From Rhodobacter sp. CZR27 (GTDB lineage Bacteria > Pseudomonadota > Alphaproteobacteria > Rhodobacterales > Rhodobacteraceae), in assembly GCF_002407205.1 (NCBI RefSeq), contig NZ_CP023550.1, positions 129,106 through 193,105 of the forward strand: DNA of 64,000 bases. Reading direction: 5' to 3'. Shown in pieces: positions 1-64,000 of this stretch. Every line of letters starts with the position of its first letter. Within the stretch, counting starts at the first letter, position 1. The notes under the pieces are model-generated. The model ran no database searches. It was not told the DNA's origin and worked only from the letters and a program-made list of their open reading frames with translations. Made by a program: the position numbers and the translations under genes.

Positions 1-104
1 TTGATAACGAGGGCAGGGCAGGTGCCGGAGCGCAAGCCGGAGCCTATGATCGGGGCATTGGCGATACACCGCCGACAATCCCCCAATCAGAGGAAACGAC
101 GAAC

Positions 105-2006
105 ATGACCCACGAGGACGTTCCCGCGTCCGCGCCCGGCTCCCCGTCCGCGCATCCCGAACCGCAGGATCCCGAGACGGCGACCGCCGCCAGTGCGCCT
201 TTCGACGAAAACGGGATGCCCGCCGTCAGCACGGCGGATGACGCCTCGGCGTCGGAGGACGCGGGCGCCCATCAGGGTGACCGTGACCCGGGTCAGCCGG
301 ACGCCTGTGGACCGAACGACGAGGCCGAGGCACGCGCCGCGTGGCTCATGGCGCGGATGTTCGGTGAACTCCCGCACGACCACGTCTGGTGCCGCGACCG
401 CGGGCTGATCGGCCTCATGAGGAAGGACCGGTTCGTCCCGGTCTGCGGCCCGCTGCGCGCTGCCGTGCAGATCCGCGATGCGGTCACCGGCAACTGGTCG
501 GTCGAGTTGACCTTCCTCGACCGCGACTGCCTGGTACAGCGGGAGGTCGTCCTGGCGCGGGATCTCGTCAAGTCCCCTTCGGCGGTGGCGGCGCGCCTTG
601 CCGAGCGCGGGCTCGATCTCCGCGCAAGGCCGCAGGCGCTGGTCGATCTCATCCGGGCCTGGCCCACCCTTGACCGTATCCGGGCCACACCGCGCCCAGG
701 CTGGATCTGCGGCGAGAGCGAGGCGCTGGCCTACATGCTGCCCGACGGCCGGGCGATCGGTCCCGGCCGCCAGGATCTCTCGCTCACCGCCCCGTCGCGG
801 GCACTGCGGGCCTCGGGCTCGCTCGAGGGCTGGCAGGCAGGCGTCGGGCGGATGGCCAGCGGCAATCCCGCGCTGATGCTGGCGATCTCGGCGGCTCTTG
901 CTGGGCCGCTGCTGCGCCTGGCCGGGCTCGATGGGCTGGGCCTGAACTTCCACGGTGGCAGCGGCCCCGAGACGGAGCTGCTGATGGCGGCCGTGCGGAG
1001 CACCAGCGGCCATCAGGAGGAGCGTGCCGCCTGGACCGCGCCCGACCTGGGCCTGGAACGGCTGGTGACTCAGGCGCACGACGGCCTGCTGGTGCTCCAT
1101 GACTTTCCGGAGGTGCCGGAGCGCGAGCTCGAACGGCTGATCCCGGCGTTCCGCAAGAAGAGCGGCGGGACGGTTCCTGGCGACGTCGGAACCGGACGGT
1201 GCGTCCTCGTCTCGACATCGTCCTCGCCGATCGCAGGGCATCTGCGTCCGGGGCGGCCTGCCTGTCTTGGCGGTCTGACCTCCCGGCTGCTTGAGGTGCC
1301 GGCCCGGTCGTGGACGCACGGCACCCTCGCAGACCTGCAGGGCCACACAGACCTGCGGGCTTTCACCGCGGCCATGGCCGAAGCGGCACGCAGCCACCAT
1401 GGCCACCTTTTGCCGGCCGTCGTGCGCATCGTGATCGAGAACGAGGCCCTGCTGTCCAGGATCTGGCCCCGGATGCGGGAGCGCATTTGCGAGGCGGTGG
1501 TGCCGGACCATGGATCCGCGGCCGTTCCCGAGGGCGTGGCCCATGTCCTCGAGGCGGCGACCCTGATCATCATGGCGGGAACCTTTGCCGCAAGGCGCGG
1601 CCTCCTGCCATGGTCTCGCGGTTCCATCGCCAGGGCCGCGATCCCGCTCCTCCGGATCTGGCACAACGCGCGGTCGTCTCAGGTCGACGATCTCCGCCAC
1701 GCAGTCGAAGCGCTTCGGCGACTGCGCGACACCGGGGCCTTCATCGATCTCGCCCCCGGCAATCCTCTCACCATCGCCGATCGTCCGGCGGGATGGATGG
1801 ACGCCGAGTTCATTCATGTCGACCGCGACGTCTTCACCAGTGAAGTTGCCCGCGGGCGATGCGACATCGCGAAACTGCTGCAGGACGCCAGGCTGCTCGA
1901 ACCCGGTGGCGAGCGCAATTCGCTGCAGTTCAAGCCTCCGGCCAGCATGGGCTTCCAGCGCGACAGGGTCTGCCGCATCGTCCGCACCCGGCTCGACGCT
2001 CCGTGA
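105..2006 (+). CDS. DUF927-family protein with degenerate ATPase motifs
   Basis: A 633-aa protein. Residues 1-85 are an acidic, Ala/Pro/Asp-rich low-complexity leader; the rest resembles DUF927, a helicase/ATPase-like domain often found in mobile-element primase proteins. The family signature 'W...G....NP.L.LA.SAALAGPLL.L.G..G...' is clear (about residues 245-290), but the expected P-loop GGSSxGKTT reads GGSGPETEL, with the Lys-Thr lost, and the Walker B region reads LLVLHDF instead of LLLDEL. The domain is therefore probably a fold-only remnant without ATP hydrolysis. The start is supported by AGAGGAA nine bases upstream. The gene is convergent with the Calx-beta gene and separated from it by a strong hairpin. 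No phage or plasmid genes lie next to it. Role unknown. Confidence 0.8.
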   Translation: MTHEDVPASAPGSPSAHPEPQDPETATAASAPFDENGMPAVSTADDASASEDAGAHQGDRDPGQPDACGPNDEAEARAAWLMARMFGELPHDHVWCRDRGLIGLMRKDRFVPVCGPLRAAVQIRDAVTGNWSVELTFLDRDCLVQREVVLARDLVKSPSAVAARLAERGLDLRARPQALVDLIRAWPTLDRIRATPRPGWICGESEALAYMLPDGRAIGPGRQDLSLTAPSRALRASGSLEGWQAGVGRMASGNPALMLAISAALAGPLLRLAGLDGLGLNFHGGSGPETELLMAAVRSTSGHQEERAAWTAPDLGLERLVTQAHDGLLVLHDFPEVPERELERLIPAFRKKSGGTVPGDVGTGRCVLVSTSSSPIAGHLRPGRPACLGGLTSRLLEVPARSWTHGTLADLQGHTDLRAFTAAMAEAARSHHGHLLPAVVRIVIENEALLSRIWPRMRERICEAVVPDHGSAAVPEGVAHVLEAATLIIMAGTFAARRGLLPWSRGSIARAAIPLLRIWHNARSSQVDDLRHAVEALRRLRDTGAFIDLAPGNPLTIADRPAGWMDAEFIHVDRDVFTSEVARGRCDIAKLLQDARLLEPGGERNSLQFKPPASMGFQRDRVCRIVRTRLDAP

Positions 2007-2008
2007 AG

Positions 2009-2059
2009 GCCGGGCGACGCGGTTCGACGAGGATCGCCTGTCGAACCGCGTTGCCCGGC
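2009..2059. terminator. 20-bp-stem hairpin between convergent genes
   Basis: Two bases after a stop codon, arms at 2009-2028 and 2040-2059 pair over 20 positions with a single G-T wobble and an 11-base loop. There is no T-tract. Its place between two convergent genes suggests a bidirectional terminator or 3'-end stabiliser. Confidence 0.6.
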
Positions 2060-2140
2060 TGGCGCCGAAGTGTCTGCCCGGCGGACACGCCAGGCATGCC
2101 CCGGCCCGTGGAAGGTGGCGCTCATCCGTTCAGGCGCCGG

Positions 2141-4687
2141 TCAGATCACGAGGAAATCCGCGGCCGTCAGCGAGAGCCCCGGCGAGAGCGTCGCGATCTG
2201 CACCCGACCGACGCCTCCGGTCCCGTCCGCATCATACCAGAGCGCGCCCGTGTCGCGCTCGTAGATGAACCGGTCGGTCGCATCCGTGGCCTGGCCCGAG
2301 CGGTTCGAGGCAAAGGCCGCATTGCGCAACGCGCCCTCGGAGAGACCCCGGAAGATCTCGTTCTCCAGAAGCATCATGTCGGCGGCCACGTTGAAATCGG
2401 TGATCCGGTCGACGTTGCCTCCGCCCGGCCGGGTGTCGAAGACGAACGTGTCCCGTCCCGCGTTCCCGCTCAGCACATCGGCGCCGTCGCCCCCGATCAT
2501 CCGGTCGTTGCCGCCGCCGCCGCCCAGGATGTCGTTGCCGCCGCGGCCGTCGAGCCGGTCGTTGCCCGCGAGGCCCTCGATCCGCTCGGCATAGGCCGTG
2601 CCCGCCAGCCGGTCATTGCCCCCCGTGCCGCGCAGGCTGCCATCGATGATGGTGGCCACCCCCACCGGCACCGGCGTCGCCGAGGAGATCTGGCTCGGGA
2701 AGGGCGGGACGAGGCGCAGGCTGAAGCTCTCGGTGTTCTCGAGCACGAGGTCGTCGGCGATGGGGATGCGGATCTCGGCCTGGGTCTGGCCGGGGCGGAA
2801 GACCACCTCGCCCGAGCGGGCGGTGAAGTCGCTGCCTGCCCGGGCCGTGCCCGCGAGGGTCTGGAAGTCGATGGCGATCCGTTCGGTCGAGGGGGCTGAG
2901 AGGTCGACCACGAAGACCGCGACGCGGCCTCCCGGGCCCTCCTGCACCGTGGCATTGCCGACGGCAACCGAGCGGTTGAGCCCGACCCCGTCCCCGTCGA
3001 GCACCCAGCCGGTGGCGGAGAGGGTCCGGTTGCCGCCGCCGAAGGAGGCGCCGCGCGGGTCGCTCAGTTCCAGGAAGACGCTTTCGTCCAGCTCGTCGAG
3101 CGAGTCGCCGTAGGAGCGGATCTGGATCGTCCGCACCGTCTCGCCGGGGGCGAAGGTCAGCGTCCCGGCGAAATCGGTCGAGTAGAAGTCGTCCCGCAGT
3201 TGCGCCGAGCCCGAGCGGAACTGGTAGTCCACGCTCACCGCGTCGCTCGCGGGCTCGGACAGCCGGACGGTATAGGTCAGGTAGCTGTATTCGGACTCGC
3301 GGCCGCCCTCGACCGAGATCACCGGCCCGGCCCCGTCCTCGTTCAGGATCCCGGCGGTGCCGGTCGCCGCGGGCACGCCATGCGCCCCGGTGACGGCGAG
3401 GCCGAAGCTCTCCCCCGCCTCGATCGCCCCGTCGTTGATCAGGGTCACCGCCACCGTGGCCTCGGTCTGGCCGGCGAGGAAGGTGACGGTGCCGGTGCGC
3501 GCCACATAGTCCGAGCCCGCCCGCGCCGAGCCGTCGTAGGTGGTGAAGCTGAAGGTGCGGTCGGTGGTGAAGGCCTCCGAGAGGCTCAGCGTGAAGAGCG
3601 CCTGTCCCCCGGCCGCCTCGGTCACCACGGGGCTGGAGACCGCCAGCGCCCGGTTCACCCCGACCCCGTCCTCGTCGAGCACCCAGCCGGTGGCCGAAAG
3701 CGTGTGGATGTTGCCGCCGAAGGAGGCACCGCGCGGGTCGCTCAGTTCCAGGAAGACGCTTTCGTCCAGCTCGTCGAGCGAGTCGCCGTAGGAGCGGATC
3801 TGGATCGTCCGCACCGTCTCGCCGGGGGCGAAGGTCAGCGTCCCGGCGAAATCGGTCGAGTAGAAGTCGTCCCGCAGTTGCGCCGAGCCCGAGCGGAACT
3901 GGTAGTCCACGCTCACCGCGTCGCTCGCGGGCTCGGACAGCCGGACGGTATAGGTCAGGTAGCTGTATTCGGACTCGCGGCCGCCCTCGACCGAGATCAC
4001 CGGCCCGGCCCCGTCCTCGTTCAGGATCCCGGCGGTGCCGGTCGCCGCGGGCACGCCATGCGCCCCGGTGACGGCGAGGCCGAAGCTCTCCCCCGCCTCG
4101 ATCGCCCCGTCGTTGATCAGGGTCACCGCCACCGTGGCCTCGGTCTGGCCGGCGAGGAAGGTGACGGTGCCGGTGCGCGCCACATAGTCCGAGCCCGCCC
4201 GCGCCGAGCCGTCGTAGGTGGTGAAGCTGAAGGTGCGGTCGGTGGTGAAGGCCTCCGAGAGGCTCAGCGTGAAGAGCGCCTGTCCCCCGGCCGCCTCGGT
4301 CACCACGGGGCTGGAGACCGCCAGCGCCCGGTTCACCCCGACCCCGTCCTCGTCGAGCACCCAGCCGGTGGCCGAAAGCGTGTGGATGTTGCCGCCGAAG
4401 GAGGCACCGCGCGGGTCGCTCAGTTCCAGGAAGACGCTTTCGTCCAGCTCGTCGAGCGAGTCGCCGTAGGAGCGGATCTGGATCGTCCGCACCGTCTCGC
4501 CGGGGGCGAAGGTCAGCGTCCCGGCGAAATCGGTCGAGTAGAAGTCGTCCCGCAGTTGCGCCGAGCCCGAGCGGAACTGGTAGTCCACGCTCACCGCGTC
4601 GCTCGCGGGCTCGGACAGCGAGACCGTGAAGACGAGATAGTCGTATTCGGGTGAGGGGCTGCTGGTGACGGTGAGTATGCTGGTCAT
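2141..4687 (-). CDS. Calx-beta repeat RTX protein, type I secreted
   Basis: 848 aa, built of six Calx-beta-type domains (alternating A and B forms, with EGG/DxxxE...FxxxL signatures) followed by an RTX block of GGNDxLxG nonapeptides (about residues 695-760). The C-terminal cap ends in ADFLVI, the same end type as the RTX protein at 11519-13411 (SDFLVI), which supports export by a type I system through an uncleaved C-terminal signal. Calx-beta and RTX domains bind calcium outside the cell, so an adhesin or matrix role is likely. A longer reading frame starts 57 bases upstream, but AGAAGGA eight bases before the ATG at 4687 decides the start. There is no N-terminal signal peptide. Two A-B units are virtually identical at DNA level. 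Transcribed divergently from the M10 protease. Confidence 0.85.
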   Translation of the reverse strand: MTSILTVTSSPSPEYDYLVFTVSLSEPASDAVSVDYQFRSGSAQLRDDFYSTDFAGTLTFAPGETVRTIQIRSYGDSLDELDESVFLELSDPRGASFGGNIHTLSATGWVLDEDGVGVNRALAVSSPVVTEAAGGQALFTLSLSEAFTTDRTFSFTTYDGSARAGSDYVARTGTVTFLAGQTEATVAVTLINDGAIEAGESFGLAVTGAHGVPAATGTAGILNEDGAGPVISVEGGRESEYSYLTYTVRLSEPASDAVSVDYQFRSGSAQLRDDFYSTDFAGTLTFAPGETVRTIQIRSYGDSLDELDESVFLELSDPRGASFGGNIHTLSATGWVLDEDGVGVNRALAVSSPVVTEAAGGQALFTLSLSEAFTTDRTFSFTTYDGSARAGSDYVARTGTVTFLAGQTEATVAVTLINDGAIEAGESFGLAVTGAHGVPAATGTAGILNEDGAGPVISVEGGRESEYSYLTYTVRLSEPASDAVSVDYQFRSGSAQLRDDFYSTDFAGTLTFAPGETVRTIQIRSYGDSLDELDESVFLELSDPRGASFGGGNRTLSATGWVLDGDGVGLNRSVAVGNATVQEGPGGRVAVFVVDLSAPSTERIAIDFQTLAGTARAGSDFTARSGEVVFRPGQTQAEIRIPIADDLVLENTESFSLRLVPPFPSQISSATPVPVGVATIIDGSLRGTGGNDRLAGTAYAERIEGLAGNDRLDGRGGNDILGGGGGNDRMIGGDGADVLSGNAGRDTFVFDTRPGGGNVDRITDFNVAADMMLLENEIFRGLSEGALRNAAFASNRSGQATDATDRFIYERDTGALWYDADGTGGVGRVQIATLSPGLSLTAADFLVI
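3052..4618. repeat. 678-bp tandem direct repeat, about 2.3 copies
   Basis: Units at 3941-4618 and 3263-3940 give identical 226-aa translations in more than one frame, so they are essentially identical in DNA. A third partial unit (about 3052-3262) continues the identity, then diverges. The repeat encodes an A-plus-B pair of Calx-beta domains. The absence of silent drift indicates very recent amplification or gene conversion. Confidence 0.9.
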
Positions 4688-5024
4688 GAAATGCGATCCT
4701 TCTGAGAATGCGCGGATGAAAAGGATTCGCCGGAAAGTCTGCATGACAGACGTCGTGTTTCAAAGAAGGAAGGAGAGGCATTCCCCCCTTTCCCTTGCAC
4801 GTTAAGGGGATGCCGCACGCCCAGAGGTGTGGGCGGGGCTGGATGCGCAATGCAGGGTTGATCCCGGTCATGGCCGGCGGCAGCGCTTCACCCGGTCGTT
4901 CTTTCGCAAGTTGCCAGAGTTTCGTGCCCGACAGCTTGAACCTCCGACGCTTTCCGGCGCAGAACCTGTCCGTAACCCGTTTCCGTCAATACAGGGGGCA
5001 GACAGAACCGATGGAGGAAGGCCG
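4688..5024. promoter_or_regulatory. Divergent intergenic region between two RTX genes
   Basis: 337 bases separate the divergent starts. An imperfect inverted repeat GGCATTCCCC (4779-4788) / GGGGATGCC (4807-4815) encloses a smaller CCCTT/AAGGG hairpin (4793-4809), a candidate shared operator. No gene is seen. No convincing sigma-70 pair was identified. Confidence 0.35.
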
Positions 5025-6407
5025 ATGCCGATGCACACCATGACCCCGCAGCAGTTCGCGCACCGGCTCATGACGACGTCCTATTCGGATGGGGTCACCC
5101 GCACCATGGCCGCGGGCCGCGACGGCGCCATCACGGTCAACCTGAGCGACCTGACCGTGCAGGAGCGCGGGCTGGCGCGTGCCGCCCTGGCGGAAATCGC
5201 GACGATGACCGGGCTGCGCTTCGCGGAAACCACCGGGGAAGCGCAGATCACCTATTCGAACGGCGGAACGGGTGCCTCCACCGGGACATCGGCCAGCGGC
5301 ACGACGATCACCTCGGCCGAGATCCGCATCGCCTCGGATCGCGTCGGGCCCGGCGACGGCTACGGCAGCTATGTGTTCCGGACCTACATGCACGAGACCC
5401 TGCACGCGCTGGGACTGGGCCATCCGCAGGACTATTCGGAGGTCACGGATTTCGCGGCATCCTCGATCGCCAACGACAGCTGGCAGACGAGCCTGATGTC
5501 CTATTTCGATCAGGACGAGAACACCCGTGTCGCGGCGACGAAGGCCTACAACCTGACCCCGATGCTGGCGGACTACCTCGCCCTGAAGCAGATGTACGAC
5601 GCGCCCTCCATCCATGCCGGGGCGACCGTCTATGGCGTGGGCTCGACGGCGGGCGGGGCGCTGGATCACGCGGCCTCGCTGGGCGGGCAGGTGGCCTTCC
5701 TTGTCGTGGACCACGGCGGGACGGACCACGCCAACTTCAGCCGCTGGTGGGCGGCGCAGCTGATCGACCTGATGCCCGGCGCGCTGTCGAACGTGATGGG
5801 CGCCATCGGCAACATGCAGATCGCGTTCGACACGCTGATCGAGAACGCCACCGGCGGGTTCGGGGCGGACAGGCTGTTCGGCAATGCCGCCACGAACCGT
5901 CTGGTGGGCGGAAGCGGCGCGGACGTTCTTCAAGGACGGGCAGGGGGCGACCGTCTCCTGGGCGGAGAGGGCGGCGACCGGCTGTGGGGGGAAGGCGGGA
6001 AGGATCATCTCGTGGGTGGCAATGGCGCCGATACCCTGATCGGGGGCCAGGCCGACGACACGCTGGTCGGCGGTGCGGGTCGGGACCGCCTGACCGGGCA
6101 GGCCGGGGCGGACGTGTTCGTCTTCGCGTCGATCGCGGATGCCGGTCGCGGAGCGGGCAGCGACGTGATCGTCGACTTCGCGCGGGGGGCTGATCGCATC
6201 GACCTCTCGGCCATGGATGCGAATGCGGCGCAGCCCGGGAACCAGGACTTCACCCTTGTCGGCGCACGGGCCTTCAGCGGGGTTGCAGGCGAGTTGCGCT
6301 TTGCCGACGGGGCGGTGATGGGCGATGTCGATGGCGACGGGCGCGCCGACTTCCGGATCCTCGTCAGTGGCGCGGGCACCCTCGGGGGCGGCGACTTCGT
6401 TCTCTGA
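5025..6407 (+). CDS. M10 serralysin-type metalloprotease with RTX repeats
   Basis: 460-aa secreted zinc protease. The zinc site HETLHALGLGHP starts at residue 123 (His123, Glu124, His127, His133 of HExxHxxGxxH) and is followed by the metzincin Met-turn SLMSYF. The C-terminal half carries RTX nonapeptides (GGSGADVLQG, GGNGADTLIG and others) and the M10 C-terminal beta-roll, ending GGGDFVL, typical of a type I secretion signal. Length fits the serralysin family (about 450-500 aa). The ATG at 5025 is chosen because GGAGGAAG lies five bases before it; an ATG two codons later is also possible. As in the family, no N-terminal Sec signal is present. Likely exported by a PrtDEF-like system; a PrtD/HlyD pair lies about 20 kb away. 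Its substrate is unknown. Confidence 0.92.
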   Translation: MPMHTMTPQQFAHRLMTTSYSDGVTRTMAAGRDGAITVNLSDLTVQERGLARAALAEIATMTGLRFAETTGEAQITYSNGGTGASTGTSASGTTITSAEIRIASDRVGPGDGYGSYVFRTYMHETLHALGLGHPQDYSEVTDFAASSIANDSWQTSLMSYFDQDENTRVAATKAYNLTPMLADYLALKQMYDAPSIHAGATVYGVGSTAGGALDHAASLGGQVAFLVVDHGGTDHANFSRWWAAQLIDLMPGALSNVMGAIGNMQIAFDTLIENATGGFGADRLFGNAATNRLVGGSGADVLQGRAGGDRLLGGEGGDRLWGEGGKDHLVGGNGADTLIGGQADDTLVGGAGRDRLTGQAGADVFVFASIADAGRGAGSDVIVDFARGADRIDLSAMDANAAQPGNQDFTLVGARAFSGVAGELRFADGAVMGDVDGDGRADFRILVSGAGTLGGGDFVL

Positions 6408-6418
6408 GCGGACCCGGG

Positions 6419-6466
6419 CCTGGCGCTTCTCGGCCTGCGAAGGGCGCCCTTCGAGAAGGCGCCAGG
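6419..6466 (+). terminator. Hairpin after the M10 protease gene
   Basis: Arms at 6419-6432 and 6452-6466 form a 14-bp stem with one bulged base, with a GGGCGCCC palindrome inside the loop. It starts 12 bases after the stop codon. No clear T-tract follows. Confidence 0.55.
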
Positions 6467-6753
6467 CTTCACCGACCTCGCGGAGTCCGCGGCGGCCGAG
6501 GTGGTCGGCCTGGAACCGGTAATTCGGATTATGAATGGCGATCTCCCGGCACAGGTCCGGCGGCACCGGGGATCCGTCACGTCGGGCGTCCGGCGGCGTC
6601 GGACGAGGCAGGGTCGGGTCATGGTGCTGCATGTCCCGCGCCACGGGCACCTCGCGATCCGGGCCCGCTCATGCCGTATCCCGGCCCGCGGTCTCCCTTG
6701 ATCCAGCGGCCGCGTGCGGCGTCCGTTCCGCGAACCGGCGTGCCGGGGCGCCC
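6467..6753. other. Gene-free stretch between convergent genes
   Basis: 287 bases between the M10 hairpin and the 3' end of the phosphotransferase gene. A protein-like minus-strand segment (about 6440-6560) has no stop or start that would make a separate gene. No RNA gene or clear regulatory site was recognised. Confidence 0.4.
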
Positions 6754-7767
6754 TCAGGCCGAGGCGAGCCGGGCCGCCTCGGCCAGGTAGGCGGAAGCCT
6801 TGGCGATCCAGCGCGCGGTATCGCTGCGCCCTTCGTCGCGCAGGTGATCGAGGCTGAGCCGCGCCCGCGAGAGGCAGCGGACCAGGCGGTAGGTCGACAG
6901 CAGGCCCGCCGAGGGCGCGGCGAGGCCCGCCGCCTCCAGCCCGCTCAGCAGGGGGCCGCCCAGGTCCGGGGCCCCCAGAAGGGCGCATTCCAGCGCAAGA
7001 TGGCCGACCTCGTCGAACGGATCGGCAAGGCGGATGTCGCGCGAGAACTCCACCCGGTCGAACACCACCGGCCGGGCGATCAGGCAGACGTGCTCGGGCC
7101 GCAGGTCGCCGTGCCCCTCGACGATCAGCCCCTGACGCTCGCGGAGGGCGATCTCGTGCTTGTGCGCCCGGATGCGGTGGGCGCAGACCGCCGCGAGCCC
7201 GGCCACGGCAACCTGGGGCACATGCACCGCCATCGCGGCGAGGTGGCCCGCATTCACCTCGGCCTCCTGCCTCAGGCGCGCGAGATGGCGCCCTTCGCCG
7301 GCACGGCGGCTGCGCCGGTAGAACGCGGCCAGATCCCGCGTCAGGACCGACAGGAGCGACCGCTCGACCGGGCGCCGCTCGGTGACCAGCCGGTCGAGCA
7401 TCCGGTCGGCCGGAAGCCTCCGCATGTGCACGAGCCAGTCCACCACCCTGCCAGGCCCGCCCACGCCCATCCGGCCGGCGACAACCACCAGGGGAAGCAG
7501 GCCGCGATAGACGCCGTCGCCCGCGAGTTCGCGGTTCAGCCGCAACTCGGCCGCGCAGGCGCGGTGCCGCGCCGCGAGCGTCCGGTGGTCGAGCATGCCG
7601 AGGGCGACCGGTTTCTTCAGCTTCAGCACCCGGTCGGCGAACAGGAACACATGCGCCATGTGCGTCTCGATCACCCGTTCCATTCCGGGCAGCGCCGACA
7701 GGAACGCGACCTTCGGCCCGTAGCCGGGCGGCTCCGCCGCCGGAAGACCGGGATCCGCTACATCCAC
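6754..7767 (-). CDS. COG2187-type aminoglycoside phosphotransferase-like kinase
   Basis: About 337 aa from a GTG at 7767, which overlaps the DUF2267 stop codon (GTGGATGTAG), suggesting translational coupling; the starts are not certain and an ATG at 7683 would cut into the conserved N-terminus. The motif VIETHMAHVFLFADRVLKLKKPV is characteristic of COG2187 proteins, here 'ETH...VFL..DRV.KLKKPV'. The Brenner motif appears as EGHGDLRPEH, and the downstream FDRVEFSRDIRLADPFDE segment supplies the acidic metal-binding residues. The family has a protein-kinase-like fold and often clusters with stress or anaerobic genes. The substrate is unknown. It is downstream of DUF2267 and probably shares its FNR-like promoter. 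Confidence 0.8.
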   Translation of the reverse strand: MDVADPGLPAAEPPGYGPKVAFLSALPGMERVIETHMAHVFLFADRVLKLKKPVALGMLDHRTLAARHRACAAELRLNRELAGDGVYRGLLPLVVVAGRMGVGGPGRVVDWLVHMRRLPADRMLDRLVTERRPVERSLLSVLTRDLAAFYRRSRRAGEGRHLARLRQEAEVNAGHLAAMAVHVPQVAVAGLAAVCAHRIRAHKHEIALRERQGLIVEGHGDLRPEHVCLIARPVVFDRVEFSRDIRLADPFDEVGHLALECALLGAPDLGGPLLSGLEAAGLAAPSAGLLSTYRLVRCLSRARLSLDHLRDEGRSDTARWIAKASAYLAEAARLASA

Positions 7768-8183
7768 AGGTCGCGCAGCGGCCTCCGCATGGCCCAGGCG
7801 ACCTGGCGGAACTCGCCCTGCGAGACGTGCCGGCGCAGCAGGTCGAACACCGCCGCGACCGCCACGTCCGGCTCGGCCAGCGGGCTGACGGTGAAGGCGC
7901 CCGTCACCCGCTCGAGGAAGTCGTCCACCGTGCGCGCCTCTGCCGGCGTGCGCGACGGCACCCAGCCTTCGTAGAAGATCCCGCGCATCAGGATCGGAAG
8001 CTGCGCGGCAAGATCCGCCGCCTCCTCCACCGTCAGGAAGTCCCGGATCGCGTGGAGTGTCGCGCGCAGCAGCAGATAGGCCCGCCCGCGATCGGCCCAG
8101 CCCAGATCCTGCTGCAACTCGTTGAGCCATTCCGCCACCACCTGCGGAGAGTGGTCGAGGGTGGCGATGCCGGAGATCTTCAT
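7758..8183 (-). CDS. DUF2267 domain protein
   Basis: 141-aa soluble helical protein. Family hallmarks are the N-terminal helix with LGW.....AY..LRATLHA.RD.L, then the conserved LP.LMRGIFYEGW segment and the C-terminal helical segment with LLRRHVSQGE. DUF2267 proteins are small, of unknown biochemistry, and recurrently sit in universal-stress or anaerobic gene clusters. A longer in-frame extension upstream is only the antisense of the PRPP synthetase gene; the ATG at 8183 has GGGAGG six bases before it. First gene of a two-gene operon with the phosphotransferase, divergent from the PRPP synthetase-like gene. Confidence 0.85.
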   Translation of the reverse strand: MKISGIATLDHSPQVVAEWLNELQQDLGWADRGRAYLLLRATLHAIRDFLTVEEAADLAAQLPILMRGIFYEGWVPSRTPAEARTVDDFLERVTGAFTVSPLAEPDVAVAAVFDLLRRHVSQGEFRQVAWAMRRPLRDLWM

Positions 8184-8238
8184 CGCATCCTCCCTTGGCA
8201 AGGTGCCGTCGATGATCCGCGCCTGCGGCGCCGGCTCA

Positions 8239-8252
8239 ATGACTGCGGTCAA
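8239..8252. promoter_or_regulatory. FNR/DNR-like box in a divergent promoter
   Basis: ATGACTGCGGTCAA differs at one position from the DNR/FNR-type consensus TTGAC-N4-GTCAA. It lies 33 bases before the PRPP synthetase ATG and 55 bases before the DUF2267 ATG, so it could serve both. This fits oxygen- or NO-responsive control of the cluster; binding is inferred only. Confidence 0.45.
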
Positions 8253-8285
8253 TGCGGGGTGCGGCCCGCCGGGGGAATGTGCCCC

Positions 8286-9272
8286 ATGCGCTGGTTCGAT
8301 CTCACCCCGTCCCACCCCCTGGGCCATGAGGCGGCGCACCATGCCGGCGTGGCCCCCTCGCCGCTCGAGATGCGCGCCTTCGCGGGGGGCGAGCACAAGA
8401 TGCGGCCTCTGGTCAGCGTCCGCGGGCAGGATGTCTTCGTCTTCTCGGCGCTCCACGCGGGGCCGGACGGCTCGGTGAACGATGCGCTGATGCGGCTTCT
8501 GCTGTTCCTTGCCTGCTGCCGCCGCAACGGGGCCGCGCGCGTGGTCGCGATCTGCCCCTGGCTGCCCTACATGCGCAAGGACCGGCAGACCAAGGCCCGG
8601 GATCCGGTCAATGCCGCCGAGGTGGCCCGCCTGCTGGAGGCCGCGGGGGCGGATTGCGTCGTGACGGCCGAGGTCCACAACCTCGCCGCCTTCCAGAACG
8701 GGTTCCGCTGCACCACGGTGCATCTCGACGGCTGCCGCCTCTTCGCGGGCGAGATCCTGCGCCGTGCGGGCGAGGCGCCGCTGGCGGTGATCTCGCCCGA
8801 CGGCGGCGGCGTGAAGCGGGCCGAGCTTCTGCGCGAGGCGGTGGAGCAGATGGGCAACCGCGAGGTGGGCTTCGGCTTTCTCGAGAAGCGCCGCTCGTCG
8901 GGCGTCGTCTCGGGCGAGCTGTTCGCGGGCGACGTGGCCGGCAAGTCGGTCTGGATCGTCGACGACATGATCGACAGCGGCGGCACGCTGCTGCGCGCGG
9001 CGCAGGCCTGCCGCGCGCGGGGCGCAGCCGAGGTGCATCTGCTGGCCACGCATCTTCTCGACCCGGCAGCGGTGGACCGCCTTGCCGATCCGGCCGTGGA
9101 CACGCTGACCGTCACCGACTCGGCGCGCCTGCCCGAGGCGGGGCCGCGCGTCCGGCTGCTGTCGCTGGCCCCTCTCGTCGGCCGTGCGATGGCGCGCATC
9201 CACGCCGGCGGGGCCGTGGGTCCGCTGCTCGACCCGACCGCCCCGCCGGACGACGGTCCGGAAGCCCCGTGA
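8286..9272 (+). CDS. Ribose-phosphate diphosphokinase-like (PRPP synthetase) protein
   Basis: 328 aa, slightly longer than typical PRPP synthetases (about 310-320). The N-terminal half carries the flexible-loop and ATP-binding block (PYMRKDRQTKARDPV, compared with the family's P.ARQDR....EP), and AEVHNLAAFQNGF corresponds to the usual D-x-H-x-x-Q-x-x-GFF. The C-terminal PRPP loop reads IVDDMIDSGGTL. The expected activity is ribose 5-phosphate plus ATP giving PRPP plus AMP in the cytoplasm. The sequence diverges from the housekeeping enzyme, so it is probably a second, condition-specific paralogue; its position next to DUF2267 and an FNR-like box supports this. The ATG at 8286 has GGGGGA nine bases upstream; an ATG at 8277 is an alternative. 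Confidence 0.85.
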   Translation: MRWFDLTPSHPLGHEAAHHAGVAPSPLEMRAFAGGEHKMRPLVSVRGQDVFVFSALHAGPDGSVNDALMRLLLFLACCRRNGAARVVAICPWLPYMRKDRQTKARDPVNAAEVARLLEAAGADCVVTAEVHNLAAFQNGFRCTTVHLDGCRLFAGEILRRAGEAPLAVISPDGGGVKRAELLREAVEQMGNREVGFGFLEKRRSSGVVSGELFAGDVAGKSVWIVDDMIDSGGTLLRAAQACRARGAAEVHLLATHLLDPAAVDRLADPAVDTLTVTDSARLPEAGPRVRLLSLAPLVGRAMARIHAGGAVGPLLDPTAPPDDGPEAP

Positions 9273-9344
9273 ACGGGACGGCCCGGAAGTCCGTGACGCG
9301 ACCCGCCCGGGCGCGGGAGCAGGAGTTTCCCCTTTCCGGCCCGA

Positions 9345-9957
9345 TCAGTTCAGCGCGGGGAAGTAGCCGGCGGGCGACATCCGGGCCGCCTGCGCTTCCG
9401 CTCCCCGCGTGATGAGGGCGATGCGGGGGGCCATTCAGGCGTGCGTCCCGGCCGCCGCCGATGGCCTCCATGGCCGCGGCCACCGCCCGCTCTCCCTGCT
9501 CCACCGGATCGTCGAACGGCACGGCGAGGATCTGGCCGCCCAGCAGTCCCCGCGCGATGCCATGGCTGAAATAGATCGCGGCCAGTGCGGGCGCGGCCGA
9601 CGCGGGTGCCTCGGCCGCCCGCAGCGCCATCGCCGCCTCGATGGCAGGGGCATTCCCGATGACGAGATCGAGGGCCGGCCAGTCGGCCAGAGCGCGTTCC
9701 AGGGTCCGCAGCTGCTCGCGCAGGCCGGTGTCGGCCCGGTAGACCGCAAGGATCTCGACACCGCAGAGCCGGAAAGGGCCGCGTTCAGGCCGGCCTCGAG
9801 CGGTCCGACCCATCCGGATTCCACCGGCCCCGACAGCAGGATCGCGCGCTGCCGGACCGTTCCCCCGGGGTGGAGCGTGGCGAGGTGCCGGCCCAGCACC
9901 GCGCCCATCTCGTGCCAGTCCACGCCGATCCGTGCCGCAAGCGCGGGGCCGAACATG
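9345..9957 (-). pseudogene. torT: torT remnant: truncated and frameshifted periplasmic TMAO sensor
   Basis: Three consecutive frames together match the C-terminal two-thirds of TorT, the periplasmic binding partner of the TorS kinase. Segment one (ARIGVDWHEMGAVLGRHL) shifts frame near 9758-9763 to segment two (VEILAVYRADTG through IYFSHGIARGLLGGQILAVP). This shifts again at the G6 run 9425-9430 to the C-terminus, PRIALITRG...SPAGYFPALN and a stop at 9345. The N-terminal lobe and signal peptide are missing, and homology stops abruptly near 9957, beside an IS element. No torSR or torCAD genes are in the window. One frameshift could be a homopolymer sequencing error, but the 5' truncation is real in this sequence. 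Confidence 0.7.
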
Positions 9958-10035
9958 GCCTACGAGAAGCCGCCGATCCTCGAGGGGGTGGAGATCGGCA
10001 CCCCCGTCCGGCACATGAACCACACGGGCGGATAG
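9955..10035 (+). other. 26-codon ORF with a PqqA-like N-terminus
   Basis: The ORF begins MAYEKPPILEGVEIGT and ends at TAG. M-A-[YW]-x-K-P-x-I-x-E resembles PqqA and other RiPP precursor leaders with a YxxP motif, but the Tyr that PqqA needs in its core is absent. No clear Shine-Dalgarno and no PQQ or radical-SAM genes are nearby. It starts exactly where torT homology ends, so it may be part of a different, rearranged gene. Confidence 0.2.
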
Positions 10036-10077
10036 GTCTTCCGCCTCGATGACCTCGGGGGGCGGTCACATCATGTG

Positions 10078-10088
10078 TGGGTAGCCCC
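10078..10088 (+). repeat. Left subterminal inverted repeat of the IS
   Basis: TGGGTAGCCCC, a perfect match to the reverse complement of 11416-11426. Confidence 0.8.
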
Positions 10089-10325
10089 GGTTTTAGCGGG
10101 CTGTCGCCTCGGCTAGCATGATACGATCGAATGCGTCCATGTGTCAGGCCTTTCGTCGGAGCGCTTTGCTCCATGGCCGGTATGGGATGCGCGGGTTGTG
10201 GTCAAAACATCAAAACGAGCTCGAAGCTCTCCATGTGACACTGGTTTCCCCAACCCCGATCTGTCCGATCGATTTCATACAAGCTTCAGCTTCTCCCGCA
10301 TTTCGAGGCGGTGCTGCTGACCTCG
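10089..10325 (-). ncRNA. Candidate bridge/seek RNA region of the IS
   Basis: The space between the transposase stop and the inverted repeat has no ORF of its own and is where IS1111-type elements are known to encode the guide RNA that pairs with target and donor DNA. Exact RNA ends and loops were not determined; the call rests on family knowledge and position. Confidence 0.4.
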
Positions 10326-11360
10326 TCAGTTCGCCATCAGCGGTCCCCCTCGAAACTCTTCGTTCTTTGTGATCATGGCCCAAAGCATGCGGGCCATCTT
10401 GTTCGCCAATGCGATGGCGGCCAGCATCCGTGGCTTGCGTGCCAGCATCCGCCCCAGCCACGAGCTTTCTGCGGGTGGCCGGATCTTGGTCCCGGAGATT
10501 ACGGCCATCGCGCCAATGATCAGCAAGCGCCGGATGTCGCGCTGGCCGGACTTGCTCGTGCGGCCGAGCCTCTGCTTGCCGCCGCTGGAATGCTGTCGCG
10601 GCACGAGGCCCAGCCAAGCCGAGAAATCCCTTCCCTGACGGAAGCTCTCCATCGGTGGCGCGAAAGCCGCCAATGCCATCGCGGTAATAGGGCCTATGCC
10701 GGGCATCTTTTGCAGTCGGGCTGAGAACCGCGAACGTTTGCTGGCCGCCGCGATCTGCGTATCAAGCTCGGTGATCCTCTGCGACAGATCGTCGATCTGA
10801 TCAAAGCAAAGCTGTGCCATGTGGCGGACCACAGCAGGAAGATCGTCTGACCCTGCGCCCGGCTCCAGAACGGTCCGCAGCTTGTCCACGTTCTCCCGCC
10901 CCTTCCCGGCGACAAGCCCGAACTCGGCGAGATGGCCGCGCAAGGCATTGATCATCTGCGTCCGCTGCCCTACCAGCAGATCCCGCAGCCTGAAGATCAT
11001 GCCGAGGCCCTGCTGCTCCGGCGTCTTCACCTCGACGAAACGCATGGTCGGCCGACTGCCCGCTTCCGCGATCGCCTCGGCATCCGCCATGTCGTTTTTC
11101 TGGCTCTTCACATACGGCTTGACGAATTTCGGGGCGATCAGGCGCACTTCATGCCCGATGGCCGACAAGGTCCGGGCCCAATGATGAGCGGTGGCACAGG
11201 CCTCCATCGCAATGATGCACCCGGACTGCGACTGCATGAACGTGAGAAACTGCTTGCGCGACAGCTTCTTGCGAAACACGACCTCGCCTTCTGCTGTCGC
11301 TCCGTGCAGTTGAAAAACCTGTTTCGCCAGGTCAACGCCGATGATCGAGACGTCCTTCAT
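10326..11360 (-). CDS. IS110-family transposase
   Basis: 344 aa, the usual length for the family. The N-terminal RuvC-like DEDD domain begins with IIGVDLAKQVFQLHG (first catalytic Asp), followed by AMEACATAHHW and NDMADAEAI, which supply the remaining acidic residues. The C-terminal transposase_20 domain starts at MPGIGPITAMALAAF and includes the GRTSKSGQRDIRRLL segment with the conserved Ser. The opening GVDLAK.VFQ.HG is typical of the IS1111 subgroup. The gene appears intact, so the element may still be mobile. No sign of a programmed frameshift. Confidence 0.95.
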   Translation of the reverse strand: MKDVSIIGVDLAKQVFQLHGATAEGEVVFRKKLSRKQFLTFMQSQSGCIIAMEACATAHHWARTLSAIGHEVRLIAPKFVKPYVKSQKNDMADAEAIAEAGSRPTMRFVEVKTPEQQGLGMIFRLRDLLVGQRTQMINALRGHLAEFGLVAGKGRENVDKLRTVLEPGAGSDDLPAVVRHMAQLCFDQIDDLSQRITELDTQIAAASKRSRFSARLQKMPGIGPITAMALAAFAPPMESFRQGRDFSAWLGLVPRQHSSGGKQRLGRTSKSGQRDIRRLLIIGAMAVISGTKIRPPAESSWLGRMLARKPRMLAAIALANKMARMLWAMITKNEEFRGGPLMAN

Positions 11361-11415
11361 AGCGGGTTCCTCCTGATCCTGTCTGGATCACTGTGGCACA
11401 TAAGTGCCGTCAGGA

Positions 11416-11426
11416 GGGGCTACCCA
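11416..11426 (-). repeat. Right subterminal inverted repeat of the IS
   Basis: GGGGCTACCCA, the reverse complement of 10078-10088, 55 bases upstream of the transposase start. Confidence 0.8.
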
Positions 11427-11518
11427 ACCCATCATCAAAGCCCCAGCCATGCACCAAGATTGAAACTGGACCCCTCCATCGGGGCAGGCCAGAAAGTTCA
11501 GTGGCAGGTCAGGGGGCG

Positions 11519-13411
11519 TCAGATCACCAGGAAGTCCGAAGCCGAAAGGGCCAGATCGGGCTCAAGCCTCGCCAGAAGCGTACGGCCCCCCGCAGAGGAG
11601 CCATTCGAGTCGAACCAGAGCGCTCCGGTCCCGGTTGCGTAAACCAGATGATCATCGGCATCCGTCGCAAGCCCCCGTGCATTGGCGACGAAGGCCTCGG
11701 GATCCAGCGTCCCGGCCCCGAGGCCAACAAAAGCCGCGCCGGCAAGTTCGATCCTGTCGAAGCCTGCTACGAAGTCGAGGATCGAGTCGGCGCCCGTGGT
11801 GCCCGGAGCGCCGTGGAAGACGAAGGTGTCGCGGCCAATGGAGCCCACGAGCTGGTCGCGGCCTTGTCCGCCGTAGAGCCGATCCTCGCCCGAACCCCCG
11901 TCGAGGTAATCCGCGCCTGCGCCGCCGCGCAGCAGGTCGCCTCCCACGGTCCCCGAGATTCTGTCATCCCCCGCGCTGCCGGTTATCGTGGCGGCTTCGA
12001 ATCCCTGGAGATCCACGAGCCGCACCGAGCCGTCGCTCATCGTGATCCGGCTCCTGTCGAGGCTGTCGAAGACGATGCTGACACCGGAAGCCGACAGACC
12101 TTCGCCGTAGCGCCCGGTGTAGTTCAGCACGATCCGGTCGTCGCCCTCGCCCGCATCAAGCCAGGCGTAATCATACATGATGTGACTCGACGGGCCCGGC
12201 GCAAGGAACCCCGCCACAATGACGTCGTCTCCGGCGCTGAACTCGCCGCTGACGAACTCGAACCCCTCCGCGATCCTCGTTCCGTTAACCGTTATGACAC
12301 CCTCAAGGAAAAACATTTCCACCGGGCCTGTCTCATCAAGCCACATCGACAACGTGTCGAGTCCGGCCCCGCCCCTGGCGCGGCATTCAAGGCTGTGAAT
12401 CCAGACGGCGTCGTTTCCGCTGCCGCCCTGCAGCGTACTGTTGCCACTGGAGGTCAACCAATCGTCTCCGGCTCCGCCGATCAAGGTGTCGCCCGGTTCC
12501 CCCGTGATCGTATCGGCCCCGGCGCCGCCGAGAAGGAGATCCGGATCAAGATCAAACGCCGTTGGCAGCCTCCAGCCATAGTTGCCATCATGAATACGGT
12601 CGTCGCCGGCTCCACCGACGATCCGGTCGCATCCATGACCTCCGATCAGGAAATCGTTCCCGCTTCCCCCGACCAGAAGGTCGTCGCCAGCCCGGCCTTC
12701 GAAGTCACCCTGCAGGGCGCCTGCGATCATCCTGTCGTTGCCCGCTGTGCCGTGGACGCCGACAGTTTCCACGTCTTCCAGAACCAGCTGGCGCAGGGAG
12801 CCGTCCGACAGTCGTATGGAGGACTCGCCGGAGCTGAAGTCGAGATCGAGCGCCTCGATCCCGAGGCCGTCGGGCGACGAACCCATGTAGTCCAGGTAGA
12901 TGTAATCGTGGCCGTCTCCGCCATCGACATGTCCACCGCGCCCTGCACGATCCGTCATCAGCGCATCGGTCCGGAAGAGCCCGGACCCGGAGCCAAGGCT
13001 GATGTCGAAGAACTCCACACTGCTGGCCAGAAGTCCGTCTTCCGGCCTCGAAAGGTCGCCCCAGCGGTCATAGAGGTAGATGTCGCTGGTCACCGCCGAC
13101 AGGTCGAGACGCAGCAGGTCCAGACCGTCGCCCCCCCGGGCGACATCGTTCAGGCCGACTGCGGCGAGGGTGTCGTCGCCCTCGCCGCCGATCAGCGTAT
13201 CCGCCCCTGCCCGCCCTTCCAGCCAGTCGTTGCCGCCGTTTCCGACGAGCAGGTCCGATCCCGCGCCTCCGATCAGGGTGTCGTCGCCCGATCCACCTTC
13301 AAGCGTGATGCCGAGCGTGGCGGGCACCATCCTTGGCTGATCGAGCGTGGGAATGCACTTGGCCGCCAGGGAAAAAGGAGCAGTCGCACTCGGGCGCTTC
13401 TCGAAAATCAT
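11519..13411 (-). CDS. RTX calcium-binding protein, type I secreted
   Basis: 630 aa. Hemolysin-type nonapeptides occur near residues 37-85 (GGSGDDTLIGGAGSDLLVG), again in the middle (GGSGNDFLIGGHGCDRIVGG) and near the C-terminus (GGAGADYLDGGSGEDRLYGG). These blocks are separated by long beta-rich spacers with SSxRLSDGSxRxLxLxxxE repeats. The last about 80 residues, ending SDFLVI, closely resemble the end of the Calx-beta protein at 2141-4687, so both probably carry the same type I secretion signal. No enzymatic domain was recognised; a surface-layer or matrix protein is likely. The start at 13411 has only a weak GGAAC upstream and is uncertain. The IS ends 92 bases beyond its 3' end. Confidence 0.8.
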   Translation of the reverse strand: MIFEKRPSATAPFSLAAKCIPTLDQPRMVPATLGITLEGGSGDDTLIGGAGSDLLVGNGGNDWLEGRAGADTLIGGEGDDTLAAVGLNDVARGGDGLDLLRLDLSAVTSDIYLYDRWGDLSRPEDGLLASSVEFFDISLGSGSGLFRTDALMTDRAGRGGHVDGGDGHDYIYLDYMGSSPDGLGIEALDLDFSSGESSIRLSDGSLRQLVLEDVETVGVHGTAGNDRMIAGALQGDFEGRAGDDLLVGGSGNDFLIGGHGCDRIVGGAGDDRIHDGNYGWRLPTAFDLDPDLLLGGAGADTITGEPGDTLIGGAGDDWLTSSGNSTLQGGSGNDAVWIHSLECRARGGAGLDTLSMWLDETGPVEMFFLEGVITVNGTRIAEGFEFVSGEFSAGDDVIVAGFLAPGPSSHIMYDYAWLDAGEGDDRIVLNYTGRYGEGLSASGVSIVFDSLDRSRITMSDGSVRLVDLQGFEAATITGSAGDDRISGTVGGDLLRGGAGADYLDGGSGEDRLYGGQGRDQLVGSIGRDTFVFHGAPGTTGADSILDFVAGFDRIELAGAAFVGLGAGTLDPEAFVANARGLATDADDHLVYATGTGALWFDSNGSSAGGRTLLARLEPDLALSASDFLVI

Positions 13412-13781
13412 CGTTCACGTTCCAATAGATAAGGCACAACAGGTTCAATGGCATCGGGGTAGCACGGCCGGGACGAGCGGGACAAGCAGGTGCGCGGTCC
13501 TGTCGCCGCCGGCCGGCACAGTCGTTAACCACACGGCTTCCTGTCCGAGACCGTGCTGGGCTGCGCCGGGCGGCGACTGGCCGACGACCGATGCTGTGCC
13601 CCCCGATGGGGACTTGCCGGTTCCGGCGCCCCGCCCTGCCCCGGGCCCGCCGCGCGCGGGCGAGGTTTTCCGACCCCGCCGGGGCAACGGGTGGCATCAG
13701 CACGCCGGGGGCCCGCCCCGCGCGGGCGAAGATTACCCGCAACCGGCGGGAACATTCGGGCGGGATCGCGATTTCCGCCCC
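13412..13781. promoter_or_regulatory. Region upstream of the nap operon, with direct repeats
   Basis: 370 bases between the divergent RTX gene and napK. A 21-bp GC-rich segment is repeated with one mismatch at 13643-13663 and 13709-13729 (66-bp spacing), and each copy can fold (GCCCGC/GCGGGC). The following 30-40 bases are only loosely similar. No FNR-like box was found here. Confidence 0.35.
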
Positions 13782-14024
13782 ATGCCGGTACGCAGGCCCC
13801 CCTTCGCGCGCAGGTCGCGTCGCTCGCTCGCCTCGGCTTTCGGGATGGGAGCCCTGGTGGGCATTCCGATCGGCATGATCTGGAGCTGGTTCGACTACGG
13901 CGCCTTCGAACTGGGCTACATGTCCAATCACGTGGTGGGGGCCGCCTTCTTCACCGGGCTCCTGACGGTCGGGGCCGAGGCGCTGCGGCGGCGCTTCTCG
14001 CGACACGAGGGCGGCGATGCCTGA
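13782..14024 (+). CDS. napK: NapK-like small membrane protein of the nap operon
   Basis: About 80 aa with an Arg-rich N-terminus, then two hydrophobic segments (ALVGIPIGMIWSWF and VVGAAFFTGLLTVGAEAL). It is the first gene of the run and overlaps napE by 8 bases, the position of napK in the napKEFDABC operon known from Rhodobacter sphaeroides. The function of NapK is unknown. The name rests mainly on position and topology. Neither start has a good Shine-Dalgarno; the ATG at 13845 would give 59 aa, which still keeps both hydrophobic segments. Confidence 0.65.
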   Translation: MPVRRPPFARRSRRSLASAFGMGALVGIPIGMIWSWFDYGAFELGYMSNHVVGAAFFTGLLTVGAEALRRRFSRHEGGDA

Positions 14025-14199
14025 TCCCGCCCCCCTTCCGGCGGAAGAGCCTCCCGTCCGGCGGCGCGAGGAGATCGTGGTGTTCCTGCTGCTGGCCGCG
14101 CTGATCTGGCCGTTCCTCGCCATCGCCTTCGTCGGCGGCTGGGGCTTTCTCATCTGGATGTGGCAGATGGCCTTCGGCCCGCCCGGCCCTCCGGTCTGA
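14017..14199 (+). CDS. napE: Periplasmic nitrate reductase protein NapE
   Basis: 60 aa with one membrane segment (about residues 20-50, REEIVVFLLLAALIWPFLAI) and the NapE-type end GFLIWMWQMAFGPPGPP. NapE is a small inner-membrane protein of nap operons with no firmly assigned role. Its ATG overlaps the end of napK (ATGCCTGA), and napF follows after 11 bases, so translation is likely coupled. Confidence 0.85.
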   Translation: MPDPAPLPAEEPPVRRREEIVVFLLLAALIWPFLAIAFVGGWGFLIWMWQMAFGPPGPPV

Positions 14200-14210
14200 G
14201 GGAGAAGGAC

Positions 14211-14693
14211 ATGACCCTGACGCGGCGCCATCTGCTCGGGGGGCGGGTCGAGCCTCCTCCTCCACCACCGCTTCCCCGGCCGCCGTGGATGGCGGAGCCT
14301 TCGGCCTGCACCTTCTGCGGCCTCTGCGCCCGGGCCTGTCCCGAGGGGATCGTGACCACGGGCGGGCTGCCCGCGATCGAGTTCCACGCCGCCTGCACCT
14401 TCTGCGGCGCCTGCGCCGAGGCCTGCCCCGAGCCCGTCTTCGACCGCGGCCTGCCGCCCTTCCGCCACCGGGTCCTGCTGGGCGAGGGCTGCCTTCCCCG
14501 CCTCGGCGTGACCTGCGGCAGCTGTGCGGACATCTGCCCCGAGGCCGCGATCCGGCTGCGGCCGCGGCTGGGCGGACCGCCGCTGCCGGCGCTCGATGCC
14601 GCCGCCTGCACCGGCTGCGGCGCCTGCCTTGCCGCCTGCCCGGGCGATGCGATCCTGATCCTGCCTGCCGAGGAGCCGCCGCGCCATGGCTGA
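14211..14693 (+). CDS. napF: Ferredoxin-type protein NapF
   Basis: 160 aa, cytoplasmic iron-sulfur protein. Cysteine clusters of the 4Fe-4S kind are visible: CTFCGLCARACPEG, CTFCGACAEACPEP, CGSCADICPEA and CTGCGACLAACPGD, giving room for up to four clusters. NapF is thought to help mature or load the catalytic subunit NapA before Tat export. The start at 14211 directly follows GAGGGAGAAGG and gives the typical MTLTRRHLLGG N-terminus. The gene overlaps napD by 8 bases. Confidence 0.93.
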   Translation: MTLTRRHLLGGRVEPPPPPPLPRPPWMAEPSACTFCGLCARACPEGIVTTGGLPAIEFHAACTFCGACAEACPEPVFDRGLPPFRHRVLLGEGCLPRLGVTCGSCADICPEAAIRLRPRLGGPPLPALDAAACTGCGACLAACPGDAILILPAEEPPRHG

Positions 14694-14949
14694 GCCGATG
14701 CTTCATATCTCGAGCGCGGTGCTGCGCGTGGTCCCGGGCCGCGAGGACGCGGTAACGCGCGAGGTCGAGGCGATGGGGGCCGAGGTGGCGCTGGCCGGGA
14801 CGGGCCGGCTCGTGGTGCTGATGGAGGCCCCCTCCGGCGGCGCCATCGGCGATCTGCTGACGCGGATGACGCTGATCGAGGGCGTGCATGCGGCCTGCAT
14901 GGTCTACGAGCAGGCCGAACCCCTCCGGACACTGGGAGAAGAAGCATGA
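14686..14949 (+). CDS. napD: NapA maturation chaperone NapD
   Basis: 87 aa of the NapD family ([13 protein letters not shown] at the N-terminus, usually HI.S.VV...P). NapD binds the twin-arginine signal peptide of NapA and holds it until the molybdenum cofactor has been inserted. Length is normal for the family. Its start lies inside the 3' end of napF, and its stop overlaps the napA start (ATGA), which should couple synthesis of the chaperone and its client. Confidence 0.93.
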
Positions 14950-17441
14950 CGCTCACGCGACGCGATCTGATCAAGGCGCAGGCGGCGGCGGCTGCTGCGG
15001 CTGCGGCGGGGCTTGCGCTGCCCGCGCCTGCCCAGCCCGTGACGGGAGGGGCCGAGGCGCTGCGCATCCGCTGGTCGAAGGCGCCCTGCCGCTTCTGCGG
15101 CACCGGCTGCGGGGTGATGGTGGGCACCCGCGACGGGCATGTCGTCGCCACCCATGGCGACACGCAGGCCGAGGTGAACCGCGGCCTGAACTGCGTGAAG
15201 GGCTATTTCCTGTCCAAGATCATGTATGGCGAGGACCGCCTGACCACGCCGCTCCTGCGGATGCGCGACGGGGTCTACCACAAGGACGGCGAGTTCCAGC
15301 CGGTGAGCTGGGACGAGGCCTTCGACATCATGGCCGCGCAGGCCAAGCGCGTGCTGGCCGGGAAGGGCCCGCGGGCGGTCGGCATGTTCGGCTCGGGCCA
15401 GTGGACGATCTGGGAGGGCTATGCCGCCTCGAAGCTGATGCGCGCGGGCTTCCTGTCGAACAACCTCGACCCGAACGCGCGGCACTGCATGGCCTCGGCC
15501 GCGGTGGCCTTCATGCGCACCTTCGGCATGGACGAGCCGATGGGCTGCTATGACGACTTCGAACATGCCGACGCCTTCGTGCTCTGGGGCTCGAACATGG
15601 CCGAGATGCACCCGATCCTGTGGAGCCGGCTGACCGACCGGCGGCTGAGCCACGAACACGTGCGCGTGGCGGTGCTCTCGACCTTCACCCATCGCAGCAT
15701 GGATCTCGCGGACACGCCCATCGTCTTCACCCCGGGCACCGACCTCGCGATCCTGAACTACATCGCGAACCACATCATCCGGACGGGCCGGGTGAACCGC
15801 GACTTCGTGGACCGGCACACGAATTTCGCGCTGGGGGCCACCGACATCGGCTACGGGCTGCGCCCCGAGCATCAGCTCCAGCTGGCGGCGCGGGGCGCGG
15901 CGGATGCGGGTGCCATGACCCCGGCCGATTTCGACGCCTTCGCGGCCTTCGTGTCCGAATACACGCTTGAAAAGGCCGCCGGGATCTCGGGGGTGGAGCC
16001 GGCGCTGCTCGAGGAGCTGGCCGAGCTTTATGCCGATCCGGACCGCAAGGTCATGTCGCTCTGGACCATGGGCTTCAACCAGCATGTGCGCGGCGTCTGG
16101 GCCAACCACATGGTCTACAACCTGCACCTGCTGACCGGGAAGATCGCCGAGCCCGGCAACTCGCCCTTCTCGCTCACGGGGCAGCCCTCGGCCTGCGGCA
16201 CGGCGCGCGAGGTGGGCACCTTCGCCCACCGCCTGCCCGCCGACATGGTGGTGACCAACCCCGAGCATCGCGCCCATGCCGAGGAGATCTGGCGCCTGCC
16301 CCGCGGCCTGCTGCCCGACTGGGTGGGGGCCAGTGCGGTCGAGCAGGACCGCAAGCTGAAGGATGGCGAGATCAACTTCTACTGGGTGCAGGTCAACAAC
16401 AACATGCAGGCCGCGCCCAACATCGACCAGGAGACCTGGCCGGGCTATCGCAACCCCGAGAACTTCGTCGTGGTCTCGGACGCCTATCCCACGGTCACGG
16501 GCCGGGCGGCCGATCTGGTCCTGCCCGCCGCCATGTGGGTCGAGAAGGAGGGCGCCTACGGCAATGCCGAGCGGCGCACGCACTTCTGGCACCAGCTGGT
16601 CGAGGCGCCGGGCGAGGCGCGGTCCGACCTCTGGCAGCTGATGGAATTCTCGAAGCGCTTCACCACCGACGAGGTCTGGCCGGCCGGGATCCTCGACGCG
16701 GCACCCGAATATCGCGGCAAGACCCTGTTCGAGGTGCTGTTCGCCAACGGGACGGTGGACCGCTTCCCCGCGACCGGGGTCGATCCCGACTATGCGAACC
16801 ACGAGGCCGCGCATTTCGGCTTCTACGTCCAGAAGGGGCTGTTCGAGGAATATGCCGCCTTCGGCCGCGGCCATGGCCACGACCTCGCGCCCTTCGACAC
16901 CTATCACGAGGTGCGCGGCCTGCGCTGGCCGGTGGTAGAGGGGCAGGAGACGCTCTGGCGCTACCGCGAGGGGCTCGACCCCTACGTCAAGCCGGGCGAG
17001 GGCGTGCGCTTCTACGGCAAGCCCGATGGCCGGGCGATCATCCTCGCCGTTCCCTACGAGCCGCCCGCCGAAAGCCCCGACGCGGACTACGGCCTCTGGC
17101 TGGTGACGGGCCGGGTGCTGGAACACTGGCACTCCGGCTCGATGACCATGCGGGTGCCGGAACTCTACAAGGCCTTCCCCGGGGCGGTCTGCTTCATGCA
17201 TCCCGAGGATGCGCGCGAACGCGGGCTCAACCGCGGCGCCGAGGTGCGGGTGATCTCGCGCCGCGGCGAGATGCGGACCCGGCTCGAGACCCGCGGCCGC
17301 AACCGGATGCCGCGCGGCGTGGTCTTCGTGCCCTGGTTCGACGCCAGCCAGCTCATCAACAAGGTGACGCTCGACGCCAACGACCCGATCTCCCGCCAAA
17401 CGGATTTCAAGAAATGCGCCGTCAAGATCGAACCCGTCTGA
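14946..17441 (+). CDS. napA: Periplasmic nitrate reductase catalytic subunit NapA
   Basis: 831 aa, normal length for NapA. The twin-arginine signal [10 protein letters not shown] leads an Ala-rich hydrophobic stretch cleaved near PAPAQP. The single 4Fe-4S cluster is bound by Cys48, Cys51, Cys55 and Cys83 (CRFCGTGCG...NCVKG), and the Mo-bis-MGD is expected on Cys181 ([10 protein letters not shown]). The enzyme reduces nitrate to nitrite in the periplasm with electrons from quinol through NapC and NapB. All three modules (domains binding the cluster, the two MGDs and the C-terminal cap) appear intact. napB starts within the last 28 bases. Confidence 0.97.
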
Positions 17442-17884
17442 CCCGCGCCGCCGTGCTGGCGCTGTGGGCCCTGGCTGCCGCGGCCCAGGCGCAGGCGCAG
17501 GACGCGCCGCGCCTGACCGGCGCCGACGAGCCGATGGGAGACGTGCCCGCGCCGCCCGTCGCCGACTGGATCATCAACGACGTGCGGGTGGGGCGGAACT
17601 ATCCCGAGCAGCCGCCGGTCATCCCGCACGGCATCGAGGGCTATCAGCTCTCGGTCACGGCGAACCGCTGCCTTGAATGCCACCGCCGCGAATATTCCGG
17701 ACTGGTCGCGGCGCCGATGATCTCGATCACGCATTTCCAGGACCGCGAGGGCCAGATGCTCGCGGATGTCTCGCCGCGCCGCTACTTCTGCACCGCCTGC
17801 CACGTGCCGCAGTCGAACGCGCGGCCGCTGGTCGAGAACCGCTTCCGCGACATGCTGACCCTGATGCCGGTCGGAGAGGAGTGA
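17414..17884 (+). CDS. napB: Diheme cytochrome c subunit NapB
   Basis: 156 aa. A Sec signal ([20 protein letters not shown], cleavage near AQAQ-DAP) directs it to the periplasm. The two heme c motifs are CLECH and CTACH, and the distal His ligands probably lie in IPHGIEGYQ and [10 protein letters not shown], as in known NapB. It passes electrons from NapC to the NapA iron-sulfur cluster. The start overlaps napA by 28 bases in another frame; the longer upstream frame is only napA antiphase sequence. The stop overlaps the napC start (TGATG). Confidence 0.95.
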
Positions 17885-18579
17885 TGCGGCTGCCCGTTCC
17901 CCGGTTCCTCCGCCGCTTCTGGCAGATCGCGACCCGCCCGGCAGGCTTTCTCAGCGTGGGGTTCCTGACGCTCGGCGGCTTCGTGGGCGGGGTGCTGTTC
18001 TGGGGCGGGTTCAACACGGCGCTCGAGGCCACCAATACCGAGCCCTTCTGCACCTCCTGCCACGAGATGCAGACCAACGTCTTCGAGGAACTGACCCGCA
18101 CGGTGCATTACACCAATCGCTCGGGCGTGCGCGCGGGCTGCCCGGACTGCCATGTGCCGCATGAATGGACCGACAAGATCGCGCGCAAGATGCAGGCCTC
18201 GAAGGAGGTCTGGGGCCACCTGTTCGGCACGATCGACACGCGGCGCAAGTTCCTCGACCACCGCCTGCGGCTGGCCGAGCACGAATGGGCGCGGCTGAAG
18301 GCCAATGACTCGCTCGAATGCCGGAACTGCCATTCCGAGGTGGCGATGGATTTCACCCGCCAGACCGACAGGGCGGGGCAGATCCACACGCAATACCTGA
18401 TCCGGACCGAGGGCTATACCTGCATCGACTGCCACAAGGGCATCGCGCACGAATTGCCCGATATGCGCGGCGTCGATCCGGGCTGGCTCCCCCCGCCGGA
18501 GTTGCGCGATGCCTCGGGCTTCCAGACCGGCGCCCTTCCCGATCCCGCCGCGGTGCGGGACTACGTGCTGCGGAACTGA
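17884..18579 (+). CDS. napC: Tetraheme membrane-anchored quinol dehydrogenase NapC
   Basis: 231 aa of the NapC/NirT family. One N-terminal membrane anchor (about residues 18-42, [21 protein letters not shown]), then four CxxCH heme sites: CTSCH, CPDCH, CRNCH and CIDCH. It oxidises quinol in the inner membrane and reduces NapB. Last gene of the napKEFDABC operon; a short hairpin follows. No napGH genes are present, consistent with a NapC-dependent route. Confidence 0.96.
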
Positions 18580-18603
18580 CCCCGCGCCGCCGGGCCCGCC
18601 TTC

Positions 18604-18621
18604 GGTGCCGCTTCCGGCACC
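18604..18621 (+). terminator. Short hairpin after napC
   Basis: GGTGCCG-CTTC-CGGCACC forms a 7-bp perfect stem with a tetraloop 25 bases after napC. No T-tract follows, so terminator function is only likely. Confidence 0.4.
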
Positions 18622-18763
18622 GCCGGAACGACAGGAGGGGCCCGCCGCGGGGAGGGTCGGGCAGCGGGCACCCCGGGCTCTTGCCGACCGGCCGGACGGC
18701 GAAGGGAAAGCCGAATGCCCCTGCCGGGGCCGCCTCCTGCCGGGGCCGCCTGTCGCGGGGGTC

Positions 18764-19000
18764 TCAGTGGCCGGTTCGGTAGCCGGCGGCCTCCAGCGCG
18801 ATCTGCCCGATCGAGAGGCGGCTGATGCCGATGTCGGCGAGGTCGCGGTCGGTCATCGCGGCAAGTTCGCCGAGGGTCTGCCGGTAGATCCGCCGCTGCG
18901 CCAGCGCCTCGGCCGAAAGGCCTGCGGCGTCGAGAAGACGGCGGAGGAAGGAGGGAAGACGGAAGCCGTCGCGTAGGGTGCTGTGGGTCAGGGTGGTCAT
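18764..19000 (-). CDS. DUF1127 small protein
   Basis: 78 aa. The C-terminal half carries the DUF1127 motif (TLGELAAMTDRDLADIGISRLSI), normally L..L..L.D..L.DIGI.R..I, with an extra N-terminal stretch. Small DUF1127 proteins are abundant in alphaproteobacteria, Arg-rich and often stress-induced; some influence RNA or phosphate metabolism. The ATG at 19000 has AAGGACA upstream; the longer frame has no such signal. Convergent with the nap operon and probably monocistronic. Confidence 0.85.
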   Translation of the reverse strand: MTTLTHSTLRDGFRLPSFLRRLLDAAGLSAEALAQRRIYRQTLGELAAMTDRDLADIGISRLSIGQIALEAAGYRTGH

Positions 19001-19339
19001 GGCACTGTCCTTGTCTGGTGTCCGGCCGCTGTCTCGGAGCAGCCGCGCGGATGTCTCCCGCTGCAATGCAGCAAATGGGGACTTTTGCAGGACCCGAAAC
19101 TCCCGGAGCGGGAACCCCGGCATTCGGTGGGCGCATGGCTCGTCCCGGGGCGTGCAGGGGAGACGCGGCGCCTCCCTGCGGCAGTCCGCGCCCCGGGTTG
19201 GAGAGCAGGCCGTCAGAACGGAAGCGCCCGCGGTGCCCTCGGACCCGCCTCCCTGCGGTGGGGCCCGTTCAGGGAAGGAAGCGCCAACCTGCGCGGGTTC
19301 CCTCGCATCAGGGCCCGCCCCCGGCAGGGCGCCCGGCCG
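19001..19339. other. Gene-free stretch upstream of the DUF1127 gene
   Basis: 339 GC-rich bases. It holds the presumed promoter of the DUF1127 gene on the minus strand and the 3' flank of the small gene at 19340. A weak inverted repeat GCAAA/TTTGC surrounds TGGGGAC near 19070. Nothing else was recognised. Confidence 0.4.
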
Positions 19340-19837
19340 TCACGCCGGATAGCCCGCCTTGCGGATCAGGGCCCAGATCGTGCGGTTCAGCGTGGCAAGC
19401 TCGGCGATGCAGCCGCGGATGTCGTCGACCGCCTTCGCATCGATGCGGCTCACCCGGCCCATGCGCAGCCCCGCCCTGCGGTCCGAGATCCGCATCTGGA
19501 TGGTGCGCGGATTGCCCCCCTCGGGATCGAAGGCATAGATGCAGTGGTTGTACTGGTTGCGCAGCCCGCCGAGCCGCGTGAGCCTGCCCACCGCCTCGAG
19601 GATGGCCTCGCGCTCTTCCGCGGCGCGACCCTCCATCTTGGCCAGCCGCTCGACCAGGTCGGCCCGCGCCCGCGTCGTGTTGAGCGTGAGGTAGATCACC
19701 AGCGCCGTGTCCTTCGTGGTCCCGGCAAGTCCCGCGATCAGATGGATCAGCAGGCTCTCGGTGTTGCTCCAGACGTAGTTCAGCCGCCCGAGCAGCAGCA
19801 GGACCTCGTCGAAATCCTCGCGGGCCGGGACGCTCAC
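19340..19837 (-). CDS. Conserved hypothetical protein coupled to a LuxR regulator
   Basis: 165 aa, soluble and mostly helical, with no known catalytic motif. Recognisable stretches are LLLGRLNYVWSNTESLLIHL near the N-terminus and LRNQYNHCIYAFDPEGGNPR in the middle, similar to a family of small proteins of unknown function with a conserved R-x-x-x-x-H-x-x-Y/F pattern. It starts at a GTG whose last bases form the stop codon of the LuxR gene (GTGA), so it should be made only when the regulator is translated. It may be a partner or effector of that regulator. Function unknown. Confidence 0.7.
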   Translation of the reverse strand: MSVPAREDFDEVLLLLGRLNYVWSNTESLLIHLIAGLAGTTKDTALVIYLTLNTTRARADLVERLAKMEGRAAEEREAILEAVGRLTRLGGLRNQYNHCIYAFDPEGGNPRTIQMRISDRRAGLRMGRVSRIDAKAVDDIRGCIAELATLNRTIWALIRKAGYPA

Positions 19838-20562
19838 AGCCCGGGCGCCGCCACGCGCGACAGATACCAGCGGGCCGCGGCGGTGCGGTTGCGCACGCCC
19901 ACCTTGGTGATGATCCGGTGGATATGCAGCTTCACCGTATGCTCCGAAAGCCCCAGGCGGTGGGCGATGACCTTGTTCTGTCCTCCCCTGGCCACCAGTT
20001 CGAGCACCTCGGTCTCGCGCGGGGTGAGGCCCGCCTCGCAGAGCGCCGGGGTCGGAACGACGGCCGCGGGGGCCGGGGGCGCCGCCTCGGCGCGCCGGGC
20101 CAGAAGCTCGCAGGGCACGAAGAAGTCGCCCCAGAGCGTCAGGCGGAACATCGAGGCCCAGACCCCGATCGGCGCGTTCATCGGCAGAAGCCGCACCTCC
20201 TGCAGCGGGCCGCCCTCCTGCCGCTGCCGCAGCACCTCGCGCGCGAGGGCGGGATTGCGGTAGGCCAGCACCCATGAGATCGGTCCCTCGGGCTGGCGGG
20301 CCTCGCCCAGGCGCCGGGCGAGCTCGTCGAAGTGGCTCTCCTCGACCACCACCAGCCGCAGCGCCCCCTCGCGGGCAAGCCGGGCCGGATCGGCCGAGGC
20401 GAGATCCTCGTGGCGGCGGACATCCAGGTCGTCGGATTCCGAGGCAGCCACCCGCAGGATCCAGTCGTTGAAGATCAGCGGGCTTCCCACGAAGAGCACG
20501 ACGGCCGATTTGCGGCAGGTCGCGGAGTCGCAAAGGCTTTTCTCAAAGAGATCGTCACGCAT
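19834..20562 (-). CDS. LuxR-family transcriptional regulator
   Basis: 242 aa. The C-terminal HTH (about residues 178-238) is canonical: LTPRETEVLELVARGGQNKVIAHRLGLSEHTVKLHIHRI. The N-terminal 130 residues resemble a degenerate receiver domain (VVLFVGSPLIFNDWILRVA, then VVVEESHFDEL in place of the phospho-Asp loop). This architecture resembles CsgD-like biofilm regulators, although no close family match is claimed. It is transcribed divergently from the type I secretion operon that starts at 21266, which makes that operon a natural target. The preceding intergenic region is AT-rich. Confidence 0.85.
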   Translation of the reverse strand: MRDDLFEKSLCDSATCRKSAVVLFVGSPLIFNDWILRVAASESDDLDVRRHEDLASADPARLAREGALRLVVVEESHFDELARRLGEARQPEGPISWVLAYRNPALAREVLRQRQEGGPLQEVRLLPMNAPIGVWASMFRLTLWGDFFVPCELLARRAEAAPPAPAAVVPTPALCEAGLTPRETEVLELVARGGQNKVIAHRLGLSEHTVKLHIHRIITKVGVRNRTAAARWYLSRVAAPGL

Positions 20563-21265
20563 CCCACTTCTCCGGGCAACATGAACTGAAAACAGTCGAA
20601 AAGCTTCAAAATTGGTCGATAATTCTATTTATCTATCCCACTCCATCGATTCCGGAAACCGATCAAAGGATTGATGCACTGATCGATTGGAGGAGCCCGC
20701 GCCGGCTGCCCCTCGCCATGCTATTGAGAACTTTGTCTCTTCCGCGGACCGGGATGCGGCCGGTTTCCGGAAAGCCGCGCGCCCTCCCCGCCCGTTCGAT
20801 CTAGTCCGGGGCGGATTCGGGCGGGACCCCGGGGCGGAGGAGCCGGGAAGGACGCCACGAAAGACCCTGCGGAACAGTCGGTTGGCCCCCGGCCCCGGAT
20901 CGCTCGTTCGGGTGACTGGTGCCTCTGCCTGCCTGGTGCGAGCCTTTCCCGGACCGGTTTTCCGGTCGGAAACGATCCATTGCCGAAAACGCATTGAGCA
21001 GGGCCGCTGGCCTTGGCCCTTGCGCGCCTTGGGGCGCGCGCCCCGGCGGCTTTTGCCGCCCGCCAAGGTCCGCCGTCCCAGAAAGGAGGCCGCCACCAGG
21101 GCAGCGAAGGACGCAGGCCGTGCCGGAACGGGCGCTTCCGCGTCGCGGGATCCGGGACCGGGCACGGTTTCCACCATCCTCAACCGCAACCCATTTCGTC
21201 GCGTACGGGCTTTTCCGTCTTGGAAATGACTGACGGACCTGCGGCGCGACCGGAGAGATAGTGTC
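20563..21265. promoter_or_regulatory. Long divergent promoter region, LuxR gene and T1SS operon
   Basis: 703 bases with no credible gene. The part next to the LuxR gene (20580-20690) is unusually AT-rich for this genome and contains an inverted repeat CGATCA (20660-20665) / TGATCG (20680-20685), a candidate regulator site. The remainder is GC-rich. A GGAGAG precedes the first gene of the operon. Confidence 0.45.
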
Positions 21266-23471
21266 ATGTCCGACAGAAGATCATATTCGCCGTCCAACCA
21301 GGTCATGTTCGACGACATCACGGTCGAAGAACTGAACGCCGATGTCGATGCCGAGATCGGCGTCCATGAGGCCGACATCGACCTGCAGCAGCAGGACCAG
21401 CAGCAGTCGACCGATGTGGCCAACGAACAGGGCCAGGGCCAGGACCAGGGGCAAGGCCAGGATCAGGGCCAGGGTCAGGACCAGGGACAAGGCCAGGACC
21501 AGGGCCAGGGTCAGGACCAGGGGCAAGGCCAGAGCCAGGGCCAGGGCCAGAGCGTCGACAACGCCAACGCCAACGGCGGTGACGACAGCAACGACAATTC
21601 CAACCAGGTGAACATCGACTTCGGCGGCGGCGAATGGATCCCGCGCGACGACGACCTGGTCGACATCGACATGGGTGACGACGCCGAGGTGGGCGACATC
21701 TTCGCGGCCGGCGGCGACCTCAGCTACGATGCGGGCAATGTTTACGGCGCGGGCGACGACCTCGACCTCGAGGGCGTGCTCGGCGGCTCGGACTTCGGCT
21801 CGGGCAACGATGCGGCCGTCGTGACCGGCCAGTATGGCAGCCTTTCGGATTCCGACATGCTCTGGAACCCGACGGTGAGCAACGACGGCACCTTCAACCA
21901 GTATGGCAACGCCACCGGCGGGACCGCCAGTGCCGCCGAGGGGATCAGCGCGGGCGCGAACGGCGCCGAGGGCGGATCGGAAGCCACGAGCATCGGCGGC
22001 ATGGCCCATGGCGGCATGGCGCAGGGCGGCGAGGCCGGGGCCTGGGGCGGCACCTCGGGCGATGGCGGCGACGGTGACGGCGACGGCGGCAACGGCGGCG
22101 ATGCCGAGGCCGATGGCGGCTTCGGGCTCGGCCTCGGGCTCGGCAGCGCCACGACCGACAGCGACGTCGACGGCGGCGATGGCGGCGAGGCGGATGCCGA
22201 CAGCAGCGCCGAGGGTTCGGCCGACAGCGACCAGGATGGCGACAGCGACGGCGGCGACGGCGGCAACGGCACGTCGCTGGGCGTGGGCCTCGGCGTGGGT
22301 CTCGCGGGCTCCGCGACCGGGCCGCAGGGCGCGGCCGGCGGTGATGCGGGTTCGCTCGGCGCGGGCCTCGGCCTCGGGCTTTCGGACGCGGATGCCGATG
22401 GCGATGGCGGCGATGGCGGCGACTCGGCGGCGACCGGCACGGGAACCGGGAGCGGCGAGGGCGACAGCGGCGATGCGGATGCCGATGGCGGTGACGGCGG
22501 CGATGCCGGCGCGCTCGCGCGGGCCTCGGCGCGGGCCTGGGCCTCTTCCGACGCGGACAGCACGGCGACGGGCGGCGGCGCCGGGGCCGGCGCGGGCGCG
22601 ATCGGCCTGCTGAGCGGCGCCCTGGCGGCGGCCATGGGCGGCGATGCCGGAAGCGGCGCCACCTCCGGGGACGGCATCGGCACCGGAACGGGGACCGGCA
22701 CCGGAACGGCGGGCGCCGGCTATGGCGGCGACGCCGGAGCGGACTCGGGCGACGGTATCGGGACGGGCACCGGGACGGGCGACGCGGCCTCCGAGGGCGG
22801 CGCCGGCGGGGCCGGCACCGGAACCGCGGACTCGGCCGGTTCGGGCTCGGGTGCCGGCACGGGCGGCGACGCCACCGGCGGCGCGGGCACCAACACGGCC
22901 GGATCGAGCGCCGCCTCGGATGGCGCCGGCACGGGCGACGCGGCCTCCGAGGGCGGTCTGGGCGGCCTGTCCCAGATCTTCGCGGAAGCCGATCTCGACG
23001 GCTCGGCCGACAGCATGGCCGAGGCGATCTCGGGCTATGGCGGCAACGCCACCTCCGACGACGACGCCACCAACAGCTCGAGCGGCGCGGGCTCGTCCGC
23101 GGCCTCGATCGGCGGGACCGGCGACGGCGGCATGGGCTTCCGGGACGGGCGGCGCCTCGGGGGCGGCCACCGGCGGCGCGGCCGCGGGCGGTGCTGCGAC
23201 CCTCGGCGACGTGCTGGGCGGCAACGGCGGCTCCGCGATGAACGGCGACGGCGGCGCCGGCGGCAATGCCGGCAGCTGGGGCACGGGCAACGGCGACGAC
23301 GGCTATGTCACGGGCGAGTCCCTCGCCTCGGCGGCGGCCGCGATCGATGTCACGGCCTTCAACCAGTCGATCGTGATGGGGGCCAACATCCTCGGCAACA
23401 CCGTCGACATGACGGTGGTGGGCGGCTCGCTCTCCTCCACCACCTCGGTGGGCGACGACGACCTGAGCTGA
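21266..23471 (+). CDS. Low-complexity Gly/Asp/Gln-rich T1SS substrate, frameshifted
   Basis: Intended product about 735 aa. The N-terminus (about residues 1-50) is acidic and helical, then come seven QGQGQ(D/S) hexapeptides, a short acidic segment and about 450 residues of GDGGDGG, GTGTGT and GLGLGLG repeats. The reading frame shifts by one extra base near 23134-23136 (ATGGGC). Downstream, the other frame continues sensibly (ASGTGGASGAATGGAAAGG...) to a C-terminus VTAFNQSIVMGANILGNTVD...SVGDDDLS and a stop at 23471. Without correction the frame runs on as an Arg-rich nonsense stretch fused to the next gene. First gene of a type I secretion operon, with a GGAGAG ribosome site. Likely a secreted, calcium-rich or fibrous surface protein; function unknown. 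Confidence 0.7.
21428..21553 (+). repeat. Seven tandem 18-bp units coding QGQGQ(D/S)
   Basis: Five units code QGQGQD and two code QGQGQS. Synonymous differences among units show this is an established rather than brand-new repeat. Such slippage-prone DNA can change length between strains. Confidence 0.9.
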
Positions 23472-23483
23472 CGGACCCCTTCC

Positions 23484-23509
23484 GCGGGGCCGGCCGACGC
23501 CGGCCCCGC
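23484..23509 (+). terminator. 11-bp GC hairpin after the low-complexity gene
   Basis: GCGGGGCCGGC / GCCGGCCCCGC with a CGAC loop, 13 bases after the stop codon. A second stem (23547-23556 with 23583-23592, GGCGGTTGCC/GGCAACCGCC) follows. They may attenuate transcription between two secretion genes rather than end it. Confidence 0.5.
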
Positions 23510-23722
23510 GCCTGCAACCGGGGCGGGACGATCCCGGCCAGGCGTCGGCGGTTGCCCCGCGCTCCGCAAGCCCGGGGCGCAAGGCAACCGCCGGCTTTCC
23601 CTCCGCGCAGGACCGGGACCGGCACCCCTGCCCCCGCTCCTGCCCATCGCGCGGCAGTGCCCGCGCCCCCACCACCGGGGCCACCCTCCCGGCTGGCCCC
23701 CCGGACCGAGAAGGCAGGTTCC

Positions 23723-25819
23723 ATGTCCCTTGATCCCTCGACGGAGGCCATCTCCCGCTTCATCGGATCCTTCCATCTCGAGCTCGAGGCCGAACGGATG
23801 CGCTCGGACTACGAGGCGTTCCGCGCCGCCGGGAAGCTGGCCGAGGAAGCCCCGCAGGAGCCGGTGCCCTTTCCGGCCCTTTCCGCGCCCCATGAGCTTC
23901 AGGACTTTGCCCCGGGGCTGAAATACGCGCCCGCCGTCCCCGCCGCCGCGCCCGAGCCGGTCGAGCCGGCCGAGACCCCGCCCGCCCCCGTCGAGCCGAT
24001 CGCGCCGGACCTGCTGCTTCCGCTGCGCGAGGCGGCGCTTCCCGCGGTGCAGGGATCGGGCGGCGAGGTGGCGGAGGGGCTTCCCGCCCTCGTGCCGCCG
24101 CCGCCCAACACGATCCTGACGGTGACGGTCCAGGTGGCGGACCTGTCCGACAACGACCTTCTGGATTTCGGCACGCCCGATGTCTTCCTGCCGGTCGGGC
24201 TGCAGATGGCCACCCTCGAGGCGCTCGCCGGGGCGGCCGCGGCGCTCGGCGCCGATGTGGACGCGGGCCTGCCCGCCCATGCCGTCCCCATGCTGGCCGA
24301 TGCCGGGGCCATGGCCGCCCGGATGATCGCCACGGGCGAGGCGCCGGCCGCCCCGGGGGTGACGGAGGTGACGCTGCACGGGGCCGAGGCCCTGGGCATC
24401 CATGTGGTGGGCGCGCCGGCCGGGGTCCTGCCCGATTTCCTCGACCTGCTGCCCGAGGCGCTGCGCCCCGAGGAGGAGGGGGAGGAGACCGCCCCCGCCG
24501 GAGAGGACGGCCCGGGCGGCGGCACGGCCACGGCCGGCAGCGCCAGCGGACCCGCGGGCATCCAGACCGGCCACGGCGGCCGGGATGGCGGCGGGAACGG
24601 CGGCGGGGGGGCGGAGGATCCGGCCTCCGATCCGCGGCTCGATCCGGGGGCTCCCTCCGCCGGGCCCTTCTCCGACATGGAGGTCGAGCCCGGCCATGCG
24701 GTCGAGACCGGCGCCAACCTCGCGGTCAACGAGACGCTCATCACGCTGCGCTGGGTCGATGCGCCGGTGATCGCGGTAGGGGGCACGGTGGTGGAACTCG
24801 CCGCGATCAGCCAGACCAACGTCATGGTCTCCTCGGCCCTGCCGGGCACCGCCCCCTCGGGGCAGGCGATCAACGCGGCCGCGATCGAGCAGTTCTCCTC
24901 GGGCGGGGCCGGGACCGCGGCCACCGGCTCCGGCGCGCCCGAGGACTGGCGGATCGTGACCATTGACGGCGACCTGACCGCGATGAACTGGGTCCAGCAG
25001 TATGTCTTCCTCGGCGACATGGACCGGGCCGAGGTGATCTTCACCGGCTCCTCCACCTGGATGGGGCTCGGGGGCAACATCGTCTCGAACCAGGCCGCGA
25101 TCGTCGAACTCGGCTTCCACTACGACCTGATCGTGGTCGAGGGGGACATGCTGAGCCTGACCTCGATCAGCCAGACCAACGTCCTGCTCGACAGCGACGT
25201 GGTGACCGGCGCCCCCGCAGGCACGGTGACGGCGCAGGACAACCTGCAACTCAACAGCGCCCGGATCACCCAGTCGGGCATCGACACGGTGACCGAGATG
25301 ACCGCGGGCATCCGCGACACGCTCGAGGCGATGGCCGCCGGGGGCGGACCCGGCGCGGCGATCCTCGACGATCCGGCCTTCGCGGGCCTCGACGGGCTCG
25401 ACGTCCTGTATGTGCGGGGCAATTTCACCAAGCTCAACGTCATCGAGCAGGTCAATGTGCTGGGGGATTCCGACCAGCTCCATCTCGCCTGCGAGGGGCT
25501 GGCGGCGGCGGGCGGCCAGATCGGCATCGTCACCGGCTCGAATGCGCAGGCCAACCTTGCCCATGTGTTCGACGACGGGCTCGACAGCACGGTGATGGCG
25601 GCGGGCGGCGGCTACAGCGACGCGCTGATCCACCAGGCCGGGCTGATCGACCTCGACGCGCCGCCCGGCGGCGTGGCCCTGGCCCCGGTGGTGAGCGAGG
25701 CGGTGGCCTTCCTGGCCGAGGGCATGATCGACCCCCTCCCCGACCTCGAGATCGCCCCCGTCCCGGGCCTGCCGGACCTGCCCGGCAGCCTCGACGTGAT
25801 GCAGACGGCGCTCGCCTGA
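23723..25819 (+). CDS. Type I secretion protein with I-x-Q-x-N-V repeats
   Basis: 698 aa. The N-terminal 110 residues are charged (FIGSFHLELEAERMRSDYEAF), followed by a Pro/Ala/Glu linker, a middle region with a Gly-rich spacer (about residues 260-310), and a C-terminal half of beta-like repeats. These repeats carry ISQTNVMVSS, ISQTNVLLDSD and IEQVNVLGDSD, with related NQAAIVEL segments. Proteins of this kind recur directly upstream of type I secretion ABC transporters in alphaproteobacteria. There is no Sec signal. AGGCAGG six bases before the ATG supports the start. It shares frame with the broken upstream gene by chance, so a naive reading gives a false 1517-aa fusion. Molecular role unknown. 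Confidence 0.75.
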   Translation: MSLDPSTEAISRFIGSFHLELEAERMRSDYEAFRAAGKLAEEAPQEPVPFPALSAPHELQDFAPGLKYAPAVPAAAPEPVEPAETPPAPVEPIAPDLLLPLREAALPAVQGSGGEVAEGLPALVPPPPNTILTVTVQVADLSDNDLLDFGTPDVFLPVGLQMATLEALAGAAAALGADVDAGLPAHAVPMLADAGAMAARMIATGEAPAAPGVTEVTLHGAEALGIHVVGAPAGVLPDFLDLLPEALRPEEEGEETAPAGEDGPGGGTATAGSASGPAGIQTGHGGRDGGGNGGGGAEDPASDPRLDPGAPSAGPFSDMEVEPGHAVETGANLAVNETLITLRWVDAPVIAVGGTVVELAAISQTNVMVSSALPGTAPSGQAINAAAIEQFSSGGAGTAATGSGAPEDWRIVTIDGDLTAMNWVQQYVFLGDMDRAEVIFTGSSTWMGLGGNIVSNQAAIVELGFHYDLIVVEGDMLSLTSISQTNVLLDSDVVTGAPAGTVTAQDNLQLNSARITQSGIDTVTEMTAGIRDTLEAMAAGGGPGAAILDDPAFAGLDGLDVLYVRGNFTKLNVIEQVNVLGDSDQLHLACEGLAAAGGQIGIVTGSNAQANLAHVFDDGLDSTVMAAGGGYSDALIHQAGLIDLDAPPGGVALAPVVSEAVAFLAEGMIDPLPDLEIAPVPGLPDLPGSLDVMQTALA

Positions 25820-25846
25820 GCGCGGGCCGACAGCGGAGACACCGAC

Positions 25847-27910
25847 TTGAAGGACATGCTCGATCCCCCCGCCGATCCGCCCGTTTCCGATGCGACCCTG
25901 ACACTCGAAGCGAAGGACCGGCGGGACCTGCCGCCGGGCGCCGCAGGCGGCGGATCGCCGGCGGCCGCAGGAGGGCCCGCGGACGGGGCCGCCGACAGGA
26001 CCGCCGACAGGGCCGCGGAGGGGGTCGCCGCAGGCGCGACCCGGATGCGGGACACCACGGCCGCCGGCCCCGGCTCGGTCACCATCGAGGCCCGGGCGGG
26101 CGAGCCGATCCCGAAGCGCCCGGCCCCGCCTCCGGGACAGGGCGGGGGTGGGGGCGGCCAGGGACCGGGCTTCCACCGCCGCCTCGGCCCCGAGAACTTC
26201 GGCGAGAGCCTGCGCCAGGGCACGGCCGCGGTGCGGCGCAACCTCGGGCTCGTCATGGCGCTGACCTGCGCCACCAACCTGCTGATCCTCGCCATCCCGA
26301 TCTACCTGTTCCAGATCTCGGACCGGGTGCTGACCAGCCGCTCGCTCGACACGCTGGTGATGCTGACCGTGGTGATCGTGGGGGCGGTGCTGCTGCAGGC
26401 GGTGCTGGATGCCGTGCGCCGCTTCATGCTGATGCGCACTGCGGTCGAGGTGGCGGTGCAACTCGGCGCGCCGGTGCTGAGTTCGGCCGCCCATGCCTCG
26501 CTTTCGGGATCAAGCCGGGAATACCAGACGCTGGGTGACCTGCAGCAGCTGCGCAGCTTCCTCGTCTCGGGCACGCTGATCTCGTTCCTCGACGTGCCCT
26601 TCGCGCCGCTCTTCATCCTCGCGATCTTCCTCGTCCATCCGCACCTGGGCAGCATCGTCGTGGTGACGGCGCTGCTGCTGCTGGTGATCGCGCTGGTGAA
26701 CCAGAAGATGACCGAGAAACCCTTCGCCGAGGCCAACCTCGCCCAGTCCAGGGCCAACCTGCATCTCGAGTCGATGGCGCGGAACAGCCAGATCATCAAC
26801 GCCATGGCGATGATCCCCGAGGCGGTGGCGATCTGGGGCCGCGACGTGGCGGCCTCGCTGACCGCGCAGGTGCGCGCGCAGGACCGCAACATCGTCAGCG
26901 CCGCCCTCTCGCGCGCGGTGCGGCTGCTCACGCAGATCGGCCTGCTGGGCTGGGGCGCCTATCTCGCCATCGAGGGCGAGATCACCGGCGGCATGGTGAT
27001 CGCGGCCTCGATCATCGCGGGCCGGGCGCTCGCCCCGATCGAAGGCGCGATCGAGGGCTGGAACGCGGTGATCCTGACGCGGGCCGCCCACCAGCGGATC
27101 ACCCGGCTGCTGACCGGCTCGCGGCTGCAGTTCGAGCGGCTGCGCCTGCCCCGCCCCGAAGGCCGGCTTGATGTCGAGCGGCTGCTCTACGTGCCGCCGG
27201 GCACCAGGCAGGTGGTGCTGAACGGCATCAGCTTCTCGCTCAATCCCGGCGACACGCTGGCGGTGATCGGCAATTCCGGCGCGGGCAAGACCACGCTGGG
27301 CAAGATGCTGGTGGGCTCGATCCTGCCCACCTCGGGCTCGGTCCGGCTGGACCTGATGGACCTGCGCAACTGGGACCCGCGCCAGCTGGGCGAGAACCTG
27401 GGCTACCTGCCGCAGGACGTGCAGCTCTTTCCCGGCACGATCAAGGAGAACATCGCCCGGATGCGGGCCGATGCGACCGACGAGGAGATCCACCGCGCGG
27501 CCGTGCTGGCCGACGTGCACGAGATGATCGCGCTCTTGCCGCAGGGCTACGAGACCCTCGTGGCGGCCGATGGCGCGCCGCTTTCGGGCGGGCAGAAGCA
27601 GCGCGTGGCGCTGGCGCGGGCCTTCTTCGGCAACCCGCGCCTCGTGGTGCTGGACGAGCCGAACTCGAACCTCGACACGGCCGGCGACAAGGCGCTGGCC
27701 CGCGCCATCGCCCAGGCGCGCGAGAACGGCATCACCGTGGTGGTCATCACCCAGAAGCCCGCGCTCCTTCAGGTGGTGGACAAGATCATGCTGCTGGCCA
27801 ATGGCACCGTCTCGCTCTTCGGCGCGCGCGAGAAGGTGCTGGCCCAGCTCAATGCGCAGGCGGCGCCCGCCCGCGTCGCTCGGCCCGAGGGAGGCCCCGC
27901 CCATGGCTGA
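25847..27910 (+). CDS. Type I secretion permease/ATPase (PrtD-type)
   Basis: 687 aa, longer than typical PrtD (about 570-600) because of a Gly/Ala/Pro-rich, probably disordered 110-residue N-terminal extension. The membrane domain follows (NLGLVMALTCATNLLILAIPIYLFQISDRVLTSRSLDTL, a family signature). The ABC domain has Walker A GNSGAGKTT, signature LSGGQKQR and Walker B RLVVLDEPNSNLD. It energises export of substrates with C-terminal signals across both membranes. A TTG at 25847 is favoured because GGAGAC lies eight bases before it; the ATG at 25856 is an alternative. It overlaps the HlyD gene by 8 bases. Confidence 0.9.
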   Translation: MKDMLDPPADPPVSDATLTLEAKDRRDLPPGAAGGGSPAAAGGPADGAADRTADRAAEGVAAGATRMRDTTAAGPGSVTIEARAGEPIPKRPAPPPGQGGGGGGQGPGFHRRLGPENFGESLRQGTAAVRRNLGLVMALTCATNLLILAIPIYLFQISDRVLTSRSLDTLVMLTVVIVGAVLLQAVLDAVRRFMLMRTAVEVAVQLGAPVLSSAAHASLSGSSREYQTLGDLQQLRSFLVSGTLISFLDVPFAPLFILAIFLVHPHLGSIVVVTALLLLVIALVNQKMTEKPFAEANLAQSRANLHLESMARNSQIINAMAMIPEAVAIWGRDVAASLTAQVRAQDRNIVSAALSRAVRLLTQIGLLGWGAYLAIEGEITGGMVIAASIIAGRALAPIEGAIEGWNAVILTRAAHQRITRLLTGSRLQFERLRLPRPEGRLDVERLLYVPPGTRQVVLNGISFSLNPGDTLAVIGNSGAGKTTLGKMLVGSILPTSGSVRLDLMDLRNWDPRQLGENLGYLPQDVQLFPGTIKENIARMRADATDEEIHRAAVLADVHEMIALLPQGYETLVAADGAPLSGGQKQRVALARAFFGNPRLVVLDEPNSNLDTAGDKALARAIAQARENGITVVVITQKPALLQVVDKIMLLANGTVSLFGAREKVLAQLNAQAAPARVARPEGGPAHG

Positions 27911-29231
27911 GACATCCTATCCGGAATGGTATGCGGGCGTGCCGCGCTCGGTCACGCGCCACGCGGTCTTCGGCCTCAGCCTGATGGCGCTGTCCTTCGG
28001 CGGCTTCGGCCTCTGGGCCTTCAGGGCCCCCCTCGCCGCCGCCGTGATCTCGCAGGGCAGCTTCGTCGCCACCGGCCAGAACAAGATCGTCCAGCATCTG
28101 GAAGGCGGCATCATCCGCGAGATCCTGGTCGAGGAGGGCGACCGCATCGAGGCGGGCCAGGTGATCCTGCGCCTCGACGAGACGCTGGCGCAGGCCACGC
28201 GGCGCGAGCTGGTGCTGCGCCGCGCCCGGCTCGAGGCGACCGAGGCGCGGCTGCTCGCGCTTCATCACGGCGACGAGCAGCTGGCGCTGCCCCAGCATCT
28301 GCTGGCCGCCCAGGGCGATCCCGAGATCGCCGCCATCATCGAGGGCCAGCGGCTCGCCTTCGGCGCCACCCGCTCGCAGCTGGCCAATGACGTGGCGCTG
28401 GTCGAGCGCAACATCGAGGCGCTGGAGATGCGCGGCCGCGGCTACGAGGCCGAGCTTCGGGCGATGCGGGGCCAGGCGGAGCTGCTGGAGGAGGAGCTCT
28501 CCTCGAAGACCACCCTGCTCGAGACCGGGCTGATCCGGCAGACCGAGATCTCCGCCCTGCGCCGGGCGCTGCTCGAGGCCCAGGGCCAGATGGGCCGGAT
28601 CGAGGCCGAGATCGCCGAGAGCCTCAAGATGAGCGCCAAGTTCCAGACCCAGATCGACAAGACCCACGACGAATACCGCCGCGCGGCGCTGGCCGAGCTG
28701 CAGGCGATCCAGGGCGAGCTGGAAAGCGTGCGCGAGGAGGCGCGCAAGGCCGAGAACGTGCTGACGCGCACCGAGGTGCCGGCGCCGGTGGCCGGCACGG
28801 TGGTCCGGCTGCACTACCACACGCCGGGCGGCGTCATCGAGACCGGCAAGCCGATCGCCGAGATCCTGCCCGCGGATGCGCCGCTGATCGTCGAGGTGCT
28901 GGTGCCGCGCAACGACATCGACAGCGTGAAGGCGGACCAGCCCGCGACGGTGCGGCTGGTGGCGCTGAACCAGCGCACGACGCCGGTGCTGAACGGCCGC
29001 GTGGCCTATGTCTCGGCCGACAGCGTCGCCGACGCGTCGGACGGCGTGCCGCGCGAGGTCTATGTGGCGCGGGTGAGCCTCGAGCCCGAGGAACTGGCCC
29101 GTGTCCCCGGCTTCACGCCGACGCCCGGGATGCCGGCCGAGATCATGATCCAGACCGCCGAGCGCACCTTCGCCCAGTATCTGGCCCGCCCCGTCCTCGA
29201 CAGCATGGCCCGCGCCTTCCGCGAGCAGTAG
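27903..29231 (+). CDS. HlyD-family type I secretion periplasmic adaptor
   Basis: 442 aa. One N-terminal membrane segment (AVFGLSLMALSFGGFGLWAF), then biotinyl-lipoyl-like halves around a long coiled-coil (about residues 95-290, rich in Glu/Leu/Arg heptads with ALRRALLEAQGQMGRIEAEI). The GSFVATGQNKIVQHLEGGII and RTEVPAPVAGTVV motifs are typical of HlyD/PrtE adaptors. It bridges the ABC transporter to an outer-membrane TolC-like channel, which is not encoded in this window and must come from elsewhere. Its start overlaps the ABC gene (ATGGCTGA). Confidence 0.93.
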   Translation: MAETSYPEWYAGVPRSVTRHAVFGLSLMALSFGGFGLWAFRAPLAAAVISQGSFVATGQNKIVQHLEGGIIREILVEEGDRIEAGQVILRLDETLAQATRRELVLRRARLEATEARLLALHHGDEQLALPQHLLAAQGDPEIAAIIEGQRLAFGATRSQLANDVALVERNIEALEMRGRGYEAELRAMRGQAELLEEELSSKTTLLETGLIRQTEISALRRALLEAQGQMGRIEAEIAESLKMSAKFQTQIDKTHDEYRRAALAELQAIQGELESVREEARKAENVLTRTEVPAPVAGTVVRLHYHTPGGVIETGKPIAEILPADAPLIVEVLVPRNDIDSVKADQPATVRLVALNQRTTPVLNGRVAYVSADSVADASDGVPREVYVARVSLEPEELARVPGFTPTPGMPAEIMIQTAERTFAQYLARPVLDSMARAFREQ

Positions 29232-29894
29232 GGCCGGCCGGGGGCGGGATCGCCCCGATCCGTCCGTCACGGCCGGCAGCCGCGCCGGGGCCGGCGCTGC
29301 GGCCGTCACCGGGATCCCGAGACCCGGGGGCGGAACACCGGCTGCGCCAGGCTCACCCATGACCCGGAAGGGGCCGGGGGCGCAGGGGAAGCCCCCGGCC
29401 ATGGCTTGCACCTTCAGGAACGGCACCGAAGGACGGTCGATCCTGCCATCACGGGCGCCCGCCGGCCGCACGATTCCGCAACCCGGCAGATCCGGGATTC
29501 GCACCGGCCGATTTTCTCAAAGGCGGCGCGATTGCCGCAGGATTTGAAACCCCTGCGAAGACAATTGCTCAGAAAGAGCATGCCTTTGCAATTTTCAATC
29601 CCTGCGGGAAATCATGTTCAGCCGCTAAACCCGGAAACACGGGAGGCCGAAACTGGAAATTCTGCAAATACAAGTCATTGATAATAAAAGTCAATATTAT
29701 CTTTAAATTGTGTTAAAACTGTGTCTTTCTTTGCCCCCGTTAGGGAGCGGTTTCTTGCCAGACAGCCGGACGATGCAATCCTGGCGCGCCTCGGGCGGCA
29801 TGTCCGGTCGGCGGTCGGGCCCATGCATTCGTGCCGGAGTCGGGAAATCGCTTCCCACGACAGGAATTTGTGAAGAAGCGGAGCCGTATCGGGA
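29232..29894. promoter_or_regulatory. Long intergenic region before the SdrD-type gene
   Basis: 663 bases without a credible gene. The first half is GC-rich; 29520-29720 is sharply AT-rich and contains a GATAATA/TATTATC inverted repeat (29680-29686 and 29695-29701), then TTAA-N6-TTAA (29703-29716). These are candidate regulator sites for the surface protein gene. No canonical promoter was established. Confidence 0.4.
29372..29400 (+). terminator. Hairpin after the type I secretion operon
   Basis: GGCCGGGGGC (29372-29381) pairs perfectly with GCCCCCGGCC (29391-29400) across a 9-base loop. A smaller stem lies at 29241-29256 just after the stop. No T-tract. Confidence 0.45.
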
Positions 29895-32792
29895 ATGACT
29901 TTCCTTTATAACCTCAACAATTTCGAGTTCACGGCCTTCAGCGCGGGCCAGCTCCTCTCGCAGGGCACGATGGGCGCTTCGGTGAGCGTCGGCGACAGCT
30001 TCACCATGCCTGCCGCGGCCGACACCGCGCTGAAGGTTGCCGATGACGACCGCTTCCTGTCGGGCGACAGCTGCCGGGACAACAATGCCGACGATGGCTG
30101 CGGGCAGCAGGCGTCGATCGTCACCGACGGCACCGCGGCGGGCAACGGCGGCCAGGTCTATGCCGAAAGCTACTTCTGGGTGCAGGATCAGTGCGGCAAG
30201 AAGTACATGCTGGTCGAGATCGAGCAGGAAGGCAGCGCCGGCACCTACTACACCTTCAACAGCTCCTGCGGCCTGCCTGCCGCGGGCGCGAAGCTGACCG
30301 TGGTCAGCCAGTGCAACGTCACCTCGAACTGGATCGACTACTGCAACCTCGGCGCCGGGAGCCTCGAGAAGCTCGGAACCGTCTCGGGCAGCGTCTTCGG
30401 CGATACCAACTGCGACGGGATCAACGGCACGCTCGGCACGATCCCCGGCTGCGACTACCTGATCGAGGCCGAGGCGATGTGCAAGACCTCGAGCCTCGTC
30501 ACCATCTGCGACTCCGGCGCCTCGGGCGGCAAGTTCGTCCGCCTCGCCTGCCCCGGCGGCAAGGGCGAGCTGACCACGAGCTTCAACGGCAAGAGCGGCA
30601 CCTATGACCTGACGCTCCGCCTGCAGGACGAGAACGACGGCCAGAGCACGATCCGGCTGGTGATCGACGGCCGCGAGGTCGAGGCGATCCGGCTGAGCCG
30701 CGACAGCGACGGCGGCGGCTCGGACTGCGGCCCGTTCTCGACCTATGTCATCAGGGACGTGCAGATCGACTGCGGCGACCAGATCAGGCTCGCCGTGGCC
30801 GGAAGCTGCTCGGAATACGTGCGCATCGACAGCCTGCGGCTGGAAGGGCATGACACGACGGTGCGCACGCCCGAGCCGCCGAGGGCGGGGGTGACGGTCA
30901 AGCTGGTCGATCTGTCCGGCCGGGTCGTGGCCACCACCACGACGGATGCGAACGGCGCCTACAGCTTCGAGAACGTGAGGGCCGGCCAGTACAAGGTGGT
31001 GGGCGTCGCGCCCGACGGCACGGAATTCACCCTGAGGGATGCCGGCACCGACGACAGTCTCGATTCCGACGTGGATGCGGGCGGCGCGTCGGACGTGTTG
31101 ACCGTGAGGGGCGGCGAGACGGTGGACGTGGATCTCGGGCTCTGCACCTTCCGGCCGGCTTCGATCTCGGGCCGCTATTTCGTGGACACCGACAACAGCG
31201 GCACCGATCAGGCCGAGCCGGGCGTGGGCGGCGTGACGGTGCAGCTCATGGGCGCGGACGGCCGGGTCGTGGCCACCACCACGACGGCGGCCGACGGCAG
31301 CTATTCCTTCGGCGGCCTCAAGGCGGGCGACTACACCGTGGCCTTCGGCGACGATCCGGCGGGCCGGGTCTTCGTGGGCAGGGACGTAGGCGGCGATGAC
31401 ACCGTCGACTCGGACGTGAACCCCGCGACGGGCCGGACCGACCGGATCACGCTTGGCCGGGGCGAGGCGAAGACCGACGTCGATGCCGGCGTGCGCGATC
31501 CCCGGACGGCCTCGATCGGCGACACGGTCTTCCTCGACGCTGACGGCGACGGCGTGCAGGACGCGACCGAGGCCGGCGCGGATGGCGTCGAGGTGACGCT
31601 GCTGAACGGGAAGGGCGCGGTGGTGGCCAGCACCACCACGGCGAACGGCGGCCAGTATTCCTTCACCGGTCTCGCCGCGGGCAGCTATTCGGTGGTCTTC
31701 GGCACGCTGGCGGGCCATGCCTTCACCACCAGGGGTGCCGAGGCCGCGGATGCGGTGAACGGCGACAGCGACGCGAACCTTCTCGGCCTGACCGACACGT
31801 TCGTGCTGTCCATCGGCGAGGTCGAGACCGACATCGATGCGGGCCTCGTGCGGCTGAACACGGCGCCGGTCGCGCTGAACGACACCGGTCGCGGCTGCGC
31901 GAACGAGACGATCACGCTCGACGTGCTGGCGAACGACAGCGATGACGATGGCGACACGCTGGTCATCGCCACGGTGGACGGCCACACGATCCGCGAAGGC
32001 GAGACGATCGCCACCGCCAGGGGGACGCTGGTCACGCTGTCGGACGGCAAGCTCTCGTTCGACGGCACGGCGGCCCATGCCGATCTGAACGTCGGCGAGA
32101 GGGGCTACGAGACGGTCCGCTACACCGTCTCGGACGGCAGGGGCGGCACTGCCGCGGCCGAGGTCGAGCTGTCCTTCTGCGGGGTGGCGGACACGCTGGA
32201 AGAGCTGTGCGAAAGCCTGCCGGACAGGGTGGAGTACCAGTTGGTCAGCGGATACCAGAACGGGACGTCCGACGCCTACAGCATGCGGATCGCCGGAACC
32301 GGCGACGCCCGGTTCGATGGCCAGGTGATCACGACCGCCTATTGCGCCAGCGCCTATGAGCTGGCCTCCATGGGGACCAGCTTCTCCAATGCGCCGGTGT
32401 TCACCGGCAATCTCTACTGCGCCACCGATGCGGCGGCGGTGGCCCGTGTTCTGGCCGGGCAGACCGGAAGCAACGGGCTTGCGGCGGCGGAGAACATCGA
32501 CCTGATAACCTGGCTGCTGAACCAGGACTTCACCGGCACCAGGTTCAACGATGCCGAGGTGCAGGCCGCGATCTGGAATCTGACCGACGGCCTCAACTCC
32601 ATCGGCTCGAACTTCGGCCAGCTTGCCGATGTCCACGAACTGGTCGACCTGGCCATCCGCAACGGAGAGGGCTTCGTGCCCGGCACCGATGACGTGGTGG
32701 CGCTGGTGGTCGACCCGGACCCGGTGACGGCGGACAACGCGCAGCCCTTCATCCTGGGCGTTTCCTTCGGCGCGCTCGACTGCCTCTGCTGA
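29895..32792 (+). CDS. Large SdrD-type surface protein with a carbohydrate-binding-like domain
   Basis: 965 aa with no N-terminal signal peptide. The N-terminal 190 residues are Cys-rich and unassigned. Residues about 195-320 resemble a Ca-dependent xylan-binding module (YLIEAEAM...GGKFVRLAC...GTYDLTLRLQDENDGQSTIRLVIDG). Three SdrD B-like repeats follow (TVKLVDLSGRVVATTTTDANGAYSFENVRAGQY and related), each ending near a D-x-D-x-D pattern, then a cadherin-like/VCBS-type segment (DVLANDSDDDGDTLVIATVDG). The C-terminal 200 residues form a separate domain ending DCLC. Likely exported by type I secretion and involved in adhesion or glycan binding. Next to the exosortase E system; whether they work together is inference. 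Confidence 0.8.
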   Translation: MTFLYNLNNFEFTAFSAGQLLSQGTMGASVSVGDSFTMPAAADTALKVADDDRFLSGDSCRDNNADDGCGQQASIVTDGTAAGNGGQVYAESYFWVQDQCGKKYMLVEIEQEGSAGTYYTFNSSCGLPAAGAKLTVVSQCNVTSNWIDYCNLGAGSLEKLGTVSGSVFGDTNCDGINGTLGTIPGCDYLIEAEAMCKTSSLVTICDSGASGGKFVRLACPGGKGELTTSFNGKSGTYDLTLRLQDENDGQSTIRLVIDGREVEAIRLSRDSDGGGSDCGPFSTYVIRDVQIDCGDQIRLAVAGSCSEYVRIDSLRLEGHDTTVRTPEPPRAGVTVKLVDLSGRVVATTTTDANGAYSFENVRAGQYKVVGVAPDGTEFTLRDAGTDDSLDSDVDAGGASDVLTVRGGETVDVDLGLCTFRPASISGRYFVDTDNSGTDQAEPGVGGVTVQLMGADGRVVATTTTAADGSYSFGGLKAGDYTVAFGDDPAGRVFVGRDVGGDDTVDSDVNPATGRTDRITLGRGEAKTDVDAGVRDPRTASIGDTVFLDADGDGVQDATEAGADGVEVTLLNGKGAVVASTTTANGGQYSFTGLAAGSYSVVFGTLAGHAFTTRGAEAADAVNGDSDANLLGLTDTFVLSIGEVETDIDAGLVRLNTAPVALNDTGRGCANETITLDVLANDSDDDGDTLVIATVDGHTIREGETIATARGTLVTLSDGKLSFDGTAAHADLNVGERGYETVRYTVSDGRGGTAAAEVELSFCGVADTLEELCESLPDRVEYQLVSGYQNGTSDAYSMRIAGTGDARFDGQVITTAYCASAYELASMGTSFSNAPVFTGNLYCATDAAAVARVLAGQTGSNGLAAAENIDLITWLLNQDFTGTRFNDAEVQAAIWNLTDGLNSIGSNFGQLADVHELVDLAIRNGEGFVPGTDDVVALVVDPDPVTADNAQPFILGVSFGALDCLC

Positions 32793-32832
32793 CGATCCCG
32801 ATCATTCCCGGCTCTGGCCGGGGCAGCGGAAA

Positions 32833-32870
32833 CACCGCCCGGCGAAAGCTGCGTCTTTCGCCGGGCGGTG
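32833..32870 (+). terminator. Perfect 16-bp-stem hairpin
   Basis: CACCGCCCGGCGAAAG (32833-32848) pairs completely with CTTTCGCCGGGCGGTG (32855-32870) over a 6-base loop, 40 bases after the SdrD-type gene. A strong terminator candidate without a T-tract. Confidence 0.65.
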
Positions 32871-32962
32871 CCGCCGGAGAGCCGGCCCCGGGCGATGCGC
32901 CGCCCACGACAGGAAGCTGAAGCGGCCCGCGCATGGGCCTTCATTCTTGCAAAGGAAGTGAC

Positions 32963-33157
32963 ATGAAGAAGCTGACGGCTCTTGCCGCGACCGCGATTTC
33001 CTTCGTATCGGCCACGCAGGCCCTCGCGACGGACGGCTGCATCGCGCTCGGCACCTGCTCGGTCCCCGAGATCAGCGCGCTCGACGGGGCTGCCGCCCTC
33101 GCCGTGGTGAGCGCGCTCGTCCTGCTCGCCTGGGAGCGTCGCCGCCGCGCCGCCTGA
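32963..33157 (+). CDS. Short VPEID-CTERM sorting-signal protein
   Basis: 64 aa. A Sec signal peptide (residues 1-22, cleavage near ALA-TDG) leaves a mature part of only about 40 residues: a two-Cys loop (Cys26, Cys32), the sorting motif SVPEIS (residues 33-38), one membrane helix (41-57) and a basic ERRRR tail. This is the tripartite layout of exosortase substrates, here of the VPEID-CTERM type processed by exosortase E. AAGGAAG precedes the ATG at 32963. The exosortase gene follows 73 bases downstream. After cleavage the released peptide would be tiny; its role is unknown. It may be lipidated, glycosylated or attached to the polysaccharide. Confidence 0.85.
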   Translation: MKKLTALAATAISFVSATQALATDGCIALGTCSVPEISALDGAAALAVVSALVLLAWERRRRAA

Positions 33158-33175
33158 CCCGGCGATCCGGCCCCG

Positions 33176-33202
33176 GCCCGCTTCGCTTCCTGCGGGGCGG
33201 GC
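33176..33202 (+). terminator. Attenuator-like hairpin between the VPEID protein and exosortase genes
   Basis: GCCCGC (33176-33181) pairs with GCGGGC (33197-33202), followed by TTTCCTTCCCC. It may reduce read-through so that the substrate is made in excess over the exosortase. Confidence 0.4.
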
Positions 33203-33230
33203 TTTCCTTCCCCTTCCGACGACAGCGACG

Positions 33231-34841
33231 ATGACCACCGAAAGCCCCCCTCTCCGCCCGGCCGTCGCGCCGCTTCTGGCGCTCGTCGGCCTGCTGGCGG
33301 CCGAGCTGGCGGTGATCGGCGTCACCTACAAGCATCTGATCCGGTTCACCTGCCTCGAGAACTGGCCGGCCGCGGTCTGCGGCGGGGCGAGCACCTTCAT
33401 GGTCAGCGTCTATGCGATGGCCGCGGCCCTCGCGCTGGTGGCGCTGCTGATCCCCGAGGCGGTGCGGCAGCTGGCGGCCGAGGCCGGGCTGCGGCGGGCG
33501 GGCCTTCTGCCGAACCTTGCCGGCTTCGCCGCCATGATGGCGCCGCTGCCCCTGCTGGCCGAGGGCGCCGGCACCGCGGTCCTGCCGGTCGTGCTGGCCT
33601 GCTGGGGCATGGGCATCCTGCTCGGCGCGACGGGTGCCCTGCTGATGGTGGCGCCCCTTGCGCGCTGGCGGGTGTTCCTGGCCGCGCAGGGCGGGCGGTT
33701 CGCGCTTGCCGCGGTGGCGGGGCTGCTGGCGCCGATCCTTGCGATGCAGGTCCGGCCGCTGTGGCGGCTCGAGACCATGGCCGACCTCACCTTCTCGGCG
33801 GTGGCGGGGCTGATCCGCCTTCTAGGCTACGAGGTCGCGGCCGACCCGGTGGCGAAGACCATCGGCGCCGCCGGCTTCTCGATCAGCGTGGCCCCGGTCT
33901 GCTCGGGGATCGAGGGGATGGGCCTCGTCGCGGTCTTCGTCACGCTCTTTCTGGGCCTCTTCCGCCACGAGCTGCGCTTTCCCGCGGCCCTGCTGCTCTA
34001 TCCGATCGGGATCGTGGCAAGCGCGGCGCTCAACATCCTGCGGATCACGCTGCTGCTCGTCATCGGGCTGAACGGCCATCCCGGGCTGGCGGTGGGCGGG
34101 TTCCACAGCCATGCCGGCTGGCTGAGCTTCACGCTCCTGTCGCTCGGCCTGATCCTTGCCGCCCGCAGCCTTGCCGTCTTCGCCCGGTTGCCGCGGCCGG
34201 CGGCACAGGCCCCGCGCCTGCCGCCCTTCCTGGCCGATCCGATGGTGGCGGGCATCCTGCCATTTGCCGTCTTCATGGCCTCGGCATTGCTGGCCTCGAC
34301 CTTCTCCGCCTCGCCCGAGACGGTCTATCCCCTGCGGGTGCTGGCGATGGCGGGGGTGCTCGCGCTGTTCCTGCCCCATCTGCGCAGCCTCGGCTGGCGG
34401 GTGGATCCGCTGGCCCTGGGGCTGGGGGTGGGCATCGGCCTCCTCTGGGCCCTGACCGGTCCGGCGCCCGGGCCGGGCAGCCTGCCGGCCCAGGGGACGC
34501 TGGCCGGCGCGGGCCTCGCCCTCTGGATCCTCTCGCGGGTCATCGGCACCGCGCTGCTCGTCCCGGTGATCGAGGAGCTGTTCTTCCGCGGCTACCTGCT
34601 CGACCGGCTTGCCCCGCCGGGAAGCCGCCGGCCCTGGCGTGTCCTGCTGGCGGTGGCCGTCAGTTCCGCAGCCTTTGCGGTCCTTCATGACCGCTGGCTG
34701 GCGGCGGGACTGGCGGGCGTGGCCTTCGCGCTTCTGGCGCTGCGCTCGCGCAACCTGACCGATGCCATCCTGGCCCATGCCGCGGCCAATGCGGTGATCG
34801 CGGGGGTGGCACTGGCAACCGGCAACTGGGGCCTCATCTGA
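33231..34841 (+). CDS. xrtE: Exosortase E fused to a CPBP-type intramembrane protease
   Basis: 536 aa polytopic membrane protein of the exosortase E/protease (VPEID-CTERM) type. The N-terminal two-thirds is the exosortase: catalytic Cys224 in APVCSGIEGMGL, Arg271 in LNILRITLL, and His292/His294 in GGFHSHAGWLSF. The C-terminal third is an ABI/CPBP (CAAX-type) protease-like domain with Glu448-Glu449 and Arg453 in IEELFFRGYL, and His486 in AVLHDRW. The first half should recognise VPEID-CTERM proteins in the inner membrane, cut or transfer them at the sorting motif, and the second may process the remaining signal. Its only obvious substrate is the preceding 64-aa protein. Start ATG at 33231; no strong ribosome site. 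Confidence 0.92.
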   Translation: MTTESPPLRPAVAPLLALVGLLAAELAVIGVTYKHLIRFTCLENWPAAVCGGASTFMVSVYAMAAALALVALLIPEAVRQLAAEAGLRRAGLLPNLAGFAAMMAPLPLLAEGAGTAVLPVVLACWGMGILLGATGALLMVAPLARWRVFLAAQGGRFALAAVAGLLAPILAMQVRPLWRLETMADLTFSAVAGLIRLLGYEVAADPVAKTIGAAGFSISVAPVCSGIEGMGLVAVFVTLFLGLFRHELRFPAALLLYPIGIVASAALNILRITLLLVIGLNGHPGLAVGGFHSHAGWLSFTLLSLGLILAARSLAVFARLPRPAAQAPRLPPFLADPMVAGILPFAVFMASALLASTFSASPETVYPLRVLAMAGVLALFLPHLRSLGWRVDPLALGLGVGIGLLWALTGPAPGPGSLPAQGTLAGAGLALWILSRVIGTALLVPVIEELFFRGYLLDRLAPPGSRRPWRVLLAVAVSSAAFAVLHDRWLAAGLAGVAFALLALRSRNLTDAILAHAAANAVIAGVALATGNWGLI

Positions 34842-35243
34842 GCGGTGCCGGGGAGGCTCCTGCGGACGGGGGCGCGGCAGATGTCGGCATCCGCCCGCCG
34901 AATGAGACATGACCGTCACGCAATAGATCGGCCAGTCACCGCGCCTGAAAGAGAGATCGGACCTCTGTCCAATAGCAGCATATTGATCGATAGGATAATG
35001 GTCCAGAACCTGCCTGTCCGTTGATCCCCTTGCCGGCAAAACGGGCTTCCGGATCCTCTCATCCGTTCGGGAGGAACCCGGAACCTAAAATTAAGTAAAA
35101 CAATATCAGATATTTGCAGATAAACCGCCCCGAAAGGACAATGGCGCACCGCCGGAAATCCGCGGCAAATGGTGGTGGCCGGAATTTGACGAATCGGAAT
35201 GACGGGTCTAGTTCTTGCCCATTGTCTTTATCAAAAAGTCAGT
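34842..35243. promoter_or_regulatory. Intergenic region before the glycan operon
   Basis: 402 bases, no credible gene. The stretch 34960-35130 is AT-rich and holds a perfect palindrome AATATCAGATATT (35102-35114), a candidate operator for the following six-gene operon. Confidence 0.45.
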
Positions 35244-36203
35244 ATGGTCATGGATGCCCTGGTAGGTTTTACGGGCTTCGTCGGCAATTCATTGCGTGGG
35301 CAGCACGAATTTGGCGGCCTCTTCAACCGTTCGAACATCGCCGGGGCGGTGGACCGGACCTTCGGGACCGTCGTCTGCGCCGCGGCTCCCGGATCGATGT
35401 TCACCGCCAACCGCTTCCCCGAGCAGGATGCGGCCGCGATGGGCGCGCTGATGGAGCGGCTCGCCCCGATCCGGGCCGAGCGCTTCGTGCTGATCTCCTC
35501 GATCGCGGTCCTGGACCGGTTCGACGGCGGCGACGACGAGACGAGCACCCGGTTCCAGACCGCCCTCGCCTATGGCCGCAACCGCCGCGCGCTCGAGGAA
35601 TTCTGCGTCGAGCGGTTTCCGCGCTGCCTGATCGTCCGGCTGCCCGCCCTGTTCGGTCCCGGGCTCAGGAAGAACTTCCTGTTCGACATCCTGAACCCGA
35701 TGCCCGCCATGCTGACGGAGCCGCGCCTGGCCGAGCTGGCCGAGGCCCTGCCGGCCGGCCTGCGCCCGGGGCTGGCCGGGATCTACCGGCCCGAGCCGGC
35801 CACCGACCTGCATGTCATCGACCGCGCGGCGCTGGAGGCCAGCGGCCGGCGGCCGGCCTATGACGCGGCGGTGTCGGCGGCCGGGATGGAGGCGGTGCGC
35901 TTCACCCATCCGGACAGCCGCTTCCAGTATTACGACATGTCCCGGCTCTGGGCGGACATCGGCCTCTGCCTCGGGGCGGGGCTCGACCTCATCCATCTCG
36001 CGCCGGAGCCGCTGGAGGCGGGGGCGATCCACCGGGCGCTGACCGGCCGGCCGATGCCCCCATCGCAGGCCAGGATCCACCGCGAGGACCTGCGCACGCG
36101 CCATGCCGCGCTCTGGGGCCGGACGGGTCCCCACATCGCCTCGGCAGGGGAGGTTCTGGCCGGCCTCCGCCGGTTCTTCGCCGCCGAAAGGGCCGCGGCA
36201 TGA
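35244..36203 (+). CDS. NAD-dependent epimerase/dehydratase-like (extended SDR) protein
   Basis: About 319 aa. The Rossmann start VGFTGFVGNSL (GxxGxxG form) lies at the very N-terminus, VLISSIAVLDRF resembles the SDR Ser region, and YGRNRRALEEF gives Y-x-x-x-R rather than the catalytic YxxxK, so the usual Lys is replaced. LPALFGPGLRKNFLFDIL is the R-LFGPG substrate segment common to nucleotide-sugar reductases. It may act on a nucleotide sugar or be a non-catalytic relative. The best ATG (35244 or 35250) has only a weak AAAAAG upstream. First gene of a run of six that overlap or nearly overlap. Confidence 0.75.
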   Translation: MVMDALVGFTGFVGNSLRGQHEFGGLFNRSNIAGAVDRTFGTVVCAAAPGSMFTANRFPEQDAAAMGALMERLAPIRAERFVLISSIAVLDRFDGGDDETSTRFQTALAYGRNRRALEEFCVERFPRCLIVRLPALFGPGLRKNFLFDILNPMPAMLTEPRLAELAEALPAGLRPGLAGIYRPEPATDLHVIDRAALEASGRRPAYDAAVSAAGMEAVRFTHPDSRFQYYDMSRLWADIGLCLGAGLDLIHLAPEPLEAGAIHRALTGRPMPPSQARIHREDLRTRHAALWGRTGPHIASAGEVLAGLRRFFAAERAAA

Positions 36204-37054
36204 GGCTCGCGGTCTCCAACATCGCCTGGCATCCGCAGGACCGGGCCGCGGCCTACGGGGTGCTGCGCGCCCACGGCATCCGCGGCCTCGAGATCGCCCC
36301 GGGGCTGTTCTTCGACCGCAGCGCCGATCCCTTCGCCCCGACCGAGGCCGAACTGGCCGGGGCGGTGGGCGAGGCGCGGGCGGCGGGGCTGGAGCTTGTC
36401 TCGATGCAGTCGCTGCTCTTCGGGGTCGAGGGGGCGGCGCTGTTCGGCGCCCCCGGGGAACGGCAGGCGTTCCGGGCGGGGATGCGGCGCGCCATCGCGC
36501 TGGCCGGGCGGCTGGCGATCCCGAACCTCGTCTTCGGCTCGCCGCGGCAGCGGGTCGTGCCCGCCACCATGGCCGCGACCGAGGCGCGCGAGGTGGCGCT
36601 GGAGACCTTCGCCGATCTCGGCGATGCGGCACAGGCCGCCGGCACGAGGCTGGGGGTGGAATTCAACCCGGCGGCCTATGGCACAAACTTCCTCACCACG
36701 CTCGAGGAGGCCGATGCCTTCGTGGCGGACCTCGCGCATCCGGCGGTGACGCTGATCCTGGATCTCGGTTCGATGCATCTGAACGGGGCCTTCGCCGGCA
36801 TCGCGGAGGCGGTGGCCGGGGTAGCCTCGCCGATCAGCCATGTCCATGTCAGCGAGCCGCATCTGGCGCCGGCCCCCGCCGATGCCGGAGCGGCGGCCAC
36901 CGCCCTCTCGGCGCTCGCCCGGCGCGGCTATTCCGGCTGGGTCTCCATCGAGATGAAACAGCCGCCCGAGGCCATGGCGGCGGTGCTCGGGGCGGCGCTC
37001 GGCCGCCTCATGCAGGCTCTCGACATCGCCAGCGAGAAGGCAGACCCGGCATGA
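36200..37054 (+). CDS. TIM-barrel sugar phosphate isomerase/epimerase-like protein
   Basis: 284 aa of the AP-endonuclease-2/xylose isomerase-like superfamily. Recognisable metal-site strands include GLEIAPGLFF, LVSMQSLLFGVEG, GVEFNPAAYGTNF and LDLGSMHLNG, and SHVHVSEPHL supplies His/Glu ligands; VSIEMKQP gives the last Glu. Enzymes of this fold isomerise or epimerise sugars or act on inositol derivatives in the cytoplasm. The exact substrate cannot be told. Its ATG overlaps the upstream stop (ATGA), and its own stop overlaps the next start. Confidence 0.8.
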   Translation: MRLAVSNIAWHPQDRAAAYGVLRAHGIRGLEIAPGLFFDRSADPFAPTEAELAGAVGEARAAGLELVSMQSLLFGVEGAALFGAPGERQAFRAGMRRAIALAGRLAIPNLVFGSPRQRVVPATMAATEAREVALETFADLGDAAQAAGTRLGVEFNPAAYGTNFLTTLEEADAFVADLAHPAVTLILDLGSMHLNGAFAGIAEAVAGVASPISHVHVSEPHLAPAPADAGAAATALSALARRGYSGWVSIEMKQPPEAMAAVLGAALGRLMQALDIASEKADPA

Positions 37055-38109
37055 CACCGACTTCCCGACGCGAGGACATCTTCGTTTCCGTCTGCCTTCC
37101 GGATCTTCCGGCAACGCGCGAGGCCGCCGCCGGCCTGCAGCGCCTCTGCGGGGACATCGCGGCCCGGTTCCGCTACTGGGAGGTGCTGCTGACCGTGCCG
37201 GCCGATGGCGCCGAGGCCTACGAGCCGCTGATGGCCAGGATCGGCAACATCCGGCTGCTGAAGCTCCGCCATGGCACGCCGTTCTACCGCCGCCGGGTGG
37301 CCGGGGCCGCCGAGGCGATCGGCGACGTGGTGGTGCTGACCGCGATCGACGAGCAGCCGGACCTCGACCTTCCCGCCATGATCGAGGCGGCGGCGGCGGC
37401 CAGTGCCATCGTGATCGGCCGGCGCCGGTCGCGGAGCGCGATGAACCCGCTGCTCGAGGCGCTGGGGCACAGCGCGGGCTTCCGCGTCAGCGCGCGCAGC
37501 ATGCTGACGGCGGCCTATCCCCGCACGCTGCTGAACAAGCTGCTCGCCCATCCCGACCCGCAGCTGGCGCTGCGCTTCCCGCCGATGGACCAGGCCCTGC
37601 CCGTGCTGTGGCAGACCGCCACGGCCCGGCGGCGGCACCGGATGTTCGGCGATCTCGGGCGCAAGCTCGGCCTCGTGCAGAAGCTGCTCGTCAGTTCCGC
37701 CCCGCGGGTGCTGGCGCTGGTCGCGCTTCTGTCGCTGCTGGTGGCCGGGGGGTCGCTCGCGCTCGCCGTCTATGCGGTGGTGGTCTGGCTGACCTTCAGC
37801 GCGGTCCAGCCCGGCTGGTTCACCCTGACGCTCGCGCTGAGCCTGACCGCCCTGTTCCTCTCCATCGCGATCTTCGGCCTGTCGATCGGCGTGCAGAAGA
37901 TGATCGAGTCGCTGTCCGGCGCCCTGGGCGAGGACATCCTGGACGAGCGCAGCTCGGTCGATCTCTTCGGGCAGGTGATGAAAGAGCTGAACGTCGAGGT
38001 GGTGGACGAGACCCCGCCCGTCCTGTCCGGGCAGGAGGCGGTGACCCCGCTTGTCCTGCCCGAACTCGCGATGCGGGGGCGTGCGCCCCTGACGGGAACC
38101 ACGGCATGA
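37051..38109 (+). CDS. GT2-like membrane protein, probably undecaprenyl-linked sugar handling
   Basis: 352 aa. The N-terminal 210 residues look like a GT-A fold (IFVSVCLPDL....FRYWEVLLTVPADG), but the DxD motif reads AIDEQ, so catalysis is doubtful. Two membrane helices follow (VLALVALLSLLVAGGSLALAV and WFTLTLALSLTALFLSIAIF), the GT2-plus-TM layout of ArnC/GtrB-type enzymes. A cytosolic tail of about 55 residues ends it. It overlaps its neighbours by four bases on both sides and lies two genes before gtrA, which makes a prenyl-linked sugar transferase role plausible. Confidence 0.75.
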   Translation: MTPTSRREDIFVSVCLPDLPATREAAAGLQRLCGDIAARFRYWEVLLTVPADGAEAYEPLMARIGNIRLLKLRHGTPFYRRRVAGAAEAIGDVVVLTAIDEQPDLDLPAMIEAAAAASAIVIGRRRSRSAMNPLLEALGHSAGFRVSARSMLTAAYPRTLLNKLLAHPDPQLALRFPPMDQALPVLWQTATARRRHRMFGDLGRKLGLVQKLLVSSAPRVLALVALLSLLVAGGSLALAVYAVVVWLTFSAVQPGWFTLTLALSLTALFLSIAIFGLSIGVQKMIESLSGALGEDILDERSSVDLFGQVMKELNVEVVDETPPVLSGQEAVTPLVLPELAMRGRAPLTGTTA

Positions 38110-39269
38110 GCCGCGGCGGAGCCGTCGACTGCCTGGTGATCGGCGGCGGCTTCTATGGCTGCTGCCTTGCGCTGTTCCTGCGCTCGGTCACCGACCGGAT
38201 CGTGCTGGTCGAGTCGGGCGACCGGCTGATGGACCGCGCCTCGCGGGTCAACCAGGCGCGCGTCCATACCGGCTTCCACTATCCGCGCTCGGCGCTGACC
38301 GCGGCCAAGTCGATGGTGCTGCACCGCCGCTTCGCCGAGGACTTCCCCGAGGCGATCCGGTCCGACTTCCAGATGCTCTACGCCATCGCGCGCCGCCGCT
38401 CGAAGGTCAGCGCCAAGCGGTTCTACCGGATGTTTTCCGACATGGGCGCGCCGATCGCCCCGGCCACGCCCTCGCAGGCGGCCCTCTTCGACCCCGCGAC
38501 CATCGAGGCGACCTTCGCCTGCACCGAGCACGCCTTCGACTATTCGGTGCTGCGCAACCACATGGGAAGACGGCTCGACGCGCTGGGGATGGACCTGCGG
38601 CTGAACACCGCCGTGGAGGGCCTCGAGGAACACGAGGATGGCGTCATCGTCCGGCTCTCCTCGGGCGAGGAGATCCGGGCCCGGCACGTCTTCAACGTCA
38701 CCTATGCCCAGATCAACCACATCCTGCGGATGGCCGCCCTGCCCGAGGCGAGCCTGAAGCACGAGCTGACCGAGATCGCGCTGATCCGCCCGCCGGCACA
38801 GCTCGAGGGTTTCGGCATCACCATCATGGACGGTCCCTTCCTGTCGGTCATGCCCTATCCGGCCGAGGCGCTGCATTCGCTGACCCATGTCCGCTACACC
38901 CCGCAGATGAGCTGGACCGACGCCACCAGCGACCGCCCGGCCTATGAGGTCTTCGCTGCCGCCGAGCCGCAGAGCCGGCACCGCCACATGATCCTCGACG
39001 GGCTGCGCTACGTGCCCTGCCTGGCCGAGAGCCAGTGGGTGAGGTCGATCCACGACGTGAAGACGGTGCTGGTGAAGAACGAGCAGGACGACGGCCGGCC
39101 GATCCTCTACCAGCAGCAGCCCAGGGGTTCGCGGGTGATCTCGATCCTCGGCGGCAAGATCGACAACATCTACGACCTCTTCGACCTCGTGCGGCTGACC
39201 CGGCCGGACTGGGCGGCGGCGAACGAAAGCCTCCTCTGCCCGCCCCGCGCCGCCCGGAGGATGGCCTGA
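38106..39269 (+). CDS. FAD-dependent oxidoreductase, DAO-like
   Basis: 387 aa. The dinucleotide-binding GxGxxG is at the very start (VDCLVIGGGFYGCCLALFL), with the acidic ribose-binding residue in VLVESGDR. ARVHTGFHYPRS corresponds to the FAD pyrophosphate region of the D-amino-acid-oxidase-like family, and ILGGKIDNIYDL is a conserved C-terminal segment. Relatives in polysaccharide loci oxidise or rearrange sugar-linked groups, but substrate assignment is not possible. Overlaps the upstream gene by four bases and the downstream gtrA start (TGATG). Confidence 0.8.
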   Translation: MSRGGAVDCLVIGGGFYGCCLALFLRSVTDRIVLVESGDRLMDRASRVNQARVHTGFHYPRSALTAAKSMVLHRRFAEDFPEAIRSDFQMLYAIARRRSKVSAKRFYRMFSDMGAPIAPATPSQAALFDPATIEATFACTEHAFDYSVLRNHMGRRLDALGMDLRLNTAVEGLEEHEDGVIVRLSSGEEIRARHVFNVTYAQINHILRMAALPEASLKHELTEIALIRPPAQLEGFGITIMDGPFLSVMPYPAEALHSLTHVRYTPQMSWTDATSDRPAYEVFAAAEPQSRHRHMILDGLRYVPCLAESQWVRSIHDVKTVLVKNEQDDGRPILYQQQPRGSRVISILGGKIDNIYDLFDLVRLTRPDWAAANESLLCPPRAARRMA

Positions 39270-39700
39270 TGCGGCGCCGGGTGCCGACCGACCTTCTGCG
39301 CTTCGGCGTGGTCTCGGTCCTGGGGCTGGGGCTGGATCTTGCGGTGGCCTGGGGGCTGGCGGTTCTGGCCGGACTCGCCCTGCCCTTCGCCGCGGTCTGC
39401 GGCTTCGTCGCGGGGGCGGCGCTGAACTATGTCCTGCACCATTTCTGGACCTTCCGCAGCGCCGCCCCCCGGGCCGCCGGCGACGGCCATGCCCGGCGCC
39501 TCTTGCGCTATGGCGCGGGGCTCGGCCTGACGCTGGCCTCGCGCGTGGCCACCGTCGCCGTGCTGGAGCGGGTGCTGTTCCCCTCCGAAGGCGAGGAACT
39601 CGCGGCGCTGGCAGGCGGAACGGCGGTCTCCTTCGTGGTCAACTACCTGTCCAGCAGGCATTTCGTGTTCCGCCCCGGCGCCGCGCCGGAGATCAAGTGA
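39269..39700 (+). CDS. GtrA-family membrane protein
   Basis: 143 aa with four membrane helices. The GtrA signature is visible: LLRFGVVSVLGLGLDLAVAW at the N-terminus, ALNYVLHHFWTFR (N-Y...H..WTF) after helix two, and SFVVNYLSSRHFVF at the end. GtrA proteins help move undecaprenyl-linked sugars across the inner membrane or otherwise assist a glycosyltransferase. Its overlap with the FAD gene and closeness to the GT2-GT39 gene show that these work together. Confidence 0.88.
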   Translation: MRRRVPTDLLRFGVVSVLGLGLDLAVAWGLAVLAGLALPFAAVCGFVAGAALNYVLHHFWTFRSAAPRAAGDGHARRLLRYGAGLGLTLASRVATVAVLERVLFPSEGEELAALAGGTAVSFVVNYLSSRHFVFRPGAAPEIK

Positions 39701-39743
39701 TGCCTGCGGCGCGGGCATGCGTGCCAGTCGAGAGGGAAGCGAC

Positions 39744-42182
39744 GTGAACCAGGTGAGCCCCCCGAAGGAGGCGATCTCCGCCCCCGTGGACGGTCCGATG
39801 GAGGTGCCGGCCCACGAGGCCCGGATCCTCGCCCCTAAGGCCAGCCGCTACCTGCTGGTGATCCCGGTGATCAACGAGGGCGAGCGGATCCGGCGCCAGC
39901 TCAGGACCCTGCACGGGCTCGCGCTGGCGCTCGACGTGGTGATCGCGGATGGTGGATCGACCGACGGCTCGCTCGACCCGGGCTTCCTGCGCGAGTGCGG
40001 GGTGCGGGCGCTTCTGACCAAGACCGGCCCGGGCCGTCTCAGCGCGCAGCTGCGCATGGCCTATGCCTGGGGGCTGGCCGAGGGCTATGACGGCATCCTG
40101 ACGGTGGACGGCAACGGCAAGGACGGGCTCGAGGCGCTGCCGCGCTTCACCGCGGCGCTCGATGCGGGCTTCGACTATGTCCAGGGTTCGCGCTACCGTC
40201 CCGGCGGGCAGGCGATCAACACGCCCCTCGACCGCAAGCTGGGCGGGCGGTTCCTGCATGCGCCGGTGCTGTCGCTCGCCTCGGGCACCCGGCTGACCGA
40301 TACGACGAACGGCTTCCGCGCCTATTCCCGCCGCTACCTGACCGATCCGCGGGTGGCGCCGTTCCGCGACTGCTTCCGCGACTACAGCCTGCTGTTCTAC
40401 CTCTCGGCCCGCGCGGGCCAGCTCGGCTACCGCGTGACCGAGGTGCCGGTGCGGCGGGAATATCCGGCGACCGGTCCCGTTCCCACCAAGATGGGCAGCG
40501 TCGGTGCCAAGCTCGCGCTGGTGGGGGAACTCTTCCGCGCCGCGCTCGGCGGCTTTCACCCCGAGGCCGACCGGCCGCTCTTCGGGGTGGGCGGGGTCAG
40601 GGCGGTGCCCTGGCTCCTGCCGGCGGTCTTCCTGCTGATCCTCGTCTCGCGGCTGGCCGGCATCCTCGATGCGCCCGACATCTGGCACGACGAGGGGATG
40701 CTGATGGCGAACCTGCCGCTGCCCTCGCTTCTCGCGGCCTTCGGCCCCCTGCCTTACTACGCACAGGCCGCGCCGCCGGGCTACCTGATGCTGGCGAGCA
40801 CCGTGATGGCGGGGTCGGGCGAGCATCCCGAGACCGGGCTGCGCCTCCTGAGCATGGCGGGCAGCCTCGGCGCCGCGGCCTTCCTCGCGCTTGCCCTGCG
40901 GCGGCTGGGCGGGGCGGTGGTGGCGCCGGTGGCGCTTGCGCTGGTGTTCCTGTCGCCCTTCGGCGTGCGCTATGGCATCGAGATCAAGCAGTATGCCTTC
41001 GAACTGCTGGCCACCTGCCTGATGCTCCTCGCCACCGTCCGGGCCGTCCAGTGCCCGGGACGGGCCAGCCTCGCGATCCTCGCGGGCTCGGGGCTGGCCG
41101 CGATCCTCTTCTCCTTCGCGGCCCCGGTGCTCTTCGCCGCCCTTGCACTGGCCGCGGTGCTGCAGATGTGGCTGCTGGGGCGCGAGGGACTCCGGCCGCT
41201 CGCCGGCACCTTCGCGCTGCTCGTCGGGCTGGCGGGGCTGTGGCACCTCACCGTGATCTCGCCCGCCACGGCCGACCAGTTCACCCATTTCTCGGAGGCC
41301 TATGCACAGGGCTACCTGCGGCTGCCGTTCCTCGGCGACCAGGGCAGCACGATCTCGGGCGGTCTCCGCATCATGCTGGGGATGTTCGATCCCTTCTACC
41401 GGTTCTCCAGCGGGCACCACTCGCCCCACCTGTTCGCGATCCTGGGCGTGATCCTGCTGGGGCTGGGCCTGCTGGCGGCGCTCCGGCGCGGCCTCCTGCT
41501 GCCGGTGGCCTGCGTGGCCCTGCTGGGCGGGCTTGCGGTGCTGAGCCTCGCGCGGCTCTACCCGATCCTCTACACCCGCCATTTCATCTTCGTGCAGCCC
41601 GTCGTGGGCACCATGCTCGCCATCGGCCTGCTGACGCTTCTCGGCTGGGCGGCGCGGCGGCTCGCGCCCCTGCCCCGGGCGGTCACGCTGGCCGCGGGCT
41701 TCGTCGCGCTCTTCGGCGGCCTCTCCCTCCTCGCCGGCCTGACGCAGGAAAAGCAGCAGCTGAGCGAGGCGCTGGCCGTCATTGCGCGCACCTCCAGGGA
41801 CCCCGATCCGCTGATCTACGTGGGGATCACGGCGCAGCCCAACATGCTTTACGTCGCGCCGGAGTTCGGCACGCAGATCGGCTATGGCCCGCATGCGTTC
41901 GACCCCGACTACCGCAAGCGCGGCACGACGGCCACGCTGGCCACCGACCATGCCGACCGGATCCGGAGCCATACCGAGATCTGGATGCTGGAGACGCTGG
42001 TGTATGACGGCGACTTCGACCGGGTGAGGCAGGACCTCGCGCCGCTGGAAGCCGCCTTCGGACCCTGCGAGGAACTCTACCGCTCCGGCTCGTCGCGGGA
42101 TCTGGGCCACACGCTGGCCTATCGCTGCCGCGCCCCCGACCGGGACGCGCCGCAGGCCGCCCGGCAAGGCGGCCTGCCGTAG
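39744..42182 (+). CDS. Bifunctional GT2-plus-GT39-like membrane glycosyltransferase
   Basis: 812 aa from GTG at 39744, chosen because AGGGAAG lies five bases before it; an ATG at 39717 would add nine codons. The N-terminal third is a DPM/GT2 domain (YLLVIPVINEGERI, then DVVIADGGSTDGS and the DGN metal site in ILTVDGNGKD). After a linker comes a polytopic domain of about 11 helices with DIWHDEG in its first loop, where GT39/ArnT-like enzymes keep catalytic acidic residues. It could both make a prenyl-linked sugar and transfer it in the periplasm. Last gene of the operon, convergent with a chemoreceptor gene 34 bases away. Confidence 0.82.
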   Translation: MNQVSPPKEAISAPVDGPMEVPAHEARILAPKASRYLLVIPVINEGERIRRQLRTLHGLALALDVVIADGGSTDGSLDPGFLRECGVRALLTKTGPGRLSAQLRMAYAWGLAEGYDGILTVDGNGKDGLEALPRFTAALDAGFDYVQGSRYRPGGQAINTPLDRKLGGRFLHAPVLSLASGTRLTDTTNGFRAYSRRYLTDPRVAPFRDCFRDYSLLFYLSARAGQLGYRVTEVPVRREYPATGPVPTKMGSVGAKLALVGELFRAALGGFHPEADRPLFGVGGVRAVPWLLPAVFLLILVSRLAGILDAPDIWHDEGMLMANLPLPSLLAAFGPLPYYAQAAPPGYLMLASTVMAGSGEHPETGLRLLSMAGSLGAAAFLALALRRLGGAVVAPVALALVFLSPFGVRYGIEIKQYAFELLATCLMLLATVRAVQCPGRASLAILAGSGLAAILFSFAAPVLFAALALAAVLQMWLLGREGLRPLAGTFALLVGLAGLWHLTVISPATADQFTHFSEAYAQGYLRLPFLGDQGSTISGGLRIMLGMFDPFYRFSSGHHSPHLFAILGVILLGLGLLAALRRGLLLPVACVALLGGLAVLSLARLYPILYTRHFIFVQPVVGTMLAIGLLTLLGWAARRLAPLPRAVTLAAGFVALFGGLSLLAGLTQEKQQLSEALAVIARTSRDPDPLIYVGITAQPNMLYVAPEFGTQIGYGPHAFDPDYRKRGTTATLATDHADRIRSHTEIWMLETLVYDGDFDRVRQDLAPLEAAFGPCEELYRSGSSRDLGHTLAYRCRAPDRDAPQAARQGGLP

Positions 42183-42216
42183 GAGCCTGGCCCCTGCCGC
42201 TTGCCCGGCGGCCTCC

Positions 42217-43806
42217 TCAGCCGGCCAGGGCCCGCGGCAGGGCGGGCCGCCGCCGCAGCGGGACGAGCCGGTCGGTGGTCCTTTCCGTGGCCCGCGGGGC
42301 CGCGCCGGGATGAAGCCGGAAGAACGTCATCCCTTCCCGGAGCCGCGCCGCCTGCCGCGAGAGATCCGAGGCGCCTTCCGCCAGCTGTTCCGAGGCGGCG
42401 CCGGTCTGCTGCGCCACGCCGTCGAGCTGCTCGATGGCGGCGGAGATCTGCCCGGCGCCGAGCGCAAGCTCGCGCGTGGCATCCGAGATCTTCGACACGA
42501 GGGTCGCGGTGGTGCGGCTGTCCGGCACCAGCCGTTCCAGCCCCTCGCGGGCATGGGCCGCCGTGCGGGCCGTGCGGATCGACAGATCCGAGATGTCGCG
42601 CGCGGCGGTCTGGCTGCGTTCGGCCAGCCTGCGCACCTCGTCGGCCACAACGGCGAAGCCGCGGCCATGCTCGCCCGCGCGGGCGGCCTCGACCGCGGCG
42701 TTCAGCGCCAGAAGATCGGTCTGGCGCGCGATTTCCTGCACGACGAGGATGCGGTCCGAGATCTCCTGCATGGCCGCGACCGTCTCGGCCACCGACTCGC
42801 CGAACCGCCGGGCCTCCTCGGCGGAGTCCAGCGCGCGCCGCTCGGTCTCGCCGGCGTGCTGCGAGCTTTGCCGGATGTTCGCCGCCATCTGCTCGACCGA
42901 GGCCGAGGCCTCCTGGCTGGCCGAGGCCTGCTCGGTCGCGCCCTGGCTCAGCTGCTCGGACGAGGCCGCGATCAGCGCGCTCTTCTCGGCCACCTGCCCG
43001 GCCGTCGCCGAGACCGAGGTCACCACCTCGCGCAGCCTCGCGACCATGCGGTTGTTTGCGGCCAGCAGCGCCGCGATCTCGTCCCGGCCCCGGATCTCGG
43101 CCATCTCGCTGAGGTCGCCCCCGGCCACGCGCTCGCTCAGCGCCAGCGCCTGCCTGAGCCCCCGCCCGATGGTGACGACGATCCACGCCCCCGAGGCCAG
43201 CGAGACCAGCCCCGCGATGGCGAGGATCGCCAGGAGATTGCGCATGGACCGCAGGAAGCCGGCATCGACCCTGACCCGGTTGGCCTCCATCTCGCGCAGC
43301 AGCTCGTCCGACAGCGTGGTCAGCAGGCCCACCCGCCGCGACAGCCCGGCCTGCTGTTCGGGCGACATGAGCAGCGCCTGCGCCTCGGCCATCCGCCCGG
43401 CATCCGCAAGCTCGATCACGCGGTCGTTGACCGCCTTGGTGGCCTTCCAGTCGGTCTCGTAGGCCTTCAGCACCTCCATCCGCGGCGTGCCCTCGAGAAG
43501 GGTCGAGAGCCGCGTGAAGGAGGCGAGCATCTCGGTGCGGGCCGTCTTCATCAGCGCATCCTGCCGGGCGTGGATCCCGGCCGAGGCCGTCATCGTGTAT
43601 TCGCGCTGCGTCATGTTGCGCAGAAGCTGGTTCTGGTTCAGCCGAAGCGCCTCGATCACCTGCGGCGCGTCCCGTCCCACCAGGGTGTCGAGTTGTCCGC
43701 GCAGATCGTTGATGGTGGAGATTGCCACCCAGATCGCAAGGCCGCCGAGGGCCATGACGACCGAGAACGTGCCGATGAGGCGGGTGCGAATGGTTAATGC
43801 AAACAT
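42217..43806 (-). CDS. Methyl-accepting chemotaxis protein
   Basis: 529 aa. TM1 about residues 8-28 ([20 protein letters not shown]), a four-helix-bundle-like periplasmic domain of about 160 residues, TM2 ([20 protein letters not shown]), a HAMP domain ([27 protein letters not shown]) and the coiled-coil signalling domain with the conserved hairpin [22 protein letters not shown]. The protein senses a periplasmic stimulus and signals to CheA/CheW. The ATG at 43806 has AAGGG eight bases before it; an upstream ATG would add 14 unlikely residues. Paired divergently with a second receptor. No che genes are in the window. Confidence 0.95.
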
Positions 43807-44316
43807 CTGGAAGCCCTTGAACTCTTTAACAGAACATTGCCGCACCATGGCAGGGCGCGGCTGGAACGGCAGCCATCTCTTGGCATGAGCACCGCTCGCT
43901 TGCGGTGGCCGGGACTGGCCGGGAGGCGGGGATGCCGTCCCTGAGGATGCGGTGGCCTGTCGCAGGGGGCGCGGCTCCGCACCTCCCGATCCGCGAGCCG
44001 CCGCAAGGGCCTGGGGCCGCCCCGCGGGCGCGTCCCGATGCCCGGCCCTTGCGATGCGGGCCGGGCCGCGGCTTTCCGCAGGCTGGGGTGCCGGCAGGGA
44101 TCCCTGCCCCCTCCGGCCTGTGCGGGGGGTGCCGGCCGCGTCCTGTGCGGCGCTGCCGCACCGGCCCGGACGCGCCGGGACTGCCCAAGACGGTGGGGCC
44201 GACTAAAGAGTTCATAAATATCTCCGTTGGATGATCCCGGCGGGAGCGGTGACGGTCTATGCCGGAAAGGCGCCCGATCAGGCAAAGGGCGATCCTCGGC
44301 AAAAGGTACAACCAGT
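43807..44316. promoter_or_regulatory. Divergent chemoreceptor promoter region
   Basis: 510 bases without a gene. The 11-mer TAAAGAGTTCA occurs at 44204-44214 facing the right-hand receptor and, inverted, at 43818-43828 facing the left-hand one. The right copy is followed by AT-rich sequence (TAAATAT), the only AT-rich patch here, which may be its promoter. Confidence 0.45.
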
Positions 44317-45885
44317 ATGAAGTTTTCGATCCGCAACAAGCTGGCTGCCGCCTTCGGCGTCGTCTTCCTGACCTCGGGCCTGGCGGTGGCCGTAGCGCTC
44401 GTCCATCTCAACCGCCTCGATGCGAGGCTGGACGAGGTGATCGGCCAGCATGTCCAGCAGGTGGTCCTCGCCCAGCGGCTCAGCATCGGCCAGTACCGCG
44501 TCATGGCGAACCTGCGGGCCCACCTGCTCGACCGCGATGCCGCATCGGCGATCCGGATCGAGACCGACGTGCAGGAGGGGCGCATGATGCAGCGCCGGGC
44601 CCTGCGCGCGCTGCGGGCCAGCCCGCAGGACGCCACGACCGCCGACATCCTCCAGCGCTACAATACGCTCCGGAAACAGATCCAGAAGACCAGCAACCGC
44701 GCGATGATCCTGTCGCTGGGCGGCAAGCCCGAGGCCGCGGCCGGGGTGCTGCGCGACAGCGGCTCGGACCGGATGGAGATCGAGCTCGAGGGCCTGTCCG
44801 AGGCGCTGGTCGCCCACAAGCTCGGCATCCTGGACCAGGTCAAGGCAGAGGCCGACGCGGATTTCGGCCGGATGATCGTGATCGTCGTGCTGATCGCGGC
44901 CCTCGCGGGGCTCGCCGGGTCGGGGGCGGCGCTCTGGATCACCCTGTCGATCGGGCGGGGCCTGAAGCGCGCGCTCGAACTGTCGCAGCGGGTGGCGGGG
45001 GGCGACCTGTCGCAGACCGCAGCCCTGCAGGGACAGGACGAGATCACCGACCTGCTGGGCGCCAACAACGCGATGCTGCTGAAGCTGCGCGCGGTGGTCG
45101 AGGAGGTGTCCGCCACCGCGCGGGACGTCGCGACCGCGAGCGGGCGCATGGCCTCGGCCTCGGGGCAGCTCAAGTCCGGCACGGAAGAGCAGGCCTCCGC
45201 CACGGTCGAGGCCTCGGCGGCGGTCGAGCAGATGCTGGGCAACATCACCCAGTCCGAGGAGAACGCCGCGCAGACCGCGCGCATCGCCGGCGGCTCGGCC
45301 GAGGAGGCGCGCCGCTGCGGGCAGGCCGTCGCCGAGGCGGTGCGCTCGATGCAGTCGATCGCCGAGCAGATCGGCGTGGTGCGCGAGATCGCGCGCCAGA
45401 CCGACCTTCTGGCGCTGAACGCCGCGGTCGAGGCGGCACGGGCGGGCGAGCAGGGCCGCGGCTTCGCGGTGGTCGCCGCCGAGGTGCGCCGCCTTGCCGA
45501 GCGCAGCGGCGAGGCGGCAGCGGGGATCTCGTCGCTGTCGGCCGAGACGGCGCGCATGGCCGAGCGCGCGGGCGACATGATCGGACGGCTGGTGCCGGAG
45601 ATCGAGCGCACCTCGGACCTCGTCTCGGGCATTTCTGTCGCCTCGCGCGAGCTGTCCGAGGGCGCACGGCAGGTGTCGCTCTCGATCGAGGCGCTCGACC
45701 GCGTCACCCACCGCACGGAGGCCGCCTCGCGCCAGCTCGACGGGGATGCCGAGGATCTCGCCGGACGGGCGCGGCAGCTGCTCGGCAGCGTCGGCTACTT
45801 CCGGACGGGAGAGCCCGGGACCGCGGCCCCGGCCGAGGCGGACGCCGAAGCGGCCCGCCCTCCGGCGCTGCGCGCGGCCGCCTGA
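44317..45885 (+). CDS. Methyl-accepting chemotaxis protein
   Basis: 522 aa with the same plan as its divergent neighbour: TM1 ([20 protein letters not shown]), periplasmic helical bundle, TM2 ([20 protein letters not shown]), HAMP ([22 protein letters not shown]) and signalling domain with [22 protein letters not shown]. The two receptors are clear paralogues but diverge in the sensor half, suggesting different ligands. The ATG at 44317 has AAGG ten bases before it; an upstream frame extension is not convincing. The C-terminus lacks the NWETF-like CheR/CheB docking pentapeptide. Confidence 0.95.
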
Positions 45886-45894
45886 AGGGGATCG

Positions 45895-45919
45895 CGGGGG
45901 CGCAGCCGTCCCGCCCCCG
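45895..45919. terminator. Bidirectional hairpin between convergent genes
   Basis: CGGGGGCG (45895-45902) pairs with CGCCCCCG (45912-45919) over nine bases, in the space between the receptor stop and the opposing small gene. Confidence 0.5.
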
Positions 45920-46216
45920 TCAGACGAGGATCATCGCCACGGCCCAGAGAAGCGAGACCAGTCTTGCCAGCTGTGCCCAGTGCGGCGGCCCCTCGTAGCG
46001 TTCCGCGCTGCGCCAGACCCCGACCACCGTAAGCAGGATGTAGGGCACGGGCAGGAAATAGACCGCCGCCGCCACGGCCGTGGGCGCCTCGCCGGCGATC
46101 AGCCCGAAGGCTGCGACCGTGGCGATCAGGCTGGCGAGCCCGGCATAGAGGATGCCGTGGCTCCAGAAGGCATGGGCGAGCGGAAGATCGCCGCGCCAGA
46201 GGGCTCGCAACGTCAT
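45920..46216 (-). CDS. Small hypothetical inner-membrane protein
   Basis: 98 aa with three hydrophobic segments (GILYAGLASLIATVAAFGLIAG, AVAAAVYFLPVPYILLTVVGVW and LARLVSLLWAVAMILV) and few charges between them. AGGAAGG five bases before the ATG at 46216 supports the start better than an ATG five codons upstream. No known family was recognised with confidence; it resembles small proteins of unknown function found singly in Rhodobacteraceae. Probably monocistronic. Confidence 0.7.
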   Translation of the reverse strand: MTLRALWRGDLPLAHAFWSHGILYAGLASLIATVAAFGLIAGEAPTAVAAAVYFLPVPYILLTVVGVWRSAERYEGPPHWAQLARLVSLLWAVAMILV

Positions 46217-46502
46217 GTCGCCTTCCTGCATGGATCCGCCCCGTCCGGACGGGCTCCCGCAGGCTTAGCCGATCCCCCGCCGCAACGGGAGGGCCGGGAT
46301 GGCCGCACCGGGGATTGCGGGCGCAGGCCCGGCCGGCGGGTTTCGCGGTGACGGCCAAGTGAACCCGGAGTTGACTGGCATCCCCATGATCCATCCGCCT
46401 TTCGGGGGAGGCGGTTTCCTTCGACGCGCCTTTTCATTATGGGAACGACCGCTATCCGCTGGACCGCATCCAGCCGCACGGCGGGCCGGAACGCCCCCGG
46501 AC

Positions 46503-46518
46503 GGCGCCGCGCGGCGCC
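46503..46518. promoter_or_regulatory. 16-bp perfect palindrome before the NRPS gene
   Basis: GGCGCCGCGCGGCGCC ends 28 bases upstream of the NRPS start and 14 bases before its GGAGAGG ribosome site. It could be an operator or a 5'-UTR hairpin that controls translation. Confidence 0.4.
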
Positions 46519-46546
46519 CCGGCATCCCTGATGGAGAGGTTTCCCG

Positions 46547-49500
46547 ATGACGCGACCGGCACCGGTCTCCCATGCGCAGACGGCGCTCTGGTTCGGCGCC
46601 GGGGACGCGGCGGGAAGCTCCGAGCACAACCTGCTGTGGCTGCTCGCCTTCCGGGGGCCGCTCGATGTCGGGCGGCTGGCCGCGGCGCTGGCGGCCGTCG
46701 TCGCCCGGCACGAGACGCTGCGCTCGGTCTTCCTGCGGCGGGGGGAACGCATCGAACGGCAGGTGCGGCCCGCCCCGCCCGCGATCCGGCCCGAGCGGCT
46801 CGCCCTCGCGCCGGGGGAGACGGCCCGGAGCCTCGCCACGGCCTTCGGCCTCAGGCCCTATGACCTGGCCGGGGAGCCGCCGGTCCGCTTCGGGCTGCTC
46901 GAGCGGGCGCCGGACGACCATGTGCTGTTCTGCGGCTTCCACCACCTCGTCACCGACGGCACCTCGTGGCCGGTGTTCGTGGCCGATCTCCTCGCCGCGC
47001 TGGAGGGCCGGCCCCTGCCCCCGCTGCCGGCCCGCTATTCCGACCATTGCCGCTGGCAGCAGGCCACCGAGGCCTCCGGCGCATGGGAGGAGGCCCGCCG
47101 CCACTGGCGGGGGCTTCTCGCCGGCCTGCCCGAGCCCTGGCAGTTGCAGCTGGCCGGAGAGCCCGCCCCCGGTCTCGTGCCCGACCACGAGGGCGCCCAT
47201 CGGGTGATCCCGCTTTCGCCCGGGCTGTCGGCGCGCCTGCGCGAGCGCGCCGCCGCATGGCGGACCAGCCCCTTCCGCATCGCCTTCGCGGCCTGGATCG
47301 CGCTTCTCCACCTCGAGACGCGGCGCGAGGTCCTGCCCGTTGCCACCACCTGGGTCGGGCGGTCGCGGCACTGGGCGGGAGTGGTGGGCTTCTTCGTCAA
47401 CACCGGGATCGTGACGGCCCGGCTGGACCCCGGGACCCCGTTCCGCGCGCTGATGGACCAGACCGCGGCGCTGATCGACGCGGGCGTCGCGCATGAGGAA
47501 TTCCCCTACCGGCTCGCGCTGCGCGAGGCCCCGCCCGGCCCGCACCGGCACGGGGTGACGCCGCTCTCCTTCACCCGCATGCCCACGAGCCGCCCCTGGC
47601 GCTGCAACGGCATGGAGGTGACCGAGGAGCGGCTGTTCCTGCCGCGCGCCGACCGCGACCTCGCGGCCTATTTCCAGGACGAGCGCGGAACCTTCCGGCT
47701 GCATCTGGTCCACCGCACCGCGGCCCTCGGGGCCGAGGCCGTGGCACGCCTGGCCGAGCGCTTCCCGATCCTGCTGGCGGATGCGCTCGAACGGCCGGAC
47801 TGCCCGGTGGATGCGCTGGAGATCCTGCCCCCCGCCGACCGCCGCAGGATCCTGGGCGACTGGAATGCCACCGATTGCGCCTTTCCCGCGAAGCCCCTGC
47901 ACCGGCTGGTCGAGGCGCAGGCCGCCCGGACCCCGGGGCGCATCGCGCTGGTCTCGCCCGAGGGCGCGCTGACCTACCGCGACCTCGACGGCCGGGCCAA
48001 TGCGCTGGCCCGCCTGTTGCAGGCGCGGGGCGCGGGGCGGGGCTCGATCGTGCCGCTGCTGATGACCTCCTCGGCCGCGATGGTGATCGCGGAACTTGCG
48101 GTGCTGAAGACGGGGGCGGCCTTCGCGCCGCTCGACCCGCAGTGGCCGGCGAACCGGCTGGCGCGGCTCCTCGACCGGCTCGGCTCGGGGCTCGTGCTCG
48201 TGGCGCAGGAGGGCGACCGCGACCTCGCCCTTGCAGGGGCAGGCGGGGCCCGGCCCGGAACCGCGCGCGAGGTTCTGGCGCTGGACGGCCTGGCCCTCGA
48301 CCCGGAGGCGGGCCCCCTCGACGTGCCGGTCTCGCTCGGGGATCCGATCTACTGCATCTTCACCTCGGGCTCGACCGGCGAGCCGAAGGGGGCGATCAAC
48401 GCCCATGCCGGCGTGGTCAACCGGCTGTTCTCGATGACCCGGGTCTTCGGATCGCCCGAGGCCGACCGGGTGCTCGCCACCGCCCCCGCCACCGCGGACA
48501 CCCATGTCTGGCAGTATTTCTGGCCGCTGGCCTTCGGCGGGCGCACGGTGGTGATGCCGCGCGACCGGCTGGTGCTGCCCGAGCGGATCGTCGGGACGAT
48601 CGGAACCCACGGCATCACCTTCGCCGATTTCATCCCCTCGATCTTCCGCACCCTGGTCGCGCATCTGAAGGCCCACGAGGCGGCGCGCCCCGCGCTGGCC
48701 GGGCTCGGCCGCATCATCCTGGGCGGCGAGGCGATGGAGACCCGCTCGGTGCGCGAGTTCCGCGCCCTCTTCCCCGGGATCGCGATCTGCAACACCTACG
48801 GGCCCACCGAGGCCTCGATCGCCGCACTCCATCACCAGCTGGGCGAGACGATCGCCGACCCGGTGCCGATCGGCCGGCCCTTCCCCAACATCCGCGCGGT
48901 GATCCTCGACCGGCACGGGCGGCCGGTGCCGGTGGGGATGGTGGGCGAGCTCTGCCTCGGCGGGGTCTGCGTGGGGCTCGGCTATCTCGGCGATCCCGAG
49001 ACCACGGCGCGGAAGTTCATCCCCAACCCCTTCCCGGAACTCGGCTGCGACCGGCTCTACCGCACCGGGGACCTCGCGCGCTTCCGCGCCGACGGGGTGA
49101 TCGACTTCCTCGGCCGGGCCGACGACCAGATCAAGCTGCGCGGCGCCCGGATCGAGCCGGGCGAGGTCGAGGCCGCCCTGCTGCGCCACCCGGCCGTGGC
49201 CGAGGCGGCCGTGGGCCTTTCGGCGGAACGGGACCGGCTGGTGGCCTGGCTGGTGGCCGATCCCGCCGCCCCGCCGCCCGAGGCCGCGGAGCTTGCCGAC
49301 GCGCTGCGGGCGGAACTCCCGCCGCACATGGTGCCCTCTGGCTTCACCCTGCTGCCGGCCCTGCCGCTCGCCCCCAGCGGCAAGCTCGACCGCCGGGCGC
49401 TGGCCGGGGCGGCCGGCGTGCCGCTTCCCGTCCTGCGGCGGTCCGAGGCGCCGCGCGACGAGACCGAGCGCCGGATCGAACGGGTCTGGCGGAAGGTGCT

Positions 49501-50434
49501 GGGGCAGGAGCGCATCGGCATCCACGACAACTTCTTCTCGGACCTGGGCGGGGATTCGCTCAAGGCGCTGACCTGCCTCCTCGAGCTCGAGGCGGCGGGC
49601 GTACCGGCGGGGATCCGCGATCTCTACATGGCGCAGGACATCGCCTCGCTGGCGCGCCGGCTCGGCTCGCGCCCGGCGGGACGCGCCGCCGATGGACCGG
49701 CCGGCGCCGCCGCCGGGCCAGCCCCCGATGCCGCCCGGCTCGAGGCGGCGCTCCTCGAGCGGCAGCGGCCCTATCTCTCGTCCTGGAGCGGCGAGCGGGT
49801 CTCGCCCGCGGGGCTCCTCTTCATGCGGAACGCGGGCGGCGGCCAGCCCCCGCTGTTCTGGTGCTTCCAGGGCTTCCAGGAGTTCCGCCAGCTGGCCGAG
49901 CGCTTCGCCACCCGGTTCGCGCCCGACCGGCCGCTGGTCGGCATGCGCTCGGGCCATCTGATCATGGACTACGACGACCCCTCGCTCGACGCGCTGACCT
50001 CGGCCTATGCGCGCGAGGTGCAGGCGCTCTGGCCCGAGGGTCCGGTGTATCTCGGCGGGAACTGCCAGGGGGGGCGGGTCGCCCACCGGCTGGCGCGGCA
50101 GCTGCGGCGGCAGGGGCGCGAGACCGCGCTGCTGATCCTGATGGAGGAGTCGCTCTTCGAGCCGCATGCGGGCCGTCTCGCGCTGGTCTTCGGGCGCGAC
50201 AGCAAGCTCAATCCCTGGCGCGACGGCGGCGATCCGGGCCCGCTTCTGGCCGAGCGCTATCCGGGGCTTGCCTCGGTCGACATCGTGCCGGGCGCGCATG
50301 GCCAGTTCTTCGAGGATCGCCATGTCGATGACCTGGCACGGGCGCTTGCGACCCGCCTGGACGAGGCCTGCGCCGCCGGCCGGGACCCGCGGGCAAGCCC
50401 TGCCGACCGGCGGGAGGCCGACCTTCCCGCCTGA
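46547..50434 (+). CDS. Single-module nonribosomal peptide synthetase (C-A-T-TE)
   Basis: 1295 aa, cytoplasmic. The condensation domain (about residues 1-420) keeps HHLVTDG (His132-Gly138). The adenylation domain (about 430-940) shows FTSGSTGEPKG (from 605), NTYGPTEAS, YRTGD, DDQIKLRGARIEPGEVE and SGKLDRR, so it should activate an amino acid; the conserved Asp (ADTHVW) fits an alpha-amino group, but the substrate cannot be read reliably. The carrier domain has GGDSLKAL with Ser1004 for the phosphopantetheine arm. The thioesterase-like domain (about 1060-1290) has GNCQGG, placing Cys1173 where Ser is usual, and a C-terminal GAHGQFF His. No MbtH or PPTase gene is near. It leads an exopolysaccharide gene run, so its product may decorate the polysaccharide. 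GGAGAGG lies seven bases before the ATG. Confidence 0.92.
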   Translation: MTRPAPVSHAQTALWFGAGDAAGSSEHNLLWLLAFRGPLDVGRLAAALAAVVARHETLRSVFLRRGERIERQVRPAPPAIRPERLALAPGETARSLATAFGLRPYDLAGEPPVRFGLLERAPDDHVLFCGFHHLVTDGTSWPVFVADLLAALEGRPLPPLPARYSDHCRWQQATEASGAWEEARRHWRGLLAGLPEPWQLQLAGEPAPGLVPDHEGAHRVIPLSPGLSARLRERAAAWRTSPFRIAFAAWIALLHLETRREVLPVATTWVGRSRHWAGVVGFFVNTGIVTARLDPGTPFRALMDQTAALIDAGVAHEEFPYRLALREAPPGPHRHGVTPLSFTRMPTSRPWRCNGMEVTEERLFLPRADRDLAAYFQDERGTFRLHLVHRTAALGAEAVARLAERFPILLADALERPDCPVDALEILPPADRRRILGDWNATDCAFPAKPLHRLVEAQAARTPGRIALVSPEGALTYRDLDGRANALARLLQARGAGRGSIVPLLMTSSAAMVIAELAVLKTGAAFAPLDPQWPANRLARLLDRLGSGLVLVAQEGDRDLALAGAGGARPGTAREVLALDGLALDPEAGPLDVPVSLGDPIYCIFTSGSTGEPKGAINAHAGVVNRLFSMTRVFGSPEADRVLATAPATADTHVWQYFWPLAFGGRTVVMPRDRLVLPERIVGTIGTHGITFADFIPSIFRTLVAHLKAHEAARPALAGLGRIILGGEAMETRSVREFRALFPGIAICNTYGPTEASIAALHHQLGETIADPVPIGRPFPNIRAVILDRHGRPVPVGMVGELCLGGVCVGLGYLGDPETTARKFIPNPFPELGCDRLYRTGDLARFRADGVIDFLGRADDQIKLRGARIEPGEVEAALLRHPAVAEAAVGLSAERDRLVAWLVADPAAPPPEAAELADALRAELPPHMVPSGFTLLPALPLAPSGKLDRRALAGAAGVPLPVLRRSEAPRDETERRIERVWRKVLGQERIGIHDNFFSDLGGDSLKALTCLLELEAAGVPAGIRDLYMAQDIASLARRLGSRPAGRAADGPAGAAAGPAPDAARLEAALLERQRPYLSSWSGERVSPAGLLFMRNAGGGQPPLFWCFQGFQEFRQLAERFATRFAPDRPLVGMRSGHLIMDYDDPSLDALTSAYAREVQALWPEGPVYLGGNCQGGRVAHRLARQLRRQGRETALLILMEESLFEPHAGRLALVFGRDSKLNPWRDGGDPGPLLAERYPGLASVDIVPGAHGQFFEDRHVDDLARALATRLDEACAAGRDPRASPADRREADLPA

Positions 50435-50788
50435 GGCGCAGGCTCTGCCGCAAGGCGTAGGCGGGACCCGCTTCCGGCCGAGCGTCCCGTCCCGGCCTTC
50501 GCCGCCCTGCCTCGTCCGGCGAAGGCTCCGCAACATGGGGGGTGGGACCGCCGATGGAGGCCAATTGCGCCCTGCCTGCGAGAGCGTAACATCAGGCCAC
50601 CTCCGGCTCGCGATCCTGCCACGATCCGGGGGGCGGAAGGCCATTGGGGCCGGCGGGCGGCCCGGAATCGATTTTCTCGCGCGGTTTTCACAGGTTCTTG
50701 CAGATGTATCGACGCATTCCGACGATTTCCGGCACGAGGGTCCCGGGCATTCGCAGGTCACAGCGCCGCATCGCGAAGGGGCGGCGTC
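50435..50788. promoter_or_regulatory. Intergenic region with a repeated 16-bp element
   Basis: 354 bases with no gene. GCGAGAGCGTAACATC at 50578-50593 matches 59324-59339 in 15 of 16 positions; both copies lie about 200 bases upstream of polysaccharide genes on the same strand. The region 50660-50740 is slightly AT-rich and may hold the promoter of the GT4 gene. Confidence 0.4.
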
Positions 50789-52075
50789 ATGCGGGCACCT
50801 GATCGCGTCGTCATCCTGAACGACATCTCGACGGTGCGCGGCGGGGCGAGCTACCTGGTCACCACGCTCGCCCGGTCGCTTCGCGCGCGCGGGCTGGCCG
50901 TCACCTTCATCGCCGGCGACGACGGCAACCCGGACCTGGCAGGGGCGGGAATCGAGGTCGTGCCGCTGGGGGGCCGGGCGCTGATCCACTCTCCCGGCGC
51001 GTCGATGCTGCGCGGCCTCTACAATGGCGCGGTCCGCCGGCAGGTCGCGGACTGGATCGCGCGGAACGACACGCCCGGCACGGTCTATCACCTGCACAAC
51101 TGGTCCAACATCCTGACCCCGGCGGTGCTGGACGCGCTGGCCCCGGTCGCCGATCGCTGCGCGATCCATGCGCATGACTTCTTCCTCGCCTGCCCGAACG
51201 GGGCCTTCCTCGACTATCCGCGCGCCGCGGTCTGCCAGCGGCGGCCGCTGTCCCCGGCCTGCCTCGCCACGCAGTGCGACAAGCGCAGCTACAGCCACAA
51301 GCTCTGGCGCTCGGCGCGCCAGGCGCTGCTGTGGAACCGGCTCGCGCCGTTCCTGCTCCGGGCACGCTTCGTCCTGATCAACGAGGCGATGCGGCCCTGG
51401 ATCGAGCGCGCGATCCGGCCTGCCCATGCGCTTGCGATCGGCAATCCGGTCGCGCCCTTCGCCGATGCGGTCCCCGCGCCCGAGCGGAACCGCCGCATCG
51501 TGCAGATCGGCCAGGTCCAGCGGCTGAAGGGGGTGTTCGAACTGGCCGAGGCCGGGCGCCGGCTGGGCCTTGCCATCGATTTCATCGGCACCGGCGACAG
51601 CCTCGAGGAGTTGCGGCGGCTCTACCCCGAGCATGCCTGGCACGGCTGGATGTCGAGGGAGGCGATCGGGCGCTTCCTGCACGGCGCAAGGGCCGCCGTG
51701 GTGGCGACCCAGAGCCCCGAGCCCTTCTGCCTCGCGGCCTTCGAATGCGTGGCGACCGGCCTGCCGCTCGTCGTCTCGGATTCGATCCTGTCCGCCCGCC
51801 AGCTGGCCGCGGCGGGGGCGGCCATGACCTTCCGCGCCGGGGACGCCGGGGCGCTGGCCGCGACGCTCGATCGGATCCTGCGCGACGATGCCCTCGTCGC
51901 CCGCCTGGCCCGTGCCGCGCGCGAGAAGGGGCCGGGGCTGGCCCCCGGCCTTTCCGACTGGGTCGCGGCCCATGACCGGCTCTATCGCGGGCTTCTCGCC
52001 GAAAGTCCCCGGCCCGCCGGCCGGTGGCGGGCGACGGGCAGGCCCCTCCCCCTGCCCGAGGAGGCGCTGGAATGA
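50789..52075 (+). CDS. GT4-family glycosyltransferase
   Basis: 428 aa. GT-B fold: the N-terminal Rossmann half starts VVILNDISTVRGGASYLVTTLARSL (Gly-rich loop), and the C-terminal nucleotide-sugar half has RRIVQIGQVQRLKGVFELAEA and the conserved acid region SPEPFCLAAFECVATGLPLVVSD (E-x7-E of GT4). It should add a sugar to a lipid-linked oligosaccharide on the cytoplasmic side. GAAGGGG seven bases before the ATG supports the start. Its stop overlaps the start of the Tat beta-helix gene (ATGA). Confidence 0.9.
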   Translation: MRAPDRVVILNDISTVRGGASYLVTTLARSLRARGLAVTFIAGDDGNPDLAGAGIEVVPLGGRALIHSPGASMLRGLYNGAVRRQVADWIARNDTPGTVYHLHNWSNILTPAVLDALAPVADRCAIHAHDFFLACPNGAFLDYPRAAVCQRRPLSPACLATQCDKRSYSHKLWRSARQALLWNRLAPFLLRARFVLINEAMRPWIERAIRPAHALAIGNPVAPFADAVPAPERNRRIVQIGQVQRLKGVFELAEAGRRLGLAIDFIGTGDSLEELRRLYPEHAWHGWMSREAIGRFLHGARAAVVATQSPEPFCLAAFECVATGLPLVVSDSILSARQLAAAGAAMTFRAGDAGALAATLDRILRDDALVARLARAAREKGPGLAPGLSDWVAAHDRLYRGLLAESPRPAGRWRATGRPLPLPEEALE

Positions 52076-54084
52076 CGACACGGCGTGAGATGGTCGGCCT
52101 TGCCCTTCTGGCCGGAGCGGCGGGGGCCGCGGGCTCCCCCGCCTCGGCCCGGGCGCAGGAGGGGCAGCGGGTCTCGCTTGCGGATCTGCCGGACCTTCCG
52201 GCCGAACGCTCGCCGGTCTGGGTCGAGGGACAGGGATGGTTCTCGGCCGAACCGGCCGACGACCGGGCGCCCGACGGGGTGCTGCGCATCTCCGGCCCGG
52301 GCCTGCAGCACTGGCGGCGCGACGGGGCGCCGGGCGTGCTGCGGCCAGAGTGGTTCGCGGATCCCAAGGACGACGGCGACGAGGCGCTGGCGATCCAGCG
52401 CGCCTGCGATTTCGCCGCCCTGAACGGTCCCTTCGCGATCGACCTGGGGGCGCGGCGCCATGCCTGCCGGTCGCGGCTGGTGCTCGACCCGACCCGGGTG
52501 GCCCTGCGGGGCGTGGGGGCGGTGCTCGACTTCTCGGCCATGCCGGCGCCGCAGGTCCGTCCGCCGGTCGTGACCCTCGACACGATCTGGCCGGACAAGA
52601 ACTGGAGCACCGAGGGCAAGGCGCTCGTGCATGCCGACGGTCAGCGGGACCGGCTGACGCGGCCCCTGGCGCTGCCCGAGGCCGGGCGCTACCGGGTCTC
52701 GCTGGCGATCTCCCGGCTGACGGGGACGGGCCAGACCCCCTTCCTGCAGGTGGCGCTGACGACCGAGGACAACCGGCGCCTCGGCGGCATCACCGCGATC
52801 GCCCCTGGCCGCTACAGCTTCGAGGTCGAGGGCGGCGAGGCCGCGGCCCTGCTGACGCTGGAAAGCGACGCGCGGCTGCGCCTCGAGAGCCTCGAGGTGG
52901 AATGGCAGGGCTGGCGGGAATGCGTGCTGATCCAGTCGACCGAGCAAAGCCCGCAATACGGTCACAAGTGGATCGAGGGGGTGGAATTCGCGGGCCCCGG
53001 CAACGGGACGCTGCTGCACGGGCTGCGCTTCGAGACCCGGGTGGCGACGCGCTCGTCCCGGCTCGACATGCATGGCGTGGTGGTGCGGGGCTTCCACACC
53101 GGGATGGTGTTCTCGCACCGCTCCTATCTGGTGCGGGGCTACAGCCTGCGCTGCATCTCGGAGATCGGGATGCACTTCCTCGGCGGCGCCGAGGATGCGG
53201 GAGAGCTGTTCTCGTTCTACGGCAGCATCATCGGCGGGGCGCGGATCGCCCTGCTGAACCAGGGCGCCGAGGTCTTCCTCGATGGCACCTCGGTCAATTT
53301 CGTCGACCAGATCATGACCGGCTCGGGCATGCTGACGCTGCAGGGCTGCCACCTGGAGATCAACCGCCCCAAACGGCCCGACCGGCCGCCGTTCGAGTTG
53401 TCGCGCGGCAGCGTGACGATCAGCGGGGGAACCTTCCTCGTCACCGGTGCGGGCTTCGAGGAGGGCAACGAGTGCGACGTCATCTTCCGGCTGCACTCGC
53501 GCGCGGCGACGGCGATGATGCGCGACGTCACGGTCTACAACCTCAGGACCCGGAGCGGCGCGCTGGCCGACGGGCCCGGCCGGCTCGACACCGACCGCCT
53601 GCGCGGCGGCCGCCCGCGCCACGTCGCCCCCATCGTGCAGTTCGACGCCAGCCGGAACCTGCTCGGCCCGCTGCCGCACGACAGCCGCACGAGCAACAGC
53701 CGGACCGGCGCCTTCCAGCGCCACCCCCTTGGCCGGGACGGCTTCAAGGCCGGGCCGGACTACCGCTTCGTGTGGCTCTGCGGCCGGGCCCGGCCGGGGG
53801 CGGAACTCGGCGCCGCCTTCGAGATCCGGGCGGACCAGCCGGGCCGGGTCGTTGCCCGGATCGAGGCGGTCCACGGCGAGAGCCGCGCGGCCATCGGCAG
53901 CGACTGGCCGCTGGAGGTCACCACGGACTGGACCACGTTCCGCGCCAGCACCGCCGACACCCATCCTGCCGCCGCAATGGACGGCCGCATGCCCGAGGGC
54001 TGGGAGCAGGTCGCGCTGATGTTCGACCTGTCGGGCCACAAGGGCACGGTCGAGGTCCGCAGCGTCTTCCTCTGCCCGATCTGA
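52072..54084 (+). CDS. Tat-exported right-handed beta-helix protein
   Basis: 670 aa. The N-terminus TTRREMVGLALLAGAAGAAGSPASARA is a twin-arginine-type signal. A pectate-lyase-like start (WFADPKDDGDEALAIQRACDFAA..GPFAIDLGARRHACRSRL) leads into a beta-helix with repeated GxxL/VxxxGF turns over residues about 100-500. Such proteins in polysaccharide clusters act as lyases, epimerases or hydrolases on the polymer, or as structural factors. No certain catalytic residues were identified. It is translationally coupled to the GT4 gene and ends with a good hairpin, so the two probably act on the same polymer. Confidence 0.82.
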   Translation: MTTRREMVGLALLAGAAGAAGSPASARAQEGQRVSLADLPDLPAERSPVWVEGQGWFSAEPADDRAPDGVLRISGPGLQHWRRDGAPGVLRPEWFADPKDDGDEALAIQRACDFAALNGPFAIDLGARRHACRSRLVLDPTRVALRGVGAVLDFSAMPAPQVRPPVVTLDTIWPDKNWSTEGKALVHADGQRDRLTRPLALPEAGRYRVSLAISRLTGTGQTPFLQVALTTEDNRRLGGITAIAPGRYSFEVEGGEAAALLTLESDARLRLESLEVEWQGWRECVLIQSTEQSPQYGHKWIEGVEFAGPGNGTLLHGLRFETRVATRSSRLDMHGVVVRGFHTGMVFSHRSYLVRGYSLRCISEIGMHFLGGAEDAGELFSFYGSIIGGARIALLNQGAEVFLDGTSVNFVDQIMTGSGMLTLQGCHLEINRPKRPDRPPFELSRGSVTISGGTFLVTGAGFEEGNECDVIFRLHSRAATAMMRDVTVYNLRTRSGALADGPGRLDTDRLRGGRPRHVAPIVQFDASRNLLGPLPHDSRTSNSRTGAFQRHPLGRDGFKAGPDYRFVWLCGRARPGAELGAAFEIRADQPGRVVARIEAVHGESRAAIGSDWPLEVTTDWTTFRASTADTHPAAAMDGRMPEGWEQVALMFDLSGHKGTVEVRSVFLCPI

Positions 54085-54087
54085 GGC

Positions 54088-54120
54088 CGGATCCGGGCGA
54101 GCCCGTCGTCCCCGGATCCG
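54088..54120 (+). terminator. Hairpin after the beta-helix gene
   Basis: CGGATCCGGG (54088-54097) pairs fully with CCCGGATCCG (54111-54120), four bases after the stop codon. No T-tract. Confidence 0.6.
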
Positions 54121-54558
54121 CCTTGCCGGCGGGCGGGCTGACTGCCGGTCCGGTCCCGCACCGCATCCCTGCGGCAGCGAAGGGACAGCCGGGAAATGCC
54201 CCGGTCGCGCGGGTCCTGCGGCCGGGGCGTCGCCCGCGCGGCGATCCATCCGGGGCCGGATCCGCGGGGGCGGGGCAGGCGCGGGACCTCATCGCACCTT
54301 GGGCGGCGCAGGGATGCGGTTCGGCAAGGGCTTCCCCTCCCCTTCCGGCCGATCCGATCACCCATATTGCCAATTGACGGCCGGAAGATCTCTACCTCTA
54401 ATTGATCCTCATACGAATTTTCCACCTTCCTTCCGACAGCCGGTCAGCCACCCTGCCAGATGATTCAGGTTCGGGAACCTGTCCGGTGAAGCAGCCCCCC
54501 GCTGCTCCGCCTTCAGTACCTGAATTTTGACGAAGCGATTATATCCGGAGGTATTTTC
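54121..54558. promoter_or_regulatory. Intergenic region before the FAD gene
   Basis: 438 bases. 54350-54430 and 54510-54560 are AT-rich against a GC-rich background and are the likely promoter area of the next transcript. No gene was recognised. Confidence 0.4.
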
Positions 54559-54654
54559 ATGAACGCCTCGCGTCTGGCGGATCCGCGACCTGCCACGCGG
54601 CCTTCCCCCGCTTCCCGGCCCGTGACCGCCCCTCCGCCGTCTTCCGCGGAGTAG
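54559..54654 (+). CDS. 31-codon leader ORF in frame with the FAD gene
   Basis: MNASRLADPRPATRPSPASR and 11 further residues, ending at TAG three bases before the FAD gene ATG. It has a strong GGAGG seven bases upstream, better than that of the FAD gene. Either it is a leader that couples translation, or the original start of the FAD protein now interrupted by an amber codon, since both share a frame. No protein family. Confidence 0.35.
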   Translation: MNASRLADPRPATRPSPASRPVTAPPPSSAE

Positions 54655-54657
54655 CCC

Positions 54658-56133
54658 ATGGCCCTCCGCCTCGACCCCGGCCTGTCGGCCCGCCCCGGGA
54701 ACCCCGGCCGAATCCCGGTCGAGGATCATCCGGCCGTCGCCCCGGACAGCGAGGCCGGCAGCGGCAGGCCGCACAGGGGGCCGTCCGCGGGGCCCGCGCT
54801 GCGCGAGGCCGTGGCTCCGGGCAGCGTGATCGTGCTTGGCGCGGGCGTGGCGGGGCTTGCCGCCGCGCGGGTGCTGGCGGCGGCCGGCCTTGCGGTCACG
54901 GTCATCGACCAGTCCGACCGCTGCGGCGGCGCGCATCGCTCGCACGAGATCGGCCCCTATACCTTCGACCGGGGCAGCATCTTCTACGAGGAGACGGCCG
55001 AGCTTTTCGCCCTGGCGCCCGGGGTTCGGGACCTGTGCCCCCCGGTCTGGCGCATGGAACGCCGGGTCGGGCCGGAGGGGCGCCTGCTGCAATATCCGCT
55101 GGCCCTGCGCGAGATCCAGGACTGGCCGCTGCGGCGCAAGATCCGGGCCGTGGCCGACCTGCTGGCCGGCCGGGTCCTGCGGCGGCCGGACGGCACGCTC
55201 GAGGCGATCTGCCGGTCGCGGCTGGGCCGGACCTTCTACCAGGACACCGGCCTTGCCAGCTACATCGCGCGCTTCCACCATTGCCCTGCCTCGGCCATCG
55301 ACCAGGAATTCTTCGTCCGGCGCATGTCGCATGTCGAGCGCTCAACCCGTCCCGGGGCGCTGCTGGCGATGGCCTGGCGGGCCGCCACCCGCCCCGCCCC
55401 GCAGGCCGCGCCGCGCTGGCCGTTCCGGGTCCGGCCCTCGGGGGGCACCGCGCTGCTCTTCGATCCGATCCGGCAGGCGCTCGAGGCCGCCTCGGTCCGC
55501 TTCCGGCTGCAGGAACGGCTGCTCGGGGTCGAGGCGGCGGCGGACGGCTTCACCGTCACCACGACCGCCGGCCGGCACCGGGCCGGGGCGCTGGTCAGCG
55601 CCATCCCGCTGGATGCGCTGCACAGGGCCGTGTTCGGCACGGGCTCGGGCCTCCTCAGCATCGACCTGCTCTCGCTCTTCGTCTCGGCCGACTGGCTGGA
55701 TCCCGGGGCCGGCAACGTCCTGTTCAACTTCCACGCCGAAGGCCGCTGGAAGCGCGCCACGATCCATTCGCGGCTCTATCCCGACCGGCAGACCCCGCGC
55801 GAGTTCCTGTCGGTGGAGGTCACCCTGCCCCCGGGCGCCGCGGCCGATCCGGCCGAGGCCTTCCGCGACTTCAAGGCCCATGTGGAGGGGCTGGGCATCG
55901 CCCGCGACGTGGCGCTGGAAGGCCATGACGTGGTCGAGGCCGCCTATCCGCTCTACCAGCTGGGCGATGTCGAGACCGCCCGGCGCCTGATCGAGAAGGT
56001 CGAGCGGCTGGGCATCGTCTCGGTGGGCCGGCAGGGCCGCTTCGAATACCTGCCGGTCTCGTCGCTGGTGATCCGCCGCGTGCGGGAGGAGTTGTCCCGC
56101 AGCCTGTCCCTGCGGCAGGTCAGCCCGGGCTGA
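54658..56133 (+). CDS. FAD-dependent amine-oxidoreductase/UGM-like protein
   Basis: 491 aa. Residues 1-55 are a Pro/Gly/Arg-rich extension; then the FAD-binding GxGxxG (SVIVLGAGVAGLAAARVL) with the acidic ribose site VIDQSDRCGGAHRS, the motif of UDP-galactopyranose mutase and protoporphyrinogen-oxidase-like enzymes. The middle and C-terminus (RPSGGTALLFDPIRQAL, VGRQGRFEYL) fit this superfamily. In a polysaccharide cluster a nucleotide-sugar mutase or desaturase is the most likely role. CGGAG six bases before the ATG supports the start. It ends tail to tail with the pyruvyltransferase gene, overlapping by 14 bases. Confidence 0.8.
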   Translation: MALRLDPGLSARPGNPGRIPVEDHPAVAPDSEAGSGRPHRGPSAGPALREAVAPGSVIVLGAGVAGLAAARVLAAAGLAVTVIDQSDRCGGAHRSHEIGPYTFDRGSIFYEETAELFALAPGVRDLCPPVWRMERRVGPEGRLLQYPLALREIQDWPLRRKIRAVADLLAGRVLRRPDGTLEAICRSRLGRTFYQDTGLASYIARFHHCPASAIDQEFFVRRMSHVERSTRPGALLAMAWRAATRPAPQAAPRWPFRVRPSGGTALLFDPIRQALEAASVRFRLQERLLGVEAAADGFTVTTTAGRHRAGALVSAIPLDALHRAVFGTGSGLLSIDLLSLFVSADWLDPGAGNVLFNFHAEGRWKRATIHSRLYPDRQTPREFLSVEVTLPPGAAADPAEAFRDFKAHVEGLGIARDVALEGHDVVEAAYPLYQLGDVETARRLIEKVERLGIVSVGRQGRFEYLPVSSLVIRRVREELSRSLSLRQVSPG

Positions 56134-57457
56134 CCCCGGGCCGGGGGCCAAGGGCTGCGTGGAGGCGCGCGACATCCGCCGCCGCCGCCGCGACGATGCC
56201 CTCGGGCTCGCCCGGCGGCAGGCCCTCCTGCCGGGCGCGGGTCATCAGCCGCAGCGCCTCGGCGGGCGCGGCCTCCGTCACGTCGAGCAGGAAGGACCCC
56301 CGCCCGATCGCGGCCATGAAGGCATCGAGCTTGGGATCCCAGCGCAGCCCGACTGTGGGCACGCCGCAGGAATGGGCCGCGATGAGGGCGTGCAGCCGGA
56401 AGGCCACCAGCACGTCGAGCCCGCCGATCGCGGCGCAAAGCGCGGCCGGCGTGTCCGGCGACAGGAGGCGGACGCCCATGGCCGCCAGCCGCGGCGCCAG
56501 CCGGTCGAGGCAGGCGCGGTCCTCGGGGCTGCCGTTGGTGAAGGCCCGGACCTCGTGGCCCGACCCGATCAGGCCCTGCGCCAGATCGAGGAACCACCGC
56601 TCCAGCCGGTCCTCGTCGGGGGCCCGGTCGGAGTGATAGCGGATCGCCACCGCGCTGGTCACGCCGAGGCCCGCCACCGGGCGGCCGCCCCGCGGACGGG
56701 GAGGCTGCGGAAAGACCCGGGAGGCCAGCAGGCCGGGGTCGCGGACCAGTTCGGCCTTCCGCCCCGCGAAGGGGGCGAGCAACTCGTTCCAGGCCTCGCA
56801 GGACGCCGCGTCCCGCAGGAAGACCGCGCGCAGGTCCGCCCGCGCGAGCGCGCGCCCGACCATGCGCAGGCCCGCCTGCGACCAGCCGCGCGACATGCCG
56901 CAGGCATGGATCGCCACCGGCAGGCCGCGCAGGCGGGCCTCCTCGAGCGCCAGCGAGAGCTTGGTGGGGAAGTTCAGGTCGAGATCGGCCAGCAGGTTGC
57001 CGCCGCCGATCACCACGGCATCCGCCCCCTCGAGCCCGGCCCGGTAATGCGGACGCCAGCTTTTCCAGCCGAGAAGCGCCAGCGGGCCGCGAAGCGCCAG
57101 GCGCCGGGCCGGCCCCGGCAGGGCGGCCAGCGTCGCCAGCAGCGCGCCCCGCGCCGGCAGGCCGCTGCCGAAGGACGTCCGGGCCGCCAGGTCGATCGAG
57201 CGGGTGTCGGGATCGGCCCCCAGTTCCACCAGCCGATGCTCCAGGCATTGCGCAAGCAGCCCGTCGCCGAGGTTCGGGCTGAACCTCGCGTTGAAGCAGC
57301 GGATCCGGAGCGCGCGGGCCGGGCCGGCGTCGGCGATCGGCGGCTCCTCCGTCCCCGGGGCAGGATCGGGCCCCGTCCGACGCAGCCCCGCGCCCGGCCC
57401 CGCTGCCGGGGCCCGCAGGCGGGGGCGATCGAAGAGGGGTCTGGACATCGATGGCAT
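56120..57457 (-). CDS. Polysaccharide pyruvyl transferase family protein
   Basis: 445 aa. After a Pro/Arg-rich N-terminus of about 50 residues come the family motifs NLGDGLLAQCLEHRL (N.GD), VVIGGGNLL and IHACGMSRGWSQ, and in the C-terminal half ALIAAHSCGVPTVGLRWDPK (H...CG.P.....WD.K). These enzymes add pyruvate ketals to exopolysaccharide sugars or to teichoic-type polymers, using PEP, although some family members are colanic acid proteins of other roles. AAGGTGA four bases before the ATG at 57457 gives the start. Transcribed toward the FAD gene, downstream of the ligase-like gene. Confidence 0.85.
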   Translation of the reverse strand: MPSMSRPLFDRPRLRAPAAGPGAGLRRTGPDPAPGTEEPPIADAGPARALRIRCFNARFSPNLGDGLLAQCLEHRLVELGADPDTRSIDLAARTSFGSGLPARGALLATLAALPGPARRLALRGPLALLGWKSWRPHYRAGLEGADAVVIGGGNLLADLDLNFPTKLSLALEEARLRGLPVAIHACGMSRGWSQAGLRMVGRALARADLRAVFLRDAASCEAWNELLAPFAGRKAELVRDPGLLASRVFPQPPRPRGGRPVAGLGVTSAVAIRYHSDRAPDEDRLERWFLDLAQGLIGSGHEVRAFTNGSPEDRACLDRLAPRLAAMGVRLLSPDTPAALCAAIGGLDVLVAFRLHALIAAHSCGVPTVGLRWDPKLDAFMAAIGRGSFLLDVTEAAPAEALRLMTRARQEGLPPGEPEGIVAAAAADVARLHAALGPRPGVSPG

Positions 57458-57637
57458 GGGGTCACCTTGCAGAGGAGGGGCCGGCGTCGCCCCGGTTCCG
57501 GCGGAGGCAGAGCGACAGGGATCGCCCGGCCGGCCGGGGGGCCGGCTTCGGAGGTCCCGGACGGGCCGGGGCGGCATGGGCAGGCCTCCCGGCAGGATCG
57601 GGGCGTGCGGCCGCGGGCCGGGAAGCCTCCCGCGGGC

Positions 57638-59056
57638 TCATGCGGTTCGGCCGTGGCCCGCCCGCCGTCCGGGCAGGGGGCGCGCCTCGGCCCGGGCCGG
57701 CGCCGCGACGTCCGGATGCTCGCGGATGGCACAGGCGATGGCGCAGAAGGTGATCATCAGCAGGCCGGGATCGGGCGAGGTCCCGCTGAGCCCCGCCGCC
57801 GCCAGCATCGCCACCACGCCCGCCCGCGCGGCCTGGAAGGTGCCGGCCTCGGCGCCGCGCCAGGACCGGCCGACCGCAAGCCACAGGAAGGTGGCCAGCG
57901 CCAGCGTTCCCGGCAGCCCCACGCTGCCCAAAAGCACCGCGACCAGCCCGTTCGACCGGAGCGAGCCCGCCCCTGCCCCCAGCCCCCAGGTCTCGCGGAA
58001 GGCGGCGAAGCCCGAGAGCGCCCAGGCCTTCCGCTCGATGCCCGAGGAGCTGTCGGCCTTGGCCAGGAAGATCCGCTCGAACAGGCTGGCGGCGAGGTCC
58101 GGCAGCGGCGTGAAGGCCAGAAGCAGGCAGGTCCCGGCGAGGAACAGGCAGATCCCCACGATCGATCCGATCACCACCAGGCGCTGCTGGGGCCGCAGGA
58201 TCGACGGCAGCGCGCCCATGAGGATCATCAGCCCCACGACGCCCATCGCGAACAGCCCGGTAGCCGAAAGCGCGGCGATGGTGCAAAGCCCGTTGCCCGC
58301 CCCAAGCGCCAGGTCGCGGCCCCGCCGCCGTCCGATGAAGGCCGCGGTGAAATAGGCGAAGAAGGCGGCCGAGGCGCCGCCGAAGGACGCGGGCTCGGAA
58401 TAGCCGCCGACGATGCGGGCGAAGCCGCCCATGGTCTGCTCGTTCGCGAGCGCATAGGTGGCGGTGCGCACCTGCGCGAGGATCGGGTCGAGCCGGGCCA
58501 GGTCCATCAGCCCGAGCACGATGTTCAGCGTGCCGGCGATGACCAGCGCCCGGTCGCCCCAGGCGATGCCGCGGCGGCGCAGCGAGTCCTTGAAGGTCAG
58601 GAAGACCAGGAAGCTGAGCAGGATGTAGAAGCTCTGCGAGATGTTGGACGAGCCCGGCCGCAGCGGCACGGGCACGCTGGAGAAGAACGGGTTGATCTGC
58701 ACGCCCTTCATGCTGCGGGCGAGGGTGAAGACCTCGAACTGGCCCGCGAAGAGCCGGACCAGCACCACCGCCGAGAAGGCGGCATAGGCGGCATAGAACC
58801 CCAGCACGAGCGTGGAGGCGGTCAGCACCGGCGCCCCCCGCCCCAGAAGGCTCGCCACGATGACGAGGCCGCCGGTCAGGGCCGCGACAAGGCTGCTCGC
58901 GATGATGGACAGCCCGCCCAGGGCCGGCAGCGCGAGGGCCGCGAACATGCCGAACGGCAGGAGAGCGATGGCGAGGACGAAGCCATCGTCGAGCCTGCGC
59001 AGGACCAGGACCAGCCAGATCGCCAGGACGGCAAGGGACAGCGGATAAAATATCAT
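57638..59056 (-). CDS. O-antigen ligase/polymerase-like membrane protein
   Basis: About 472 aa with 11-12 hydrophobic helices. A long periplasmic loop between helices (about residues 335-375, with FERIFLAKADSSSGIERKAW and GFAAFRETWGLGAGAGSLRSN) carries the R-x-x-x-W / H-x-x-x-x type region of Wzy/WaaL-like enzymes. It should polymerise or ligate lipid-linked repeat units at the periplasmic face. The ATG at 59056 starts directly before the first helix; an ATG at 59089 adds 11 residues with atypical codons. Neither has a good ribosome site. Followed downstream by the pyruvyltransferase on the same strand. Confidence 0.8.
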   Translation of the reverse strand: MIFYPLSLAVLAIWLVLVLRRLDDGFVLAIALLPFGMFAALALPALGGLSIIASSLVAALTGGLVIVASLLGRGAPVLTASTLVLGFYAAYAAFSAVVLVRLFAGQFEVFTLARSMKGVQINPFFSSVPVPLRPGSSNISQSFYILLSFLVFLTFKDSLRRRGIAWGDRALVIAGTLNIVLGLMDLARLDPILAQVRTATYALANEQTMGGFARIVGGYSEPASFGGASAAFFAYFTAAFIGRRRGRDLALGAGNGLCTIAALSATGLFAMGVVGLMILMGALPSILRPQQRLVVIGSIVGICLFLAGTCLLLAFTPLPDLAASLFERIFLAKADSSSGIERKAWALSGFAAFRETWGLGAGAGSLRSNGLVAVLLGSVGLPGTLALATFLWLAVGRSWRGAEAGTFQAARAGVVAMLAAAGLSGTSPDPGLLMITFCAIACAIREHPDVAAPARAEARPLPGRRAGHGRTA

Positions 59057-59562
59057 GAACGCAAATCGAACCGGATGATGGCCGAGCATAGCACGAAGCG
59101 CCCGCCCGGCAGCGGAATTCCCTTCCCCGCGCCCCCCGCCAAGGGGCTGGTCGTCCTCCGCCGCAAGGCGTGGGCACCGCCGCAGGGAGAGGGAGGCCCG
59201 CCTGGCCGGCCGATCCTTCCGGCGCGGCACGCCGGACCGGCGGCGCAGGGCGCGCCCCCTCCGGAGGGGGCTCCGCAGAAATGCGGCGCGGGGCCGCCGG
59301 CGGGGGTCGCTTGTGCGCCGGTGGCGAGCGCGTAACATCGTCCCGCATCCGGCCGGATATCGGGGATCGAGGCGACGTGCGGGCCGTCTTCCGCCCTTTC
59401 GGACCGCCGCTCCATCCAGGCATTGCCAGGTCTTCCGGATGACCGCCCGAGGCTCTTTCCGATGGACGGCCCGACCCTTCCCCTTCCCCGGAGGCCCCGC
59501 CGCTTCCCGTTCCGCCTCTCCTTCCCGGAGCGATCCGCGCCTTCCCCCTCACGGAGCCGAGC
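59057..59562. promoter_or_regulatory. Divergent intergenic region with a repeated 16-bp element
   Basis: 506 bases between the ligase-like and methyltransferase genes. Contains GCGAGCGCGTAACATC (59324-59339), which matches the element at 50578-50593 with one mismatch. Apart from this only GC-rich sequence with small inverted repeats was seen. Confidence 0.4.
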
Positions 59563-60375
59563 ATGAACCAGTTCCAGCCGGACTCGTCCGGGCCCTACGA
59601 CGACGACTTCTACCGGTTCTACCTGGACAGTTCCTATCGCAGCGGCCGGAAGTATGCGGGTCTGCTGGCCTCGATCCTGGCGCCGTGCAGCGTGGTGGAC
59701 CTGGGCTGCGGCCGCGGCGCCTGGCTCAAGGCCTTCCACGAGACCGGGGCCGAGCGCATGGTGGGGCTCGACGGCGACTGGAACGGCCCCGGCAACCTGG
59801 TCGATCCCGCCATCGACTTCCGCGTGGTGGACCTGAGCCGCCCGGTCCGCCTGCCGGGAGAGGAACGCTTCGATCTCGCCATGGCGCTCGAGGTGGCCGG
59901 GCCCCTGCCGCCCGCCGCGGCCGAGACCCTGGTGACCTCGCTGACCGGCCTTGCCGATGTGGTGATGTTCGGCGCGGCCTTCACCGCCCGGAACGGCACC
60001 CGCCCTCCGGACGAGCAGCGCCCGAGCCACTGGGCCCGCCTGTTCCTGAAGCAGGACTACCGGCCGTTCGACCTGTTCCGCCCGGTGTTCTGGGGCGATC
60101 CCGAGATCGACCACTGGTATCAGCAGAACACCTTCCTCTACGTGAAGGCACAGTCGCCCGCCATCGGCACGCTTGCCGCCCATGCCTGCGGTCCGGTCCG
60201 CAACATCGCCTTCATGGATTGCGTCCATCCGGAGCTGCTGCTCGGCGCCGTCCGTCAGGCCACCCCCCGCGCCGCCCTTGCGCAGGCCGCGAAGGGCCTG
60301 GTGCCCAAGCCGCTGAAACCGCTGGCCCGGCGGATCCGGCGGGCCGTCCTGCGGCCGTCGCAGCCCCGGGGCTGA
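59563..60375 (+). CDS. SAM-dependent methyltransferase
   Basis: 270 aa class I methyltransferase. Motif I is VVDLGCGRGAWL (residues about 45-56), the acidic end of strand two lies in GLDGDWNGPGNL, and VDLSRPVRL and FDLAMALEVAGPL represent motifs II and III. Similar proteins in capsule and O-antigen loci methylate sugars or terminal residues. The acceptor is not known. A CGGAG precedes the ATG. Monocistronic between two genes on the other strand. Confidence 0.85.
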   Translation: MNQFQPDSSGPYDDDFYRFYLDSSYRSGRKYAGLLASILAPCSVVDLGCGRGAWLKAFHETGAERMVGLDGDWNGPGNLVDPAIDFRVVDLSRPVRLPGEERFDLAMALEVAGPLPPAAAETLVTSLTGLADVVMFGAAFTARNGTRPPDEQRPSHWARLFLKQDYRPFDLFRPVFWGDPEIDHWYQQNTFLYVKAQSPAIGTLAAHACGPVRNIAFMDCVHPELLLGAVRQATPRAALAQAAKGLVPKPLKPLARRIRRAVLRPSQPRG

Positions 60376-60461
60376 GAGACGGAGCCCGCGGCCGGACGCG
60401 CGGAGATCCCGCCACCCCGGCCAGTGCCGGACCTGCCGCCGGAGGCTTGCCCCGGGCCGCC

Positions 60462-61424
60462 TCAGGGCAGGTCGAGCGCGCGTTCGGGTCGCATCCGGCC
60501 GCGGACCAGGTCGCCGAGCGCGATCAGGTTGCCCCGGAGCCGGCCGCGCCGGTCGGTCCAGGGCTCGGGGCGGAGGGATTTCAGGCCGTTCGCGACCAGG
60601 TTGCGCGCCAGCATCGCCAGCGCGCGCCGCGGGGCCATGCTGCGCTTGCCGATCAGGTAGAGCGGATTGGCCACCTGCGAATAGCCCAGCCGCAGGCCGC
60701 TGGTCCGGCCCGACTTCACGCCGAGATGCACGCCGCGCAGCGCCTCGTTCCGCACGATCCGCCCGAAGGGCGCAAGGCGGCGCGAGAAGTCCACATCCTC
60801 AAGCCAGCCATAGAGCGGCAGCCGCTCGTCGAAGCGCAGGCCCCCGAGCACCGGCCCGGCACGGAAGGCCATGTTGCAGCCATAGCCGTTGTGGACCTCG
60901 GTCAGCCGCGCGGGCGGCGCGGGGCTGGCCTCCGCCACCAGCCGCGCCGCCTGCGCATGGGTGAGGCCCGGGCCGCAGATCCCGTCCGCCAGCACCCGGC
61001 CGGTCATCATCACCACCTCGGGATGGGCCAGGAACCCCGCCTCCAGCCGCTCGAGATAATCGGGGGCGGGCAGGAAGTCGTCGTCGAGGAACAGCACGAT
61101 CTCGCCGGGCCGGACCCGGTCGAGGATGGCGTTGCGCTGCCGCGTCAGCCCCTTCGGCGCGGCCAGTAGCCCGAGCCCCGCGATCGCGGGATCGAGCCGC
61201 AGGTCGGTGCTGCCCGCCACGCAGACGAGGATCCGATCCGGAGGGCGGCTCTGCCCCGCCACGGCGGCAAGCGTGGGCGAGAGCACCTCGGGCCGGCCGG
61301 TGGTGGCGATGGCGACGAGGATCCCGGCGGGCAGGGACGGGCCGTCACCGGACGGCGGGGCGGCCGGGGGAAGGGGATCGGGTCGGATGTCGGCGGGACT
61401 GGCGCCGTCGAGGGTCATGTTCAT
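60462..61424 (-). CDS. GT2-family glycosyltransferase
   Basis: 320 aa. GT-A fold: ILVAIATTGRPEVLSPTLAAV at the N-terminus, IVLFLDDDFLPAPDYL as the DxD-type metal motif, and GCNMAFRAGPVLGGLRFDERLPLYGWLEDVDFSRRL, where W-x-E-D supplies the catalytic base, as in rhamnosyl- and other GT2 enzymes. It should add one sugar to the repeat unit in the cytoplasm. The start ATG at 61424 has no clear ribosome site; an ATG two codons later is also possible. Opposite in direction to the flippase gene. Confidence 0.9.
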   Translation of the reverse strand: MNMTLDGASPADIRPDPLPPAAPPSGDGPSLPAGILVAIATTGRPEVLSPTLAAVAGQSRPPDRILVCVAGSTDLRLDPAIAGLGLLAAPKGLTRQRNAILDRVRPGEIVLFLDDDFLPAPDYLERLEAGFLAHPEVVMMTGRVLADGICGPGLTHAQAARLVAEASPAPPARLTEVHNGYGCNMAFRAGPVLGGLRFDERLPLYGWLEDVDFSRRLAPFGRIVRNEALRGVHLGVKSGRTSGLRLGYSQVANPLYLIGKRSMAPRRALAMLARNLVANGLKSLRPEPWTDRRGRLRGNLIALGDLVRGRMRPERALDLP

Positions 61425-61692
61425 GGATGGGCGCGGCCGAGACGGCCGCCCTCTGGCAATGACGCCGGACCACACCGGGGCCGATAATGCCAGTCCGGCG
61501 GCTTCGGGCAACCGCTTTCCGCATCCCTGCGCCGAAAGCGTCCGAAACCGCGCCAGTAAGGAGGCGGGACCGCCCCGGGCACGCCTTCTGGGGAAATGGA
61601 CAGACTTCGGCCGGTGGCCGACCATCCGGGAAGACAGGACGATTCGTTTCATTCCGGAACCGGGCGGAATTTCAACCGCTGGAGATTTTCTT

Positions 61693-63186
61693 TTGACGAT
61701 TGATATCGGTGCGGAGGCGCCCCGCCGGGAAAGGCGTCCCAGTATCGTGAAGGCCGGGGTTCTGACCACGATGGCCCGCGTGCTGTCGCAGGCCTCGCAA
61801 CTCGCCGTCTTCCTGCTGGCCGCCCACATCATGGGGCCCGCCCAGTTCGGGGTCTTCGCCCTCGTCTCGGCCGTGGCCGTCATCGCGCTGCGCGTGGCCC
61901 AGGCCGGCTGGGCGGAATTCGTGATGAGCTGGACAGGTGACGCGCAGGTGCCGGCGCAGGTGCTGGCCATGGCCATCCTGTCGGGCCTCGCGATGGGGGG
62001 CGCGGGCCTCGGGGTCTCGCTGGCGGTCGAGGCCTGGCCCGGCTTCGGCGACGCGGGCCGGCTGGGGATGCTCTTCAGCCTGTGGATCTGCCTCGCCACG
62101 ATCTGGGGCGCGTACAACGGGCTCCTGCTGCACCGCGAGAGGCTGGCCGCCTCGGCCGTGGCGCTGATGCTGGGCGAGGCCGCGGGCTTTGCCGTCTCGG
62201 TCTGGGCGCTGCTCGAGGGCCACGGCATCTTCGCCCTGGCCTACGGGCGGCTCGTCCAGCAGGCCGTGCAGCTCGCGCTCGCGCTCCGCATCCTGCGCCT
62301 GCGCCCCCGGCTGGGGATGGAGCGCGAGGTGCTGGGGCAGCTGATGCACTTCTCGGGCAACATCCTGGCCGCGCGGACGATCTCGACCTTCCGGATCTAT
62401 GCCGCGACCTTCGTCATCGGCGGCTTCCTCGGCCCGGCCAGCGTCGGCTACTTCCGGCTGGCGCAGCGCCTGGTGGGCGCCTTCGCCGAGGTGATGAGCG
62501 AGACCGCCCGCATCATGGCCTGGAGCATGTTCCGCAGTGCCCTCAGCCGGCACGGCAGCACCCGCGGCTTCCAGGAGGAGGCGAGGATCTTCTTCCCGGC
62601 CCTCCTGGTCCTGGGCGTGCCGGTCTTCGTCTGGATCGCGCTCGAGGGCGAGACCCTCGTCACGGGCCTGCTCGGCCCCGAATGGGCCCCCGCCGCGCCG
62701 GTGATCGCGGTCGTGGCCCTCACCCAGTGCCTGCTGCTGCCGACCTATGCCTCCGAAGCCCTGCTCTCGCTGGCGGGCGAGGTGCGGCGGATCCCGCGGG
62801 TGTCGCTGTTCAACGCGGGCGTGGCCATAGGGCTGGCGCTGGTCACCGGACCCTTCGGCATCATGGCGGTGGCGCTGGGGCAGGCGCTGGCGGCCGCCAT
62901 CGCGCTTGTCACCAGCATCTGGCTGCAGCAGCGCCATGCGGGTCTCGACTGGCGCCCGATCCTGTCCGCCGGCTTCCGCGCGCTGCCCGCCCTCGGTGCG
63001 GGGGTGGCCCTGCTGCTGCTGCTGCGGATGCAGCCGGCCCTCGCCTCCCTGCCGCCGCTGCTGCGCCTCGTCGCGGTCGCGCTGCCGGTGCTTGCGACCT
63101 ATGCCGCGGGCCTCGCCCTCGCCTATCCCGGAGCCGCGCGGCGGGGTGCGGCCCTGCTTCTGCGGCGCGCGAGGGCGGCCTCATGA
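61693..63186 (+). CDS. Wzx-type polysaccharide flippase (MATE/MVF superfamily)
   Basis: About 497 aa with 12-14 helices. The N-terminal ILTTMARVLSQASQLAVFLLAAHIMGPAQFGVFALVSA and central YAATFVIGGFLGPASVGYFRLAQRLV segments are typical of the polysaccharide_synt family, which flips lipid-linked repeat units to the periplasm. TTG at 61693 is used because GGAG lies eight bases before it; the nearest ATG would remove the first helix. It overlaps the following methyltransferase gene by four bases (ATGA), so they form a pair. Confidence 0.88.
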   Translation: MTIDIGAEAPRRERRPSIVKAGVLTTMARVLSQASQLAVFLLAAHIMGPAQFGVFALVSAVAVIALRVAQAGWAEFVMSWTGDAQVPAQVLAMAILSGLAMGGAGLGVSLAVEAWPGFGDAGRLGMLFSLWICLATIWGAYNGLLLHRERLAASAVALMLGEAAGFAVSVWALLEGHGIFALAYGRLVQQAVQLALALRILRLRPRLGMEREVLGQLMHFSGNILAARTISTFRIYAATFVIGGFLGPASVGYFRLAQRLVGAFAEVMSETARIMAWSMFRSALSRHGSTRGFQEEARIFFPALLVLGVPVFVWIALEGETLVTGLLGPEWAPAAPVIAVVALTQCLLLPTYASEALLSLAGEVRRIPRVSLFNAGVAIGLALVTGPFGIMAVALGQALAAAIALVTSIWLQQRHAGLDWRPILSAGFRALPALGAGVALLLLLRMQPALASLPPLLRLVAVALPVLATYAAGLALAYPGAARRGAALLLRRARAAS

Positions 63187-63992
63187 ACCGGCTGACCTCG
63201 CTTGCCCGGCGCGGCCTGGCCAGCGCCAGACTGCCCGCCCGGACCGTGATCGGCCGGCTGCGCCAGTACGGTCCCCGGCCGCCGCGCTTCGCGGGCGCCT
63301 ATGGCAGCGTGGCCGAGGCGCTCGCGGCCGTGCCTCCCGGACAGCTGGCGGGCTATGACCACGAGGCTGCGACCGAGGTCTCGTTCGAGGCGATGATCCA
63401 GGTGCATCTGTGGGATTATCCGGTGCTGTTCTGGCTCGACCGGGTGCTGAAGCCCGGAATGACGGTGCTGGACGCCGGAGGACATCTCGCCACCAAGCAC
63501 ACCGCCTTCGGCCGGCTCCTGAACCTGTCAGGCATCACCTGGGCGGTCCAGGATCTGCCCGCCATCGTCCGGCGTGGGCGCAGGCTTCAGGCCGAGGGGC
63601 ATCTGCCCGCGCATCTGCGGTTCCACGAGGATCCGGCCGACTGCCCGGCCCCCGATGTGCTGCTGGCCTCGGGCCTGCTGCAATACCTTGACCAGCCGCT
63701 CTCGGAGCTTGTCGGCCGGCTGGCCCGCCGTCCGTCCGTCATCCTCCTCAACAAGGTTGCCACGCGGGACGGTCCCGAAGTGGTCACGCTGGAGCGGATC
63801 GGGGAAACCCGGGTTCCCTATCGCATTCGGGACCACGCTCAATTCAGGCGCGAGCTGGATACCCTGGGATTTCATCTGGCGGATGAATGGGTGATTCCCG
63901 ACCTCAGCCACCGGATTGCCACCCATCCGGCATTGGGAGCAAGCACCAGCCGGGGTTTTGCCCTGACCTCCGATCCTCCGAAAGCCGTATGA
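63183..63992 (+). CDS. TIGR04325-family putative methyltransferase
   Basis: 269 aa. The family hallmark is YPVLFWLDRVLKPGMTVLDAGGHLATKH (motif I) followed by ITWAVQDLPAIVRRGRRL (motif II) and LLASGLLQYLDQPL. Members sit in O-antigen and capsule clusters and are predicted SAM-dependent methyltransferases; biochemical proof is lacking. Overlaps the flippase stop by four bases. It ends eight bases before the window ends, so any further operon genes lie outside. Confidence 0.85.
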   Translation: MNRLTSLARRGLASARLPARTVIGRLRQYGPRPPRFAGAYGSVAEALAAVPPGQLAGYDHEAATEVSFEAMIQVHLWDYPVLFWLDRVLKPGMTVLDAGGHLATKHTAFGRLLNLSGITWAVQDLPAIVRRGRRLQAEGHLPAHLRFHEDPADCPAPDVLLASGLLQYLDQPLSELVGRLARRPSVILLNKVATRDGPEVVTLERIGETRVPYRIRDHAQFRRELDTLGFHLADEWVIPDLSHRIATHPALGASTSRGFALTSDPPKAV

Positions 63993-64000
63993 GCGGTATA

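Follow-up and report, generated by a model that had tools for sequence, protein, structure and literature searches.

We report that the window analysed here (64,000 nucleotides of Rhodobacter sp. CZR27, forming the end of a 193-kb contig, positions 129106-193105 of 193105, in a genome of 4.4 Mb and 4 contigs) encodes an exosortase E (XrtE)/VPEID-CTERM system of the known dedicated kind. Our preferred reading, to which we give a probability of about 0.5, is that this system belongs to a clade in which the target gene is bound to the gene for a large thioester-domain adhesin and in which the processed peptide aids the display of that adhesin. The type of pair is already known, and "exosortase E/protease, VPEID-CTERM system" is an already named family; the clade in which a thioester-like adhesin adjoins the pair is a variant for which the literature searched, a set without the founding paper and the bulk of the subscription literature, yielded no report. 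The one article found to name both the thioester domain and exosortase (PMC12617251) mentions the latter nowhere but in its references.

The enzyme gene (33231-34841, + strand) encodes an exosortase E (Cys/Arg/His) fused to a CPBP/Rce1-type glutamic protease, and its product scores 415.4 bits against TIGR04162 (curated cut-off 150), 33.8 bits against PF09721 and 63.4 bits against PF02517. Among 102 aligned XrtE rows, in which some genomes are present twice, the exosortase residues Cys224, Arg271 and His292 are kept in 101, 102 and 102 rows, and the CPBP residues E448, E449, R453, H486 and H516 in 100, 100, 100, 99 and 100 rows, respectively. The statement in an earlier note on this DNA that both active sites, including the protease EExxxR and His, are intact is thus correct, and the residues are conserved. 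The genome has one XrtE. The exosortase E system was reportedly described as dedicated, i.e. single-target, by Haft, Payne and Selengut in 2012, and we know of no explanation for the retention of an exosortase that serves a single tiny peptide.

A Shine-Dalgarno-like stretch, AAGGAAGTG, precedes the gene for the 64-amino-acid VPEI-CTERM target (32963-33157, +). The predicted anatomy consists of a signal peptide of 22 residues (32963-33028, +; cut by a crude rule of our own, not SignalP), an 11-residue spacer, TDGCIALGTCS (33029-33061, +), the motif VPEIS (33062-33076, +), a hydrophobic helix and a basic RRRR tail, so that the parts expected of a target (motif, membrane helix, basic end) are all present. 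The short distance from signal peptide to motif noted earlier, about 12 residues, holds (about 11-12, and 11 with the crude cut). Against TIGR04161 the target scores 29.7 bits (E 4.8e-7), just below the curated cut-off of 33, which is reached in 28 of the 43 XrtE genomes; VPEIS targets straddle this cut-off, with those of G215 (38.4) and G098 (34.9) above it and those of the window's own genome, G094 and G347 below. An identical protein (P0001) carries the precomputed annotation PF27847.1, known to us by accession rather than description, and two homologues bear the name VPEID-CTERM (NCBI or UniRef). When the genome was searched for further VPEID-CTERM proteins, TIGR04161 matched four times at E ≤10; the window target alone has E <0.1 and is the one match at E ≤0.01, the others reaching only 10-13 bits (E 0.7-4.7). 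One target and one XrtE in the genome bear out the dedicated pair that had been proposed. The window thus resembles the exosortase E/VPEID-CTERM system (TIGR04162/TIGR04161) in its exosortase-CPBP fusion with a short target, and differs in having VPEIS rather than VPEID, a target slightly below the TIGR04161 cut-off that lies upstream and co-directional, and an adjoining thioester-like adhesin.

Comparison of 69 XrtE loci (68 from genome contigs, L042-L109, and the window) shows a target gene within 800 bp of XrtE in 55, and the 56 such targets are all 39-107 amino acids long (median 67). Tiny targets are therefore the rule of the XrtE family, and the small size that the earlier note had regarded as exceptional is not unusual. 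Nor is the two-Cys peptide a conserved feature: at least two Cys are present in 12 of the 56 targets, i.e. in 9 of the 22 that are upstream and co-directional and in 3 of the 34 that are downstream and convergent, these being the two arrangements observed. No conserved Lys or Cys was seen in the spacers when target anatomies were compared. Linkage between target and XrtE is dispensable, as shown by G062, in which the VPEID target (C1:2761523-2761609; L152) is 2.5 Mb from its XrtE (G062:C1:212525-214087; L153) on the same contig. At E ≤0.01, TIGR04161 matches are present in 40 of the 43 XrtE genomes (38 with one, one with two and one with four); the three without a match are G168, G011 and G021, two of which have VPEV and APEI variants adjoining XrtE (L007, L006). 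Locus L072 has three similar mini-targets (APEVS/VPEIS; 6713-7243, +, and 9149-9316, -), and G031 similarly gives four TIGR04161 matches.

The crude signal-peptide rule overlooked clear signal peptides in two loci, L046 and L056, and apparently cut too early in L050, L051 and L053; because of these misses its counts of targets with "no signal peptide" were discarded and inspection of start codons and frames was used instead. By this inspection, the targets of L059, L065, L068, L076 (11626-11790, -, as an example of such a VPEID-CTERM target), L077, L079, L081, L086, L094 and L096 have no signal peptide, as is also the case for L025 and two frames in L004. The open frame starts 1 to about 22 codons ahead of the chosen start in these targets, many of which follow a clear Shine-Dalgarno, and the layout is mostly a Trp/Gly-rich stretch of ~20-27 residues, then VPE[IM]D, helix and basic tail. 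Such targets bear on the substrate recognition requirements of the exosortase.

The gene upstream of the peptide gene (29895-32792, +) encodes a 965-amino-acid adhesin with Pfam matches to SdrD_B (235.8 bits in three stretches) and Big_9 (52.5 bits). Its order is N-terminal domain, CBM6/35/36-like module, SdrD_B repeats, Big_9, thioester-like domain and DCLC tail, where a CBM6/35/36-like carbohydrate-binding fold is predicted for residues 185-320 (30447-30854, +) and the thioester-like domain is predicted at the C-terminus (32181-32789, +), with a putative thioester Cys at 32343-32345 and Gln at 32742-32744 (+). Comparing the latter domain with the PDB by sequence gave chance matches only, and a fold search was required; the predicted fold is that of a thioester domain (TED), and [YF]C and Q188 are present in 17 of 17 adhesin rows. 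Since PF08341 scores 15.4 bits, below the Pfam gathering score of 22, we name the domain TED-like and do not assign it to PF08341. Taken as predictions, these data suggest a thioester domain at the adhesin C-terminus and a carbohydrate-binding module near the N-terminus. With the Gram-positive TED (PF08341) adhesins the window domain shares the predicted fold, [YF]C, a QxAIW helix motif and the C-terminal Gln, the Cys-Gln spacing being 133 compared with 129 (Cys138-Gln267) in CpTIE according to the part available of PMC4450167, the source of the thioester motif definitions. It differs in its alphaproteobacterial host, in being C-terminal and not N-terminal, in its score below the Pfam cut-off and in that no LPXTG was seen in the adhesin. 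Its place beside XrtE ties a covalent-adhesion domain studied in Gram-positives to a Gram-negative sorting enzyme.

The adhesins have Asp-Cys-x-Cys at or near their ends (D in 16, the first C in 17 and the second C in 16 of 17 rows; 32778-32789 in the window), which is possibly a secretion signal. A disulfide between this tail and the peptide Cys pair was considered and rejected, since Cys-less peptides adjoin tailed adhesins in L046, L051, L057, L070 and L085, and a peptide Lys as thioester acceptor was rejected as no Lys is conserved. Among open frames of >350 amino acids in 206 loci no convincing fused adhesin-VPEID protein was found; the sole pattern match, a 372-amino-acid frame in L059, was rejected since by eye it has a polar end stretch and no membrane helix. 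Between the adhesin and peptide genes lies a 16-bp perfect hairpin (32833-32870, +) with no T-run after it (fold z -3.1 for 143 nt; equalled by 1 of 200 shuffles), which may set the relative expression of the two genes. The corresponding stretch in five relatives (L053 and L054 excluded) has fold z values from -0.85 to -5.2, and with this spread the hairpin is not established as common to the relatives.

It has been proposed that conserved neighbours in dedicated systems may disclose missing components (PMC3237569, in the part available), and the association of adhesin, peptide and XrtE is among the evidence for our preferred reading. Thioester-like domains are present in 14 of 42 genomes with XrtE and in 6 of 352 without (394 same-family genomes; Fisher p 7e-11, which is overstated because the genomes are related; up to 3 XrtE, 8 thioester-like domain and 3 XrtD candidates per genome were scored, with misses possible). 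All 14 genomes with both have a VPEI peptide beside the adhesin, and XrtE adjoins the two in 13, G173 being split by contig ends. The gene order adhesin - peptide - XrtE is conserved. Comparing gene order across exosortase E genomes, as had been suggested, shows the order of adhesin and peptide to be fixed: in 18 of 18 loci the peptide gene follows the thioester gene in the same orientation after 77-170 bp. The pair is also intact when XrtE maps to a different contig (C. ovatus L154, R. kholense L200), displaced by 5.6 kb (L063) or 9.3 kb (L050), or inverted (L061).

In a tree of 67 XrtE rows, a single clade of 26 rows (support 95/92) holds all 18 thioester loci, and the thioester label changes 7 times compared with 16.1 when shuffled, at least four of the changes, not one, being forced by starred branches. 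In four of the eight other clade members the adhesin lies outside the locus or at another site in the genome, always with an adjoining peptide (contig ends leave adjacency undecided for L055), and in four the adhesin was not found genome-wide, L060 among these keeping the peptide beside XrtE. No match to the thioester-like adhesin was found in 28 of the 42 XrtE genomes, and the adhesin can therefore not be a general XrtE partner. Conversely, in five of the six domain-bearing genomes without XrtE a VPEI peptide was not seen within some 1.5 kb of the adhesin; the exception, the 99%-complete G161, has a VPEIS peptide (L188 8720-8929, -) and the adhesin (9074-11065, -) without an exosortase, no PF09721 match being found in G161 or in G415. 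In the thioester clade, the peptide is linked to the adhesin no less closely than to the enzyme.

Directly upstream of the adhesin gene are genes for a type I secretion permease/ATPase (25847-27910, +; TIGR01842 696.5 bits, cut-off 510, scanned from 25928) and an HlyD-type periplasmic adaptor (27897-29231, +; TIGR01843 372.7 bits, cut-off 209), the starts of both being uncertain, and the neighbours of the pair described earlier, an adhesin of SdrD type and genes for type I secretion, are accordingly present in the window. As a general context for the pair, type I secretion does not hold up, since such genes adjoin the adhesin only in the window and, by eye, in L061, i.e. in 2 of the 17 loci, a few of them short, to which a crude motif screen was applied. 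The window adhesin is similar to type I secreted surface adhesins with respect to the PrtD/HlyD genes directly upstream, the lack of a signal peptide by eye and the C-terminal position of its presumed ligand-binding domain; unlike the RTX type it has no HemolysinCabind match at E 0.01, and it is not classed there. An RTX protein with an M10 serralysin C-terminal domain is encoded at 4827-6407 of the window and could be an additional type I cargo.

According to our preferred reading, Sec would export the peptide precursor, XrtE would cut at VPEI-S and hand the short peptide to an acceptor beyond the inner membrane, and the fused CPBP protease would remove the residual helix. The adhesin would be exported by type I secretion and retained at the surface with the help of the processed peptide, or of an envelope or matrix site marked by it, whereupon the adhesin thioester could bond covalently with amine-bearing ligands. 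An adhesin of this kind, thioester-like and with a module predicted to bind glycans, supplies a testable task for a dedicated system. A more specific version, which we consider improbable, is that of a sorting signal in trans: XrtE would fix the product of a separate 52-71-amino-acid gene to the envelope or matrix, and this would capture the adhesin, possibly via the adhesin's own thioester, given that an adhesin leaving by type I secretion cannot bear a Sec-routed CTERM tail. If true, this would be a new Gram-negative way of anchoring a covalent adhesin.

The XrtE pair and the adhesin might instead be unrelated surface functions whose genes share plasmid and matrix islands without any partnership. 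XrtE matches 11 plasmid records, on all of which the enzyme is annotated xrtE, and plasmid-island genes can co-travel without joint function. On P. pantotrophus pPAN2 a short hypothetical gene precedes XrtE and no adhesin is annotated nearby. The XrtE genomes that lack the adhesin, together with 6 of 20 adhesin genomes that lack XrtE, also fit mere co-residence. However, the fixed order and spacing in all 18 loci and the persistence of the adhesin-peptide pair through five rearrangements argue against it, and we regard it as somewhat unlikely. We judge it unlikely, too, that the system exists to make the processed peptide as such, for use as a matrix or signalling peptide, with the adhesin incidental. 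The uniformly tiny targets and the Trp-rich (9.9% W, crude cut), often Gly-rich, pre-motif parts of the convergent class, in whose loci, save the inverted L061, no adhesin of this kind was found, speak for such a product, but the part that would be released is highly variable and down to five residues in L070 (GNFND; crude cut), while the motif and the helix and basic tail after it are similar throughout.

Attachment of the peptide to a glycan from the downstream GtrA operon, as the earlier note suggested, appears very improbable. Exosortases have been linked to polysaccharide loci (PMC1569441, in the part available), and polysaccharide genes are present at 50.8-63.2 kb of the window; polysaccharide markers above 200 bits were detected in 7 of 26 thioester-clade loci and 0 of 43 others (5 of the 43 have weaker matches; matches to the seed 'AutoKin' were excluded), a comparison that is biased because the seeds were drawn from such loci. 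The GtrA operon itself has 80%-identical counterparts on three Cereibacter plasmids, the matching stretch beginning after XrtE; these plasmids have no XrtE match, and the annotation of one has no XrtE within 8 kb. This weakens the glycan argument, as does the absence of the operon from the neighbours common to at least five XrtE loci.

A second exosortase, XrtD (G000:C3:41732-43195; L194 8727-10340, -; 616 bits), is encoded 119 kb off on the same 193-kb contig, together with two VPLPA-CTERM targets over the cut-off (C3:51357 and C3:52871) and a PrsT-like TPR protein. The XrtD/VPLPA-CTERM system thus shares the contig with XrtE, but differs in that XrtD is fused to an EpsI domain, with no CPBP protease domain listed, is near the PrsT-like protein and has more than one target. 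XrtD is over its cut-off in 92 of the 394 genomes, i.e. by hand tally in 12 of 20 with the thioester-like domain vs 80 of 374 without (p 3e-4), and in 10 of 42 with XrtE vs 82 of 352 others (p 1); the adhesin is therefore tied to XrtD, while XrtE per se is not. Either XrtE or XrtD is present in 18 of the 20 genomes with the thioester-like domain vs 106 of the 374 without (hand tally). Two plasmids have the adhesin-peptide-XrtE triad amid polysaccharide genes: on that of Alloyangia pacifica XrtD is near, and on that of Limimaricola variabilis the surroundings include genes for polysaccharide export, PilZ and EAL proteins, the two genes 5' of xrtE being annotated as hypothetical.

Elsewhere in the window, a single-module NRPS-like protein (46547-50434; condensation, AMP-binding, carrier and thioesterase) is encoded beside glycosyltransferase and flippase genes (50789-52075 and 61126-63186). 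A molybdopterin oxidoreductase followed by a NapC/NirT cytochrome, resembling a periplasmic nitrate reductase, is located at 14946-18579, and an IS110-type transposase at 10326-11360 (-).
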